This document shows, piece after piece, positions 1-57,958 of a stretch of 57,958 bases of DNA. Each line of letters starts with the position of its first letter. Position 1 is the first letter of the stretch. The position numbers and the translations under genes are program-made. A model generated the notes under the pieces. That model ran no database searches and was not told where the DNA came from. It saw only the letters and a list, made by a program, of their open reading frames with translations. The stretch comes from Roseofilum reptotaenium CS-1145 (GTDB taxonomy: Bacteria > Cyanobacteriota > Cyanobacteriia > Cyanobacteriales > Desertifilaceae): contig NZ_JAQMUE010000018.1 in the NCBI RefSeq assembly GCF_028330985.1, forward strand, positions 1-57,958, in the 5' to 3' direction.

Positions 1-161
1 ATCTTGTCTATGGAAACTTTCTATGGATTATCTCTTGCCTTGGGCGATCGCCCCGATTATGATTCATGCATCAGTTGAATATTAACGCCTTGAGAAAGTG
101 TTAGCGCACTCTCCCAAGACTTCCCCAACTGTAGACCAAGTACAATTGGAGCAAAATTATA

Positions 162-578
162 ATGGCACAGGTTTTAGTGCAGGTGTTTATCCCGGTGCAA
201 GGCTATGATGAGACTCAGTTCTACACCTACGTTGATGAGTCTAACTTCCCAGGAATGAATCTCTTTAACGTCGGGGATAAAGTTCGGATTAAGGGGGAAT
301 TGTTCACCGAGGAACACCTCCATACGGTTGAGTCGGTAAACTTTGATTTGCCTTCTAGACAATGGGAGTATTACATTAAGTTTGACTCTTGTTTTTAACA
401 TCCTAATCCAAGAGTTCAGGCGTGGCTTGAAGATATGAGCGATGACCCTCATTACCGTGTAGAATGATTGTTTCAAGACTGGCTTACTGAAGCCTTTGAT
501 ACCAATGTACACTCGTATAATGTTGCGACAGAAAAGAGTCTTAGTCGTTCAATAAATATGCCAGTCCCCATTAAGTAA
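162..578 (+). pseudogene. Small accessory protein, interrupted by two in-frame stops
   Basis: The open part (162-398, 78 residues) starts at an ATG preceded by GGAG (147-150). It is clearly a relative of the protein at 48335-48697: both have VQV(L/F)(V/I)P near the start, YTY(V/I)(D/N)ES(N/D)(F/Y)PG in the middle and FNVGDKV. Translation past the TAA at 396-398 in the same frame continues the similarity (HPNPRVQAWLED against HPDPMVQAWIEN). Past a second in-frame TGA at 465-467 it continues again to a VAT/AAT-like end, and the frame closes at 576-578. So the ancestral gene ran to about 578 and now carries two nonsense mutations in a preserved frame. The function of the family is unknown; FNVGDKV resembles an SH3-like barrel strand. 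Only the first 78 residues would be made. Confidence 0.75.
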
Positions 579-722
579 AATAGACTTGATGGGGATTTTA
601 AATTGAGCTTATTCTCAGCAAATATTTATTTATAATAAGTGTTGCAATGTATATTTATTTGTAAAGTAAATACGAGGTGGTAAGGATGGTTTGGATAGAA
701 GAGTACAATTCAGATTGAAGAG

Positions 723-896
723 GTGATTGACGTATACCGCTATCACTCGGTGAGGGATAAAGTAAATTATTCTATTTATTATTTAATCGCTGTTAGCGAT
801 TACTGTGACGAGCATAAATCTAAAGAGGATGAAATTGCTGAAATCAAGAAGGAAATGGCCCACTACAAAGAGAGGTCAATGGATGCTGGAGAGTAA
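723..896 (+). CDS. Small orphan protein, possible relative of an element gene
   Basis: A 57-residue frame from a GTG at 723 to TAA at 894-896, too weakly initiated to be certain. The product is acidic/basic-alternating toward its C-terminus (coiled-coil-like) and contains LIAVSDYCDEHK. A frame inside the integrated element (minus strand, 47249-47461) contains the similar MAISDYCEKTG. Order is also conserved: in both places this gene lies downstream of the family represented at 162-578 and 48335-48697. The start is poor (no strong ribosome binding site), and a short ATG frame at 686 runs into a stop just upstream, so this may be a decayed gene. Function unknown. Confidence 0.35.
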   Translation: MIDVYRYHSVRDKVNYSIYYLIAVSDYCDEHKSKEDEIAEIKKEMAHYKERSMDAGE

Positions 897-1268
897 ACCT
901 TTTTTGGTTGATTAAATTTTCAGCGGCAGCGCTATAGGAAAGGGAGCCGCTAAGATTTCGGTCACCCTCAAAGCATTACCAGAAGGGGATTTCAAGAATA
1001 AAACTTGATTATCTCGGTCACCCTCTAATGCTGATTCTTTCGTAAGCGCCGCCTATTCAGTTTGTTCGCTGGGTATGTCGATAACTCTGTGAGTACAGCT
1101 AGGTGAGAACTTGGTCAAAGCCTTGGAATGTATAGATTTCAGGCGACAAATCTTAAAAGTGAGAACAAACACCTGGGTTAGTTGAAGCCTTGTAGTGACT
1201 GAGTTTCAGGAAAATTTTTCAAAAAGTGCTGGGTGAGTACATTAATTGATTAAGGATTCAACAAAGGG

Positions 1269-1312
1269 GTGAGATCTATAGTATATACTTTAGTATATAC
1301 TATAGATCTCAC
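1269..1312. repeat. 44-bp perfect palindrome
   Basis: Two 21-nt arms (1269-1289 and 1292-1312) are exact reverse complements separated by TT. The core AGTATATAC motif also occurs twice inside the integrated element at about 47105 and 47148. It may form a cruciform or hairpin, or be a recombinase or regulator site. It is not a classical terminator, because no T-run follows on either strand. Confidence 0.9.
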
Positions 1313-1345
1313 ACTTTATGATTCTCTACTTATCCATAAATAATG

Positions 1346-1389
1346 CTTATGTGATGGTCATGTGATTCTTATGTGATGGTCATGTGATT
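1346..1389. repeat. Tandem duplication of a 22-bp unit
   Basis: The unit beginning CTTATGTGATGG occurs twice head to tail (1346-1367 and 1368-1389) without mismatch. Each unit itself contains two ATGTGAT words, so the array presents four ATGTGAT sites. Possibly iterons or regulator sites; no gene lies close enough to decide. Confidence 0.85.
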
Positions 1390-1572
1390 AATATATTAAT
1401 GAAAATCTATGGCAATGCTTCTATGGATAGATTTTATCTATTTCTATGACCTATTTACCTCATACCCCAAAATGGGGTGTTAGGTTGGTTTTGTGTGAGA
1501 TATTTGTGAGCGCTCCCCTTGGGACTAGGGTGTTGCAGGTTCAAAGTCTAGAAACCAAAGAATATTGATGAA

Positions 1573-1646
1573 TCGGGATGACAGGATTTGAACCTGCGAC
1601 ATCCTGCTCCCAAAGCAGGCGCGCTACCAAGCTGCGCTACATCCCG
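1573..1646 (-). tRNA. tRNA-Pro(TGG)
   Basis: Folds as a standard cloverleaf on the minus strand. The acceptor begins CGGGATG and pairs with CATCCCG. The anticodon stem CCTGC/GCAGG encloses the loop TTTGGGA with anticodon TGG. The T-loop is GTTCAAATC. The discriminator base is A (1573) and CCA is not encoded. Its 3' end faces the accessory DNA at 1-1560. Confidence 0.97.
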
Positions 1647-1801
1647 GATAAACACAATTGCATTATAACCCATAAAAGTGAGGTTTGGCTAGAGTCAGTG
1701 CAATGGGAAGATTTATTTTCCAGACCGCATTCATTCAGTCTAAGTTGAAAACCGGGTGTTCTTGCATTGTCTATTGCTATAGTGCCTATGGCCTCCCCTT
1801 C

Positions 1802-2332
1802 TTAGTTTGGATACCAAAACATCCCTTTAATGCCTTCTGGATCTTGGAGAAAACCCAGGCTGCGGTAAAATTCAACCACATGAGGATCAGCAAACAAGGT
1901 AATGTTACTAATATCTTCACTGCGGAGTTTCTTAATCGTATGTTTCATCAAGGCTTTGCCCAGACCTTTACCTTGGAAGGTTGGATGAACGACGACATCC
2001 CAGAGAGTCGCATTAAAGGCATGATCCGAGGTTGCTCTAGCAAAGCCAATCAAGCGACGATGGTTGCCTCGTAAGTCCCACATCGAAATGACCAGAAAGC
2101 TGTGTTCGATCGCTTTTTTGACTTTCCGCAAAGGACGGCGAGACCAACCCACCGCATCACATAGCTCTTCGAGTTCATATAGGTCGATGTTCCGATTTGT
2201 GCTAAACACAATACGGGAGATTTTGCCCGAATCGCTCTTAATATCCAGCGTAGCAAAATCTTCCAGTGCTTTCACTGGACTGGTTGTTATCGGAGTATCC
2301 GAGCTGCTAAACAAGCTTTTCCAAAAACCCAT
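1802..2332 (-). CDS. GNAT-family N-acetyltransferase (Ycf52/NSI-like)
   Basis: A 176-residue protein with the acetyl-CoA-binding motif A of GNAT enzymes (QGKGLGKAL, residues 120-128), preceded by the VVVHP strand and followed by FYRSLGF (155-161). Length and the N-terminal segment ending in the WSRRP motif match the cyanobacterial/plastid Ycf52 group, which transfers acetyl groups to small amines or protein N-termini. The substrate cannot be read from sequence. It starts at ATG 2332. It is divergent from the ACT-like gene at 2410, so the 77-bp gap probably holds both promoters. Cytosolic; no membrane segment. Confidence 0.88.
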
Positions 2333-2409
2333 GCAGGTGTGATTGAAGTAGTCAAAGTTAAATAAACAATATTAGCTTAGTATATCTCCCATAATCTTTT
2401 CCTTCTATT

Positions 2410-3135
2410 ATGGCTCAGGGTTTAAAATCCTCTACCTTAGAACTGCTCAAACGCTTTAACCGGGCGTTCCCCCAATTTTATGAACAGTTTGTCAGTTCTG
2501 ACATCCAACTGCAAAACCTGAAGCTGGCCTATCAACTCTACAAAACCCAGAAAGCTGTGATTGAAGTACGGTCTGAGAATGCCAAAAGCGCTCTCCACTT
2601 TGCTTATCGTAATCAGTCCTTCCTCTTGAGTGACATTTTTGGGGTTCTGGCCGCTTATGGATTAACGATTCATAGCCTCAGTCTCTATGGTCAAATTCAT
2701 GCCCCGATGCTGGTGTTCATCAAGTTGGTGGTCTCTAGAGGAGGAAAGGCACTGCTGGAGAAAACGGCGGAAAATGTCTGTCGAGCCATTCAGGAGGCCT
2801 TAGCGGGCCATTTTGAAGTGGAGGAAATGTTGGCAGTCGAGTTTAACCTAGATGCGGGATTAGAACAGGTGGATACGGAGTTTTATGTCGATCCGGTGTT
2901 CCATCTACCTGCCTTACTGATTGAAGCGGATAATCAGCCAGGATTGTTTTACAAGGTTATGTATGGTATCTGGCAAGAGGATTTATTGGTGGTTAATGCC
3001 AATCTTTTGGTTTGGAGGGGACGCACTCGCCTAATTCTCTACTTGCTTGGGCCCAATGAAAGCTTGATTCCGGAATATCTGGGTCAGAAGATTGCTGAAA
3101 GTGTGAAGCAGCGGTTATTGGGCGATCTGAATTAG
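2410..3135 (+). CDS. ACT-domain-like regulatory protein
   Basis: A 241-residue soluble protein conserved in style with cyanobacterial hypothetical proteins. The centre (about residues 70-130) reads as an ACT-like fold (LLSDIFGVLAAYGLTIHS). A second one lies near 165-225 (LLIEADNQPGLFYKV, where NQPGL is the typical ACT ligand loop), followed by a strand with VVNANLLVWRG. Paired ACT domains sense amino acids or regulate nitrogen enzymes, as at the C-terminus of GlnD. No catalytic domain is visible here. Followed after 72 bp by the hydrolase gene on the same strand. Function unproven. Confidence 0.7.
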   Translation: MAQGLKSSTLELLKRFNRAFPQFYEQFVSSDIQLQNLKLAYQLYKTQKAVIEVRSENAKSALHFAYRNQSFLLSDIFGVLAAYGLTIHSLSLYGQIHAPMLVFIKLVVSRGGKALLEKTAENVCRAIQEALAGHFEVEEMLAVEFNLDAGLEQVDTEFYVDPVFHLPALLIEADNQPGLFYKVMYGIWQEDLLVVNANLLVWRGRTRLILYLLGPNESLIPEYLGQKIAESVKQRLLGDLN

Positions 3136-3207
3136 CTTAGAACCTTAACTAACCAACACCTATTGCCTTTTGCCTCACAAGGACACGGTTCAAGATAGGA
3201 TAGGAAT

Positions 3208-4095
3208 ATGGCAAAAATCGATATCCTTGGCGTTTCCCATACTTATGAATTAACTGCACCTAAACCGGCAAAGCCAACGTTGGTGTTTGTTCATGGCTGG
3301 TTGTTGAGTCGGGCCTATTGGCGGCCTTTGGTTGATCAACTGCGATCGCACTATCAATGTTTGGCCTATGATTTGCGTGGCTTTGGTGAATCAGATACTA
3401 GACCTCGTTCACCGATATATGAGGGTGAACTAATTTTGGGATATACTCCCAGCGATTATGCAAAGGATTTGGGTATTCTTCTGGATCAATTGGAGATTGA
3501 GAAGGCTTGGCTGATGGGCCATTCCCTGGGGGGTACGGTGTGCCTATGGGCGGCTTCTCAGTTGGGCGATCGCATTGAAGGGGTGATTTGCCTCAATTCT
3601 GGGGGCGGTATTTACTTAAAAGAGGAGTTTGAGCGATTCCGCTCTGCTGGGGCCCAATTGGTAAAAAGGCGGCCTCGGTGGTTGGCGGATATGCCTTTGC
3701 TCGATTGGCTCTTTACTCGCTCTCAGGTATCTCAACCTCTATCGAGAGGTTGGGGAAAACAACGGTTAGTTGATTTTGTCAGCGCCCAATATGAAGCTGC
3801 ATTAGGCGCTTTGTTAGACTCGACTACAGAGGAGCAAGTTCACCGTTTACCCCAGTTGGTGGTTCATCTGCAACAGCCCGTTTATTTTATTGCCGGAGCT
3901 GAGGATAAGGTGATGGAACCTCGCTATGTGAGACATTTAGCCAGTTTTCATCAATTGTTTCGCTCTGGATCTGACAATGTGGTGGAAATTCCCAATTGTG
4001 GGCATTTTTCAATGCTGGAAGCAACCGATCAGGTCGTGGAGCAGATTGATCGCTTGATTCAGACTGAGGAAGTTGGCGATCGCATGGCGAGTTAA
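3208..4095 (+). CDS. Alpha/beta hydrolase
   Basis: A 295-residue alpha/beta-hydrolase fold protein. Visible are the oxyanion-hole region FVHGW (residues 28-32), the lid-side strand YDLRGFGESD, the nucleophile elbow GHSLGG with the catalytic serine, an acidic residue in AGAEDKVMEP and the histidine in NCGHFSMLE near the C-terminus. Members act as esterases, lipases or C-C hydrolases; substrate unknown. It starts at ATG 3208, about 70 bp after the ACT-like gene, so co-transcription is possible. Converges with tsaD (stops 30 bp apart). Confidence 0.9.
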   Translation: MAKIDILGVSHTYELTAPKPAKPTLVFVHGWLLSRAYWRPLVDQLRSHYQCLAYDLRGFGESDTRPRSPIYEGELILGYTPSDYAKDLGILLDQLEIEKAWLMGHSLGGTVCLWAASQLGDRIEGVICLNSGGGIYLKEEFERFRSAGAQLVKRRPRWLADMPLLDWLFTRSQVSQPLSRGWGKQRLVDFVSAQYEAALGALLDSTTEEQVHRLPQLVVHLQQPVYFIAGAEDKVMEPRYVRHLASFHQLFRSGSDNVVEIPNCGHFSMLEATDQVVEQIDRLIQTEEVGDRMAS

Positions 4096-4125
4096 GGTTG
4101 AGGAAGATGGCCTATTTCCCATTCC

Positions 4126-5175
4126 CTACCGAGTAGCGGTATAGAGGGTTTGGAGTTTAGATAAATCCATCCGCGACTGTACCCCTAAAGTTAAGGGAGA
4201 GTGATCGCCGACTTCCCAATGGGCAGCCGCTGCACATGCAATCATTGCCGCATTATCAGTACAATATTTCATCGGTGGAAATAGCACCTCTAGATTATGC
4301 TCCTCTCCAGCACTCTTGAGGAGTTGGCGTAATCCCCGATTTGCCGCCACTCCTCCACCAATGGCGATCGTCGATAAATTATAGTCAAGAGCAGCTTTAA
4401 CTGCCCGTTTCGTCAGTGCTTTAGCGACTGTTTCTTGGAAACTCGCCGCTAGGTCAGCAATGGGTAAATTAGGATCGGAAGCCTTGAGTTGATTCACCAG
4501 GCGCATCACCGCCGTTTTTAACCCACTGAAGCTACAGTCATAGGGATGATATCCTCCTTTGGGTAAGGAAATTCTGCCTTCTGGTAGGGAAAAAGCTTGC
4601 GGATTACCTGTTTTAGCCAATTGGTCAATAATGGGGCCTCCAGGATAGCCGAGTCCCAACAAACGGGCGACTTTATCAAAGGCTTCTCCAGCCGCATCAT
4701 CGCGGGTTCTTCCCAGGGTCGTATACTGGCCGCATTCGTGAACCTGGATCACGCTGGTGTGACCTCCAGAAACGAGCAGACAGAGGAAAGGGGGTTTTAA
4801 GTCGGGGTTGGTGAGATAGGAGGCGTAGATATGGCCTTCGAGGTGGTGAACGCCAATAAAGGGTTTGTTGTGCAGAAGGGCTAGGGTTTTAGCTGCCGTA
4901 AGGCCTACTAATAAGGCTCCGACTAAACCTGGGGCACAAGTGGCGGCGATCGCATCAATTTCTGACCAAGACAGTTCAGCCTCTTCTAGGGCTGCGGCGA
5001 TCGCCTCATTCACCGTTTCTAGATGACAGCGAGAGGCCACTTCTGGCACAACTCCCCCATACTGGCCATGCTCGGCCATCTGTGAAGCGACAAAATTACT
5101 CAGAACGTTACAATTTTTTACAATTGCTACAGAAGTTTCGTCACAACTTGTTTCAATAGCTAGAATCGTTGCCAT
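4126..5175 (-). CDS. tsaD: tRNA N6-adenosine threonylcarbamoyltransferase TsaD
   Basis: A 349-residue Kae1/TsaD/Gcp-family protein that transfers the threonylcarbamoyl group to A37 of ANN-decoding tRNAs, with TsaB and TsaE as partners. The N-terminus [14 protein letters not shown] is the family signature. The metal-binding histidines are in HHLEGH (H111 and H115). SGGHTSV and the C-terminal CTDNAAMIA segment complete the ASKHA fold. Full length. It is divergent from psaF, a gene neighbourhood known in other cyanobacteria. A long hairpin lies just upstream (5204-5245). Confidence 0.97.
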
Positions 5176-5203
5176 TGCCTGCTACCTTGTTCTCAGGGAA
5201 AAA

Positions 5204-5245
5204 GCTATTTTGAACCCTCCATAGGAATTTAGGGTTCAGAATAGC
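5204..5245. promoter_or_regulatory. Long hairpin between tsaD and psaF
   Basis: Arms of 15 nt (5204-5218 and 5231-5245) pair throughout, with one G-U pair and a 12-nt loop. The hairpin lies 29 bp upstream of the tsaD ATG and about 130 bp upstream of psaF. No T-run follows, so it is not an ordinary terminator. A 5' leader structure or protein-binding site is possible. Confidence 0.6.
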
Positions 5246-5373
5246 CAATTTTAGAGACTTTTTGAAGCTTAATCTTTACTGAGTCTCTCAAGTCCAGTAT
5301 GATTGGCTTTCATAGAGCCTTTGGTTTCTTTGTAACATAATTTTTGCACTTCGTAACAAAAGGAAACACTTCC

Positions 5374-5868
5374 ATGCGACGATTGCTTGTTCTAGTTTTA
5401 ATGTGTTGTTTGTGGCTGGGCTTTGTTCCCCCCGCTTCTGCGGATTTAGCAAACTTGGTTCCCTGTAGTGAATCTCCCGCTTTTCTGCAACGGGCTAAAG
5501 CAGCTAGAGCCACCACCGATGATCCCCAATCTGGGGCCAAACGATTTGAGCGCTATTCTGAAGCCCTCTGTGGTGACGATGGCCTTCCCCACCTGGTGGT
5601 TGATGGTCGTCTCGACCATGCTGGAGACTTCATTATCCCCAGCTTACTCTTTCTTTATATTGCCGGTTGGATTGGTTGGGTAGGTCGTGCTTACCTAATA
5701 ACTATCCGTGGCGAGAAAAATGCTGAAGAGAAAGAAGTGGTTATCGATGTTCCTCTAGCGATTAAATTAATGATCTCTGGCTTTGCTTGGCCTCTGGTCG
5801 CAGCCAAAGACATGATGAGCGGAGAAATGTTCGCCAACGATAACGAAATTACGGTTTCACCCCGTTAA
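5374..5868 (+). CDS. psaF: Photosystem I subunit III (PsaF)
   Basis: The precursor is about 164 residues. The frame is open from 5344, but the ATG at 5374 is preferred because AGGAAA lies 7 nt upstream and the signal peptide ([17 protein letters not shown], cleavage after SA-type residues near PPASA) begins there. The mature protein begins with the PsaF-typical ADLANLVPC, followed by the lumenal domain. Near residues 85-105 is the membrane helix ([20 protein letters not shown]), and a second hydrophobic segment ([15 protein letters not shown]) is near the C-terminus. PsaF helps dock plastocyanin or cytochrome c6 on the lumenal side of photosystem I. Followed by psaJ after 41 bp, the usual operon. 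Confidence 0.97.
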
Positions 5869-5909
5869 GAATCGAGTTCTAAGTCTGTGTTTTGTTTTGG
5901 AGTCTTCAC

Positions 5910-6035
5910 ATGGAAGGTTTACTTAAGTATCTGTCCACAGCTCCAGTTTTGATTATGTTATTGCTAACAGTCACGGCTGGAATTTTAATCGAATTTAACC
6001 GTTTTTACCCCGACTTACTTTTTCATCCGATGTAA
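5910..6035 (+). CDS. psaJ: Photosystem I subunit IX (PsaJ)
   Basis: A 41-residue protein from ATG 5910 to TAA 6035. It has a short N-terminus ([13 protein letters not shown]), a single membrane helix ([19 protein letters not shown]) and the family ending YPDLLFHPM. It sits beside PsaF in photosystem I and stabilises it. Directly downstream of psaF and followed by a strong terminator at 6100. Confidence 0.96.
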
Positions 6036-6099
6036 GACAGAGGGCATACTCACCTAGCAATTTGCTGTGTTGGGAAGGAAAAATTGAATTAAATGGTTA

Positions 6100-6130
6100 C
6101 GCCTTTGGCATTACTCCAAAGGCGTTTTTT
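6100..6130 (+). terminator. Intrinsic terminator of psaFJ
   Basis: Perfect 9-bp stem CGCCTTTGG/CCAAAGGCG with a 7-nt loop, followed by six T residues. It lies 65 bp after the psaJ stop. Confidence 0.92.
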
Positions 6131-6358
6131 GATTAGCGATAATAGATAGGCAAAAGTCTATGTTTTGTACAAGGTATTGAGTATTCCACACTTATATAGC
6201 AGCAAAGGAGATAGAAAACTGCCTCCTGATGGTAAATTCATAATCGACCCAACCCAAGAAAATAGAAGTTTTTAAAGATAGCCAAAATAGCTCACTTGCT
6301 AGATTGAGTTTTTTTGTTTACTCTCCCCATTCCCCCACCCAGAGTGCTTTGTGCTGTA

Positions 6359-7171
6359 TTAATTCAGGCAAAGAGGAAAGAAATGACCCACCGGGCCAGT
6401 TCCCTGACCGATATCTAAACTCCATTTCAGGGCTGCGGTAACGTAGTTTTTCGCTTGACGGACAGCATCTGAGACCGAATGCCCTGTGGCTAGATTAGCA
6501 GCGATCGCCGCCGAAAGGGTACATCCCGTTCCATGGGTATTAGAGGTATCGATACATTCGGTTTCCAGCACTGTGATTTCCCGATCGTCAAGTAGCACAT
6601 CTACCCCCCGTAATTCTCCAGTCATTCCACCTCCTTTAATCAAAACTGCCTGCACTCCAGACTGCCACTTCAGGGTTTCGGCTGCTTCCTTCATGTTCTC
6701 TATAGAGTTGATTTCTACACCGGTTAGCAACTCGGCTTCATAGCGGTTTGGAGTGACCACAGTCGCTTGGGGGATCAGTTCCTGTTGCAAAGTTTCCACA
6801 GCTTGATGATCGATCAGCCGGTCCCCACTACGGGAAACCATAACCGGATCGACCACGAGGGGACGTAGATCTAGCGATCGCAGGCTATTGCTCACTACCT
6901 GCATAATTTCAGCATTCAGTAACATCCCCGTCTTCACTGCCTGAACCCCAATATCCCCAACCACTGCCTCCAGTTGAGCAACCACTGCTTCTGGAGGCAA
7001 AGCATCCACCCGGTTAACTGCTAAGGTATTTTGGGCTGTGACACAGGTGAGAGCTGACGCACCATGGACACAGTGAAACGCCAAAGTGCGTAAATCAGCC
7101 TGAATACCTGCACCTCCTCCACTATCCGATCCGGCGATCGTTAGTACAACCGGGATGTTAGAGTTCATCAA
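6359..7171 (-). CDS. thiD: Hydroxymethylpyrimidine (phosphate) kinase ThiD
   Basis: A 270-residue ribokinase-like enzyme that phosphorylates HMP and HMP-phosphate for thiamine synthesis. Diagnostic segments are the N-terminal TIAGSDSGGGAGIQADL, the middle DPVMVSRSGDRL and the anion-hole/catalytic motif NTHGTGCTLSAAIA near residue 215. Full length. Its ATG (7171) lies 9 bp after the ftsZ stop on the same strand, so it appears to be the last gene of an ftsQ-ftsZ-thiD run. No TPP riboswitch was seen, consistent with read-through from ftsZ. Confidence 0.95.
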   Translation of the reverse strand: MMNSNIPVVLTIAGSDSGGGAGIQADLRTLAFHCVHGASALTCVTAQNTLAVNRVDALPPEAVVAQLEAVVGDIGVQAVKTGMLLNAEIMQVVSNSLRSLDLRPLVVDPVMVSRSGDRLIDHQAVETLQQELIPQATVVTPNRYEAELLTGVEINSIENMKEAAETLKWQSGVQAVLIKGGGMTGELRGVDVLLDDREITVLETECIDTSNTHGTGCTLSAAIAANLATGHSVSDAVRQAKNYVTAALKWSLDIGQGTGPVGHFFPLCLN

Positions 7172-7180
7172 CTTTCCCTT

Positions 7181-8479
7181 TTAGTTTCTCGGTGGACGGC
7201 GACGTTGGAGGAAATCAGGAATATCCAACCCTTTCGGTTGAGCTTGGGGATTCACAGGAGAGGAATCCGGAGGAGGAGCAGCAGCAGGGGCAGGAGTAGA
7301 GGTAAACGAGGATTGATAGACATTGGGATTGGGGCGCTGCTGTTGTACCGTGTTAGACGGCTGGGATTCTCCCGTAAAGCCAGTTGCAATCACCGTAATT
7401 CGGATTTCCCCTTGCAGTCTCTCATCAATTACCGCTCCAAAAATAATATTGGCATTGGGATCAACTGCTTCGTAAATCACTTCAGCCGCCGCATTCACCT
7501 CAAATAAGGTCAGGTCACTACCGCCCGTAATATTGAGCACCACACCTTTCGCGCCATCAATGGAAGACTCAAGTAAAGGAGAGGAGATAGCGGAGATCGC
7601 CGCCTCTCTCGCTCTCGACTTCCCAGAGCCGCCACCAATACCCATCAGCGCCGATCCTGCATCCGCCATCACCGCTCTGACATCCGCAAAATCCACATTC
7701 ACCAGCCCCGGAACTGTAATAATATCTGCAATTCCTTGTACCCCTTGACGCAGAATATCATCGGCTACCGTAAACGCTTCCTGCATCGGCATTTGTTCCG
7801 AAACCACCGACAACAACTTATCATTCGGGATAATAATCAAAGTATCCACCCGACTCTTGAGGGCTTCAATCCCCTGCTCCGCTTGACTCATGCGTCGCCG
7901 ACCTTCAAACATAAAGGGGCGAGTCACCACACCCACAGTTAGTGCCCCGACCTCTTTGGCTACTTCTGCCACCACAGCCGAAGCACCTGTACCCGTACCG
8001 CCTCCCATGCCAGACGTAATAAACACCAAATCCGAGCCTTCTAGAGCCGTCGCCAGTTCATCACGGGATTCTTCCGCGGCCTTTTGTCCGATCGCCGGAT
8101 TTCCTCCTGCACCCAATCCACGGGTTAACTTTTGACCAATTTGCAGTCGATTCAGGGCGGCTGAACTGACCAACGCTTGAGCATCTGTATTAATTGACCA
8201 AAACTCAACCCCTGACACTTCATTAATGACCATGCGGTTGACCGCATTACCGCCGCCCCCCCCGACACCAATCACTTTTATTTTGGCCACACTACTGGGG
8301 ATAATATTTTGGTGTTGATCCTCATCACTTACCATCTGTTGATGCCCTTTAAAATTAGAAGACGAGACTCCAGCATTCTTAAACGGATTCCCTGAATCGA
8401 CTGCCGTCGAAGCATTAGATTGACTATCGCGGTTAGAGTTGAGGGGGACATTCCCCAGCATCTGATTGGGAGGTGTCAT
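7181..8479 (-). CDS. ftsZ: Cell division protein FtsZ
   Basis: A 432-residue tubulin-like GTPase that forms the division ring. The nucleotide-binding segments are [13 protein letters not shown] (71-83) and the tubulin signature GGGTGTG (159-165), with [11 protein letters not shown] later. Cyanobacterial features are a roughly 60-residue unstructured N-terminal extension and a Pro/Gln-rich linker before the C-terminal peptide [12 protein letters not shown], which binds partners such as SepF. ftsQ lies 307 bp upstream and thiD 9 bp downstream on the same strand. Confidence 0.98.
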
Positions 8480-8786
8480 GGGCAGTTGCTTTACACAATA
8501 AATATCAATAAATGTATAGTATCAAGAGGGTTAAGGAATCACATCGCCACTTGGGTAGACATAAACTGCACCCAAGAACTCTGTCCCTCACCCATAACAT
8601 TTTGCTGATGGGGGTTGTATCCCTTTCGTTGAACCTCAAGCCAGGGTCTTGGCTCATTCAGCATACCATGCGATCATAGCTTGTCATCATTGGTTCAGAC
8701 GCTCACATTCATGAACTGACCCGGGAAAGGGGGAATCGCTACCAGAAGTTTATCAGAATTCTCCAGAAAAAACGTTAAGTCTTCAC
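8480..8786. other. ftsQ-ftsZ intergenic region
   Basis: About 307 bases without a gene. It probably carries the ftsZ promoter and leader. No clear terminator, repeat or RNA was recognised. Confidence 0.5.
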
Positions 8787-9599
8787 CTAAAATTTAGGGT
8801 TAAATGGAGTTGATGAAGATTTCATCTCAATTGAGGGAGCGTCTGGATTTCTCAGATCGATATAGTTCATTTGCCGAGGATCGAGCTGTTGAGGGAGCTG
8901 TCGCATTTGATCGAGAACTTGCAATTGCTTAGAGAATTGGGGCGTATAGACTCCCAGATGCACTTGTCCTAGTTCCGTGGTGAGGATTAGGTTTTTGGGA
9001 TCTTCCCAGTTCAGCTCGGTAATTTGAACGGGAGATTCCTTGAGTGCAGTATAAGCTTGGGGCCAGTAGGACTGATAATGGACGAGCGGGCCAATGATTT
9101 TTAGGGTAGGAAGGGGAAACGACGTTAACTCGGTGTAGTTCTCCATCGGCATCCAGATTCCTTGTTCATCAATTAAGCCTACAGTTTGGCTTTGTCGAGA
9201 CTCGATCGCGATCGCCACGGGAAACCGTTCACTGACTTCAATGGTTAATCTGAGGGGAAACAACTGCCGAGTCACTCGTGCTTGAGCAACAGGTCCTTTT
9301 GCTTTCAAGGTCTGGGCAATTTTATCCGGTTGGAGTCGAAAGACCAATTGGGGATACTGAATCGGTAAAATCTCTCGTAAGGCTTCCGTGGTTACCAATT
9401 CATTGCCCGTAATCACCACTTGTTCCGGCTCGCGGATCGCCCAATTGGGCTGAGTCAGTAACCATCCTCCTCCATAGGCGATCGCCCCAACAGCCACCGT
9501 TTGCCAAAGGGTTTGCAGCACCTTCAACCGTTGTCTCTGGCGGAGTTGTTTGCGTCTTTCGATTAATTCCTGTTTAGAAATCGGTTGAATAATGGTCAT
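8787..9599 (-). CDS. ftsQ: Cell division protein FtsQ (POTRA domain)
   Basis: The frame opens from TTG 9614, but the ATG at 9599 gives a more usual start (270 residues). A basic N-terminus rich in Arg/Gln is followed by one membrane helix (VGAIAYGGGWLLTQPNWAI). The POTRA domain comes next (VVITGNELVTTEALREILP through the VTRQLFPLRLTIEVSERFPVA segment), then the FtsQ beta domain with LTTELGQVHLG. FtsQ is the bitopic divisome scaffold. Located upstream of ftsZ as in most cyanobacteria. Confidence 0.92.
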   Translation of the reverse strand: MTIIQPISKQELIERRKQLRQRQRLKVLQTLWQTVAVGAIAYGGGWLLTQPNWAIREPEQVVITGNELVTTEALREILPIQYPQLVFRLQPDKIAQTLKAKGPVAQARVTRQLFPLRLTIEVSERFPVAIAIESRQSQTVGLIDEQGIWMPMENYTELTSFPLPTLKIIGPLVHYQSYWPQAYTALKESPVQITELNWEDPKNLILTTELGQVHLGVYTPQFSKQLQVLDQMRQLPQQLDPRQMNYIDLRNPDAPSIEMKSSSTPFNPKF

Positions 9600-9719
9600 T
9601 GCTTTAATCGGCAATAGGCACGAATGGCAATAGGCAGTATGGACTTAGGGCTTCAGAGATAGTTTATAAACTTCTGGGCCATGGGGATAAGGGGCTGTTC
9701 CCCTCGATTGAGAGAACGC

Positions 9720-10142
9720 TTAAACCTCTTTTGACTGCAACCACTCCTGATTTAAATAATTCCTCCATTCCTTGGCCAATTGTGCATCTGTGAAGGGAAT
9801 TTTCACAGGTTCTGTGTTCCCTTTAACTTGTAAGGCTAAAAAAACAGTTTTTCCTTGGGGGGGTTCATCCCTAGACGCGACTTCACCATTAACCCAAAGT
9901 TGAAGGTCTTGTAGGTCATTCAGAGCTAAAGTTTGGCAGTTGATTAGCCCGGAGGCTGTCGGTTGACCCCAAGTTAATTGGTCTCCTTTTTGTCCCAAGG
10001 CTGCATAAATATCATATTTAGAGCGTTCAAATCCTTTAGCCCAGTCTTCATAAACTTGTAATTTTTGATATTCTCGCCACCCAGCCCAGGTTAATCCAAT
10101 AAATACAGTCAATAAAGGTAACCAGAGTAAACCTCGTTCCAT
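9720..10142 (-). CDS. Membrane-anchored hypothetical protein
   Basis: 140 residues from ATG 10142. One N-terminal membrane helix (GLLWLPLLTVFIGLTWAGW) is followed by a soluble C-terminal part with alternating strand-like segments. No catalytic motif was recognised. It lies 120 bp upstream of ftsQ on the same strand and may be co-transcribed. The spacing and strand suggest a cell-envelope role, but nothing in the sequence proves it. Confidence 0.7.
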   Translation of the reverse strand: MERGLLWLPLLTVFIGLTWAGWREYQKLQVYEDWAKGFERSKYDIYAALGQKGDQLTWGQPTASGLINCQTLALNDLQDLQLWVNGEVASRDEPPQGKTVFLALQVKGNTEPVKIPFTDAQLAKEWRNYLNQEWLQSKEV

Positions 10143-10373
10143 AATCTTTCTCGTTCATCATTGGTTTCAGTTCAAAGGATTTTTGGGCGATTCCTCCGGA
10201 AAGCTTCGCTTTCCTGTTGGCGAGAGCCGAAATGCCCACAGGAAAAGAATCATTAAAGATCCGGTAAGATGGGCCCCAAATCCCCAAGGGGATAAGTTAT
10301 GGTTGTAAGAGCGCTCACCTAACTTCTACTGCTGGAGCTGTTAAGTACCACCCAATTATTGATGGTGTCAGCC

Positions 10374-12140
10374 ATGAAAAAATTTCTACTCCTCTGCTTA
10401 TTTATTTTTACATTAGGGTTTGCCCTATTCAAGGCTGAAGGATTGGCCACTCAAGGAAACTATCAATCTATTATCCTTGATTTTCGCGAAGAGCGAGCTA
10501 ACCAAATCCCAGAATGGGTGCAAACCCTCACTCAAGACTATGGTACGGTTCCTCGGCTCAATAGTGAATTTTCTCTCCAGGATCATGTTTATGTGCTGGA
10601 GGGCGATCGCCTGTTGTTAGAGCAACTGCAAGAAAGCAATCTTAAGGACTATACCGAAAGTATTGAACCCAACTATATTTATCAAGCGACTGAAATCCCC
10701 AACGATCCGGATTATGCTAAACAGTGGAATCTGCGAAGCATCAATATGGAATCCGCTTGGGATGATACGAAAGGCCATGGGATAACGGTGGCCGTGATTG
10801 ATACCGGAATTACGAAAGTGCCGGATCTCAAGGATACAAAATTTACTCAAGGCTATGATTTTGTAAACGATCGCATCGAAGCCAATGATGATGCCGGTCA
10901 TGGAACCCATGTAGCGGGAACGATTGCCCAATCGACGAATAATGGATATGGAGTGGCTGGAATCGCCTATGAAGCCAAGTTAATGCCCCTGAAAGTATTA
11001 AGTGCCAGTGGTGGTGGGACGGTAGCTGATATTGCCGAAGCGATTAAGTTTGCAGCCGATCATGAGGCGGATGTGATTAACCTCAGTTTGGGGGGAGCAG
11101 GTGAAAGTAATTTGCTCAAAGAAGCGATCGATTATGCCTATGACAAAGGTGTAGTTGTCGTCGCAGCGGCCGGAAATTCTAATCAAAATGCCGCCAGTTA
11201 TCCGGCTCGCTATCCCCATGCGATCGGGGTTTCTGCCCTCGATCCCTCTGGAGTCAAAGCTCCCTATTCTAACTTTGGGGCTGGGGTAGACCTGTCGGCT
11301 CCCGGAGGTTCGGAAGCGGGTAAGATTCTGCAAAATACCATCGATCCCCAAACTGGAAAACCGGTTTTTGAAGGTTATCAAGGAACTAGCATGGCTGCGC
11401 CCCATGTGGCCGGAGTTGCGGCTTTAATTAAGTCGGTAGGTGTAGAAGACCCCGAAGATGTGCTAAAAATCCTCAAAGAATCCTCTCGCAGTGTAGAAGA
11501 AGACCCCCTCAATCATTTTGGTGCAGGTCAATTGGATGCAGGTGCAGCGGTTAAACTAGCTGTAAAAGGTCAAATTACGTTCAAAGACTTCTTCCGTTGG
11601 CTGCGCGATAATGGCTATCTGAATCCTCGCTTCTGGATCGATGGTGGTGCGATCGCCTTAATGCCGAAAATTGCCATGGTACTGGGTTCCTATCTCCTTG
11701 CTTGGCTCTTACGGAACTATTTCCCCTTTGCTTGGAGTGGTTCGTTAAGCATGGGTTTAGTTGCTGGAAGTACGGGCGTATTTTTCCTCAGAGGATTGTA
11801 TCTCTTTGATATTCCCCAATGGCCGTTCCGGATGATGGGCAGTTCGATCGCTGAATGGGGCAATGTGATTAGCGGGAGTCCCTTACTTAACCCTATTTTC
11901 GCTAGTGTTTTGATTCCCCTAATCTTGGTGATTGGGCTGTTGGGACATCCCTCTGGAAAATGGCTGGCGATCGGGATAAGCTTAGGATTTGCCAGTTTCC
12001 TCGCCATCAGCGCCATTACTGACCCGGCAATGCTTTGGCTCGGATCGGGTTGGGTGGCTCAACTGTTCCTAGGGGTAAACGCACTGTTGTGTTTTGCCCT
12101 TGCTCGTTTAGCCATGACTGGAGAAGGAAAAACCGCATGA
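10374..12140 (+). CDS. Subtilisin-family (S8) serine protease with C-terminal membrane domain
   Basis: About 588 residues. The frame opens at TTG 10359 and has ATG codons at 10362 and 10374; the last gives a clean signal peptide beginning MKKFLLLCLF. A propeptide-like segment (30-105) precedes the S8 domain, with catalytic Asp in VIDTG (D143), His in GHGTHVAG (H176) and Ser in GTSMAAPHVAG (S339). After about residue 415 there are five or so hydrophobic segments that anchor the protein in a membrane, which is unusual for secreted subtilases. The stop overlaps the ATG of the next gene (ATGA), indicating translational coupling. Confidence 0.9.
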   Translation: MKKFLLLCLFIFTLGFALFKAEGLATQGNYQSIILDFREERANQIPEWVQTLTQDYGTVPRLNSEFSLQDHVYVLEGDRLLLEQLQESNLKDYTESIEPNYIYQATEIPNDPDYAKQWNLRSINMESAWDDTKGHGITVAVIDTGITKVPDLKDTKFTQGYDFVNDRIEANDDAGHGTHVAGTIAQSTNNGYGVAGIAYEAKLMPLKVLSASGGGTVADIAEAIKFAADHEADVINLSLGGAGESNLLKEAIDYAYDKGVVVVAAAGNSNQNAASYPARYPHAIGVSALDPSGVKAPYSNFGAGVDLSAPGGSEAGKILQNTIDPQTGKPVFEGYQGTSMAAPHVAGVAALIKSVGVEDPEDVLKILKESSRSVEEDPLNHFGAGQLDAGAAVKLAVKGQITFKDFFRWLRDNGYLNPRFWIDGGAIALMPKIAMVLGSYLLAWLLRNYFPFAWSGSLSMGLVAGSTGVFFLRGLYLFDIPQWPFRMMGSSIAEWGNVISGSPLLNPIFASVLIPLILVIGLLGHPSGKWLAIGISLGFASFLAISAITDPAMLWLGSGWVAQLFLGVNALLCFALARLAMTGEGKTA

Positions 12141-12355
12141 GTTTAACTGTCAATGGGGTGATTGAACATAAACCCATGGGCCCAGGAACTTGGGCCTTAG
12201 TCACGGATGGGACGACCTATGAACTCAAGGATGCTCCCGATGAAATCAAACAATCTGGACTTCAGGTTAAGGTTGAAGGCTCAATTCGTGAGGATGTTAT
12301 GACCTTGGCGATGATTGGGCCGGTGTTAGAAGTTCATTCCTTTGAACTGTTGTAA
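12137..12355 (+). CDS. Small protein coupled to the membrane subtilase
   Basis: 72 residues from the ATG at 12137, which overlaps the protease stop by the ATGA junction. The sequence is beta-rich (SLTVNGVIEHKPMGPGTWALV and repeated V/E strands), like a small OB or SH3-like barrel. No family was recognised. Tight coupling suggests it acts with the protease, for instance as an inhibitor, chaperone or partner. That is inference from position only. Confidence 0.75.
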   Translation: MSLTVNGVIEHKPMGPGTWALVTDGTTYELKDAPDEIKQSGLQVKVEGSIREDVMTLAMIGPVLEVHSFELL

Positions 12356-12422
12356 CCGTTGTCCTCCTGTCGGTAAAGATGTCTATTGGCGATCGCCCAA
12401 AATGGCGATCTCTTCATACAAA

Positions 12423-13571
12423 ATGATCAAAAGACGCTTCTTTCTCCAACTCATGGCAACCCTATCTGGTTCTATTGCCCTGGGAAAAAATATGACCGGT
12501 TGTTCGGCAGTCAGTTCTCCAGTTTCCCCTACTCCTACCCCTTCTATGAGTTCCAATTCTTCTTTTTTCATGCCCGATGAAGGCGAACCTCATTTATGTA
12601 CTTGGATGGCGTTTAGTGCCAGCCCAGATATCTGGGGACGGGAAGATTTTCGCTATGTCCAGGACGATCTAGCCAGAATTGCCAAAGCGATCGCCCAATA
12701 CGAGCCGGTGAAAATGTTAGTTCGAGAAGAAGATTATGAGATTGCTTTGGCTAAATGTGGCTCGGATGTGGAGTTAATTATTACTGAATTGGACGACCTC
12801 TGGATGAGAGATACGGGACCGGTTTTTGTCGTCGATCAAAAGGGTCAAAAAGCAGGGATTGATTTTAATTTTAATGGTTGGGGCAATAAACAATACCACG
12901 ATCGCGATGCGCAAGTTGCAGAATTTGTTGCTCAACAAGCCGGAGTTCCCATCATCAACACAGAACTGGTGTTTGAAGGTGGAGGAATTGAAGTTGATGG
13001 TCAGGGCAATGCAATCATCACCGAAAGTTGTATTATTAACGATAATCGCAATCCAGGCTGGAGCAAAGAGGATTGCGAAATGGAATTAAAAGCCTTATTG
13101 GGACTGCGTAAAATTATATGGCTTCCCGGTATTCGAGGGGCGGATATTACGGATGGGCATACGGATTTTTATGCTCGTTTTGCTCGTCCCGGAGTCGTGA
13201 TTGCCGGTTACGATCCCAACCCAGACTCTCCCGACCATGAGGTAACCGAACGGCATTTAGAAATCCTGGAATCAGAAACAGATGCGGATGGAAATGAGCT
13301 AGAAGTGGTGGTTCTGGAAGCGCCAACAAAAATTAGAGAGGGATACGATTGGGATGACTTTGCGGCCGGATATATTAACTTTTACGTGGTCAATGGTGCG
13401 GTGATTATCCCTGAATTTGGCGATCGCCAAGCAGATCGCAAGGCGAAGGAAACGTTGGAAGAGTTGTTCGGCGATCGGGATATCGTACAACTCAACATCG
13501 ATAATATTGCCGCTGGAGGCGGGGGAATTCACTGCACGACTCAGCAAGAACCTTTGGTTGAAAAAAGCTAA
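12423..13571 (+). CDS. Agmatine deiminase-family protein with Tat/lipoprotein-type signal
   Basis: 382 residues from ATG 12423 (an in-frame ATG at 12402 and a TTG at 12342 are alternatives). The N-terminus carries a twin-arginine signal (KRRFFLQLM) followed by a hydrophobic stretch and MTGCS, a plausible lipobox. A Pro/Ser-rich spacer leads to the enzyme. The guanidino-group-modifying fold shows LDDLWMRDTGP, NFNGWGNK, EGGGIEVDG, GHTDFYARF and the C-terminal GGGGIHC, whose Cys (about residue 371) is the expected nucleophile. Agmatine deiminase makes N-carbamoylputrescine. Cytosolic in most bacteria, but here apparently exported. Confidence 0.88.
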   Translation: MIKRRFFLQLMATLSGSIALGKNMTGCSAVSSPVSPTPTPSMSSNSSFFMPDEGEPHLCTWMAFSASPDIWGREDFRYVQDDLARIAKAIAQYEPVKMLVREEDYEIALAKCGSDVELIITELDDLWMRDTGPVFVVDQKGQKAGIDFNFNGWGNKQYHDRDAQVAEFVAQQAGVPIINTELVFEGGGIEVDGQGNAIITESCIINDNRNPGWSKEDCEMELKALLGLRKIIWLPGIRGADITDGHTDFYARFARPGVVIAGYDPNPDSPDHEVTERHLEILESETDADGNELEVVVLEAPTKIREGYDWDDFAAGYINFYVVNGAVIIPEFGDRQADRKAKETLEELFGDRDIVQLNIDNIAAGGGGIHCTTQQEPLVEKS

Positions 13572-13672
13572 TCAAGCCTCGTAAATCAATCGTCCATGAG
13601 TTTTAACATAGGTTAAGGATATCTTTGGATTATTGAGGTCTTTTCCACCTGAATCATGCCAGAGGATTAGCA

Positions 13673-14707
13673 TTGATTAGCCAAGAGACTAATTTTCCTA
13701 TAGACCTTGAAAGCCTTGACTCTTGTCGAGTCTATCGGACAAACAAGGGTGCAGCCTTCTGTGGTGATTCTTTAGAACTTCTGAAGAAGCTACCTGATGA
13801 GAGTGTTAATTTGGTAATGACGAGTCCGCCTTTTGCACTTCAAAGAAAGAAAGAATACGGAAATAAAAATCAGAGTGAATATATTGATTGGTTAGCTGAT
13901 TTTGCGCGATTAGTCTATCAAAAATTGAAAAGCGATGGTAGTTTTGTTCTCGATTTAGGGGGTGCTTATGAAAAGGGGAAGCCAGTTAGGAGCCTCTACA
14001 ATTTCAGAATCCCTATTTATTTTTGTGATGAGATAGACTTTCTTTTGGCTGAAGATTTTTACTGGTTTAATCCGTCAAAGCTTCCCAGTCCGATTGAGTG
14101 GGTTAACAAAAGAAAAATCAGAGCAAAAGATTCAGTGAATACGGTTTGGTGGTTCAGTAAATCGGAATTTCCTAAGTCAGATGTGACCAAAGTTTTGACA
14201 GAATATAGTCCAAGAATGAAAAAGCTCTTAGAAGACCCGGAAAAGTTTTACGATCCTAAAAAGCGCCCCTCCGGTCATGATATCAGTACGAGCTTTGGCA
14301 AAAATAACGGAGGAGCCATCCCTTCTAATTTGCTGCAAATTCCCAACTCTGAGTCAAACAGTCAGTATCTTAGAGGATGCAAAGCTCTTGGTTTAAAACC
14401 TCACCCAGCCAGGTTTCCAGGAAAACTCCCAGAGTTTTTTATTCGTCTGTTAACCGAACCTGGGGATCTGGTGGTTGATATCTTTGCTGGATCGAATACT
14501 ACCGGATTTGTTGCCGAACAAGAAAATCGTTATTGGATTGCTTTTGAACAAGAGATTGAGTACTTAGCTACATCGTGTTTCAGGTTTATGCAAGAGGATA
14601 TGGATGAAGGGACATTGAAGGCTTGGCATCAAGACATCGTGCGTGGTCATTGTGTTGACTTTTCATTTGGGAGGCTTTGTGAGACGAATTCTGTAAAGAC
14701 TCAATGA
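13673..14707 (+). CDS. Site-specific DNA methyltransferase (beta class, orphan)
   Basis: 344 residues from TTG 13673, which has AGAGGA 6 nt upstream; no ATG fits. The catalytic motif TSPPF (motif IV) precedes the SAM-binding motif DIFAGSNTTG near the C-terminus, so the order is that of beta-class N4-cytosine/N6-adenine methylases. The SPPF form is more often seen in N4-cytosine enzymes. The target-recognition region lies between. No restriction endonuclease is adjacent, so it is probably an orphan epigenetic methylase. The last bases overlap the opposite-strand antitoxin relic. Confidence 0.88.
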   Translation: MISQETNFPIDLESLDSCRVYRTNKGAAFCGDSLELLKKLPDESVNLVMTSPPFALQRKKEYGNKNQSEYIDWLADFARLVYQKLKSDGSFVLDLGGAYEKGKPVRSLYNFRIPIYFCDEIDFLLAEDFYWFNPSKLPSPIEWVNKRKIRAKDSVNTVWWFSKSEFPKSDVTKVLTEYSPRMKKLLEDPEKFYDPKKRPSGHDISTSFGKNNGGAIPSNLLQIPNSESNSQYLRGCKALGLKPHPARFPGKLPEFFIRLLTEPGDLVVDIFAGSNTTGFVAEQENRYWIAFEQEIEYLATSCFRFMQEDMDEGTLKAWHQDIVRGHCVDFSFGRLCETNSVKTQ

Positions 14708-14758
14708 TGGCACTAACAATCGCCTCAAAGCTTGTTCTTTCAATTCTTGCCCTAACAT
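14701..14758 (-). pseudogene. Antitoxin relic (MLSQELKEQAL family), deleted and frameshifted
   Basis: Reading leftward from ATG 14758 gives MLGQELKEQAL, the N-terminus of a widespread cyanobacterial addiction-module antitoxin. Immediately after, in another frame, come the residues AIVSAIIESLQ, which normally follow about ten residues later in the same family. An internal deletion therefore joined the two parts out of frame. A 35-nt near-identical copy of the start region occurs at 15674-15708. Confidence 0.65.
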
Positions 14759-14759
14759 A
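14725..14759. repeat. Direct repeat flanking the HepT/MntA patch, copy 1
   Basis: 35 nt shared with 15674-15708 (33 identical; the first 26 exact). It corresponds to the start of an antitoxin gene read on the minus strand in both copies. The two copies bracket a 0.9-kb interval containing a MITE and the HepT/MntA genes. Confidence 0.85.
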
Positions 14760-14863
14760 ACCTGAGTTTTGGATAAGAACCGGAAAAAGTCAGTATGAAG
14801 CGAGAAACCCGATTTCTAAGATCCACCCACTTCACGGCTGCTGGCTTATCCAAAACTGACATT
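14759..14863. mobile_element. MITE-like element with IS982-type ends
   Basis: An element of about 105 bp whose ends (14759-14777 and 14845-14863) are imperfect inverted repeats sharing the 13-nt core AGTTTTGGATAAG. This resembles the AGTTTTGGTTAAG core of the inverted repeats of the IS982 copy at 15753-16760. No coding capacity. It abuts the antitoxin relic at its left end. Confidence 0.65.
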
Positions 14864-14913
14864 ACAATAGATCCATCATGATTGGATTAAGATTGATCCA
14901 ATCTGCTATAAAT

Positions 14914-15252
14914 TTAAAATTCGTCAATAATAGGCTGTAGAGCAATTAGGAGATTGGGAATATCACTCTCAGCCGTTCTCCAAACTTCTTCAATATCAAT
15001 ATTATCATATTCATGGATTAAATTATCTCGCATCCCTGCCATCAATGACCAAGGAATTTGTGGATATTTTTGGCGTAGAGATATCGATAACCGTTTAGTT
15101 GCTTCACCGATAATTAGCAGTTGAAAAACGATGGCGGATTGAGTCCTATCATCTGCCAAAAAACTTTGTCGATTGAAGCCTTGTTTAAATTGATTAATTT
15201 TTGCCGCCGCTCGTTGAATATCGAAAAGCGTTTCTCGGTCTCTATCTGCCAT
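14914..15252 (-). CDS. hepT: HepT-like (DUF86) ribonuclease toxin
   Basis: A 112-residue helical protein with the HEPN active-site motif RX4HXY (RDNLIHEY, about residues 76-83). HepT cleaves RNA and is neutralised by the nucleotidyltransferase MntA, which adds AMP to the toxin tyrosine. It starts at ATG 15252, overlapping the mntA 3' end by 11 bp, the normal arrangement of this pair with the antitoxin first. The pair is bracketed by antitoxin-relic direct repeats. Confidence 0.9.
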   Translation of the reverse strand: MADRDRETLFDIQRAAAKINQFKQGFNRQSFLADDRTQSAIVFQLLIIGEATKRLSISLRQKYPQIPWSLMAGMRDNLIHEYDNIDIEEVWRTAESDIPNLLIALQPIIDEF

Positions 15253-15592
15253 AGCTCTCCTGAGAGTAGACCACTTGGGCAGTGGATAAAATTTCTTGGC
15301 GGCGGATGGGGTTGTGGCTGCGTAAAACAGCGCGTTTACTAATTAAATCAACTTTACGATTAAATAGGGCCTCTAATTCTTGTTGCATTTGAATATGGTC
15401 AAATAGACTCCAGTCGGCATCAGCAGAAAAGGCAATCAGCAGATCAATGTCGCTATCTCGATGGAAGTCCTCTTCTCGAAGGATAGACCCAAAGAGAGAT
15501 AGTTCAGTAACAGACCATTGCTGGCAAAAGGTTTGAATTTGCTCTTCTGGCCAATGGACATGTTTACAGATTGGACTGGAGATGGGGTTCAT
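15242..15592 (-). CDS. mntA: MntA-like nucleotidyltransferase antitoxin
   Basis: 116 residues from ATG 15592. The minimal nucleotidyltransferase motif is present: GS at the start of the helix, then SDIDLLIAF with the two metal-binding aspartates (residues 47-49), and a third carboxylate in KVDLIS. MntA polyadenylylates HepT at its RX4HXY tyrosine and so inactivates it. Overlaps hepT downstream. The C-terminal half of a second antitoxin relic overlaps its start on the same strand. Confidence 0.9.
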   Translation of the reverse strand: MNPISSPICKHVHWPEEQIQTFCQQWSVTELSLFGSILREEDFHRDSDIDLLIAFSADADWSLFDHIQMQQELEALFNRKVDLISKRAVLRSHNPIRRQEILSTAQVVYSQESYGR

Positions 15593-15707
15593 AAGCCACT
15601 ACAGATGATTGACAGGGAGAATGATGTGTAGCATGGTTTTTGGATTTGATATAAAGATCCCTCGGCGATAGGGTCAAAGCTTGTTCTTTCAATTCTTGCG
15701 ATAACAT
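15564..15707 (-). pseudogene. Second antitoxin relic upstream of MntA
   Basis: A frame from ATG 15707 begins MLSQELKEQALTLSPRD, the conserved N-terminus of the addiction-module antitoxin family. It then loses similarity after about 17 residues and runs on for 30 unrelated residues into the mntA start. It looks like a 3'-truncated antitoxin whose toxin partner has gone. The N-terminal DNA is nearly identical to the relic at 14725-14758. Confidence 0.6.
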
Positions 15708-15708
15708 A
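15674..15708. repeat. Direct repeat flanking the HepT/MntA patch, copy 2
   Basis: Second copy of the 35-nt repeat described at 14725-14759. Homologous recombination between them would remove the MITE and the HepT/MntA pair. Confidence 0.85.
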
Positions 15709-15752
15709 GACCCACTCCTAGGATTTAGCGAATCCAACTTGCACCTTAATCT

Positions 15753-16760
15753 AACGTCAGTTTTGGTTAAGCAGGCGATCGGGGCGGCGATCACGCCCGC
15801 AATGGATCGGGAGGAGCAAAGGGAGTAGGCTAAAAGTGCCAACCAGAAACCCCCTCCATTGCTCCATGCTTAGTCTAGAAGAACTTTTTTGTCATGTCGA
15901 TGACTTCTGCCAAATGTTTGAACCTCTGTGGAATACCCACCTCCTAAAATCAGGTGTCAGAACCAGAAATCGCCTGTCCGGTCTAGGCTTGAGCGAACGA
16001 ATGACAATTCTTGTCGCTTTTCATCAAATGGGCTATCGAACCTTCAAAGACTTTTACCAAAAATTGGTTCAACCTTATTGGAAGCCCTATTTTCCTGGGC
16101 TGGTGAGCTATTCCCGCGCCAGTACAATTACTCCCTTCATCCCTGTTCCCTTTGTGTGCTTACCTGAAATACTGCTTTGGCTCTCCTACTGGTATCAGTT
16201 TTATCGATTCGACTAAGCTGAAAGTCTGTCATAATCGACGGATTTCTCAACATCGTACATTTTTAGAGCAAGCTGCACGAATAAAGCACATCTGTAGACT
16301 GGTTCTTTGGCTTCAAGCTACATTTGGTAGTTAACGATCGCGGTGAATTACTCAATATTACCCTGACACCGGGAAATATTGATGACCGAAAACCGGTTCT
16401 GCAACTGGTTCAGAACTTGACCGGTAAGATCTTTGGTGACAAAGGCTATATTTCTCAGAAATTGACTCAACAACTTTGGCAAGCCACTGGTTTACAACTG
16501 ATTACTCCCTTGAAGAGAAAGATGAAGAATCGGCTTGTGCCCTTATGGGATAAGGTTTGGCTCCGTCACAGAAGTATCATTGAGACGATCATCGATCAAC
16601 TCAAAAATATTTCTCAGATCGAACATACCCGTCATCGCAGTCCTGTTAGCTTTCTCATTAATCTCTTGGCTGGATTAATTGCCTATTGCCATCAACCCAA
16701 AAAGCCTTCCCTCAACTTAGAGTCCCTCAAGTCAACGATCGCTTAACCAAAACTGACGTT
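15753..16760. mobile_element. IS982-family insertion sequence, inactivated
   Basis: The ends are perfect 20-bp inverted repeats (AACGTCAGTTTTGGTTAAGC at 15753-15772 and its complement at 16741-16760), giving about 1.0 kb, the normal size for IS982. The transposase inside has two frameshifts. The right end stops 3 bp before the leuC stop codon. No certain target-site duplication could be picked out from the flanks. Confidence 0.88.
15866..16746 (+). pseudogene. IS982-family transposase with two frameshifts
   Basis: The translation starts at ATG 15866 (MLSLEELFCHVDDFC, the family N-terminus). It is in one frame to about 16116, where one extra base shifts it. It continues as PLCAYLKYCFGSPTGISFIDSTKLKVCHNRR (a longer run, paraphrased here by its catalytic part FIDSTK) to about 16285, where a second extra base shifts it again. 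It resumes as DWFFGFKLHLVVNDRGELLN and IFGDKGYIS to the C-terminus at 16746. The DDE aspartates in FIDSTK and GDKGY are intact but in different frames. The protein cannot be made without frameshifting. Confidence 0.88.
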
Positions 16761-16763
16761 ATT

Positions 16764-18167
16764 TTACAGCAACTTTCGCACATCGGAGACTTGGCCGGAG
16801 ATCGCCGCAGCAACAACCATCGCGGGACTCATCAGTAAGGTGCGACCAGACGAAGACCCCTGACGACCTTTAAAGTTGCGGTTTGAGGAAGAGGCGCTCA
16901 TTTGATCCCCTTGTAGTTTATCGGGGTTCATGGCTAAACACATGGAACATCCGGCGTTGCGCCATTCAAACCCAGCTTCGGTAAAGATTTTATCTAAGCC
17001 TTCTGCTTCCGCTTGTTGCTTGACGACTTCCGATCCCGGAACTACAAAGGCTTTGACTTGAGAGGCGACTTGATGACCTTGGGCAAATTTAGCGGCTTCT
17101 CGCAGGTCAGTGAGGCGACCATTGGTACAACTACCGATAAAGCAGACATCGATAGGGGTTCCGGCGATCGCCTTTCCGGGTTCGAGTTGCATATATTGAT
17201 AGGCTTCTTCGGCCAAAGGGCGATCACTATCAGGTAGACTTTCTGGAGTCGGAACCACTTCATCCACACCAATACCTTGACCGGGTGTAATCCCCCAAGT
17301 CACCGTAGGGGGAATTTCTTCAGCGTTGAACACCACCACATCATCATACTCAGCATCGGCATCCGAGCGGATACTTTGCCACCATTGCACCGCTTTATCC
17401 CAGTTTTCTCCTTGGGGGGCAAACTCCCGTCCTTGCAGATAGTCAAACGTCACTCGATCGGGGTTTACATAGCCACATCGTGCCCCCCCTTCAATCGACA
17501 TATTGCAGATCGTCATCCGCTCTTCCATCGACATCTGTTCTAGGGTCGTTCCGGCATACTCATAGGCATAGCCTACGCCCCCTTTCACGCCCAATTTGCG
17601 GATAATGTGAAGGATCGCATCTTTGGCATAAACCCCCGGACGTAGGCTTCCATTGACTTCAATGCGGCGCACTTTGAGCTTCTCCAGAGCCAAGGTTTGG
17701 GAGGCTAGCACATCTCGCACTTGGCTGGTTCCAATCCCAAAGGAGATCGCCCCAAATGCTCCATGAGTTGAGGTATGGCTATCTCCACAGGCGATCGTCA
17801 TTCCCGGTTGCGTCATCCCTTGTTCGGGGGCGATCACATGCACAATTCCCTGATTACCTGAACCCACATTATAGAAGCGAATCCCATGCTCTTGGACACT
17901 GGTTTCTAACGCTTGCATCATCTCTTCTGCCAAAGTATCCGCGAAGGGTCGAGCCTGGTTATCTGTGGGCACGATATGATCGACCGTGGCAACCGTGCGA
18001 TCAGGAAATAGTACTTGTAAATTTCTCTCCCGCAGCATAGCAAACGCTTGGGGACTGGTCACTTCATGGATCAGATGCAGCCCAATAAACAGTTGAGTTT
18101 GTCCAGAAGGAAGTGTACGAACCTTGTGGTTGTTCCAGACTTTATCAAATAGCGTGCCCTTGCTCAT
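16764..18167 (-). CDS. leuC: 3-isopropylmalate dehydratase large subunit
   Basis: 467 residues, standard length. Isomerises 2- to 3-isopropylmalate in leucine synthesis, with LeuD as small subunit. The 4Fe-4S ligands are Cys347 in GSCTNGR and Cys407/Cys410 in [18 protein letters not shown] and the C-terminal [11 protein letters not shown] are family hallmarks. leuD is not adjacent. The IS982 inverted repeat ends only 3 bp beyond the stop codon, so the insertion may have removed or replaced the original downstream DNA. Confidence 0.97.
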
Positions 18168-18176
18168 AGTCCATCG

Positions 18177-18217
18177 TAGCGCTAGGCGCTGGTAATTGGT
18201 AATGGGTAATGGGTAAA
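18177..18217. repeat. Heptamer (STRR-like) intergenic repeat
   Basis: Short tandem GGTAAT/GGGTAAT words follow a GCGCT-containing start. The same composite (inverted) is found at 24026-24067, and the tandem part alone at 18661-18692. Typical of short tandemly repeated repetitive sequences of filamentous cyanobacteria. Confidence 0.7.
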
Positions 18218-18311
18218 CTGTTTTTTACCTTAGTTCACTGGCAGTTTATCATTTGATCCAGGGACTTGTATAGTCATTCACCTTAAGAAAAAGTAACAGC
18301 ATCTCACTATT

Positions 18312-18653
18312 ATGCGGATCATGTTAAAGTCTAAAATTCATCGGGCGACAGTCACTGAAGCCAATCTTAACTATATCGGCAGTATTACTATCGATCGCAC
18401 TCTGATGGAGAAAGCCGATTTGCTGCCTGGAGAAAAGGTTTTAGTGGTCGATAATACTAATGGTAATCGTTTAGAAACCTATGTGATTGAAGGAGAAGCA
18501 GACTCCGGTGCGATCTGCATCAATGGCGCTGCTGCACATTTGGTTAACCCTGGAGATATGATTACTTTGTTAGCCTTTGAAGTTACCGATGAAATTAAGT
18601 CACCGGTTAAAATTTTAGTCGATCAAAATAATAAGTTGGTGGAATTTCTATAG
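18312..18653 (+). CDS. panD: Aspartate 1-decarboxylase precursor
   Basis: A 113-residue pyruvoyl enzyme making beta-alanine for pantothenate. The self-cleavage site is in YIGSITID (Gly23-Ser24, the serine becoming the pyruvoyl group). Lys7 in [11 protein letters not shown] and the NGAAAH segment are conserved. ATG 18312 is used; an ATG three codons later is the alternative and corresponds better to the usual ML-K start. Flanked by heptamer repeats. Confidence 0.96.
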
Positions 18654-18660
18654 CACTACT

Positions 18661-18692
18661 GGGGTAATGGGTAATCGGTAATCGGTAATTAG
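18661..18692. repeat. Heptamer (STRR-like) intergenic repeat
   Basis: Runs of GGGTAATC/GGTAATC words between panD and the next gene. Same word family as at 18191-18217 and 24026-24053. Confidence 0.65.
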
Positions 18693-18706
18693 CCATCCCC
18701 TATTTT

Positions 18707-19429
18707 CTAAGAGGATTTGCGAATATTTTGATCGGGATACTCTTGGGGGGGAGTCTTGCGAACCGCTTTCGGGGCTGATCCCTGTGGAATGTCTGGGGTG
18801 AGTTTGGGAAAGTTGGGCACTTGTAAAGAGGAATGCTGGAAGGATTTGGCCGTAGGATTTACGTCAAAGGTAACGGGTTTTTGGGGTGGGTTTGGAAGTG
18901 AAGTGAGTTCTGAGATAACTTCCGGTGGGTTTTGAGGCTCAAGAGAGGCTGTTTGGGGTGTAAATTGGTCTGGACTAAAGGAAGTGATAGGTTGGCGCTG
19001 AGAAACTTGGACTCGCAAGGGTTTGGGTTTTTCTAATAAGAGTGGGGTTCCACGACGTTGGCGACGGTTGAGAGATGCTCGTTTATGGGCGTTGGGATTT
19101 TGCAGGCTTTTCCAGAGGACAAAGAGACCTCCCGATCCCAAGGCGATCGCTCCTAACCAGGGCCAGGGTATAGTAGAGTTAACTCCTGGTTCCTCGATCG
19201 CTTCTATAGATTCTGCTTCTTCTGTGACTTCTGCGATCGCCTCTTCGGGTTCGATGTCCCCAGGATTAAGTAGAATACTCAAAGCTTCATAACCGATACC
19301 AATTACCAGCACGGCTAAAATGCTCCACACCAATAGGGTATGGTTTTGAATCGGTTTCAGAATAAACTGGAGTCGGTTTGACCGTTGCTTTCCAGTAGAG
19401 CGATGAATGGATTTACGTGGATGAACCAT
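18707..19429 (-). CDS. Two-helix membrane protein, hypothetical
   Basis: 240 residues from ATG 19429. A basic N-terminus is followed by a membrane helix (VWSILAVLVIGIGYEALSILL), then an acidic loop rich in Glu/Ala (residues 58-78), a second helix (WLGAIALGSGGLFVLWKSL), and a long Pro/Gln-rich tail of about 120 residues with basic patches (RRQRRG). No known domain. The layout resembles cyanobacterial membrane scaffolds with disordered cytosolic tails; function unknown. Confidence 0.75.
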   Translation of the reverse strand: MVHPRKSIHRSTGKQRSNRLQFILKPIQNHTLLVWSILAVLVIGIGYEALSILLNPGDIEPEEAIAEVTEEAESIEAIEEPGVNSTIPWPWLGAIALGSGGLFVLWKSLQNPNAHKRASLNRRQRRGTPLLLEKPKPLRVQVSQRQPITSFSPDQFTPQTASLEPQNPPEVISELTSLPNPPQKPVTFDVNPTAKSFQHSSLQVPNFPKLTPDIPQGSAPKAVRKTPPQEYPDQNIRKSS

Positions 19430-19625
19430 AAATAGCTTCCCTGACTATACGTTGACCAGACCGACTCGCTTCGTGTCCGAAACTCATCTTACCCAATTTT
19501 GCGCAAATAGATCTGATGGGATAGGGAGATGGGTGGGACACGGAGAATCGGGGACACGGGGATAGGGAGACGCGGAGAGACAGGGATAACGTCCTATTGC
19601 CTATTCCCCATTGCCTATTCCCTAT

Positions 19626-20675
19626 TTACCTCTCTAGAGCAAATTCAATCAACTGATGCACCAACTCTGAGAAGGGAGTGCCCGTATTAGCCCAGAGTTG
19701 GGGGTACATGCTGGTGGAGGTAAATCCAGGCAGGGTGTTGATTTCGTTGATTAGCACTTCTTGGGTAGACTCGATATAGAAAAAGTCTACTCTAGATAAT
19801 CCGGAGGCATCTACGGCTTGGAAGGCTTGGATAGCCATATTTTGGATGCGATCTCTCACTTCGGAGGGTAAGTCAGCGGGAATGAGCAAATCGGCTTTTC
19901 CGGCGGTATATTTGGTTTCGTAGTCGTAGAAGTCGCTCTCAAAGGTGATTTCGCCAATGACGGAGGCTTTAGGATAGTCGTTACCCAGTACGGCACATTC
20001 GACTTCTCTAGCGGTAACTCCTGCTTCAATGATAATCCGGCGATCGTAACTAGCAGCGTTATCTAAGGCGGTTTCGAGTTCTTGGCGCGATCGCACTTTG
20101 GCAATACCCACCGAAGACCCCAAATTTGCCGGTTTGACAAAACAGGGATACCCAATTTCCGCTTCTATCTCATCGCAGAGTTTCGGAAACACACAAGGAT
20201 TTGACCAAACTTGAGCGCGAGTCACTGCCTTATATTTAACTTGGGCTAAACCCGCTTGGGCAAACACCATTTTCATAGCAATTTTATCCATACTCACCGC
20301 CGATCCGACGATGCCAGAACCCACATAGGGCAATTTCATCAGTTGCAGCAAGCCTTGAATTGAACCATCTTCTCCGTTCGGGCCGTGTAAAATGGGAAAC
20401 CAAACGTCAATTTCGTTGACTTGCTTGGGAAATTCCCACAAACTTCTTCCTGGCGGGGTATCCGTGGATAAGGGCGTACCAGAGTCTAGGACTTGAGTCG
20501 CGGTTTCTTGGGCATACCAATAACCATCTTTACGGATATAGAAGGGAATGACTTGGTAGCGATCTCTATTTTCTCCGGTTTGCAGCGCTGTGGCGATCGC
20601 CTTTGCCGAAACAATCGAAACTTCATGCTCCCCGGAACATCCCCCAAACAATAGTCCTATCCGTTTCTGGCTCAT
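19626..20675 (-). CDS. ddl: D-alanine--D-alanine ligase
   Basis: About 349 residues from ATG 20675, preceded by GGAGAGG. The frame can be extended to TTG 20696 but the ATG fits better. ATP-grasp enzyme joining two D-Ala for peptidoglycan. Seen are the N-terminal [13 protein letters not shown], the middle [32 protein letters not shown], and the metal-binding end RVDFFYIES...[12 protein letters not shown]. Full length. A purine-rich repeat tract follows the stop. Confidence 0.97.
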
Positions 20676-20804
20676 ATGGTTGCCTCTCCATATCAACAGC
20701 GAAGAGTTTATTATATCCCAGAAGCGTTTAACGGCATCAAAGGCATGGCAAAGGTCACATTGCTCTTAATTCAGAAGCTGACAACTGAGTTAATCGTAAC
20801 TCCT

Positions 20805-23159
20805 TTATTTCCAAGAGAAATCATCTTTAAAGTCACCTGTGACCCAGCCAATTCTTTCTAAGTCGTGCCACAACCACCTGTAAACCATCCCAGTTACTGG
20901 ATACCATCCTAACCAACTTTTGGTAAATTTTTCTTTTTTCATTACCCAAATATAAGGATAAATCGGCTCACTGCAATCTCTTAAATGTAAGCTGTTTTTT
21001 ACTTCTTTCCCAGACAAATAAGGCAAGCGGTAATCTTTCCTTGATAATTCTTGATCGCCCAATTCAAAATCTACACTATTTTTAGAACCTTTAGGCAAAG
21101 AAACCCAAGACCAACTAATACTCACTGAACCTCGCTTATGTTTAGAGGGTATAACCACACCTACAATTTGAGCAGGTAGGATTGATGCAAGTTGTAACTC
21201 CGGTGCAAGGTAACTGAACCAAGTATCAAGTAACTGTTGATAACTATCAATTGCTTGTCGATAAACATCTCTCACATATTCAAGCAGAATATCAGGAGAG
21301 ACTATATCAGCTTCAAAGAAAGATCTGAATGTGGATGGGAGATTTAAATGATTTTCATCTTGTGAACGACTTTTGTTTAATTTATCTTCTAATTGACTGA
21401 TGCAAAATTTAATCATTGGTGAAGCTTTAGAAATTTCTAGTTTATCTAAGCTAGATTCAAGATCATCTATCCGAATTGGTTCAAAATTAGGGTAATGTCT
21501 TCCTGTAACATATAAGGCTCTATGCCAAGCTGCCTCGAATGAAAGATAGCTTCCTAAAACAGGAATAGATCTATGCTTGATCACTTGAGAGAGTTTTTCA
21601 GTAATAGTTTTAAAACTCCTCTTCCAAACCCAAGAAGGTTTTGCTTCATATGGCATACAGTGAAAAATATTCCATCCTTGATCTAAAAGAGTGCTGATTT
21701 CTGAGGAATAACGAGAATCTCTGGTTGCAAAATATTGACTTGCTTCTGGAGGTAGAACAACAACCTTATCACCCATTTGGTCGCCGAAGTAGTAGGCAAT
21801 TATCATAGAAGTTAGAGTGATGTCATCCGTCCATTTTGCATCAATAATAGCAGTACCTATCCTAGGTACATTACCATCTTTAGTGAAGCTAATTACTAAT
21901 TGACTGAGAGAACCAATTCCTCTTGACCAACTCTGCATTGCAACTCGAAATAGTTTTCCAACTCTCAGCGCAGAAAGTTCTGGATTTTGTATCCCAAAAT
22001 CCCAATCTAACATTTTTTGATGCAGTATTTGAGATGCACAAAATGGATTGTGTTCAACAATTTTTGCAAACTCATGAGTTATACTCTCTGGTAACTCAGT
22101 ATCACGTAGTTCGACAAGTTTCAGTTGAAAAAAATCTCGACTTAACGTATGCACTCCGTAGGTCTCTTCATACTCTCGCTTGAGTAAGCTTAATGTTAGT
22201 AACTCTCTTCTATCCTTCTTGAGTTCTTTTTTTCTTCGCTCTTGAGCTGCACCTTCCACCAAAGACCAAGGAATTGGACTAAGAGCGAATAAACCAAGTA
22301 AACATGCTAGGGCTTGGGCATGTTCAGATAACTGCTTCCAACTTATTTCAAACGCTGCTTTTACTCCCCGTTCTGCTGTCATTACAGCTTCAACTTCTGC
22401 AAGTGACTCATCCTCTAAACTGGCTTCAGTCAACTGCTCTAGCATTTGACTCAGGGATAAATCTTCCTCAACTTCTAAATATCGCCCTACCAATTCCAAT
22501 CCTAAAGGTAAGTAACCCAACCAACAACATAGATTTTGAGCTATCTGTGGCTCCCTCTGCAAACGTTCGTGCCCTATGAATGACTCCAATAATTGTATTG
22601 CCGCTCTGGGCTTTAATAGGTCTAAATCAAAGGGCACAATAGGAGAGCCAAACCGTCGCTGAGTAGTAATCAACACATTGAAAGGCTCTTCGACTGGTGG
22701 CGGCAATACCTTCTTAATCGTCTCGTACTCCTGCACATCATCGAAAACCACCAGTACCTTACTGTCCTGTTTACCCTCTTCCTTTGATTCCCATTGCACC
22801 AGATCCTCACCACGCCCATTCAACCAGTAGACTCCACCCGGATAAGCACCCTCTTTTAAATAGCGGTATGCATACTGTAATACCAACTCCGTCTTCCCAA
22901 TTCCCCCCATCCCTGTCACGGAAATAATCTTCATACCCTGTGTTCTCTGGAGCTGCTTGTGTAACTCCTCTATCACCTCATCCCGTCCCACAAACACCTT
23001 AGCCCCCGTCCATGGGAGCTTCCGCAGATTCGCTACCGGTAGCGGCTGCGGTTGAGGATAATTATGGATTTCTTGCTTAACATCCTTAATAATAATATCC
23101 CTTCCAGCCCTAGCGCCCTCTAATATGCTTTGCTCTGCTTTCTTCTCTTTTTCATCCAT
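20805..23159 (-). CDS. NB-ARC (NLR/STAND) ATPase with unidentified C-terminal domain
   Basis: 784 residues from ATG 23159. A short N-terminus holds GRDIIIKDVKQE (19-30). The NB-ARC core has FVGRD (56-60), P-loop GMGGIGKT (83-90), Walker B VLVVFDDV (135-142), the sensor LITTQRR and the GLPL-like LPLGLELVG. P-loop and Walker B are only about 50 residues apart, shorter than usual, so an internal deletion is possible. WH-like helices follow to about 340. The remaining 440 residues have no visible TPR, WD40 or ankyrin pattern and were not recognised. The gene upstream (stop 24 bp away) is its likely partner. Possible role: anti-phage or signalling switch. Confidence 0.82.
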   Translation of the reverse strand: MDEKEKKAEQSILEGARAGRDIIIKDVKQEIHNYPQPQPLPVANLRKLPWTGAKVFVGRDEVIEELHKQLQRTQGMKIISVTGMGGIGKTELVLQYAYRYLKEGAYPGGVYWLNGRGEDLVQWESKEEGKQDSKVLVVFDDVQEYETIKKVLPPPVEEPFNVLITTQRRFGSPIVPFDLDLLKPRAAIQLLESFIGHERLQREPQIAQNLCCWLGYLPLGLELVGRYLEVEEDLSLSQMLEQLTEASLEDESLAEVEAVMTAERGVKAAFEISWKQLSEHAQALACLLGLFALSPIPWSLVEGAAQERRKKELKKDRRELLTLSLLKREYEETYGVHTLSRDFFQLKLVELRDTELPESITHEFAKIVEHNPFCASQILHQKMLDWDFGIQNPELSALRVGKLFRVAMQSWSRGIGSLSQLVISFTKDGNVPRIGTAIIDAKWTDDITLTSMIIAYYFGDQMGDKVVVLPPEASQYFATRDSRYSSEISTLLDQGWNIFHCMPYEAKPSWVWKRSFKTITEKLSQVIKHRSIPVLGSYLSFEAAWHRALYVTGRHYPNFEPIRIDDLESSLDKLEISKASPMIKFCISQLEDKLNKSRSQDENHLNLPSTFRSFFEADIVSPDILLEYVRDVYRQAIDSYQQLLDTWFSYLAPELQLASILPAQIVGVVIPSKHKRGSVSISWSWVSLPKGSKNSVDFELGDQELSRKDYRLPYLSGKEVKNSLHLRDCSEPIYPYIWVMKKEKFTKSWLGWYPVTGMVYRWLWHDLERIGWVTGDFKDDFSWK

Positions 23160-23183
23160 GAGTCTAAATAAAAGAGTGACAAC

Positions 23184-23696
23184 CTAAGCCTTTTGACTAG
23201 AGTTAGTGAACGTTACATCCTCTTGAGCTTCGATACCCATTCCCATCTGCTGGGACACTTCAGTCGCACTTGAATCAGCTTCCTGTTTCAGTCCTTCAGC
23301 CTTGACATTCTTACCCTGAACTCCTTTGAACATTACCTGCTTCACCAGCTTCTGCTGAAACTCAGCAGGCAATTGGGGACGCACTTCTGCATCAAGGACT
23401 TGAATCAATTCAGCAATTTCACTATATCCCTTCGCTAAATCTTCCACCTGTTCAGTTAGCACCGGTAACCCAAATACATCTGGATTACTTTCAATCAAGA
23501 GTGGTGCATTTTCAGCCGCCTCTAACACTGCTGCCGTTTCCGGAGATTTACCCTTTAAGAGTGCCTTTAGCTCACTCACCTGCTCCCAAATCTTACTCCC
23601 CAGTTCTGGAGCCTTTTCACCCAAAGTCTCACCTAGCTTTTCAACCATTTTGGTTACGAGCAGAGTCGCAATAGCTGCCGCAGTTAATGTTTCCAT
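23184..23696 (-). CDS. NB-ARC-associated small protein (putative effector/partner)
   Basis: 170 residues from ATG 23696. The N-terminus is hydrophobic (METLTAAAIATLLVTKMVEKL), which could be a membrane anchor or pore-forming helix. A helical Glu/Lys-rich middle follows. The C-terminal segment GKNVKAEGLKQE (128-139) resembles GRDIIIKDVKQE in the NB-ARC protein encoded 24 bp downstream. Proteins of this shape are common next to cyanobacterial NB-ARC genes. The paired motif would fit homotypic recruitment, as in amyloid-signalling NLR/effector pairs. The effector mechanism is unproven. Confidence 0.72.
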   Translation of the reverse strand: METLTAAAIATLLVTKMVEKLGETLGEKAPELGSKIWEQVSELKALLKGKSPETAAVLEAAENAPLLIESNPDVFGLPVLTEQVEDLAKGYSEIAELIQVLDAEVRPQLPAEFQQKLVKQVMFKGVQGKNVKAEGLKQEADSSATEVSQQMGMGIEAQEDVTFTNSSQKA

Positions 23697-24066
23697 AGCT
23701 CAGAGAATTTTATATTCACTTGATTATCCCAGTTTCAGTGTAACTACCCCTAACCCCATCTGCCCACTGTCCAGGTATCCATCGCCCGATCAAAACTTGC
23801 TGCTGGGCGAATACGCTAGATCTGCTCAATAGATTATTCGTGCTGTAGTTAGAATATTCACAATCCCATTGTGGGAACTATTGTGGAACAATACGAACCC
23901 CAAGTTTTTGAGGTTGAGTTTAGCGATAATGAAGGAAAAGCTTGTGCCATTGAAACTCTCAAGAAACATGAACTCATGGTTCTTTAAAAGTATCTGATAA
24001 ATCCGGAGAAAATAGCTGTTTGAATAATTACCGATTACCCATTACCCATTCCCAGCGCTATGCGCT
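23697..24066. other. Intergenic region with a gene relic and repeat
   Basis: Contains a DUF4926-like fragment (23871-23987) and a heptamer repeat (24026-24067). Nothing else was recognised. Confidence 0.5.
23871..23987 (+). pseudogene. DUF4926-like small protein, 5'-truncated
   Basis: The frame reads VGTIVEQYEPQVFEVEFSDN (20 residues shown) and then a C-terminus ending in LMVL. This matches the pattern of DUF4926 proteins (VGTIVEVY...FEVEFxDxxGxT...L). The usual 15-20 N-terminal residues are absent, with a stop codon upstream in frame, and only GTG is available as start. Small proteins of this type often accompany toxin-antitoxin-like DUF6883 genes; none is adjacent. Probably a relic. Confidence 0.55.
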
Positions 24067-24067
24067 A
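24026..24067. repeat. Heptamer repeat composite, inverted relative to 18177-18217
   Basis: ATTACCC words followed by CCCAGCGCT. The reverse complement matches the block 18177-18217 closely, so this is a dispersed repeat of more than 35 bp rather than chance low complexity. Confidence 0.65.
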
Positions 24068-24097
24068 AAAAATAGGGTGAGACGCGCTCACCCTATA
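24067..24097 (-). terminator. Intrinsic terminator of gap
   Basis: 9-bp stem TAGGGTGAG/CTCACCCTA with a 5-nt loop (24073-24095). On the minus strand it is followed by a run of six T (A-run at 24067-24072). It lies about 40 bp beyond the gap stop codon. Confidence 0.85.
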
Positions 24098-24137
24098 CCA
24101 TACAGCATCAATAGGAAAAGAGAAGGAAAACCGTGAA

Positions 24138-25208
<1,071 letters not shown>

Positions 25209-25332
25209 CTACTTTGGCACTTCCTCTTCTGAACCTGGGCTATGGCAAGAATGTTTTAAGCATTGATTAGGGAATAGGGAATAGGCAAGAGGCCATCTTC
25301 CCCATCTCCCTATCCCAATCAGATCCTAGATT

Positions 25333-26988
25333 CTAATCAAGGTTCGGCCCGGCTGCGATAATTTCGGGTTCAGCAGTCTTAAAGCGTTTGAAGTTCTCAA
25401 TAAACTTCTTGGCTAACTGGGTTGCTTGGCGATCGTAAGCGTCTGGATCGCTCCAGGTATTTTTGGGATTCAGAATCTTCGGATCGACATTGGGAACGCT
25501 TTCTGGAACCAAGATCTTAAAGATTGGGTGAGGATTGAACTTCACATCCTTAAGATTCCCATTCAACGCAGCCCAAACCATATAGCGAGTGTCTTGAATA
25601 TCAAATCGTTGACCTACGCCATAGGGGCCACCCGTCCATCCAGTATTGATCAAATACACTGAGGTGGTCTCTTTATGTTCTTCTAAACGTTTGGCCAGCA
25701 TTTCCCCATAAACCGTAGCCGACAGGGGTAGGAATGGCTTACCAAAACAAGCGGAGAAGGTGGCTTCGGGTTCGGTAATGCCCCGTTCAGTTCCTGCCAG
25801 TTTGCTCGTATAGCCAGACATAAAATGATAAATGGCTTGCTCAGTCGTCAGCTTGGAAATGGGAGGCAATACGCCAAATGCATCCGCAGTTAAAAAGATG
25901 ACGGCTATAGGATGGCCGCCAATACCGGGAATTACACAGTTGGGAATATAGTTGATGGGGTAAGCACCACGGGTATTTTGGGTTAAGCGCCCATCGTCAT
26001 AGTCTGGAATACGAGTTTCTTCATCGAGGATAACGTTTTCTAGGAGTGAACCATAGCGCATGGCATCCCAAATTTCTGGTTCTTTTTCTCGTGATAGGCG
26101 AATGGTTTTGGCATAGCATCCTCCCTCGAAGTTGAAAATGCCATCAGAAGACCATCCATGTTCATCATCTCCGATCAGGCGACGGCTGGTGTCGGCTGAA
26201 AGGGTGGTTTTTCCAGTCCCGGAAAGACCAAAGAAGAGAGCCGTGTTTCCTTCATCATCCATGTTGGCACTACAGTGCATCGGCAGCACATCGCGCTTGG
26301 TCATGTAGTAGTTCATGAAGGAGAAGGCGGATTTTTTCATTTCGCCAGAGTAAAACGAACCTCCTACAAGGATTAGTTTTTTCGCGAAACTAACAACGAT
26401 AAAAGCTTCACTATTAATACCGTCAATACCTGGATCGCCTTGTAAACCAGGAACAGCAATAATCGTGAAGTCGGCGTGATGAGTTTCTAGTTCTTGAGCG
26501 GTGGGCCGGATGAACATCTGATGCACGAACATATTTTGATAGGCTAGTTCGTTGATGATTCTCACGCTCATCCGGTAATTGGGATCTGAGCCAATATAAC
26601 CGTCGAAGATGTAGAGGTCTTTGCCTTGAATGTAAGCGAGAACCCGTCTGTGGAGAAGGTCAAATTTTTCGGGGGATAAACCAACATTGACCTTGTTCCA
26701 GTGAACTTCATCGTGAATGAAGGGTTCATCGACGATAAAGCGGTCATTGGGCGATCGCCCCGTATACTTGCCTGTTTCTACACAGAATGCACCGTTGGCA
26801 GCCAAAACCCCTTCTTTCCGGGCTAGGGCATGTTCCAATAGTTTGGGAACTGCTAGATTTCGATACACCTGTTGGATATTGCGAAAACCGAGTTCGTCGA
26901 GTCCGTAGTAAGGAGGACGTAGATGGGGCGCTCTGCTATTGCTTTCGGATGGGGTAATGGCGATCGGTTTAATCGGAGTTTGAACCAT
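25333..26988 (-). CDS. pckA: Phosphoenolpyruvate carboxykinase (ATP)
   Basis: 551 residues. Converts oxaloacetate and ATP to PEP and CO2. The kinase-1a P-loop is GLSGTGKTT (254-262), followed by the metal/nucleotide segment LIGDDEHGWS. The substrate-binding region includes TGRSPNDRF and VGGSFYSGEMKK. Length is typical of ATP-dependent PckA. Starts at ATG 26988 with AGGAGA upstream. Preceded by 735 bp of non-coding DNA that may hold its promoter. Confidence 0.96.
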   Translation of the reverse strand: MVQTPIKPIAITPSESNSRAPHLRPPYYGLDELGFRNIQQVYRNLAVPKLLEHALARKEGVLAANGAFCVETGKYTGRSPNDRFIVDEPFIHDEVHWNKVNVGLSPEKFDLLHRRVLAYIQGKDLYIFDGYIGSDPNYRMSVRIINELAYQNMFVHQMFIRPTAQELETHHADFTIIAVPGLQGDPGIDGINSEAFIVVSFAKKLILVGGSFYSGEMKKSAFSFMNYYMTKRDVLPMHCSANMDDEGNTALFFGLSGTGKTTLSADTSRRLIGDDEHGWSSDGIFNFEGGCYAKTIRLSREKEPEIWDAMRYGSLLENVILDEETRIPDYDDGRLTQNTRGAYPINYIPNCVIPGIGGHPIAVIFLTADAFGVLPPISKLTTEQAIYHFMSGYTSKLAGTERGITEPEATFSACFGKPFLPLSATVYGEMLAKRLEEHKETTSVYLINTGWTGGPYGVGQRFDIQDTRYMVWAALNGNLKDVKFNPHPIFKILVPESVPNVDPKILNPKNTWSDPDAYDRQATQLAKKFIENFKRFKTAEPEIIAAGPNLD

Positions 26989-27723
26989 AATCTAATCTCC
27001 TTAAATTCATCTGACGTTACTTCTTTGTAAATCTTTGTGAATCCTTGTTTGATTCCTTCGATTTAGAAGATTCGACCTTTACTCTACCGTCAATCCCCAA
27101 GAATGTTGCATCAGCTTCCAATAAAAAATATGTCGAAAATTCACTATTTTTATAGTTTTTTGAACTCATACTAAGAAAGCAGCTTCTTAAGTCATAAAAG
27201 CCTAACAAAAACTTCTTCAGGGTTTGCTATTTTTAATTTCCTGTAACCTATAGTACAGGGTGCTGTAATCTCGATAATAACAAAATTTTACTTCGATTCC
27301 CTTACTGAAAGTCCTGTAACCCATGATCCCCCCGATCCAAATCCATAAGACCACTTCAGCCTCTTCGTTAATTCTAAATCTTAAGAAAAACAAAAGCCCA
27401 GAACCACCCAAAAAACAACTCAAACTTACTTAATCAAACGCAACAAGCATTTATCCCTTAAACCATCAATATTTTATTATCTACTCTCTATCATCCATTA
27501 GATCAATTAAAAATTAAAAGTTAGAAACTGAAAATTAGGGTAATCGTCTATCCCCGCATCCCCTCATTCACCCACTTCCCTATCCACCTCTTCCTCTTCC
27601 TCCCATTCCCCCCACCCCCAAGCTATGATCGAAACAAACTCATGGGATTGACAAGAAAGATCAAAATAATGGGTAAGCTTTGCTATAGTTGGTTCTGTAT
27701 AAGAGGTATGGGGTGAGGACAAC
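26989..27723. other. Non-coding region upstream of pckA and of the surface-protein gene
   Basis: 735 AT-rich bases between divergent genes. Only short frames without plausible start signals or protein-like composition were seen. A pyrimidine-rich tract lies at about 27548-27622. Presumably contains both promoters; no RNA or terminator was recognised. Confidence 0.5.
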
Positions 27724-30700
27724 ATGGGAATTAATAGTCAACTGCCATCAAACATTCCACAAACAGCACAAGACGACGTACTCCTAGCTTCACAAGCGCT
27801 TAACGCGCCCGTTTCTCCCGAAGCTAGGGCAGAGTTCACCAGTCAACGGCCCCTAAGCTTCATCCAGAATGATGGACAAGTGGATGACTCCGTATCCTTC
27901 CATGTCCGGGATGGAGACGTGGGCGAAGTTTTCTTTACTCAAGAAGAAATCGTTGTTGCTAATGGTGATGATGTCATTCGAGCTAACTTTGTTGGCTCCA
28001 ACCCCCATGCCGAGATTAGGGGATGGGAGCAACTCCCTGGTATTGCCAACTTCTTTATCGGCAACGACCCCTCGAAATGGCGCACCAACATCGCAACCTT
28101 CGAGGGGGTATGGTACGAAGAAGTCTATGCAGGTGTTGACGTTAAATATTCTGGTGAAAGCGGACAAGTTAAACGGGATATCTACGTTGCCCCCGGTGTA
28201 AGCGTTGACACGGTTGTAATCGAATACGAGAACGTCAATGATATTGAAATTCGCGAAGATGGCTCCCTTGCTCTGATTACTGACACCGGAGAGCTAACCG
28301 AGAAATCCCCCATCGCCTATCAAATTATTGACGGTCAGCAAATCGATGTCGATGTTGCCTACAAACTTCTCGGCAATAATCAAGTTGGCTTTGAAGTCGG
28401 CAGCTATGACTCCAACCATGAATTAGTCCTTGACCCCATCCTGGAATACTCCAACTACTTGGGTGGAAGTTCAGTCGTTTCACTAGATGTCCAACCCTTT
28501 AATGATTTCCGGTTAGAAACCCGAACAACAACCCAGACTATTCCAGGGGTTCCCCCCAATCCTCCCACTACCATTACCAACACACAAATCGCTACAGTAA
28601 CCTTCCAAAATGGAACATTTGTTGCAAATGCAACAAATGTTACCGCTCCTGTCCCTGCGGAAGATGCGGGTTATGCCATTACCGTAGACCAGTTTGGAGC
28701 GGCTTACGTTACCGGGGAAACCTTCTCTGTTAACTTTCCTAGAAAGCCATCTGAAGATACTCTTGCCCCCTTTACTCGTCCCCTACCCGACCCTAGGCCT
28801 GGAAATGATGTTCGAGAAGCCTTTATCTCCAAAATTAATAGTGATGGCAGCTTAGTTTACTCTACCTATATCGGAGGAGCAGACAAAGACCGGGCAAATG
28901 ATATTGCTGTAGACCAGGCAGGGAATGCCTATATTGTTGGTGAAACGGAATCTTCAGACTTTCCAGTACAACAAGGGCGTACTACAACACCCTTTCAAGC
29001 CTTCGCTGGCGGTTCCCAAGACGCTTTTGTTCTCAAACTCAATCCTACTGGCACCCAGATTGACTATGCTTCTTATCTCGGCGGTAGTGGTTTTGAGCGA
29101 GGATCTAGCATTGTTGTAGATCCTAATGGAGCAGCCTATGTTACCGGACAAACTACATCAACTGGCCTGGGAACTGCTGGCGTGTTCCAGCAAAATACTA
29201 ATGCCACTAATGGTAGTGATGCCTTTATTGCTAAAGTGAACGCGACAGGGAATCAGTTGGTTTACTTTACCTATGTAGGGGGGCCTGGATTTGAAGAAGG
29301 CATTGGCATTGATATTGACAGTACAGGTAATGCCTATATTTCGGGAACTACCCAATCTTCAGGTTTAGCAACTTCTGGAGCCTATCAAACCAACCTGGTT
29401 GGCTCTAGTGATGTCTTTGTCTCTAAGATTAATGCCGATGCCACCCAACAAGTTTATTTCTCCTACCTTGGTGGTGGCGGCGGAGATGTTGCTGGCGGTA
29501 TTGTGGTTGACGATGCAGGAGCAGCCTATCTGACAGGTATTACTCCCTCCCCTGACTTCCCTACGGGTCGCAATCTGGAGTCGGGACAAATTCGCAACTT
29601 TGCCCAACCCACGTTCCAATCGAACTATCAAGGAGGGCAGTTTGATTCCTTTGTCACCAAGTTTAATGGCGATGGCAGTTCCTTAGACTACTCTACATTC
29701 TTAGGCGGCAGTGGTAATGAAGGGGTTGCTTTCTTACCGCTAACTGCGTCGAGTATTGGTATAGACCAGGCAGGACAAGCTTATGTTGTAGGTACAACCA
29801 CGTCCACAGAAAATAGTGCCAATCCTTTCCCTCTTAGAAATGCAGAACAGCCAAATTTTGCTGGTGGTCGAACAGATGCTTTCTTAACCAAACTCAATCG
29901 GGATGGTTCTGGGTTAATTTACTCCTCATTTTATGGAGGAGATGGAGATGATTATGGCTATGGAATTGCAGTAGATTCAGCAGGTGCTGCTTATACCACT
30001 GGACAAACGGTTTCTAGTAATCTCAATGCTAACCGTAATCCCCAGTTGCCCCCTCCCGGAACATTTGAAGTCTTAACTCCTGGATATCAAACTGGCGATC
30101 CTAGTCCAGCACGGAGTATTGACTTCTTTGCCAATAATGTACCTGGGTCGAGAACTCGAATTGGCACTCTAAATGTGGCTAATGAACCCGATGCGTTTGT
30201 TACAAAATTCTCCTTTGAAGGGGTAATTGTTACTGAGTTTGGAGGCAGTATAGACCTGGTAGAAGGTGGAGTAACTGATTTCATTGGCCTAGAACTAGCA
30301 ACTCCTCCCACTGCTCCTGTTACAATTCTTCTGACTCCTGATAACGAATCTACCATTGCCCCCAATACCGTCACGTTCACGCCACAAAACTGGAATCGTC
30401 CCCAAGCGGTACAAGTAATTGCTGTTAATGATGGGGATGTAGAAGGAGCGCACCAGAGTACCATTAGTTTCCAAACCTTTAGTGGTGACCCCAACTATAA
30501 CAATATCTTCGTTCCCTCAGTGACAGCCAATGTTACCGATAACGACACCCGAGTGTTTGTCGAGGAAAACCAGCAACCGGATAGTACAAGGGGTTTACTC
30601 GTGTCTGAAAATGGAGATACTAATACCTACACTATCCGATTAGCTCAACAACCAGCTCCGAATACGACAGTGGAAGTGGTTTCCTCGCCAGATTCCCAAC

Positions 30701-32739
30701 TCACTGTTGGTGCAAATGGCAATGCTTTAGGAAATACCCCCTTTACTCTGACCTTCAGTCCTAGCGATCCCCGAAATCTCTGGAGTAATCCTCAAACCGT
30801 GACCGTGGGGGCAGTTGATGACCTGATTCAAGAAGGGAACCACACGGGACAATTGCAACTCTCGGTGACTAGCCCAGATGGACAGTTTAACAACACTAAC
30901 GCCATCCTGGTGAACGATACCCCCCTCACCCAACAGGGAAATCAGCGCAGTACCCTCACTGCCAATATCTTAGATAACGATCAACCCGATATCTTTGTAA
31001 CGGTTCCCAGTGGAGAACTAACGACTAGTGAAAATGGTACAGGGTTTAATCTCTCTGCCCGATTAGGCAGTATTCCTACTAGCAATGTGGTTGTCCCGAT
31101 TACAATTAGTGATGCCACAGAAGGGAGGGCAGTTCCTGCCAGCCTGACATTTACGCCACAAAATGCCACTCAACTGCAAACCGTACAAATTCTTGGGGTT
31201 CCTGATGCAATCATTGACGGAAATCAACCCTATGTGGTGACTGTTGCTCCAGCCCAAAGTAGTGACCCTAACTATAGCGGACGGCAACCCACAACCAATG
31301 AATTTAATGTTCTTAACCTGGATATTGACACTTTTGGGGTGAATGTTACTCCTGTTACGGGTCTGAGGACATCTGAAGAGGCAACAACGGCGACTTTTGA
31401 TGTAGTACTCTCTAGTAGTGAAGCACCTCGGGCCAATGTACAGATTGACTTTAGTACCTCTGATACAGGAGAAGGCTTGATTTCTACGGATGGGCAAACC
31501 TTTACTGAAAATGCTTCTCTGGTCTTCAATGCCCAAAACTTTAATGTTCGCCAAACCGTAACTATTCGAGGGGTTTCTGATGGGGTGGTTGATGGTAATC
31601 AAGCCTATACCATTATCAGCACTCCCACCACTAGCACGGATGAACGCTTTAATAATGTCCCGGTGCAGAATGTGGCGGTGATTAATGAAGATATCGATCG
31701 CATTGGCTTGAACTTTAATCCCAGCAGTGGTTCAACTACAATTAGTGAAGATGGCACATCGATTCAATATACTGCTTCTTTACAAAGTCGGCCGAGTGCC
31801 AATGTGGTGATTAGCGTTCAACCGGATGTACAAAGCTTGGTAACCCCTCAAGTGCTGACGTTTACGCCAAATAACTTTAATCAGGCGCAAACGGTTAGCA
31901 TTACTGGCTTTGACGATCGCATTGTGGAAGGAAACCACAGCAGCACAATTAACTTCTCCGTTGAGTCTACCGATGCTGATTATGGTAATTTAACCCTTGA
32001 CCCAGTGACACTGACCGTTCTGGATAACGATACCAATCGCCCTGGTTTGACTCCTTCTCCAACTCCTGCACCTTCTCCCTCTCCGGGTTTCCCCAGTTTC
32101 CCAAATTTCCCCAGTTTCCCAACTTTCCCAGGGTTCCCGACACCCTCTCCTGCTCCAACTCCTCAACCAGCTCCGAGTCCTGCACCTTCTCCTTCACCGG
32201 GAACAGGAAGGGCAACTCCCGGTAATGACAATATTGACATGGGCGCGTTAAATATCCGCAGTATTTCTGCCCTGCAAGGCAATGATATTGTGATTGGTAG
32301 TCCTGGCAATGATTTCATTAACGGTAATCAGGGTAATGATTCTCTTTTGGGTTCAGCCGGGAATGATTTCCTCTTTGGTGGTCAAGATAATGACACCCTG
32401 CGGGGTAGTACCGGTAATGATAACCTGAATGGAGATTTTGGAAATGACTACCTGGAAGGAGGAACAGGTAGAGACTTCCTAAGTGGTGGTGCTGGCAATG
32501 ATGTGTTTGTTTTATTGACCAGTGGCGCAGTAACTACAGTCTTCCAAGCTGACCGAGTTCGTGACTTCGGTAATGGATTTGACCGGATTGGATTAACCGA
32601 TGGGCTGAATCAAGGAAATATCCAGTTGTTGCAGACGGGATCGGATACGGCAATTCTGTTTAATGGGTTATATCTGGGTGTTGTGGAACGCACGACTCCG
32701 GGGCAGTTAAACAATCGGTTTATTCCGGTTTCGTTGTAA
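27724..32739 (+). CDS. Giant surface/secreted protein: SBBP propeller, Calx-beta-like and RTX repeats
   Basis: 1671 residues with no signal peptide. An N-terminal domain (about 40-240; LSFIQNDGQVDDSV and NFFIGNDPSKW are typical of SBBP-associated domains) precedes about seven SBBP-type blades (240-800; pattern Y.(T/S)(Y/F).GG followed by GNAY..G.T). Five Calx-beta/adhesin-like repeats follow (830-1440; pattern FTPxNxxxxQTVxVxGxxDxxxDG), then a Pro/Ser/Phe linker (1441-1495), then RTX nonapeptides GNDxxxG (1500-1592) and a short end domain. RTX repeats bind calcium and mark type I secretion. Likely an adhesin or S-layer/sheath protein. Terminator at 32762. Confidence 0.88.
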   Translation: MGINSQLPSNIPQTAQDDVLLASQALNAPVSPEARAEFTSQRPLSFIQNDGQVDDSVSFHVRDGDVGEVFFTQEEIVVANGDDVIRANFVGSNPHAEIRGWEQLPGIANFFIGNDPSKWRTNIATFEGVWYEEVYAGVDVKYSGESGQVKRDIYVAPGVSVDTVVIEYENVNDIEIREDGSLALITDTGELTEKSPIAYQIIDGQQIDVDVAYKLLGNNQVGFEVGSYDSNHELVLDPILEYSNYLGGSSVVSLDVQPFNDFRLETRTTTQTIPGVPPNPPTTITNTQIATVTFQNGTFVANATNVTAPVPAEDAGYAITVDQFGAAYVTGETFSVNFPRKPSEDTLAPFTRPLPDPRPGNDVREAFISKINSDGSLVYSTYIGGADKDRANDIAVDQAGNAYIVGETESSDFPVQQGRTTTPFQAFAGGSQDAFVLKLNPTGTQIDYASYLGGSGFERGSSIVVDPNGAAYVTGQTTSTGLGTAGVFQQNTNATNGSDAFIAKVNATGNQLVYFTYVGGPGFEEGIGIDIDSTGNAYISGTTQSSGLATSGAYQTNLVGSSDVFVSKINADATQQVYFSYLGGGGGDVAGGIVVDDAGAAYLTGITPSPDFPTGRNLESGQIRNFAQPTFQSNYQGGQFDSFVTKFNGDGSSLDYSTFLGGSGNEGVAFLPLTASSIGIDQAGQAYVVGTTTSTENSANPFPLRNAEQPNFAGGRTDAFLTKLNRDGSGLIYSSFYGGDGDDYGYGIAVDSAGAAYTTGQTVSSNLNANRNPQLPPPGTFEVLTPGYQTGDPSPARSIDFFANNVPGSRTRIGTLNVANEPDAFVTKFSFEGVIVTEFGGSIDLVEGGVTDFIGLELATPPTAPVTILLTPDNESTIAPNTVTFTPQNWNRPQAVQVIAVNDGDVEGAHQSTISFQTFSGDPNYNNIFVPSVTANVTDNDTRVFVEENQQPDSTRGLLVSENGDTNTYTIRLAQQPAPNTTVEVVSSPDSQLTVGANGNALGNTPFTLTFSPSDPRNLWSNPQTVTVGAVDDLIQEGNHTGQLQLSVTSPDGQFNNTNAILVNDTPLTQQGNQRSTLTANILDNDQPDIFVTVPSGELTTSENGTGFNLSARLGSIPTSNVVVPITISDATEGRAVPASLTFTPQNATQLQTVQILGVPDAIIDGNQPYVVTVAPAQSSDPNYSGRQPTTNEFNVLNLDIDTFGVNVTPVTGLRTSEEATTATFDVVLSSSEAPRANVQIDFSTSDTGEGLISTDGQTFTENASLVFNAQNFNVRQTVTIRGVSDGVVDGNQAYTIISTPTTSTDERFNNVPVQNVAVINEDIDRIGLNFNPSSGSTTISEDGTSIQYTASLQSRPSANVVISVQPDVQSLVTPQVLTFTPNNFNQAQTVSITGFDDRIVEGNHSSTINFSVESTDADYGNLTLDPVTLTVLDNDTNRPGLTPSPTPAPSPSPGFPSFPNFPSFPTFPGFPTPSPAPTPQPAPSPAPSPSPGTGRATPGNDNIDMGALNIRSISALQGNDIVIGSPGNDFINGNQGNDSLLGSAGNDFLFGGQDNDTLRGSTGNDNLNGDFGNDYLEGGTGRDFLSGGAGNDVFVLLTSGAVTTVFQADRVRDFGNGFDRIGLTDGLNQGNIQLLQTGSDTAILFNGLYLGVVERTTPGQLNNRFIPVSL
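32053..32211 (+). repeat. Pro-rich low-complexity coding repeat
   Basis: Tandem CCTTCTCC/CCCAGTTTCCC words encode the Pro-Ser-Ala and Phe-Pro linker between the Calx-beta-like repeats and the RTX domain. Such repeats expand and contract easily. Confidence 0.8.
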
Positions 32740-32761
32740 GGGTTAAGTCTCCCTCTCCGCA

Positions 32762-32797
32762 AACCCCTCTTCCTAGGGAGAGGGGTTGTTTTATTTT
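32762..32797 (+). terminator. Intrinsic terminator of the giant surface-protein gene
   Basis: 9-bp stem AACCCCTCT/AGAGGGGTT (32762-32770 with 32779-32787), followed by GTTTTATTTT. It begins 22 bp after the stop codon. Confidence 0.88.
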
Positions 32798-32899
32798 CGC
32801 CTTGAAAAATAGCAAGGTGAGGGGATGGGAAGGCTCAGACTTTGTTCCCTTGTCCGTTAGACAACTAGCTTACAGCCTTAACGGGTGACCCTTACTTAA

Positions 32900-34324
32900 T
32901 TATCCCTGAATCCGGTGAATCTTGATAAAATTAGTCCCACGAATTTTCTGTACGGGAGAGCCACCTAAGACCAAGATTTTATCTCCTGGAGCGGCTAAAT
33001 CTTTGGCCAATAGTTGCTCATTAATTTGCACAATTAACTCCTCCAAAGAATCTTCTGGATTCTCTAACAACATGGGTTTCACTCCCCAGACTAAGTTTAA
33101 GCGATGATAAACGCGATCGCGGGGAGTAAAGGCGACTACAGGCGCTTTAGGACGTTCCGCTGCCGCTAGAGTTGCGGTATAACCGCTCGTCGTAAAACAG
33201 GCAATACAGCGCAGATCCAGGATCTTATCAATCGTATTCAGAGCCTCACTTAAGGCATGGGTTTCATCAATTTCTGCTGGTGGATAATTAACAAATTCAG
33301 CTTCCTTTTCGGTATCCCGAGCAATTCTGACCAACATTTCCACGGCTTTCACCGGATATGCACCCACCGCAGATTCTCCTGAGAGCATTACCGCATCCGT
33401 ACCATCCATAATCGCATTGGCTACATCCGAGGCTTCCGCACGAGTCGGCCGAGGATTGCGAATCATGCTATCTAACATTTGGGTGGCGGTAATCACTGGA
33501 ACTCCCTGTTGATTACACGATTGGATAATCCGCTTTTGCAACTTGGGGACACGCTCTGGACTCATCTCTACACCTAAATCTCCCCGTGCCACCATCAAAC
33601 CATCACATTGCTGCATAATGGCTTCTAAATTTTCAACGGCTTGGGGTTTTTCAATTTTAGCCATCACCTGAACATGGTCAGCTTCATGTTCATGCAGAAA
33701 TTCTCTGAGCGTGATAATATCCTCAGCACTACGAACAAAACTCAGGGAAACCCAATCAATTCCTTGATCTAACCCAAAGGTTAAATCCTGTTTATCTTTC
33801 TCCGTCATGGAAGGCAAACGCAGACTTAAAGAGGGCAAATTCACCCCTTTGCGATTTTTCAGGATACCCCCTTCCATAACCTTACATTCTACTTGGTTGC
33901 CCTGGATGGACATAATCTTGAGTTCTAATAAACCATCATCAAGCAAGACTTGTGCCCCCGATTGAGCTTCTTCGGCTAAAAAGGGATAATCAATGGGGAT
34001 GGTTTGTTCTTGGCCGTTATATTCAGTTTCGGGAACCAAGGTAACTGATGCTCCTGGAATTAGCTCTAGTTCACCTTCGGGAAATCGTCCCACCCGAATT
34101 TTGGGCCCTTGCAAATCTTGCAATAAGGTAACTGGAATATCTAATTCTTCGGAAACTTGTCGCAGTCGCGAGACGACTTTAGCATGATCGTCATAACTTC
34201 CATGGGAGAAATTAAGACGAGCAACTCTCATTCCTGCTTGGACTAATTCTCGCAGCACTTCTAGCTTATTGCTGGCAGGGCCGATGGTAGCAACGACTTT
34301 GGTTCGAGAGAGACTTGAGTTCAT
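32900..34324 (-). CDS. pyk: Pyruvate kinase
   Basis: About 474 residues from ATG 34324; the frame extends to GTG 34357, but the ATG is adjacent to the conserved [11 protein letters not shown]. Converts PEP and ADP to pyruvate and ATP. Visible are [10 protein letters not shown], the active-site [36 protein letters not shown] and [10 protein letters not shown], then the C-terminal allosteric domain ending near 474. It lacks the extra PEP-utiliser C-terminal domain found in some cyanobacterial Pyk2 enzymes (about 590 residues). Confidence 0.96.
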
Positions 34325-34572
34325 AGAATATTGCTGGCTAAGACCGTCTATTCTCACCTAGGGTAACAGCTTAAGATTAATCTCTCTTCAAGGAAGGTTA
34401 AGAGGACAAGAGGCAATAGGCAAGGGGCTAGACACTGTGTTTGACCTAGAATCTGCGATCAAACCGCCAAATGCGTCTCTCTATAGGGGATAGAGAGATC
34501 TCCATCTCCAAAAATAACCGAAGAGGGAAATCCTCTCATTCTCCGTGTCCCCACGCCCACCCCGTCCTCGTG

Positions 34573-36030
34573 TCAGTCTATGGGGGCAAGTATACAGCCT
34601 TGGCGAGGGGGGAGTTGGAGCCGGAGATCGCCATTGTCTGACCATTCGATTTCTGCTTGTCCATAAACCAGGGTTTTGGGGATGTGATTTAAGTTTCTGG
34701 GAAAGCAGCGTACGGTAATCGCTTCTTCTCCCGCATTGAGGGCGATAATCAGGGTTTGATCGGTTTCTTGACGGGCGAAGATATAAACAAGTCCTTCAGC
34801 AAAAATAACGTGATAGGTTCCGATTCGTAGGGCGCGATACTGGTGTCTGAGGGCGATGAGTTTATGATGGTAGCTTAGGATACTTTTATCACGCTCTTCT
34901 GGAGAGGGAAAACTGCGCCGACAGTCCGGATCGATCGCTCCTTCTAATCCGATTTCGTCGCCATAATAGATGCTAGGCGCTCCAGGGAAGGTCATGAGCA
35001 GGAGAGTGGCTAATTCAACGCTGGGGCGATCGCCTTGAGCGATGGTGACTAAGCGGGCGGTATCATGGGAATCGAGCAGATTGAGTTGCGCTAGTTGAAT
35101 TTCCCAGTCATAGAGATGCAGTAGGGATTCGATTTTACTGGCATAACTGGCAGCATCAAGGGCAGGATAGGGTTCATAGGCAGAATTACGGACCAGATCG
35201 AGATTGACGCGATCGCCAGCAGTAAAGGCGATCGTTGGAGCAGTAAATAAATAGTTCATGACTCCATCAAACTGGGTTCCATCCAGCCATTGCAGGGCAT
35301 TTGTCCAAATTTCGCCGACAATATAGGCTTCTGGGTTAATGGCTTTGACTCGTTGCCTAAATTCTTGCCAAAAGCCTTCCACGTTAATACAAAAGGGTAC
35401 ATCTAATCGCCAACCATCGACTCCTAAGCGAATCCAATATTCGGCAATTTGCATAATATATTCTCGCACGTCTGGATTCTGGTGATTAAATTCAGGTAAG
35501 GCACGATTATTTGCCCAACCGATATAGTTCGCCGGTTTACTGCCATCATAGGCGGATAGGGGCCAATCTTGGATTTTAAACCAGTCTACCCAAGGGGAAT
35601 GGGGGCCATTTTCTAGGATGTCATTGAAGTGGAAAAAGCCGCGACTGGCATGATTAAAGACTCCATCTAAGACAATTTTAATCTGGCGTTGATGGGCAGC
35701 TTCGAGAAGGGCAAAAAAGGCTAGATTTCCCCCTAGCATGGGATCGACTTGATAATAGTCATGGGTATGGTAGCGGTGATTACAAGCGGATTGAAAGATG
35801 GGGGTAAAGTAAATGGCTGTAATGCCCAAATCTTGTAAATAATCCAGGGTTTCAATCACACCCCAAAGGTTTCCCCCCTTATAACCTTGCACGGTTGGGG
35901 GAGAGTCCCAGGGTTCGAGGGGGAGATGGGGATAAGTTGTGCCTGGGGGTGGGTTGCCTTTGGCGAGGCGATCGGGAAAAATTTGATAGAAAACAGCATG
36001 TTTTACCCAGTCTGGTGTCTGAATGTTCAT
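34573..36030 (-). CDS. Alpha-amylase family protein (GH13; neopullulanase/cyclomaltodextrinase-like)
   Basis: About 485 residues from ATG 36030 (GTG 36039 is an alternative; GGGAG lies upstream of both). The short N-terminus AVFYQIFPDRLAKG and GGNLWGV are typical of the neopullulanase-like group, without the N-terminal beta domain of cyclomaltodextrinases. Catalytic regions: VLDGVFNH, WRLDVPF (nucleophile Asp), IVGEIW (acid/base Glu) and LLDSHDTAR (third Asp). Hydrolyses alpha-1,4 (and possibly 1,6) glucans, probably in glycogen turnover. No signal peptide, so cytosolic. Confidence 0.93.
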   Translation of the reverse strand: MNIQTPDWVKHAVFYQIFPDRLAKGNPPPGTTYPHLPLEPWDSPPTVQGYKGGNLWGVIETLDYLQDLGITAIYFTPIFQSACNHRYHTHDYYQVDPMLGGNLAFFALLEAAHQRQIKIVLDGVFNHASRGFFHFNDILENGPHSPWVDWFKIQDWPLSAYDGSKPANYIGWANNRALPEFNHQNPDVREYIMQIAEYWIRLGVDGWRLDVPFCINVEGFWQEFRQRVKAINPEAYIVGEIWTNALQWLDGTQFDGVMNYLFTAPTIAFTAGDRVNLDLVRNSAYEPYPALDAASYASKIESLLHLYDWEIQLAQLNLLDSHDTARLVTIAQGDRPSVELATLLLMTFPGAPSIYYGDEIGLEGAIDPDCRRSFPSPEERDKSILSYHHKLIALRHQYRALRIGTYHVIFAEGLVYIFARQETDQTLIIALNAGEEAITVRCFPRNLNHIPKTLVYGQAEIEWSDNGDLRLQLPPRQGCILAPID

Positions 36031-36087
36031 CTGTGCCACAATCTCCCTGACTCATTGTTCGTTATTCATTGTTCATTATTTATTGCC

Positions 36088-37170
36088 CTAGTGGGGTAGG
36101 GAGATAGATTCAGAGTCTGTGTGTAATCCTTGGATTAAGGAATGAGTATCTAGGTTGGTGTCTAGATGTTGCCGAGCTTCTAGCTGCCAAAGGTCAAGTT
36201 CTGGCGATCGCCAGGGAGCATGGATAGAACGGGTTTGATGGGAGTCACAGTCTCGGCATTTTTGCCAATACTCGCTGGCTTCAAGGGGTTTGTCTTGGGC
36301 TTCGAGGACTTGAGCCAGGAGACAGTGGGGAGCGGCGCGATCGCTATTTAATTCTATAGCTTTGCGTAACCAAGTTTCGGCCTGAGAAAGGTCTTTGTCT
36401 TTTTTCAGGAAGTAAGCCCATCCTAGGTTTTTATAGAGCGTAGATAGAACAGCTTGGTTTTTCACTTGGTCAAGGATGGGGATAATGCGTTCAATGGCAG
36501 TATCCGGATTATGGCTCAAAATGTCTAGGCGGGAGAGGTTGCTGATGGCAGCATGGGCAGCATGAGTTTGGGCTTGAGCTGCTCGATTATAGTGATGGTA
36601 GGCGTTGGGAAAGTCGCTGAGTTTTTCGTAGGCTGAAGCCAGGTTGTAGTGGACTGCGGGAGAGTCGATCTCGAATTTGAGCGCCCATTGCAGGTAGAAT
36701 ACGGTTCCTGGGAAGTCGCCTTGCATATAGGTGTCGTATCCGGTATTTTTGAGGCGATCGCCGATTTGTTTCTTTTGGCTGATGTCACGACTGTCTTGCC
36801 AAAGTTGCAGTTTCAGTTCTAGATTCTCGTGAATCGCCTCAATAGGCTGGATCTCTTGCAATACCTCTAGGATACTGTCGTCATTCTCCTGTTGGCTAGG
36901 CAATCGAGTTTTCAGCAGTTCGGGCTTATATCGAGCCACCAGGGAAACTAGATCGGAGCGCTTGGAGCGGCGCTGTCCGTTCTGTGACTCAGAATTGGCT
37001 AAACCGAATTGATCGACAATGCGCTCGACATGCTTGCGGATAGCAGGTTCGCCAATGCCGAGAGCCTCGGCGATTTGCGCGTCTGCCTCACCGGAGAGAA
37101 TACCATTGAGGACTTGTTGACGGCGATGGGTTAATTGATTGTAGACTTGTTCAAATTCTTCTTGATTCAT
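36088..37170 (-). CDS. LuxR-type HTH and TPR protein
   Basis: About 360 residues from ATG 37170 (GTG 37197 is possible). The N-terminal helix-turn-helix is of the LuxR/GerE kind: LTHRRQQVLNGILSGEADAQIAEALGIGEPAIRKHVERI (cited by its parts LTHRRQQVL, DAQIAEALG and AIRKHVERI). Four or more TPR-like helical pairs follow (about 140-340; AVHYNLASAYEKL, AHAAISNLSRLD, LYKNLGWAYFL, APHCLLAQVLEA). Such cyanobacterial proteins are assumed to be transcriptional or signalling regulators. No partner is obvious; the gene precedes the amylase on the same strand, 58 bp away. Confidence 0.85.
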   Translation of the reverse strand: MNQEEFEQVYNQLTHRRQQVLNGILSGEADAQIAEALGIGEPAIRKHVERIVDQFGLANSESQNGQRRSKRSDLVSLVARYKPELLKTRLPSQQENDDSILEVLQEIQPIEAIHENLELKLQLWQDSRDISQKKQIGDRLKNTGYDTYMQGDFPGTVFYLQWALKFEIDSPAVHYNLASAYEKLSDFPNAYHHYNRAAQAQTHAAHAAISNLSRLDILSHNPDTAIERIIPILDQVKNQAVLSTLYKNLGWAYFLKKDKDLSQAETWLRKAIELNSDRAAPHCLLAQVLEAQDKPLEASEYWQKCRDCDSHQTRSIHAPWRSPELDLWQLEARQHLDTNLDTHSLIQGLHTDSESISLPH

Positions 37171-37289
37171 TGGGTTCGGGTTAATCAGCGAAGTCACATT
37201 CAGTGACGATCCTGGCTAGTCAGGGAAAAGATAGAATCTAGCTTTATTTCCTTTTTACCTTATCCTGTGTTTTGGTCGATCGCCTGTTC

Positions 37290-37463
37290 CTAACCCACTG
37301 CAAAACCTGTATGAAGTCGCACGTCTGGGGGATGAAACCCCAACACAATCTTCTCTTTGGGAATACCGGAGCGCAGTAAATCATCTGCTATGCCATCTTC
37401 CAACCCGTCCCGATAAATCCAGATCTTATCAGCGATCGCCTCTAAATGCCAGCATATCTCAAT
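37290..37463 (-). pseudogene. XisI-like protein, C-terminal relic
   Basis: The minus-strand frame ending at 37290 reads HLEAIADKIWIYRDGLEDG (19 residues) and later IPKEKIVLGFHPPDVRLHT. This is the C-terminal half of the XisI family (pattern KIWIxxDGTExGIAxELxxxGVPKxDIVLGFH). An in-frame stop precedes it and the N-terminal half is missing; no xisH is present. XisH/XisI pairs are common in cyanobacteria as accessory factors. It lies between the HTH-TPR gene and an NB-ARC gene. Confidence 0.72.
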
Positions 37464-37510
37464 TTAGGGGATCGTCTGCTAACCCATCATATCCAAGCTG
37501 AAGTCCTCCT

Positions 37511-39928
37511 TTAAGAGTTACGCTGTTTTAGTTTTTCTTGAATATCGTGATTAATCAACTTTGCTTTTTCAAAGTCAAATATCATACCCAGGTAATCAAA
37601 ATTGGTCATTGCCTTGACAATATAGCTTTCTGCTTTCTTGAAATCACCTTTTGCTTTTTCTAATAGAGCAAAAGATGTTTCATAATAAGCAATACGGCGC
37701 TTGTCATCATGAGCCTTAACTTCTTCAAATCCCGTCTTTAAAAGACATTCAGCTTCTTCTAAGTGGTTTTCACGAATATAAATATCTGCCAATATCTTAT
37801 TCGCATAATTTTCATTTCGCCTATGTTTTATTGCTTTAGATAGTGTAATTACAGAATCGCACATCTGTTTAGCCTTGTCATGATTTTGCTGACAAAAATA
37901 TACTTCCGCCCTTTCACGATCGATATAAATTTTATACATACAGTAATCATCATATTTTGAAAGTTTTGCCTTGTGTTGATCGAATAACTTTTGTTCTTCA
38001 TCTAACCAGCGATGTGCTTCTTGATATCGCTCTAATCGGGTATATAAACCTGCTAGATGATTAGTTAAGTAATCAAGTGTAGCGTAGTCAGCATAATGGC
38101 GTTGCTCCCATGCATCAAGGAGAATCGTTTCAGCTTCAATAAAATTATCACCACCCATCAGTAGCAAAGTTCTTGCTAGATGGGTCATAGCTCGTATTTT
38201 AACCGGATGTTCTCCTCTTTCTCTGGATTTGTTAATAATCCATTTTAACCAATACACACGATCTTTCCAATGACCTCGTAGATTTGCATAGTTTTCTAAA
38301 TAAAACCAGAGTTCTTTAATATATTCATATCGATCAGTATCTTGTGTTTTGTCTTCTTTGCAAAAACGCAGTACATGCAAAAGGTTATCCCATTCCTCTG
38401 CTAACTGTCTATAGCCATGGCTAAATCTTTCATCTTTAGATTTACATGAATCAATCCTTGCTGCAAAATTAAGATAAAATCGCATCCATCTACAAATTAA
38501 TTGCTTTTTAAAATATATATTCTTTTCTAGTTCTGCATAAGCATACTCGCGGGTTAAGGGTAACATAAAAAATCTTCCTTCGAGATCATATATCAGAGAA
38601 AAATTGATTAAACTTTCAATGCTTTTTTCTATTTGTGGACGAGGCTTTTCTGTTAATCCTGTAACTTTAATTAAAGCGTTAAAACTTGGAGATTTATAAA
38701 AAATAGAAATGGACATAAAAAGTTTATATGCGTCAAGATTTTGGACGCGATCAATTTCTTTAATATCATCGATTGACTTAGAGAAACAAAAATGAGACAA
38801 ATGATTATTAGCATCTTTTAGTTGCTTCAAAATTGTCTCTATAGAGCAATAGCTGGAGAATCGACCTATACTATAGATGATCGCTAAGGGAATTCCACTA
38901 GTCACTTCATATAACTTTTCTTTTTGCTGATGATTTAAACCTTTTTTCCGTAGCTCTAGTTGCTGATTAATTAATTTAAGACTATCCTCTCTAGATAATG
39001 ATTTTAAGGAGATAGGCTGAAACATATCAGACGCTTTTTCGCGAGTTGTATAGATTGTTTTAGCATTTGGCAATTCATATATAAACGATAAAACCCTTTT
39101 CCTATCTTGGATAGTTTCTAGATTATCCACAATCAACAAAGTTCTACCAACTTCTCTAAATTTGTTATATATTTTTTCTATATGGCGACGGTTATCTGAA
39201 TCATGCAGAATAGCTGGCTCTTCTAAAGTAGTCACTATTTTTCTATAAATTGCCTGAAGATTTCTTTGTGGGGATAATCGGTCTTGAATAGTATCCAGTA
39301 AAAATTCTTGTTTTGCGGAAGTAAAAATAATAGCTTCAAACCTAGGAATTTCACATTGTAGTCTTTGGGATAAAGGATGATAAGCCGTTTTTCCACGCTC
39401 CCTATATTCCAGACATAAATAAGCAGCTTCTAAGACAAGAGCTGTTTTGCCAACACCTGCAATACCATTCACTTCAATAATTGGAGCAGGATAGTTGGGA
39501 GAAAGATATTTCATTAACTCACATAATTGTTCTTCTCTACCAACAAATTGGTTATGCTGAGGAGGAAGATTTTGCATTCTGCATCCACTGAGTTCTGATC
39601 GCAGCGTGATACGATTTGAATAATCAGAATTGGATAGTATTGGTGGATCATCATAGGTAATGTCATCATCACTTAGAGTTAATCCAAATGGCTGAAATAA
39701 AGTAACAATACTTGTACGATCAGTTTTTCTTTTGCGGTTTATAATCTTGGAAATAGTGTCTGCTGAAAGAGGTCTTCCTCCATGTTGCTCATTGCTGTCA
39801 GCACCAATGAAAGCTGATAGCTCTTGTAAAGTAGGCTTTTGTTCAAATTCTTCTAGAATAACTTTCCAAATTTTTTTATATCCTTGCTCCGTTAAACAGC
39901 ACGTATCTCTGCGTCGTTGTCCTGTCAT
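37511..39928 (-). CDS. NB-ARC (STAND) regulator with N-terminal HTH-like and C-terminal TPR regions
   Basis: 805 residues from ATG 39928. The first about 90 residues contain a helix-turn-helix-like stretch (LQELSAFIG...SADTISKIINRK). The NTPase core has FVGRE (128-132), P-loop GIAGVGKT (155-162), Walker B TLLIVDNLE, TIYTTREK and SGIPLAIIY. A helical WH-like part follows. From about 560 on there are TPR-like pairs (MTHLARTLLLMGG, YLTNHLAGLYTRLE, ANKILADIYIRENHLEEA). The coding DNA is clearly more AT-rich than its neighbours, suggesting transfer. Probable ligand-gated regulator; no effector gene is adjacent. Confidence 0.85.
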   Translation of the reverse strand: MTGQRRRDTCCLTEQGYKKIWKVILEEFEQKPTLQELSAFIGADSNEQHGGRPLSADTISKIINRKRKTDRTSIVTLFQPFGLTLSDDDITYDDPPILSNSDYSNRITLRSELSGCRMQNLPPQHNQFVGREEQLCELMKYLSPNYPAPIIEVNGIAGVGKTALVLEAAYLCLEYRERGKTAYHPLSQRLQCEIPRFEAIIFTSAKQEFLLDTIQDRLSPQRNLQAIYRKIVTTLEEPAILHDSDNRRHIEKIYNKFREVGRTLLIVDNLETIQDRKRVLSFIYELPNAKTIYTTREKASDMFQPISLKSLSREDSLKLINQQLELRKKGLNHQQKEKLYEVTSGIPLAIIYSIGRFSSYCSIETILKQLKDANNHLSHFCFSKSIDDIKEIDRVQNLDAYKLFMSISIFYKSPSFNALIKVTGLTEKPRPQIEKSIESLINFSLIYDLEGRFFMLPLTREYAYAELEKNIYFKKQLICRWMRFYLNFAARIDSCKSKDERFSHGYRQLAEEWDNLLHVLRFCKEDKTQDTDRYEYIKELWFYLENYANLRGHWKDRVYWLKWIINKSRERGEHPVKIRAMTHLARTLLLMGGDNFIEAETILLDAWEQRHYADYATLDYLTNHLAGLYTRLERYQEAHRWLDEEQKLFDQHKAKLSKYDDYCMYKIYIDRERAEVYFCQQNHDKAKQMCDSVITLSKAIKHRRNENYANKILADIYIRENHLEEAECLLKTGFEEVKAHDDKRRIAYYETSFALLEKAKGDFKKAESYIVKAMTNFDYLGMIFDFEKAKLINHDIQEKLKQRNS

Positions 39929-40190
39929 CAGTCTTATCCTCCAATTGAGTTAACTTGCTTGCTGCCTAAAATAGGAGAATTTAAGCGAAGATAAGGTTGA
40001 TATCCCCAAGTTAAGAGCGTTTAGAGATTCTCTTCCCTCAATGATTATTACACCTCAACCCCTTTTTGGCTTTAGTAGATACATTTTTTTACAAAAAAAT
40101 CTTAAATTCTTGCTTAACTTCCGTAATTTCACTGCAAGCACTATTACTGTCTACCTATATATGGAGTTGAACCCTTCGGATAAGGATAGA

Positions 40191-40370
40191 ATGATGAAAC
40201 GCTCCATTTTACTCAGTGCCAGTCTTGCTGTCTTGGCAACTATCGCGTCTCCCCCAGATTACTCAGTCTTCAACGTGGGCAGTGCTTCTGGAGACCATTT
40301 ACAGATTATTCCACAAGGAAATGGTGAGGATAAGACAGTGCCCACTAACGTCAAACGGGATTCAGTGTAA
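40191..40370 (+). CDS. Small secreted protein, hypothetical
   Basis: The longer frame from 40041 has poor codon character. The ATG at 40191 (or 40194) follows AAGGATAG and starts a signal-peptide-like sequence (MKRSILLSASLAVLATIASP), so about 59 residues. The mature part is short and polar with no known motif. It opens a group of cell-surface genes on the + strand (NfeD-like, PEP-CTERM, ComFB, sugar transferase). Confidence 0.5.
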   Translation: MMKRSILLSASLAVLATIASPPDYSVFNVGSASGDHLQIIPQGNGEDKTVPTNVKRDSV

Positions 40371-40451
40371 TCGGTCTTGAGATTATAGCACATTGTTACA
40401 GATTGTGACACTGGCGCTTGATCTCTATATAGAATTATCAATTTATCCCTT

Positions 40452-40486
40452 GCTAGAGGCGAGAAGATCATCCTCCCGCCTCTAGC
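40452..40486. other. Stem-loop between small secreted and NfeD-like genes
   Basis: Perfect 10-bp stem GCTAGAGGCG/CGCCTCTAGC with a 15-nt loop. Only a weak T-rich tail follows (TCTTCTATG). It could be a terminator for the 40191 gene or a leader structure. Confidence 0.5.
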
Positions 40487-40621
40487 TCTTCTATGAATTT
40501 GTAACGCTTTATGTAAATCGACAGGAAAACCCCTTGACAAGTCGGGAGAATTTCAGTAAAAATAGTTTTATCACAAAAGTGACGAATGATAGAAGAATGA
40601 GTTCACATTGGAGACAACTCC

Positions 40622-40945
40622 ATGAATCTGCACAGAACATCTCCTCCTAAGGTCAACCGGTGGCAATGGTTTCTCGGTTGCTTTGCCCCATCATCGCCTA
40701 AAGTTGCCACTCCTCCGTTACCCTGGACAACTTTTGATCCCGTAGTTTTTCTTGAAGGGGAAGGAGTGGTTGACCAGCCCATCCCTCCCTATGGACGGGG
40801 CCGAGTATATTACCGAGGTTCTTGGTGGCCGGCCACCTGCATGGAGGAAACAACGTTGCTGACTGGTCAGGAGGTAAGGGTCATTCAACGACAGAATATC
40901 ACGTTATTAGTCACACCTGTAGTCTCTCGCTTAACTCAAGGGTGA
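40622..40945 (+). CDS. NfeD-like OB-domain protein
   Basis: 107 residues from ATG 40622, with GGAGA about 10 nt upstream. The C-terminal half has the NfeD OB-fold pattern: G(E)GVVDQP then GRGRVYYRGSWWPATC, then LTGQEVRVIQRQNITLLV. Such short NfeD-like proteins lack the protease domain and usually the membrane helices; they are common in cyanobacteria with unknown role. Followed 57 bp later by the PEP-CTERM gene. Confidence 0.8.
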   Translation: MNLHRTSPPKVNRWQWFLGCFAPSSPKVATPPLPWTTFDPVVFLEGEGVVDQPIPPYGRGRVYYRGSWWPATCMEETTLLTGQEVRVIQRQNITLLVTPVVSRLTQG

Positions 40946-41002
40946 AGACTAGCTCAAATTTTTGGGTTTCGCTTTGTATTACAATTCGGAGGAACTAAGT
41001 TT

Positions 41003-41866
41003 ATGGCAACGTTTAACTTAAAAGAATCAGTTATTTATTCCTTACTTCTAAGCAGCACAACTGTTGTAAATCTTGCACTTCCATCCAATGCTGCTGTATT
41101 TCACAATGATTGGTCTTACTCAATTGACTCCTTTAATGATGGTATGACCGGCAATATTGTTGGTGGAACCAAGTATGAAATTTATGGAACTGCCATCAAG
41201 CAAACCCGCGATCGTATTTTTGTCGCCATCAATGCCAATACTCCTCTAGAAGGAGTACATAGTGATTATGCTGATGATAATCATGTGGGTTGGGGAGACC
41301 TGTTCTTCAATTTCTCAGGACAAGATCTAAATACAGCCAGTGCTAATGGGAAGTTATTTGGTATTCGCTTTTCCAGTAATAATGCATCTGCTGCTCCAAG
41401 CTTGGGTCTTTTTGGCAATGTTACAGCAACAGATGTAGCGAATCAAAATGGTCTTCTTCTTGACAATTTAGCAGAATATAATGACTGGATTACCACTCAT
41501 GGAGGAACACCTTCCATCGGAGATTTTTCTGCAACTGATCCCTACTTTGATCAAACTCGTCATGTACAAAATGTGATCGCTTCTGGCACAAAGCTAGGTG
41601 ATATTGACCTGGTCAGTGATGTAAATACCCTCGGACTAGATTTCGCTCATTTTAGTGCCACTGGTTCTCATACCATTGCCTTCAGTTTTGATTCTTCTCT
41701 ACTTCCTACTGGAAACTTTTTATATCATCTAGGTCTAGAATGCGATAATGATATAACAGGAGGAACTGGAGAATTTAAAGATGTCCCTGAACCTTCAAGT
41801 CTGATGAGCTTAGTAACACTAGGTTTGGTATTTACTGGCTTAAGATTACGCAAGTCTGTAGTCTAA
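41003..41866 (+). CDS. PEP-CTERM exosortase-dependent surface protein
   Basis: 287 residues. Signal peptide (VIYSLLLSSTTVVNLALPSNA), then a beta-rich extracellular domain with YADDNHVGWGDLFFNFSG, similar to exosortase-dependent families of the XDD type. The C-terminus has the sorting signal VPEPSS, a hydrophobic helix (LMSLVTLGLVFTGL) and basic LRLRK. Exosortase would process it at the PEP motif and deliver it to the surface or sheath. Exosortase itself is not in the window. AGGAAC lies upstream of the ATG. Confidence 0.9.
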   Translation: MATFNLKESVIYSLLLSSTTVVNLALPSNAAVFHNDWSYSIDSFNDGMTGNIVGGTKYEIYGTAIKQTRDRIFVAINANTPLEGVHSDYADDNHVGWGDLFFNFSGQDLNTASANGKLFGIRFSSNNASAAPSLGLFGNVTATDVANQNGLLLDNLAEYNDWITTHGGTPSIGDFSATDPYFDQTRHVQNVIASGTKLGDIDLVSDVNTLGLDFAHFSATGSHTIAFSFDSSLLPTGNFLYHLGLECDNDITGGTGEFKDVPEPSSLMSLVTLGLVFTGLRLRKSVV

Positions 41867-41899
41867 ACTCATCACTGGAAATCTCATCCGCAATCGATA

Positions 41900-41931
41900 A
41901 TATCCGAGGGGCTTGTCAACCTCTCGGATAT
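41900..41931 (+). terminator. Stem-loop after the PEP-CTERM gene
   Basis: 12-nt arms ATATCCGAGGGG/CCTCTCGGATAT (one mismatch) with a short loop. It lies 33 bp after the stop. The T-run is weak, so termination efficiency is uncertain. Confidence 0.6.
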
Positions 41932-41999
41932 GCAATATTGACTTTAATCAAAATTTGGGTTCTCTACAACCAGATCACTGAGCAGAAGGAGATAACATC

Positions 42000-42437
42000 A
42001 TGAATCGTGTTACTCATCTTGATACCCATCATCATTATGGAAACGTTACTGAAGTATTGGCTATTGAAGAAGTAGAAAGACAACTAAAAGATGTTTCCGT
42101 AGATCTTTCTCAAACTATCAATAAAACTGATGCTGTTGCTTATGCTTTAAATCGCCTTCCCTCAATGTATGCCACAACAGAAGAAGGTTATGAGTGGCAA
42201 AAACAACAAGCTAAAAAAAGGTTATCTCCTTTAATTACCCAGGCTGCAAAATGGGGAATTAATGCAGCTCAACGCAATAAAAAGCGTTTTGCAACTCCCT
42301 TGTTTAACCAAAACCAAGCTGAAGTAACGTTGCGAAAATTAAGAGTTTTACTGGGCCGTGAAGACTTGAATTGGGAGAATTTAGTTTCTGCTATTGAAGA
42401 GTATCTAAATCTAGCATTGTCTACAAAAATAGACTAA
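42000..42437 (+). CDS. ComFB-family protein
   Basis: 145 residues, helical. The core N-V-(T/E)-E-(V)-LAIEEVERQL followed by DAVAYALNRLPSMYATTEEGYEWQ is the late-competence ComFB pattern. Members in cyanobacteria bind cyclic dinucleotides (c-di-GMP and c-di-AMP) and influence cell size, motility and natural competence. A preceding AAGGAGATAACATC is a good ribosome binding site. The neighbouring surface-protein and sugar-transferase genes suggest coordination with the cell envelope; that link is inference. Confidence 0.85.
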   Translation: MNRVTHLDTHHHYGNVTEVLAIEEVERQLKDVSVDLSQTINKTDAVAYALNRLPSMYATTEEGYEWQKQQAKKRLSPLITQAAKWGINAAQRNKKRFATPLFNQNQAEVTLRKLRVLLGREDLNWENLVSAIEEYLNLALSTKID

Positions 42438-42500
42438 TTTTTGTTTTCTAATTCTCAAACTTTGCCTGATATATCTAATTAGTTTAGCTGGAGAGTTCCG

Positions 42501-43142
42501 ATGAGTTCTTTAACTACCTTATCTTGCTTCACCCCTCACCCTTCAGTTCATTCTCCACTTAAACGCTTGATTGATATTCTGGGTGCTTTGGTCGGCTTAC
42601 TACTACTAAGTATAATATTTATACCCGTTAGCATTGCAATCAAGCTCGACAGTCCAGGACCAATTTTATTTACACAAAAACGATATGGACTTTCTGGCAA
42701 ACCGTTTACACTCTATAAGTTTCGATCTATGGTCTGTAATGCAGAAGATTTAAAGAAAATTGTCTCTAACCAAGCAAGGGGGATGCTTTTTAAAAATCTT
42801 CAAGACCCTCGAATCACTAGAGTCGGTCATTTTTTACGCAAAACCAGCCTTGATGAATTTCCTCAATTTTGGAACGTCTTAAAAGGAGAAATGAGTTTAG
42901 TGGGAACTCGTCCTCCTATTGAACAAGAAGTCATCCAATACAATGCTTACCAATGGCAGAGACTCAATGTTAAACCTGGACTTACGGGAGAATGGCAAGT
43001 TAATGGTCGTTCCCAAGTCAAAGATTTTGAGACTGTAGTTGCTCTAGATTTACGCTATCAAGAACGCTGGAATACAACCTATGACTTCATTATTTTAGTC
43101 AAAACGATTTGGGTTGTTTTCCATCAATATGGATCGGCTTAA
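42501..43142 (+). CDS. Undecaprenyl-phosphate sugar phosphotransferase-like (WcaJ/RfbP C-terminal type)
   Basis: 213 residues. One N-terminal membrane helix (LIDILGALVGLLLLSIIFIPVSIAI) is followed by the polyprenyl-phosphate phosphoglycosyltransferase core: DSPGPILFTQKRYG, FTLYKFRSM, RVGHFLRKTSLDEFPQFWN, GEMSLVGTRPP and KPGLTGEWQVNGRS. Starts exopolysaccharide or glycan repeat synthesis by attaching a sugar-phosphate to undecaprenyl phosphate. It is the short monotopic form. 63 bp after comFB, likely co-regulated. Confidence 0.94.
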   Translation: MSSLTTLSCFTPHPSVHSPLKRLIDILGALVGLLLLSIIFIPVSIAIKLDSPGPILFTQKRYGLSGKPFTLYKFRSMVCNAEDLKKIVSNQARGMLFKNLQDPRITRVGHFLRKTSLDEFPQFWNVLKGEMSLVGTRPPIEQEVIQYNAYQWQRLNVKPGLTGEWQVNGRSQVKDFETVVALDLRYQERWNTTYDFIILVKTIWVVFHQYGSA

Positions 43143-43154
43143 AACTAGAATACT

Positions 43155-43817
43155 TTATTTCTCTCTAGATTGATTAAACGTGCATAAATTCGCTAAAACA
43201 CAATTCGCACAATCCGGTTTTTTCGCCTGACAAATGGCGCGACCATGGTAAATTAACCGGATTGACCAATTTTCCCAATCGGGTTGGGGTAGAAGGCGCA
43301 TTAAGTCTCGCTCTATGCGAATGGGGTCTTTGTGTTCGGTTAAGCCTAGGCGATCGCTTAAACGCTTGACATGAGTATCAACAGTTACGCCCATATTAAT
43401 GCCGAAACCGTGGGCAAGGACAACATTAGCCGTTTTCCGAGCAACGCCAGGAAGTTTGAGCAATTCTTCCATTCTTTGAGGCACTTTGCCCCCAAAATCT
43501 TGCACAATCATGTGACAAGCGCCTTTAATATTTTTGGCTTTATTGCGATAGAATCCAGTCGATCGCACCAAAGCCTCCAATTCCTCTAACGGTGCATCTG
43601 CTAACTCAGGGGCATCCGGATAGCGTCGGAATAATTCTGGAGTCACTTGATTCACGCGCTCATCCGTGCATTGGGCGGATAAAATGGTCGCCACCAGCAA
43701 CTGTACCGGCGTTTCATAAGTTAACGTACAGGTGGCATCGGGATACAAACGCTTCAGCCGGATCAGGATTTCTCTAGCTTTTTGCTGTTTGGCTGACCAT
43801 TTGCGGGTGATATTCAT
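43155..43817 (-). CDS. nth: Endonuclease III
   Basis: 220 residues. DNA glycosylase/AP lyase for oxidised pyrimidines. The HhH motif LLKLPGVARKTANVV carries the catalytic lysine (about residue 120), followed by VDTHVKRLSDRLGL with the catalytic aspartate. The C-terminal 4Fe-4S loop is C-x6-C-x2-C-x5-C (CQAKKPDCANCVLANLC). Full length. Converges with the sugar transferase (12 bp between stops). Confidence 0.96.
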   Translation of the reverse strand: MNITRKWSAKQQKAREILIRLKRLYPDATCTLTYETPVQLLVATILSAQCTDERVNQVTPELFRRYPDAPELADAPLEELEALVRSTGFYRNKAKNIKGACHMIVQDFGGKVPQRMEELLKLPGVARKTANVVLAHGFGINMGVTVDTHVKRLSDRLGLTEHKDPIRIERDLMRLLPQPDWENWSIRLIYHGRAICQAKKPDCANCVLANLCTFNQSREK

Positions 43818-43874
43818 CGATACTGGGATAACATCAATTGTTCAATTGTTATATTACTCATTCTTGATTGAGTC

Positions 43875-44864
43875 TTGACGCTCGTGACTCCTATTCGTGT
43901 CTTCTCCATCCTCCTGCTGATCGCCGTTGGCTTAGGCTTAACCTTAGCTCTGTCCCTCTCATTTGGTGCTGTTTCCCTGACTCAAACCGAACTCTGGGAA
44001 GCCCTCTGGCATCAGGGAGATACAGTGAATCAAACCATTATTTGGCAGTTGCGACTGCCCAGAGTCGTCGCTGCTGTTTGTGTGGGATCGGCTTTGGGAA
44101 CCTCTGGCGCTTTATTGCAAGGCATGTTACGCAATCCCTTAGCTACCCCTTTTTTACTCGGTATTTCTGCCGGTGCGGGTTTAGTCTCCGTTGCCATGGT
44201 GACGTTGGGAGTTGCCCAAAGTTGGATACCCTTGGGGGCTTGGTTGGGTGCGGTTTTAACCACAACCCTCGTTTATGGGTTGGCTCGCAGTGTGAATGGC
44301 ATCTCCGTAGAGCGCTTAATTTTAGGGGGTGTGGCGGTCTCTTCCCTCTTTGGGGCAGTACAGACCACATTGCTGTTATTATCCGCAGATAGCCGCATTC
44401 AGCAAGCGCTCAATTGGTTGGTAGGCAGCTTGAATGGTCGGGGATGGGCAGAGGTACAAGTGGCGGCTCCCTATTTAATTTTGGCGTTGATAGGCGCTAT
44501 TCTCTTAGCCCGATCGCTCAATGTCCTGAATTTAGGCGATGATTTAGCGGTAGGATTAGGCGTATCCTTGGGGCGATCGCGTCTCCTCATCGGCTCTATT
44601 GCCACCCTGCTGGCTGCTGGAGCCGTCAGTATTGCCGGGTTAATCGGTTTTGTCGGTCTCATTGTCCCCCATGGTATTCGCTTACTGATCGGTGGTAATG
44701 ATTACCGTTTGATTATTCCCCTCTCTGCCCTGGGAGGCGCTTGGGTGCTAACCTTCGCGGACTTACTCTCCCGGCTAGGCGCTGTAGAATTACCGGTTGG
44801 TGCAGTCACGGCTCTTCTGGGTTCCCCTCTGTTTGTCTGGTTACTCTATCGGCGATCGATGTAA
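43875..44864 (+). CDS. Iron-chelate (FecCD-type) ABC transporter permease
   Basis: 329 residues, about nine to ten membrane helices. Motifs of the FecCD/BtuC family: LPRVVAAVCVGSALGTSGALLQGMLRNPLATPFLLGISAGAG (parts: LRLPRVVAA and LRNPLATPFLLG), GLGVSLGRSRLL and GFVGLIVPHGIRLLIG. Start is TTG 43875 or GTG 43884; no ATG precedes the first helix. No substrate-binding protein or ATPase gene is adjacent, so the partners must lie elsewhere. Confidence 0.92.
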   Translation: MTLVTPIRVFSILLLIAVGLGLTLALSLSFGAVSLTQTELWEALWHQGDTVNQTIIWQLRLPRVVAAVCVGSALGTSGALLQGMLRNPLATPFLLGISAGAGLVSVAMVTLGVAQSWIPLGAWLGAVLTTTLVYGLARSVNGISVERLILGGVAVSSLFGAVQTTLLLLSADSRIQQALNWLVGSLNGRGWAEVQVAAPYLILALIGAILLARSLNVLNLGDDLAVGLGVSLGRSRLLIGSIATLLAAGAVSIAGLIGFVGLIVPHGIRLLIGGNDYRLIIPLSALGGAWVLTFADLLSRLGAVELPVGAVTALLGSPLFVWLLYRRSM

Positions 44865-44918
44865 TACTTAAAAACGTTGCCGAAATCCCCCTTGAATGGC
44901 ATCATGAATCATCCATAA

Positions 44919-46142
<1,224 letters not shown>

Positions 46143-46222
46143 ACCTCCATCTCAAAAAAAACTTCCCAGGGGGTTGTGTTTTGATTAAACCTTATGCTAA
46201 ATTAGGAAGTCAGTGAGCAAAA

Positions 46223-46304
46223 GGGTCGATGCCCGAGTGGTTAATGGGGGCGGACTGTAAATCCGCTGGCACTGCCTACGCTGGTTCAAATCCAGCTCGG
46301 CCCA
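46223..46304 (+). tRNA. tRNA-Tyr(GTA)
   Basis: 82-nt class II tRNA with long variable arm. Acceptor GGGTCGA pairs with TCGGCCC (one G-U), anticodon GTA in CTGTAAA, T-loop GTTCAAATC. Discriminator A at 46304; CCA not encoded. Confidence 0.97.
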
Positions 46305-46355
46305 TCACCGCCTCTTCTAACGTGCAGTTAGAACTAAAAGTTTAGTCAATGAACT

Positions 46356-46427
46356 GCCCGTGTAGCTCAGTGGTAGAGCACACCCTTGGTAAGGGTGAGG
46401 TCACGAGTTCAATCCTCGTCACGGGCT
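46356..46427 (+). tRNA. tRNA-Thr(GGT), integration site
   Basis: Acceptor GCCCGTG/CACGGGC, D-arm GCTC/GAGC, anticodon stem CACCC/GGGTG with loop TTGGTAA (anticodon GGT), T-arm ACGAG/CTCGT. Discriminator T. From the anticodon stem onward it is part of the 61-bp direct repeat (46382-46442), whose second copy is at 54364-54424, so this tRNA is the attachment site of the element to its right. Confidence 0.97.
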
Positions 46428-46442
46428 TTCTTTTTACTCCCT
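46382..46442. repeat. attL: 61-bp direct repeat
   Basis: Exact 61-nt match to 54364-54424. It spans the tRNA-Thr 3' half from the anticodon stem plus 15 bp of downstream flank. Marks the left junction of the integrated element; the tRNA gene stays intact at this side. Confidence 0.95.
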
Positions 46443-46445
46443 CTC

Positions 46446-46494
46446 TCACACCTTACCAATGGCATCCTCTGCCACTTGAGCTACAACGTACCGG
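46446..46494 (-). other. tRNA-Thr-like 5' fragment just inside attL
   Basis: On the minus strand it reads GTAGCTCAAGTGGCAGAGG, a D-arm, followed by ATGCC ATTGGTAA GGTGT, an anticodon-arm-like stem with GGT in the loop. It resembles the 5' half of the adjacent tRNA-Thr(GGT) but is clearly diverged, has no T-arm and lies in inverted orientation 4 bp inside the repeat. Could be a decayed element tRNA or a leftover of an earlier recombination. Confidence 0.55.
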
Positions 46495-46554
46495 CGTATC
46501 ATCCCATCATTGTACCTTAAGTGGTCTATTAATGGTCTAGGCGGCTAAGTACCC

Positions 46555-47079
46555 CTAGAGCCACCTTGAGTTCAAAAACGGGTAATCCTCCACGTCCTGC
46601 TCGTCAGCCAAGCCAAGGTAAGTTGCCATTACCTGCCCTCTAGCGTTAGTGAAGCACTTAAAGGGGTCTACCCTTCTCCACCAGAAGCCCTTGCTATCCT
46701 GCTTGTAGGTACGTTCGTGAAAAGCCCTAATCATTCGCTCGGTGAAGTGCCCCGTCTCCCTGAGTTGTTGCTTAGTCAGGTATTTTCCCAGGTAGGGGTT
46801 TAATCCCTTTGGCGACTCTGGCAGTGTCGGCTTCTTCGGTTCGTCACCCCTAGATCGGAGAGGAGTGGGATCGCATTTCACTCCGTTAAGCAGGGGAATG
46901 TATCCGTCGTCAAAACTTCCTCTGATGAGTCCTTGGGACTGCGCTTCCCTGAGAACGGCACACGCTAATCGGACTCCCCTGGATAGGTTCCCTTCTCCTA
47001 TCTTCCTCAGCAAGCGCTTATCTTCATCCGATAATCCAGTGATTGGGGTAATTCTTCTTTGGTGGGTGGTGGTGGTCAT
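46555..47079 (-). CDS. Element protein, hypothetical
   Basis: 174 residues from ATG 47079 (the frame opens at 47124, but this ATG precedes a normal start MTTTTHQRR). Basic and mostly helical. Features are LRKIGEGNLSRGVRLACAVLREAQ near residues 25-48, a KGLNPYLGKYLTKQQLRETGHF segment (about 100-120) and WWRRVDPFKCF near the C-terminus. No known domain recognised. It is the outermost gene on the attL side; that position often carries cargo. Confidence 0.7.
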   Translation of the reverse strand: MTTTTHQRRITPITGLSDEDKRLLRKIGEGNLSRGVRLACAVLREAQSQGLIRGSFDDGYIPLLNGVKCDPTPLRSRGDEPKKPTLPESPKGLNPYLGKYLTKQQLRETGHFTERMIRAFHERTYKQDSKGFWWRRVDPFKCFTNARGQVMATYLGLADEQDVEDYPFLNSRWL

Positions 47080-47163
47080 AGTGTGTCGGCTGTGGGTGTC
47101 CCTTAGTATATACAGCAGCGTCACCCCTCTCGTAGGGTAACGTCCAAAGTATATACATTATCT

Positions 47164-47213
47164 GTCTACCCTAATCGTCATACTGCGAATTTTAGGGTAA
47201 ATTTTAGGGTAAA
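47164..47213. repeat. TTTAGGGTAAA-type sites, cluster 1
   Basis: Two head-to-tail copies of TTTTAGGGTAAA (47190-47201 and 47202-47213) and one TACCCTAA half-site (about 47167). The same word recurs as a palindrome at 47721-47744 and near 52736, so it behaves as an element-specific site. Confidence 0.75.
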
Positions 47214-47248
47214 CTCAAGGCAGAATAGAGACGTAGAAAGGAATGCCG

Positions 47249-47464
47249 CTAACCCTTCTTCGGCTTATAGGGATTGTCTCTCCCTGTTTTCTCACAATAA
47301 TCGCTAATAGCCATTGCCATGAAATCTAGTGTTTCCTTAGTGTCAGCGAGTAATTCATATCCAATCCCCTCCTCCTTCTGGCTATTTTTCTTTAATTCCT
47401 TTCTGGTCTCTTGTACGGCATTGGTTAGCCTCCGATTTATTCGTTTAACTTTTCTCCTAATATT
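47249..47464 (-). CDS. Possible small coiled-coil protein of the element
   Basis: A frame closing with TAG at 47249-47251 encodes about 70 residues of coiled-coil-like, Lys/Glu-rich protein containing LADTKETLDF and MAISDYCEKTG, similar to AVSDYCDEHK in the small gene at 723-896. There is no ATG, GTG or TTG near the upstream end of the frame. An ATG with a CGGAGG ribosome site lies in another frame, so a frameshift may have occurred. Possibly decayed. Confidence 0.4.
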   Translation of the reverse strand, partial: NIRRKVKRINRRLTNAVQETRKELKKNSQKEEGIGYELLADTKETLDFMAMAISDYCEKTGRDNPYKPKKG

Positions 47465-47720
47465 TTAGCAGAGGGTATATGTGTGGGTGTATCACTAATA
47501 TTTACCTTAAAATTAAAGGTAAAATTAAAGGTGAATAACGGTAGGAGAGATAATAAGAGAAAGGATGATTCTTTCTTACAGCTCTTGTTGCACTTTGTAA
47601 GAGTATTATCCAAGCTAAAGTCATATAGGGAATGGATTTCGGGCGATCGCCTGAAAAGGTAGTAACCCAGTCAGGTAGTCCACTGAAGATGTCCATCCTA
47701 TCAATATTTACCCATCAACT

Positions 47721-47744
47721 TTTACCCTAAATATTTAGGGTAAA
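47721..47744. promoter_or_regulatory. 24-bp perfect palindrome of the TTTAGGGTAAA site
   Basis: TTTACCCTAAAT/ATTTAGGGTAAA, fully self-complementary. Two inverted copies of the iterated word. Likely a dimer-binding operator or replication-protein site. Confidence 0.75.
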
Positions 47745-47752
47745 TATCACGC

Positions 47753-47763
47753 GGGGGGGGGGG
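47753..47763. repeat. Run of 11 G
   Basis: Homopolymer of eleven G in non-coding DNA next to the palindrome at 47721. Such tracts slip during replication and are also prone to sequencing error. Confidence 0.9.
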
Positions 47764-47811
47764 TAATAGGCGAAACAACGGATCTATCTTCCTGATTCAT
47801 CCCCTTTAGAT

Positions 47812-48251
47812 TCAATGATTGCCTTTCATTGCCAATCTGCATAAATTCAAAAAACATTCTTCTCTGAATTCTTCTGGTTCAATAGCCTTAGAAGACATGC
47901 GCCCACCGCCTTCATCACTAAAGTCTCTATACTGAATGGCTATAGTTCCACTTGCGTAAAGTTCCAATTCTCCATGGTTACCACCTTCAAGGAACCCCCT
48001 GTATAAAGGTCAGTTGAAACGTGCAAAGAATGACGATAATCACCTGCGTCAGAATCACGATAGAGTAGTGAGCTTCCGTGCTCTAAAGTATTCCACCGAA
48101 TGATAATTTCAATTAAATCACTACCTATATACTCTTTTAATCTATTCAGGAAAAGTAAACGCAATTCCTCGTCTTCTTTTCGCATCCCTGCTATTTGTCT
48201 CTTGTTGACTTCTTCAGCTAAATCGTGGTGTAGGTCGTCAAATGAATTCAT
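47812..48251 (-). pseudogene. Element protein with -1 frameshift at a G5 run
   Basis: From ATG 48251 the frame reads to STDLYTG (about residue 84). At the run of five G (47995-47999 on the plus strand as C) it then passes into an unlikely end that stops at 47940. Shifting by -1 there gives a continuous sequence GNHGELELYASGTIAIQYRD and then SSKAIEPEEFREECF..., stopping at 47812, for a coherent protein of about 146 residues. Either a mutation, a sequencing error or programmed frameshifting. Function unknown. Confidence 0.65.
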
Positions 48252-48334
48252 CTTTTTTCTCCAAATTTAAGAACCTCATCAAGTCTATCTTACCTGATGA
48301 GGATTGGCACATTTATTGGGGGAATAACAAATAG

Positions 48335-48697
48335 TTATGTAGCAGCGTAATACGAGCGTGCAGTGGTATTGCATTGCACGGCGACAAGGAAATATTCAAG
48401 GAAAAAGTGAAAGCCTTCCTTATTTTCAATCCACGCTTGAACCATTGGGTCAGGATGTGAGAAATTAGGGTCAAATACAACCCAATACTTCCATTGATTA
48501 ACGTCCAAATCAAGCTCCACCCCGTCAACCCTATGAATATAGGGACTGTCGTCAAATTCCTCATAATTGAGTTTAACTTTATCCCCAACGTTAAACCGAT
48601 TCGCTCCTGGGTAATCTGATTCGTTGATGTAAGTGTAATACTGCCGCTCGTCGTCATTCGCTTGCCAAGCGGAAATTGGCACGAGAACTTGTACCAT
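48335..48697 (-). CDS. Element protein, family of the 162-578 pseudogene
   Basis: 120 residues from ATG 48697 (a longer frame to 48727 exists). AGGAG lies 8 nt upstream. Conserved features shared with the pseudogene at 162-578: VQVLVPI start, YYTYINESDYPG, FNVGDKV, then a Trp-rich strand and HPDPMVQAWIEN. FNVGDKV suggests an SH3/KOW-like barrel, as in its neighbour at 49468. Function unknown. Intact here, dead in the other copy. Confidence 0.75.
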   Translation of the reverse strand: MVQVLVPISAWQANDDERQYYTYINESDYPGANRFNVGDKVKLNYEEFDDSPYIHRVDGVELDLDVNQWKYWVVFDPNFSHPDPMVQAWIENKEGFHFFLEYFLVAVQCNTTARSYYAAT

Positions 48698-48753
48698 ATT
48701 AGATGCTCCTGATTGTGAGAGAACCACGATTGGGAGAAGTCTTGGGAGTGGTA

Positions 48754-48963
48754 TTAGTAGTACCCTCTCAAGGCGTTAAATTTTCCCTCGCTGATAAGAA
48801 AAGAATTTAAAGGGAACCCCCACTTAGCGCAAGGGGTAAACGTACACAAATCCTTCACTATTTCTAATGTAAACGATCGATAAATCTCTATTGCACAGTA
48901 GTAGCCCCACGATAACTCTTCTGGAAGTTGTACTACTTCACCCATACCCATAGCGGCTGACAT
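48754..48963 (-). CDS. Small element protein, hypothetical
   Basis: 69 residues from ATG 48963, with AGAGGG 4 nt upstream. N-terminal MSAAMGMGEVVQLPEELSWG, then a segment rich in aromatic and cysteine residues. No known family. Lies upstream of 48335-48697 on the same strand with a 56-bp gap. Confidence 0.45.
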   Translation of the reverse strand: MSAAMGMGEVVQLPEELSWGYYCAIEIYRSFTLEIVKDLCTFTPCAKWGFPLNSFLISEGKFNALRGYY

Positions 48964-49467
48964 TTGCCCTCTAAGGCGGGTTACCCCCTTAAATGGGCAA
49001 TCGTACTTAAGGGGTGCTCTTTCGTGAAAACCCTTATCCCGTAAGGATTTCAGCCGTTAGATAATACATTTCATGTTACACGAAAGTTCACTTTATTGCA
49101 TATTACTACCGTACAGCGGTATTACACCCCTCCGCTTGTGCAGATAGCTTGCGTCATAGATTCATTGCACATTACCGGAAAATAGATGTTCAGGAAAAAA
49201 AGCTGTCCTATCAGACTCCTATAGGGTTGTGATAGGACAGTTAGCCAATAATCAGTACATTCAGGAAAGGATGTTGATTCGCTATTAAGGATATCAATTT
49301 ATTGCACATTACTATTGTTCAGTAGTGCTACCGGTTATTCAATCAAAAGCCCATCTTGTGACCACTGGGAAGAGCCGCCACAAGATGATTTAGGTTATGC
49401 GATTGTCAGGGGACAATGACTATAAAAAGCGATTAGAGGCACTCTCGATATTTACCTCACACCCCTC
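48964..49467. other. Non-coding region with a terminator and repeated words
   Basis: 504 bases without a supported gene. Holds a terminator for the upstream minus-strand gene (49195-49240) and several copies of ATTGCA(C/T)ATTAC followed by imperfect palindromes such as TACCGTACAGCGGTA (about 49106-49121). These may be regulator sites for the downstream small genes. Confidence 0.55.
49195..49240 (-). terminator. Intrinsic terminator downstream of 49468-49902
   Basis: 11-bp stem CTGTCCTATCA/TGATAGGACAG (49203-49213 with 49230-49240). On the minus strand it is followed by a run of seven T (A-run 49195-49201). Confidence 0.85.
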
Positions 49468-49902
49468 TTAACGAGGCTCTAAATCATGAGAGAAGTAAGT
49501 GTAAGTCCCATTCCAATCCTCCTCCATTGCCCCTATCTTCACCTTCAGACCCCATTTTCCTTTTTCGTCTTGGGGATGAGTGATAATTGCCTCTAGTTTC
49601 CCTCCATCAGGGGTGATTGCCCAAACTTTATCGCCCACAGCATAGTCTTCAGCATCACGAGCCTTCAACGTGTCTAGGCTAAAAAAGGACTCTTTCCACT
49701 CTCCTTTTAGGGATATATATTTACACTTCCATTCCCCGTGTTCATTAGTAGGGGTAGTGATTACTCCTGGACGTTTCCCAATCCAAACTTTATCGCCAAC
49801 AGAGAAGGGCAGATTTTTCTCATTTTCTTGCGCGTGCGAACATGTAGGGGTTTGACCGTCATGACCGTCATATCCTTGATATATGGTCGATTTGACCGTC
49901 AT
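49468..49902 (-). CDS. Element protein with two SH3/KOW-like repeats
   Basis: 144 residues from ATG 49902. Two copies of a roughly 55-residue unit: FSVGDKVWIGKRPGVITTPT (about 33-52) and YAVGDKVWAITPDGGKLEAI (about 91-110), each followed by a WK/WG strand and a Phe/Tyr-rich end. The VGDKVW motif is typical of small SH3-like barrels that bind nucleic acid or protein. The start overlaps the 3' end of the primase/helicase gene by 35 bp, so the two are probably co-transcribed and translationally linked. Confidence 0.75.
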   Translation of the reverse strand: MTVKSTIYQGYDGHDGQTPTCSHAQENEKNLPFSVGDKVWIGKRPGVITTPTNEHGEWKCKYISLKGEWKESFFSLDTLKARDAEDYAVGDKVWAITPDGGKLEAIITHPQDEKGKWGLKVKIGAMEEDWNGTYTYFSHDLEPR

Positions 49903-52192
49903 GGTTATGGGAATATGACGATGATGACGATGAAACTACTGTTGAACTTTTTTCGTCAGAAAGAAGGGTTTCGCTGGGTAGTGGTACGTTTACATGGCTA
50001 CAATCGCCCCTGTAGTCAATCCCAAAGAACGTCTTACCAGACATTTTCTTCACCGATTTAACTTCCCACCCTAAGAATTCACACATCTCTGTTAATTTGT
50101 TACCAAATCGATTGGTAGCCATTGGCTTGAGTCCATTCTCCTCGCAATAGATGACGTATTTGTGGTACAGCTCCCCTTGTTTGATTACTCCATCCCCAGG
50201 AACCGGCACTACTTTGTCCTCTACAAATGCCGCTACAGAACTCTCCTCGCAAAGGAGTTCCCATTCTTTCGCTTTGAAATCAGCAATAGCAAATTGCCCT
50301 ACACCTTTGATGAGGTCGTCAACTCTCTGAGGGGGCATAGAGAGGACGCAATAGGTTAGCTGGGATATCTCTCTCATCATCAGCTCTTCGGCTAGGGGGG
50401 TCCGATTAACGATTGGTGAATCAAACTCCACTAGACATAATCGCCTCTCTAAAGCCTTCTGTGGCTTCTTGAATAGCGCTCCATTGGAGATTACGAGCAA
50501 TGTCCCATGAAAAGGGCTAGAAGCAACTTCACCGTAAATTTGGCGGTATGAGACAGTATCCCCACCAGTGAGACTCTTTAGATTAGCCATAGCGCTGTCG
50601 CAGTGGGTAGCTTCCTCGTCGGGCAAAACAACTAGCTGGCTATCCATGAAGTGCGCCAACTGATAATCCTCTCCCAATTTGCCAAGCTTAGAGGCTTTGG
50701 TATTTTCCTCCCCAATCAATGCGGATAATATTCGGGAAAATGTCCCTTTTCCGGTTCCAGGTCTACCCGTTAAATGAATGAATTTGTGAAGCTTGGACAA
50801 TCGCCAAGTTATAACACCATTACATACAGCCATCAGCTTAAGGATTTTCCTTTCATCCCCTACCATGGCGTAATTCCACGCCTCGTAAATATTTGGGCAA
50901 TAGGTTTTCAGCGCTTCAATTGGGTCGGCGATCACTTCTCCTTCTGGTTGCCACCAGTCCCGGTCAATCATGCTGGTGTTATAATTTTCCGGGTCATGGG
51001 GCTTGATTGTCATCTCCCGAAGATTCACTACTCCGTTGCGAAATGCTGTTGCCTCAAGGGTTTGGCGTTGCCATTCCCACTCTCGGAGGTTTCGCGTTAA
51101 GGATTTCTGGCACATGGTGACATACCTGTCGGTGCTAATCCACGATTCAGATAAAAAGTGAATAGCATCCCCAACTTTTTCTTCTGGGATAATCTGCCAG
51201 TATTTCCCGCTCCATTCCAGCCAGACTTTCCATTCATTGTGAAATCGCCATTTATTACGATATTCCTCTGCTAATTGACGAGCAAATTCTACTGGTGTAG
51301 GGTCACCATTCCCCTCCTCTTCAGATTTGCCCTTCTTGGCAGGGGACTCTTTCTTTTGTTCTGGTTCTGGGAATTGTTTTTCCCATTCAGCAATGGTTAA
51401 AGCCAACCTAATTACCTCGTCAAAGTTGCCGCCATTGACAATAAAATCATCCATACCTTTAGTTTTTTTCGTGTACTTCCACACGCATATCTTGACATCA
51501 CAGCCACGTTCATCTAATGCCTTGGCAAGCCTCCTAATTGATTCCTTTACGTCTGGGTTTATCTGGAAGTCTGAATCCAGCGCGATGTAGACAGGTCTCC
51601 CCTCAGAGCAAAAATCGGCAAGAGAAGTAACAAGCTCCAGGGTTTGTGGTTTGTGCCACATTTCCCGACCGGGGATAGAAATAGTCAAATACCCGTTTTC
51701 AAGTCCACACGCGGCTTTCTTGCCTCCTTCTGTGATGACGATGGGTAAATGGTCTTGCGAGTTCACCACCTTCCACAAGTCCTTGGTCAGGCAGTTGTTC
51801 CACTGTTCCTCAGAAGCAAAAAGTGGCTTCAACTTTCCTGCTAGGGAGATGAAATCCTTCAGTCTTCCACGGAGCAGTAGTGCATCGTAAATACAACCCG
51901 TCTCGCCTTCTTTCCTTCTGCGGGTCTTGTACTTTGCCCCATCTTTCCCAACCTCGCGTAGTCGTAACTGCCATGAGTTACTGTTAGTCTTTCCTGTGAT
52001 GTCAACCCCAGTAACGGTAAACCCTGCTTTATGGGGTTTGAACTGCTTTACCAGAACCGGATTGGTGATTCCAGATTCCGACAGTTGCTGCGCTAGCCAT
52101 TTCTCATTAGTCGCCTGAGAATCTGCTACAATGGGGGAATCAGAAATTGAGGGCGTTGCGAGACTACCCTTAGAAGCGTTATTATTTGACAT
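49868..52192 (-). CDS. Primase/helicase-type replication protein (DUF3854 and D5/P4-like)
   Basis: 774 residues from ATG 52192. The N-terminal half has a Toprim-like (DUF3854) core: PIVITEGGKKA with Glu155, then YIALDSDFQ with the metal-binding Asp206/Asp208, then KGMDDFIVNGG. The C-terminal half (from about 385) is a superfamily-3-like ATPase with Walker A TGRPGTGKGTF (475-485), Walker B QLVVLPDEEA, and a following winged-helix-like end. This primase-helicase architecture is used by phages, satellites and plasmids for their own replication. The Ser-rich end (residues about 750-760) is probably disordered. Principal replication gene of the element. Confidence 0.88.
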   Translation of the reverse strand: MSNNNASKGSLATPSISDSPIVADSQATNEKWLAQQLSESGITNPVLVKQFKPHKAGFTVTGVDITGKTNSNSWQLRLREVGKDGAKYKTRRRKEGETGCIYDALLLRGRLKDFISLAGKLKPLFASEEQWNNCLTKDLWKVVNSQDHLPIVITEGGKKAACGLENGYLTISIPGREMWHKPQTLELVTSLADFCSEGRPVYIALDSDFQINPDVKESIRRLAKALDERGCDVKICVWKYTKKTKGMDDFIVNGGNFDEVIRLALTIAEWEKQFPEPEQKKESPAKKGKSEEEGNGDPTPVEFARQLAEEYRNKWRFHNEWKVWLEWSGKYWQIIPEEKVGDAIHFLSESWISTDRYVTMCQKSLTRNLREWEWQRQTLEATAFRNGVVNLREMTIKPHDPENYNTSMIDRDWWQPEGEVIADPIEALKTYCPNIYEAWNYAMVGDERKILKLMAVCNGVITWRLSKLHKFIHLTGRPGTGKGTFSRILSALIGEENTKASKLGKLGEDYQLAHFMDSQLVVLPDEEATHCDSAMANLKSLTGGDTVSYRQIYGEVASSPFHGTLLVISNGALFKKPQKALERRLCLVEFDSPIVNRTPLAEELMMREISQLTYCVLSMPPQRVDDLIKGVGQFAIADFKAKEWELLCEESSVAAFVEDKVVPVPGDGVIKQGELYHKYVIYCEENGLKPMATNRFGNKLTEMCEFLGWEVKSVKKMSGKTFFGIDYRGDCSHVNVPLPSETLLSDEKSSTVVSSSSSSYSHNHDGQIDHISRI

Positions 52193-52291
52193 AGTATTTT
52201 CATATTTTGTGAGCCGGACGGGGATGACCCTCCGGTTATTTTTTTTGTGTGGTCATCCCACACTTGCAATTCTACACCACTTTTCAGTAAT

Positions 52292-52603
52292 TTAGAGCAA
52301 CTCTATCACCTCCAGAGCTTCGCGTATCTTCTCCTTAATCTTTGTGCCAGCGTTAGCCTTTAGAGACAGCGCTTCATTTAGGATGTTTTTGACGAGTGAA
52401 ACGTCTGGAGATTCAGTGAGTTGTCCTGAGTCAGACTCCTCTGCGTCAAGCTTTCTTGCGTAATCCAGGATATCTTCTGCTAAATCTTCTGGTACTCTAA
52501 TGGCTTTTGTTTTGTTGGTAGACTTCCACTTAGAGCGGATTGGTCTTAGTCCTTCTGTGTTTCGTTCATGTGTCATTGTTATTACTGTACAGTTGCTTTG
52601 CAT
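52292..52603 (-). CDS. Small DNA-binding-type protein of the element
   Basis: 103 residues from ATG 52603, or 94 from ATG 52576. The motif KTKAIRVPEDLAEDILDYARKLDA resembles the N-terminal strand and helix of ribbon-helix-helix-like proteins often found next to replication genes. The rest is helical with an acidic middle (DAEESDSG). It lies 100 bp upstream of the primase/helicase gene on the same strand. A TACTGTACA word overlaps the longer start, favouring 52576 as start. Possible regulator of replication; not proven. Confidence 0.6.
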   Translation of the reverse strand: MQSNCTVITMTHERNTEGLRPIRSKWKSTNKTKAIRVPEDLAEDILDYARKLDAEESDSGQLTESPDVSLVKNILNEALSLKANAGTKIKEKIREALEVIELL

Positions 52604-53092
52604 GGACTGAGCTATTGATTCGCTCTTATCTGTATCCCCCTTATTTACAGATTAATCCTCACCGAAAAGATGGCGGTATTCCCATTAAGGATTTACAGTA
52701 AACGTTCGCTCTAAATCTTCAGAGATTGTCGATACGTTTACCCTAAAATTTAGCGCCGGCATGTAAGGTGGTATAGGGTGGGAAGTAGTGGGCTAAAGTA
52801 TTAATAAATTAGACCCTCTAAATTATGGCTAATCAACGGGGCATTCTCGCGAATAAACCGTATTGGACATAATCTGTTTTCTCCTATTTAGGTGTGAGTA
52901 TTTTTTTGTCCCCAATGGACTTCATTCACGTCTACACTACTACTGTACACTAAAACTACACTAAAACCGCATTGGTTGCAGGACTCATCTATTTGTTTTC
53001 TCTATGATTTCATTGAATACCATTCATGCTAATCTATCTTTGGCATGAATCAAACCAACAGTACAGAGCGAGATTTACTGTAAATATTTACT
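52604..53092. other. Non-coding region between integrase and DNA-binding gene
   Basis: 489 bases without a convincing gene. Contains a 29-nt imperfect direct repeat (52690-52718; partner at 53072-53100), a TTTACCCTAAAAT site near 52737, and several TACTGTACA-like words (about 52934-52945). Candidate origin, excision or control region. Confidence 0.55.
52690..52718. repeat. 29-nt direct repeat, copy 1
   Basis: GATTTAC-GTAAA...CTCTAAATCT pattern, 24 of 29 identical to 53072-53100. Contains the palindromic TTTACAGTAAA. Confidence 0.7.
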
Positions 53093-53100
53093 CTAAATCT
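53072..53100. repeat. 29-nt direct repeat, copy 2
   Basis: Partner of 52690-52718; it overlaps the last codons and stop of the integrase gene. Contains TTTACTGTAAA. Confidence 0.7.
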
Positions 53101-54289
53101 CTGGTAACTCAATATCGTCATCTGGAGCAAAGTAATGTTTGTCGAGCATTTCTCCTGATGTCTCGAATAACTTTGCAATCGTAGCTCTATCTACTCCATT
53201 CCTTAGATAAAAAGATGCAGAAGTATTTCTCAAGTTGTAAGTGGGGAGTTTGTACCTTACAACCCTTATCTCCCATAGGCAATTGATTACATAGTTAAAT
53301 ATTTTCGTCGTGAAGTTTTGGAGGTTGATATAGCCTCCTTTTGGTGATGGGAAGACCAGGTTAAAGCTGTTGTTGCTTACGGGATTCCTATATTGCCTTG
53401 CAATACATTCTTTCAATCCCTTACTGAGTGGGAAGTGTCGCGTTTTTCCATTTTTCGTAGACTTTAATTCACCCAAAGAATAAGATTTATTGAATCTGAT
53501 TTTATCGTCATCAATGTCATCCCAAGTTAGTGCAATCGCTTCACCAGGACGGCATCCTGTCAATATCAGGAACTCCACAAAGGGATAATAGTGACTGTGG
53601 TCAAAAGCTGACTTTTCAGAGCAGAATCTATCAGACTCAAATGCTTCTAGTATTGCCTTGATTTCTCGTACTGTGTAGGCTTTGTTCGTGCGTTTGGACT
53701 CATCTTTACCTACCTTCTTTGGTAGTTGTTTCTTGATATCTTTCCAATGATTTTTAGGAATATGACCGCAATTAAAAGCGAGATTGCTGGCGGCTACCAA
53801 AGAAGCCAAGACTCGTTGTAGGGTGTGGTAAGTGTAATATTCTAGTAATTTTGGAGTTATTTGATATGCATTATCAGGTAACGTTTCCTCATTAGATATT
53901 TTTGCTAATGCATTATCTACTGATTTCCAGTGATTCTTTTGAGTCGTTGCTGGTGTTGATTCTGTGTTGTAATCTTTGTAAAAATTCCAAACATCAACGA
54001 GTGACCATTGTACAGCCTCTTGTTTTTTGCATCTTTCTTGATGCTTGTTAATTGCTTTTTGATTTTGTACGTGATGAGATTGATAGTTCTCCAATGACGG
54101 GTCAAACGTGCCCAATCGGATATCACGTTTTATTTCCTCTGCCCTGACATTGGCAACTGACTGTGCTAAAGAATCGCTCCAGTCTCCGAAGCCCGATAAG
54201 CAATATCGCTTACCTTGATACGTCCACCGAAGTCGGATGGACCCCCCATTATTTCCTTTGCTTATCTTAGGTATTCTTACTCTTTTCAT
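53093..54289 (-). CDS. int: Tyrosine recombinase (integrase) of the element
   Basis: About 398 residues from ATG 54289 (frame opens at TTG 54352). An N-terminal Arm/AP2-like part (SIRLRWTYQGKRYCLSGFGDW), a SAM-like core-binding domain, and the catalytic domain: first arginine in LTGCRPGEAIALTWDDID, the second box YNLRNTSASFYLR, and the nucleophile region TSGEMLDKHYFAP with the tyrosine. The second box has Tyr and Asn where many family members have His residues, so activity should be verified. Located at the attR side, as usual for tRNA-targeting elements. Confidence 0.9.
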   Translation of the reverse strand: MKRVRIPKISKGNNGGSIRLRWTYQGKRYCLSGFGDWSDSLAQSVANVRAEEIKRDIRLGTFDPSLENYQSHHVQNQKAINKHQERCKKQEAVQWSLVDVWNFYKDYNTESTPATTQKNHWKSVDNALAKISNEETLPDNAYQITPKLLEYYTYHTLQRVLASLVAASNLAFNCGHIPKNHWKDIKKQLPKKVGKDESKRTNKAYTVREIKAILEAFESDRFCSEKSAFDHSHYYPFVEFLILTGCRPGEAIALTWDDIDDDKIRFNKSYSLGELKSTKNGKTRHFPLSKGLKECIARQYRNPVSNNSFNLVFPSPKGGYINLQNFTTKIFNYVINCLWEIRVVRYKLPTYNLRNTSASFYLRNGVDRATIAKLFETSGEMLDKHYFAPDDDIELPEI

Positions 54290-54363
54290 AGCCGTTTTGG
54301 TCTGTATGTGGGCTATGGTATGCCGGTATCGCCTAGAGTCCTTGCCTGACAAGAGATTTAGCG

Positions 54364-54424
54364 ACCCTTGGTAAGGGTGAGGTCACGAGTTCAATCCTCG
54401 TCACGGGCTTTCTTTTTACTCCCT
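54364..54424. repeat. attR: 61-bp direct repeat
   Basis: Second copy of the 61-bp repeat. It contains only the 3' half of tRNA-Thr from the anticodon stem, plus 15 bp downstream, and is followed by what is probably the original chromosomal flank. Confidence 0.95.
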
Positions 54425-54437
54425 ATACTTAGGGCTA

Positions 54438-54461
54438 AACGACGCAAATACGTCGTTTTTT
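54438..54461 (+). terminator. Terminator, probably of the original tRNA-Thr transcript
   Basis: 7-bp stem AACGACG/CGTCGTT with a 6-nt loop followed by TTTT. It lies 13 bp beyond attR. Before integration it would have followed the tRNA-Tyr/tRNA-Thr pair; the element has displaced it by 8 kb. Confidence 0.8.
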
Positions 54462-54587
54462 CTCTTTCCCCGAATTATACCTGTACCTGTCCTATTCGCC
54501 AATGGCCGCAGCATACTAACGATTGGATCGCATTTGGATCGCATCCTCGTTCTCCGTGCTTTGCTAATCAGGCACTCACGCTATCTG

Positions 54588-54938
54588 TTAACTTGGGTTT
54601 TGCAAATTCGCAACCAGGTCGGCCGTTTCTTGGAAGGTCTTGGTTCCAGATTTGCAAAGAGTTTCCCAGATGGTATTGAATTCGATGAAACAGGGCCGCC
54701 AGCGCGAGACCTCCTCAACAACATTGTCCGAAAGCTCAAATCCTTCAATAAAATCAAGCATGGTTGAGTATTGTCCTGTAAACAGTTGCAATGCATCTCG
54801 CATTGCCAAAAAACTGCGGGTGTTGGGAGCGCTGATAAATTCCCTAATCAGCATCCGGGTTTGCTCTTCATAATTTCGGGGGTGCGGCTCCATATCTTGT
54901 GTTACCTCTACTCTGTGAATAAACTTAGCTTCATCCAT
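54588..54938 (-). CDS. Hypothetical protein divergent from the helicase operon
   Basis: 116 residues from ATG 54938. Mostly helical and acidic (VEVTQDMEPHPRNYEEQTRML and FIEGFELSDNVVEEVSRWR), with no known motif. It is divergent from the UvrD-type helicase, and the 319-bp space between them holds repeated GTGCGAA words that could be shared operators. Function unknown. Confidence 0.55.
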   Translation of the reverse strand: MDEAKFIHRVEVTQDMEPHPRNYEEQTRMLIREFISAPNTRSFLAMRDALQLFTGQYSTMLDFIEGFELSDNVVEEVSRWRPCFIEFNTIWETLCKSGTKTFQETADLVANLQNPS

Positions 54939-55257
54939 GATAATTTTTAATATACTACCTTATGCATACTTAACTTAAGAGGGGATGAAAAATAGAATTA
55001 ACTTTAAACCGTGCGAATTTGTGCGAAATAGGCTGAACCGCTATCTGTGCCTTGATTTTAGCCGTGCGAATTTTGTGCGAAATTCGCACACCCCCTTGTA
55101 TTACGGTGACGTTGGTAAATGCCGTAATATATGGCATTTAGCGTAGTACGTCAGGGAAACATGTATTATATTGTCCGAAAAAACGACATTTAAACTGTAA
55201 TGTGCAAAGGCGTTGCAGTTAAGGTATAATTTAAAAAAAACGCTTCACGTTGATGGC
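54939..55257. promoter_or_regulatory. Divergent control region with GTGCGAA repeats
   Basis: Two near-identical 21/22-nt units (55009-55029 and 55062-55083), each CCGTGCGAATTT(T)GTGCGAAAT, plus an overlapping inverted repeat GTGCGAA/TTCGCAC (55075-55089). Located between the helicase operon (+) and the 54588 gene (-). Probably a regulator-binding region. Confidence 0.6.
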
Positions 55258-57237
55258 ATGAAATTAAGCTTATACCAGAAGAAAATATTAGAGTGGGTGA
55301 AAACCGGACGGGGAAATGCTTGCTGTAATGCTGTAGCCGGTTCGGGAAAATCAACCACATTGAAATATGCGGCCCTGGCGCTGCGCGAAAATGGGGTTCG
55401 CCCTTCGCAGATAAAAATTTGCGTGTTTGGCAAGGCGAACGCCAATGATTTGATTGAGAAGTTTGGCCTGGAATGGAAATCATCAATTTCCACCTTGCAC
55501 AGCACTGGGTTTTTCCTTGTGAAGCGATATCTGGGGATTTGGAAGCCAACAGTTGATAAGAATAAGTACCGGAAAATAGCCCAGGGATTTGACTTGATTG
55601 GGCGACGCGGATATCCGATAGGAAATTTGCGGAAGCAAAAGGCTTTAGATAATGATGCGGATTTCTTGGAATTGCTCGACCTGGTACGGCTGACGAACAA
55701 ACAGCCAACTCCAGGAACGATCGCCCAAATCTGTCAGCATTTTGAGTTGCCCGATGTGCGGGATTTCACTTTGGTTTCCAGGGCGATCGCCAAGGTATTG
55801 GCTGCGGGAAAAAATCAAGCGAGTGATGAGTCTATTTTTGATTATACCGACATGCTTTGGTTGCCGGTGCATTGGCGGGTTGATGAGAGTCGCGGTTTTC
55901 GCCCATGGCAGTTTGTTCTCGTTGACGAAGCGCAGGATTTAAATGCTACCCAATTGGAATTAGCCTGTATGATGGTGGGCGATCGCGGCCGCATGTTATT
56001 CGTGGGCGACCCCCGCCAGGCGATAATGGGTTTTGCTGGCGCTGACTGCGATAGCTACCAGAATATTGTCCGTCACGTCAGAGGCACGGAATTACCCCTA
56101 AGCCTCTGCTATCGCTGCCCTACAAAGCACATTGAATTGGTGCGGGGAGTTTTCCCCAAAATCCCCATAGAGGCTTTCCCGGAAAATGAAGAAGGGGTAA
56201 TTACCACCATTTCTGAAAAGACCCTCTTTGGTGAGGAACACGGGGCGCTGCGCGAACAAGACCTAGTGCTGTGCCGCAAAACTGCCCCATTGGTGAGCCT
56301 CTGTATTAAGTTGATTGGCGCGGGGATGTCCGCGACGGTGAAAGGGCGGGCGATCGGGGACACCTTGAAGAAGGTGATAGAGGAGATTGAGAGGTTGGAG
56401 CTGCCGTTTGCTGAGTTTAGTGAGGCGATTTCCTTGTACCGCAAAGCCAAAGCTGAACGCTACAAGGGGATGGACAATGAGGAGGAGCTGCTGGAGCAAC
56501 TGACCGATAAAGTTGATGCCATTCGGGCTATCTACGAATCCCATCCAGAGGCAAAATCAACTGAGGACTTGGGGGAGGCGATCGACCAGTTGTTCTCTGA
56601 TGAGCATAGCCCGATTACTCTTTGCACCGTTCACCGGGCAAAGGGGTTGGAAGCCGATCGCGTCTTCATTATTGAGCCTGGGGATATGCCCATGCGGTGG
56701 CGTAACCAAATGAAATGGCAGAAGGAGCAAGAGGACAATATTCTCTATGTGGCGCTAACCCGAAGTAAACGGGAGTTGTTCATTGTTGGCGATCAGGACT
56801 GGGGGACTGAGAAAGGAGAGAATCAAAGAAGGGGTTGGCCTGAGTTATTTGGGGTCGATGAGCCAGAGCCATCGATTAGCGATTATGCTATAGAGTACAG
56901 GGGCTTTACACCGTTGGAGACCTCGCAGTGCGAATCAATTTCAGCCTCTGGGGAAGAGAAGGAATCGGAGCGCAGCGAGGTGGAGTGCGAGGTGCTTGCA
57001 CCATTGCCAGTTAAGGAAATGACGCAGATAAGAATGGCGATCGCCGACCTGCCTTTGATTGAAAAAAACCGGTTACTCCTGGAGCTGCAAGAACAGGTCA
57101 ATGGCGAAAAGGAAAATCGGGTGCGATCGCACATCCTCAGTAATCCGGGGTTGAGTAATCGGGCGATCGCGCGCGAATTGGGGTTCGTCAGCGATGTCAC
57201 CGTTGGTCGAATCCGCAAAGTGATGGAGGAACAATGA
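55258..57237 (+). CDS. UvrD/Rep-type helicase with C-terminal HTH
   Basis: About 659 residues from ATG 55258 (a longer frame exists from 55213). Superfamily-1 motifs are present in order: I AVAGSGKSTTL, II LVDEAQDLNATQ, III FVGDPRQAIMGFAG, IV LSLCYRCPT, V TVHRAKGLEADRVF, VI YVALTRSKRELFIVG. Unlike UvrD (about 720) it ends with an added helix-turn-helix-like segment (LSNRAIARELGFVSDVTVGRIRK). The stop codon overlaps the ATG of the next gene (ATGA). Likely a specialised helicase, perhaps for defence or mobile-DNA functions. Confidence 0.9.
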   Translation: MKLSLYQKKILEWVKTGRGNACCNAVAGSGKSTTLKYAALALRENGVRPSQIKICVFGKANANDLIEKFGLEWKSSISTLHSTGFFLVKRYLGIWKPTVDKNKYRKIAQGFDLIGRRGYPIGNLRKQKALDNDADFLELLDLVRLTNKQPTPGTIAQICQHFELPDVRDFTLVSRAIAKVLAAGKNQASDESIFDYTDMLWLPVHWRVDESRGFRPWQFVLVDEAQDLNATQLELACMMVGDRGRMLFVGDPRQAIMGFAGADCDSYQNIVRHVRGTELPLSLCYRCPTKHIELVRGVFPKIPIEAFPENEEGVITTISEKTLFGEEHGALREQDLVLCRKTAPLVSLCIKLIGAGMSATVKGRAIGDTLKKVIEEIERLELPFAEFSEAISLYRKAKAERYKGMDNEEELLEQLTDKVDAIRAIYESHPEAKSTEDLGEAIDQLFSDEHSPITLCTVHRAKGLEADRVFIIEPGDMPMRWRNQMKWQKEQEDNILYVALTRSKRELFIVGDQDWGTEKGENQRRGWPELFGVDEPEPSISDYAIEYRGFTPLETSQCESISASGEEKESERSEVECEVLAPLPVKEMTQIRMAIADLPLIEKNRLLLELQEQVNGEKENRVRSHILSNPGLSNRAIARELGFVSDVTVGRIRKVMEEQ

Positions 57238-57437
57238 AGAATCTCTGCCACCCTTTTAATATTTATTTATGGCCTGATGATAATTGGTGCTTTAATGAAG
57301 ATTTTAAGTTGGTTGATAGCACTTTAGGCTCCCATCCCCTATTTGAATATTCTCAAATTAAATCAATCTACTTTGGTACTGATGACTGGACTTATTTTTT
57401 TATGTCTAGATATGACCAATACCAACTTTTGGAATAA
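57234..57437 (+). CDS. Small protein coupled to the helicase
   Basis: 67 residues. The ATG overlaps the helicase stop by the ATGA junction, implying translational coupling. Sequence is rich in aromatic residues (NIYLWPDDNWCFNEDFKLVD) with no known family. Its tie to the helicase suggests a role in the same process. Confidence 0.65.
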   Translation: MKNLCHPFNIYLWPDDNWCFNEDFKLVDSTLGSHPLFEYSQIKSIYFGTDDWTYFFMSRYDQYQLLE

Positions 57438-57461
57438 TTCGCAAGGCAATGGAGGGGCAGG

Positions 57462-57752
57462 ATGGAGATTAACGATATTAGCGATCGCCTTGTCGTCGCC
57501 CTATTGGGATTTGGCTATAGGGAGGACGGATCGGATATTCTCGTTTTTATTGAGACAGAAGATTCAGAACCCACAACTGACCACCAATGGCGGGTCGATA
57601 TCGGGGAACCATTTCTGCAAATTGATCGGATTCAGGAGGGCAAAATCGTTCAAACCTGGAAAGCCTGGAGCAGTGGACTAGCGATCGGAGAAATCTGGAT
57701 CGATGCCAAACTGTCCGACGACGGATGGGATTTAGATCTGAGTCTGCCATGA
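57462..57752 (+). CDS. Hypothetical protein of the helicase operon
   Basis: 96 residues from ATG 57462, 24 bp after the previous gene. Acidic with an alternating beta/turn pattern (VVALLGFGYREDGSDILVF, WRVDIGEPFLQIDRIQEGK). No recognised domain. It probably ends the operon; a hairpin lies about 90 bp downstream. Confidence 0.6.
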   Translation: MEINDISDRLVVALLGFGYREDGSDILVFIETEDSEPTTDHQWRVDIGEPFLQIDRIQEGKIVQTWKAWSSGLAIGEIWIDAKLSDDGWDLDLSLP

Positions 57753-57841
57753 GTTTGGCCCAGCCTCTCCTGAATCCAAGGAGCTTTATCAAAGTTTTAT
57801 CAGATGACAGGAGAATGCAATAGACATCTCCTAAAACCATT

Positions 57842-57866
57842 AAAACCTTTGAGCATAAGGTTTTTA
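57842..57866 (+). terminator. Putative terminator of the helicase operon
   Basis: 8-bp stem AAAACCTT/AAGGTTTT with a 7-nt loop, running into a T at its end. Weak but well placed. The remaining 90 bases of the window show nothing further. Confidence 0.5.
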
Positions 57867-57958
57867 TCCCATCATCAACTCGGAAGCTCCCAATGCAACT
57901 TTAACGAATTTATAGGACTTTAAGCTATTTCACAATAGCCACTTTCAAAAAACATAGG

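Follow-up and report, generated by a model that had tools for sequence, protein, structure and literature searches.

The window analysed here is a 57,958-nt stretch of the Roseofilum reptotaenium CS-1145 genome (contig NZ_JAQMUE010000018.1, forward strand). Within it, a tRNA-Thr gene borders an element consisting of a replicon (a primase-helicase Rep with a 103-aa gene upstream) and a conserved 174-aa end gene, bounded by an integrase gene and an att pair. The features are as follows.

46356–46427, plus strand: tRNA-Thr(GGT), the integration target, intact at attL (ARAGORN; Rfam tRNA, 71.5 bits)
46382–46442, plus strand: attL, copy 1 of the exact 61-bp repeat, beginning in the anticodon stem and ending 15 bp beyond the tRNA
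46555–47079, minus strand: 174-aa protein, its frame continuing open as far as a GTG at 47124
47191–47213, minus strand: two TTTACCCTAAA motifs in tandem
47721–47744, no strand: perfect 24-bp palindrome TTTACCCTAAATATTTAGGGTAAA, identical in sister element L047
47940–48251, minus strand: 103-aa ORF, no relatives detected
48335–48727, minus strand: 130-aa protein, conserved in the two sister elements at tRNA-Thr (63% and 52%, blastp)
48754–48963, minus strand: doubtful 69-aa ORF (ORF call only)
49043–49240, no strand: conserved non-coding stretch downstream of rep (82–83% to L047)
49468–49902, minus strand: 144-aa ORF, the C-terminal domain of Rep in another frame, overlapping the end of rep by 35 bp
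49868–52192, minus strand: Rep, 774 aa, with DUF3854 (toprim-like), D5_N, DUF5906/SF3-type helicase and Pox_D5 winged helix (domain profile matches)
52292–52603, minus strand: 103-aa protein upstream of rep, motif ILxxALxLKANAGGxIKxxIxxALxLL, related to pCC5.2 ORFc
52737–53097, plus strand: region between int and rep, in which the motif TTTACYCTAAA occurs twice more (52737–52747, 53087–53097)
53093–54289, minus strand: tyrosine recombinase, 398 aa from the ATG at 54289 (frame open to a TTG at 54352; Pfam Phage_integrase 1.1e-13, phrog_1 integrase 6.9e-39)
54364–54424, plus strand: attR, copy 2 of the exact 61-bp repeat
54437–54458, plus strand: terminator-like hairpin just outside attR (terminator scan; 12 bp past attR)

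The tRNA-Thr-integrated element of 7.98 kb holds as real, and recomputing the coordinates upheld the original prediction of an exact 61-bp repeat at its boundaries, with an intact tRNA-Thr at attL and an integrase at attR. The repeat, which places the 3′ part of the tRNA at both ends of the element, starts at position 27 of the 72 in the tRNA, in the anticodon stem, and its copies are spaced 7982 bp apart; a 17-mer taken from it has only two exact occurrences in the 58-kb window. The integrase gene adjoins attR, with about 75 bp between its ATG and the repeat, and reads inward; the profiles that detect it merge several subfamilies and were used only for the presence of an integrase. The hairpin beyond attR is probably the displaced terminator of the tRNA-Thr gene, and single matches of the terminator scan are weak because it found 11 against 7.5 expected. 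A promoter scan (9 found, 14.1 expected) was left unused. The Rfam scan for RNA families returned tRNAs only, a mir-277 match of 24.5 bits, under its own gathering score, being taken as chance.

In two sister species (G005 and G002), the same tRNA-Thr holds a related element with a 50-bp repeat at each end. In a third sister species, G004, the right flank of G002 lies directly after the tRNA-Thr (92.6% over 2.6 kb), except for an unaligned 120–170 bp, and on this alignment the G004 site is empty relative to the G002 element. The expectation that relatives should show an empty tRNA-Thr site is borne out for this sister element but not for the window element itself, whose right flank had no counterpart among the five remaining genomes of the genus. 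We can also rule out the concern that the 61-bp repeat arose by assembly duplication, because two other assemblies carry relatives bounded by 50-bp repeats at the same tRNA-Thr and a third joins the tRNA to the flank. Related elements at tRNA-Thr occur in opposite orientations and share flanking genes as well as the two termini of Rep; their helicase domains differ by family (D5, VapE), with a VapE helicase in the Rep of sister element L047. Neither an excised circle nor an attB of the window element was seen, its contig, C18, holding the integrated form only.

Rep matches DUF3854 (at its N-terminus, 7.5e-28), D5_N, DUF5906 and Pox_D5, in agreement with the toprim-like/SF3-like replication protein that had been predicted. 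Its only sequence match in the PDB is 7ola, a DNA primase that we take to be the primase-helicase of the SaPI5 satellite. The C-terminal domain is a separate ORF in the window element, whereas in L047, L048 and L008 it forms part of Rep itself, and full function is uncertain given that Rep is split into two overlapping frames. All residues invariant in a five-row alignment, including the Walker A lysine, are present in the window Rep. Iterative profile searches started from the 144-aa ORF and the 69-aa ORF wandered off to Rep and further proteins, and their results were set aside. The N-terminal DUF3854 domain is common to the window Rep, CyRepA1 and CyRepA2, the latter two being proven plasmid Reps (PMC9978351, PMC10079941). 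The CyRepA1 domain model NF042913 (NCBIfam) gives no match to the window Rep; the control, CyRepA1 of pSYSA, scores 1.2e-178.

The small genes had been described as orphans. This stands for the second 103-aa ORF (47940–48251) and for the 69-aa ORF, for which no relatives were found and, in the case of the latter, no family match in profile scans; it does not stand for the 103-aa protein upstream of rep, which has plasmid relatives, or for the 174-aa and 130-aa proteins, relatives of which were found again in sister elements. The 174-aa protein, whose N-terminus is ribbon-helix-helix-like in appearance (by eye), has no Pfam, PHROG, NCBIfam, PADLOC or PDB match, and its gene behaves as an end marker: 10 of 13 loci have it at most 450 bp from a tRNA or an att copy. 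Among the non-coding motifs, the palindrome TTTACCCTAAATATTTAGGGTAAA is a candidate operator or iteron, and the hairpin at 49203–49240, followed by seven T on the minus strand, is a possible rep terminator; its loop exceeds the limit of the terminator scan, and it is not among the results of that scan. No replication origin was located in the element. PADLOC returned no defence match in six small ORFs of the element; for a helicase gene outside attR, it gives GajB/UvrD model matches at family level.

A search of cyanobacterial genomes for the same gene set, as originally suggested, found relatives at tRNA-Thr in the two sister species and at other tRNAs. Within Roseofilum, genes for related Reps or for the end marker are found next to tRNAs for Pro, Gln, Ser, Arg, Ala and Val and next to a second tRNA-Thr. 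Among the 291 genomes of the order, 44 contain a Rep relative, with at most three candidates scored per genome; the distribution given here is based on this count, since a scan of genome contigs gave four loci only, three in Roseofilum and one in UBA2566. Outside the genus, 32 Rep places were inspected: six are flanked by a tRNA on one side and a copy of its 3′ end on the other, another two belong as units to a tandem array at tRNA-Ala, and no tRNA-bounded unit was seen at the remaining 24. The two units of the array, 21,490 bp apart, agree at every position of the 13.1 kb compared (100% identity) and are accompanied by three att copies. One genome carries a 3.8-kb core (99.4% identical) at both tRNA-Gly and tRNA-Pro, each copy having a separate integrase that lies beyond the shared stretch, and a locus at tRNA-Gln (L010) is a decayed cousin with its Rep in pieces. 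In L103, repeats as long as 820 bp seem to reflect gene duplication and were left out of the att count. On contig L052, genes for an FtsK-like ATPase and a peptidoglycan hydrolase were considered as a possible common transfer module; this reading was dropped, as neither gene is in any of the 52 other loci of the set and the ATPase is in no PLSDB plasmid.

Links to free plasmids come from both replicon genes. Rep has matches in 144 plasmid records, at least 80% of it being covered in five; 44 of the 144 are typed mobilizable and 18 conjugative. The 103-aa protein has a relative, ORFc, adjacent to the DUF3854 Rep of pCC5.2 (CyRepA2); on plasmids of 3.1 kb and 5.8 kb, its relatives adjoin VapE Reps or lie close to them. 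All five plasmids that carry such a relative are typed non-mobilizable. With the window element, pCC5.2 has in common a DUF3854 Rep and a 103-aa-type gene next to it, and p2-NIES88 and pAL20115c pair the 103-aa-type gene with a VapE-helicase Rep like that of sister L047. These three are free plasmids with no listed integrase, whereas the window element is integrated; the small gene comes after Rep on pCC5.2 but before it in the window, and the helicase of the window Rep is P4/D5-type and not that of CyRepA1. Contig G001:C65 (11,561 bp) has a 141-bp terminal overlap (record named k141), which makes it apparently circular at ~11.4 kb, and it contains rep, 103-aa and 174-aa relatives; no integrase was found by the profiles used. 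Judged from its sequence, it is a probable free circle, and it is a relative rather than the same element because its cargo differs and it is without the integrase.

We conclude that the element is probably a small plasmid replicon of cyanobacteria that gained an integrase and is now in integrated form. The integrase would recombine attL with attR to release an 8-kb circle, on which Rep, through its primase-like domain and SF3-type helicase, could start replication at an origin in an intergenic region. The 103-aa and 174-aa proteins may control copy number or excision, perhaps at the TTTACCCTAAA palindromes, and the circle would reintegrate by crossover in the anticodon stem-loop with the tRNA restored. 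As no transfer machinery is recognisable, spread from cell to cell would depend on natural transformation or on help from a plasmid or phage. The family may evolve by module swapping, with new integrases giving new tRNA targets and new helicase domains perhaps giving new compatibility. Points that count against the plasmid reading are the circle and attB that were not seen, the origin that was not located, the split Rep with a helicase part other than CyRepA1 and its match to 7ola, the status of G001:C65 as a mere relative, and the 24 Rep places with no tRNA-bounded unit.

Three other readings, which are not mutually exclusive, have to be weighed against this one. The original prediction of a satellite, phage-plasmid or IME with its own replication protein and no packaging or conjugation genes is sustained as regards a tRNA element with a replicon, the Rep domains being matched and no packaging or conjugation gene being recognised among the eight ORFs scanned; its satellite part found no direct evidence in IMG/VR, phage DNA, AlpA or terminase searches. 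A minimal phage satellite like PICMI or P4 would excise on cyanophage infection, replicate with its own primase-helicase and be packaged by a helper. The match to 7ola speaks for it, as do distant matches to the helicase part of Rep in 302 phage records, a larger number than among plasmids, none of which covers 80% of Rep (21–26% identical over 51–57% of Rep among the 20 matches listed), and the tandem array at tRNA-Ala could feed concatemer packaging. PICMI itself is 6.1 kb with int, alpA and prim, a DUF5906 primase and a fis site (PMC10803314); it resembles the window element in size (about 6–8 kb), in its integrase and DUF5906 primase and in having very few genes, but the latter lies at tRNA-Thr rather than fis, is without AlpA, has DUF3854 and has no known helper. 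However, the element DNA has no match to 50,697 phage records, neither AlpA nor terminase was matched among the eight ORFs, and Rep, integrase, 174-aa and 103-aa proteins have no confirmed relative in IMG/VR contigs in a pattern scan, which detects relatives only where short peptides match. With DUF3854 and the 103-aa protein pointing to plasmids, we regard a satellite as improbable, and an integrated plasmid fits better.

A mobilizable element, either an IME or an orphan-oriT element borrowing a conjugative plasmid of the host, would be expected to look much like this one, with a tRNA integrase and a replicon and without its own machinery, and the mobilizable and conjugative plasmids among the Rep matches are in its favour. 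We consider it unlikely, as no relaxase was recognised among the eight ORFs scanned and the plasmids with a 103-aa relative are all non-mobilizable. The pSAM2-type AICEs are likewise tRNA-integrating, self-replicating and plasmid-like, and have an FtsK-like transfer protein, of which there is no match among the same eight ORFs. The split Rep, the long non-coding stretches and the truly decayed cousin at tRNA-Gln would instead suit a decaying remnant of a larger element that has lost mobility. This too is doubtful in view of the exact att pair, the full-length integrase frame, the invariant residues kept by Rep and the core gene set conserved in sister elements.

If the integrated-plasmid reading is right, the relatives at other tRNAs and the probable free circle suggest what some unexplained chromosomal plasmid-type replication genes are. 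A 2024 survey counts 80 cyanobacteria out of 145 with chromosomal CyRepA homologues and states that the function of these needs validation (PMC10899382); the elements described here, most with DUF3854, offer a testable answer for part of such genes, as replicases of tRNA-integrated plasmids. More tentatively, they could form an undescribed, order-wide class of integrative plasmids in which integrase and helicase cassettes are independently exchangeable round a mostly DUF3854 replicon, some perhaps carried in helper virions, with many chromosomal plasmid-type Rep genes being their replicases. No description of tRNA-integrated DUF3854 elements was found in the literature searched (titles and abstract openings, few subscription papers covered). 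The tycheposons of Prochlorococcus are likewise tyrosine recombinase elements at cyanobacterial tRNA genes, presented as carriers of cargo and 4–200 kb in size (PMC10872708, PMC10187409). The family described here supplies natural pairs of tRNA-specific integrases and att sites, together with replicons, for cyanobacteria, and the tRNA-Thr locus, where both ends of the protein are conserved, is a place to study helicase-domain exchange.

The element in the tRNA-Thr(GGT) gene is bounded by two exact copies of a 61-bp direct repeat spaced 7982 bp apart in the window, which confirms the limits given in the original prediction. The repeat begins at position 27 of the tRNA (anticodon stem, 5′ side) and ends 15 bp beyond it. 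The integrase frame opens adjoining attR (the distal copy), again as predicted, and is directed inward. A displaced tRNA terminator had also been proposed past attR; a terminator-like hairpin does lie 12 bp beyond it, but the terminator scan returned 11 hits versus 7.5 in shuffles, making any single hit weak. All element genes with relatives are carried on the minus strand, namely the integrase, a 103-aa protein, Rep, a 144-aa ORF encoding the Rep C-terminal domain, a 130-aa protein, and a 174-aa protein that we term the end marker. Rep and the 144-aa ORF occupy different frames and share 35 bp (49868–49902) alongside a TCA/TCG-rich linker; they are fused in sister elements. The terminator of rep may be a conserved hairpin that lies downstream of the gene and has a run of seven T behind it on the minus strand; the hairpin loop exceeds the limit of the terminator scan, and the hairpin is absent from the scan output. 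Immediately outside attR sits a UvrD-like helicase (55213–57237), GajB-like at the family level, with a match (56%) in only one of the five other genus genomes (E 1e-50).

Across the six genus genomes, the tRNA-Thr site is occupied in three, empty in one, without a second repeat in one, and unreadable in one. The same tRNA-Thr holds related elements of 6.56 kb in G005 (L047) and 6.76 kb in G002 (L048), both with 50-bp repeats as bounds. The G002 flank that follows attR comes after tRNA-Thr in G004, at 92.6% over 2.6 kb with ~120–170 bp unaligned between them, and by this alignment the G004 site is empty relative to the G002 element. No second repeat was found in the 6.9 kb from tRNA-Thr to the contig end in G003, and the G001 contig stops 204 bp beyond the tRNA, so that its site cannot be read. 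None of the five other genus genomes yielded the right flank of the window element itself. Directly after attR in G005, near the contig end, lies a second integrase in two pieces (L047 9161–9896), as would be expected from tandem insertion.

The window and G005 elements encode related integrases (61% identity), 103-aa proteins (51%), 130-aa proteins (63%), and end markers (41%). Their Reps align at 47% over residues 1–318 and at 44% over the C-terminal domain, while the helicase part gives no blastp alignment (E 1e-3); a domain search assigns it to the D5 type in the window and the VapE type in G005. The two types may be distant SF3-type relatives, as the G005 Rep scores 26.3 bits on DUF5906, just below the cut-off of 27.6. 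The converse case is seen in a G005 locus with Rep and integrase by tRNA-Val (L053), where the helicase is alike (54%) and the N-terminus is different and without DUF3854. The tRNA-Thr element types are also oppositely oriented: in the window the integrase is at the end away from the tRNA, and in L047 and L048 it adjoins the tRNA. In all 11 bounded elements inspected the integrase is directed inward and lies within ~300 bp of one att site (the L047 start is uncertain, its frame opening within the tRNA), being tRNA-proximal in six (L047, L048, L113, L114, L117, L118) and distal in five (window, L010, L105, L109, L110). Two of these, at tRNA-Gly and tRNA-Pro of one genome (G091; L109, L110), share a 3.8-kb replicon core that is 99.4% identical, and their integrases are different, each outside the shared DNA. 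Integrating elements at tRNAs, small DUF3854 plasmids, and minimal satellites are already known kinds; the way they are combined here, with helicase and integrase cassettes being exchanged, is a variant of which no description was found in the titles, abstract openings, and selected passages of the literature covered.

We consider the element most likely to be an integrated mini-plasmid. The integrase would excise it, Rep would replicate the excised circle, and the circle would reintegrate at tRNA-Thr; the analysis establishes its anatomy and comparative mobility, and we infer excision, replication, and transfer. A domain search places DUF3854 as the N-terminal domain common to the cyanobacterial plasmid Reps CyRepA1 (pSYSA) and CyRepA2 (pCC5.2). 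Passages in PMC9978351 and PMC10079941 report demonstrated replication support by both, and passages in PMC10899382 and PMC10079941 propose a theta mode for CyRepA1 and rolling circle for CyRepA2. The 103-aa protein matches small proteins on five plasmids, and its differing positions on the four inspected indicate that its order relative to Rep is variable: in pCC5.2 the relative is ORFc, 62 bp after Rep (C-terminal motif 58% identical over 38 columns); in p2-NIES88 it neighbors a VapE-type Rep and is oriented the opposite way; in pAL20115c it precedes a VapE-type Rep with one small gene in between; and in the Synechocystis B12 plasmid the neighboring ORF gave no Pfam match. Full membership is argued against by the window Rep itself, which has a C-terminal half of P4/D5 type and fails the CyRepA1 model, and by its sole PDB sequence match, 7ola, a DNA primase of SaPI5. 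There are 302 phage records with distant Rep matches against 144 plasmid records with Rep matches, but at their best the plasmid matches are both longer and closer than those from phages.

A Rep relative spanning nearly the whole window Rep (45%) is present on an 11,561-bp contig with a 141-bp terminal overlap (G001:C65, L052). An overlap of this length is the likely signature of a circle assembled with k = 141, in line with the record title (k141), and no integrase was recognized on the contig. Besides rep, this apparently circular 11.4-kb contig (region of note, 146–4033) has several membrane-protein-like genes in a row, an ATPase of 432 aa with weak FtsK/terminase likeness, and a peptidoglycan hydrolase of NlpC/P60 + GH108 type. 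It could be either a small virus of unknown kind or a plasmid whose transfer module is unusual. A contig of 11,147 bp with a 68-bp terminal overlap (L142, G042:C1), on which a 617-aa ATPase-like gene accompanies a Rep relative, is perhaps another free circle.

Beyond the genus, the Rep profile matches 44 of 291 genomes of the order at E ≤ 1e-60, five of them in this genus, with at most three candidates scored per genome. The listing has 58 Rep places, of which 48 fall outside the genus; 32 of those 48, chosen partly for contig room, were inspected. In six of the 32, Rep is enclosed by a tRNA on one side and a direct repeat of that tRNA's 3′ end on the other.

Rep-containing tRNA-bounded units in the order
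tRNA-Arg, 10.1 kb
tRNA-Gly, 6.3 kb
tRNA-Pro, 5.3 kb
tRNA-Cys, 8.0 kb
tRNA-Phe, 8.4 kb
tRNA-Cys, 9.1 kb

Two more belong to a tandem array at tRNA-Ala(CGC) (G092:C35:120907-163887; L118, L119, L151) that has three att copies; its two units are spaced by 21,490 bp and are 100% identical across the 13.1 kb that was compared. One further Rep sits in a 16.3-kb unit that has a 29-bp repeat at its ends but no tRNA. No such bounds were seen in the remaining loci of the 32, plasmids among them, which counts against every such Rep being in a tRNA element. An integrase of at least 316 aa is present in 16 of the 32 loci, and a scan of six order-level Reps detected DUF3854 in five (L105, L113, L114, L117, L118) but not in that of L109. 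The repeat starts at tRNA positions 27–32 in nine elements and 51–53 in two; these are the anticodon-loop and T-loop regions, which are known targets of tyrosine integrases. Two tRNA elements carry a gene pair as cargo beside att (L114 5203–6145, L117 4687–5623), presumably a RelE-type toxin and Panacea-type antitoxin.

Of 10 genomes from the taxonomic family, 4 gave matches to the end-marker family, and all 4 belong to this genus. Among 13 loci inspected, eight have the end-marker gene no more than 450 bp from a tRNA (Thr-GGT, Gln, Ser, Pro, Arg, Ala twice, Thr-CGT), two have it that close to the distal att copy, and three have it near neither (L132, L138, circular L052), a count that leaves out one short match (G005:C167); the chance expectation for tRNA proximity, by arithmetic from the window tRNA density (3 in 58 kb), is ~5% per locus. 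With up to one mismatch, TTTACCCTAAA occurs eight times in the window, seven of them in the element, against 1.5 expected in the whole window. A perfect 24-bp palindrome at 47721 has an exact copy in L047, where a second place matches with two mismatches, and L048 has four exact 11-mers, one within rep. In all three elements the motif occurs both in the integrase–rep interval and next to the end-marker gene, and together with the palindrome it is a candidate operator or iteron.

The host assembly (5.67 Mb, 113 contigs, the window being C18) holds further Rep relatives: one of 918 aa by tRNA-Pro (C100), one of 793 aa that aligns over the helicase half and C-terminal domain only, its DUF3854 part unaligned (C77), a decayed one by tRNA-Gln (C75), and a fragment at a contig end by tRNA-Ser (C112). 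A distant gene of ~1,024 aa on C105 matches in the DUF3854 region only and has a counterpart in all five genus-mates, and an additional integrase relative adjoins tRNA-Val. The tRNA-Gln locus (L010 4653–10797) is a decayed cousin, with a 37-bp att pair, a long integrase frame, and Rep in pieces.
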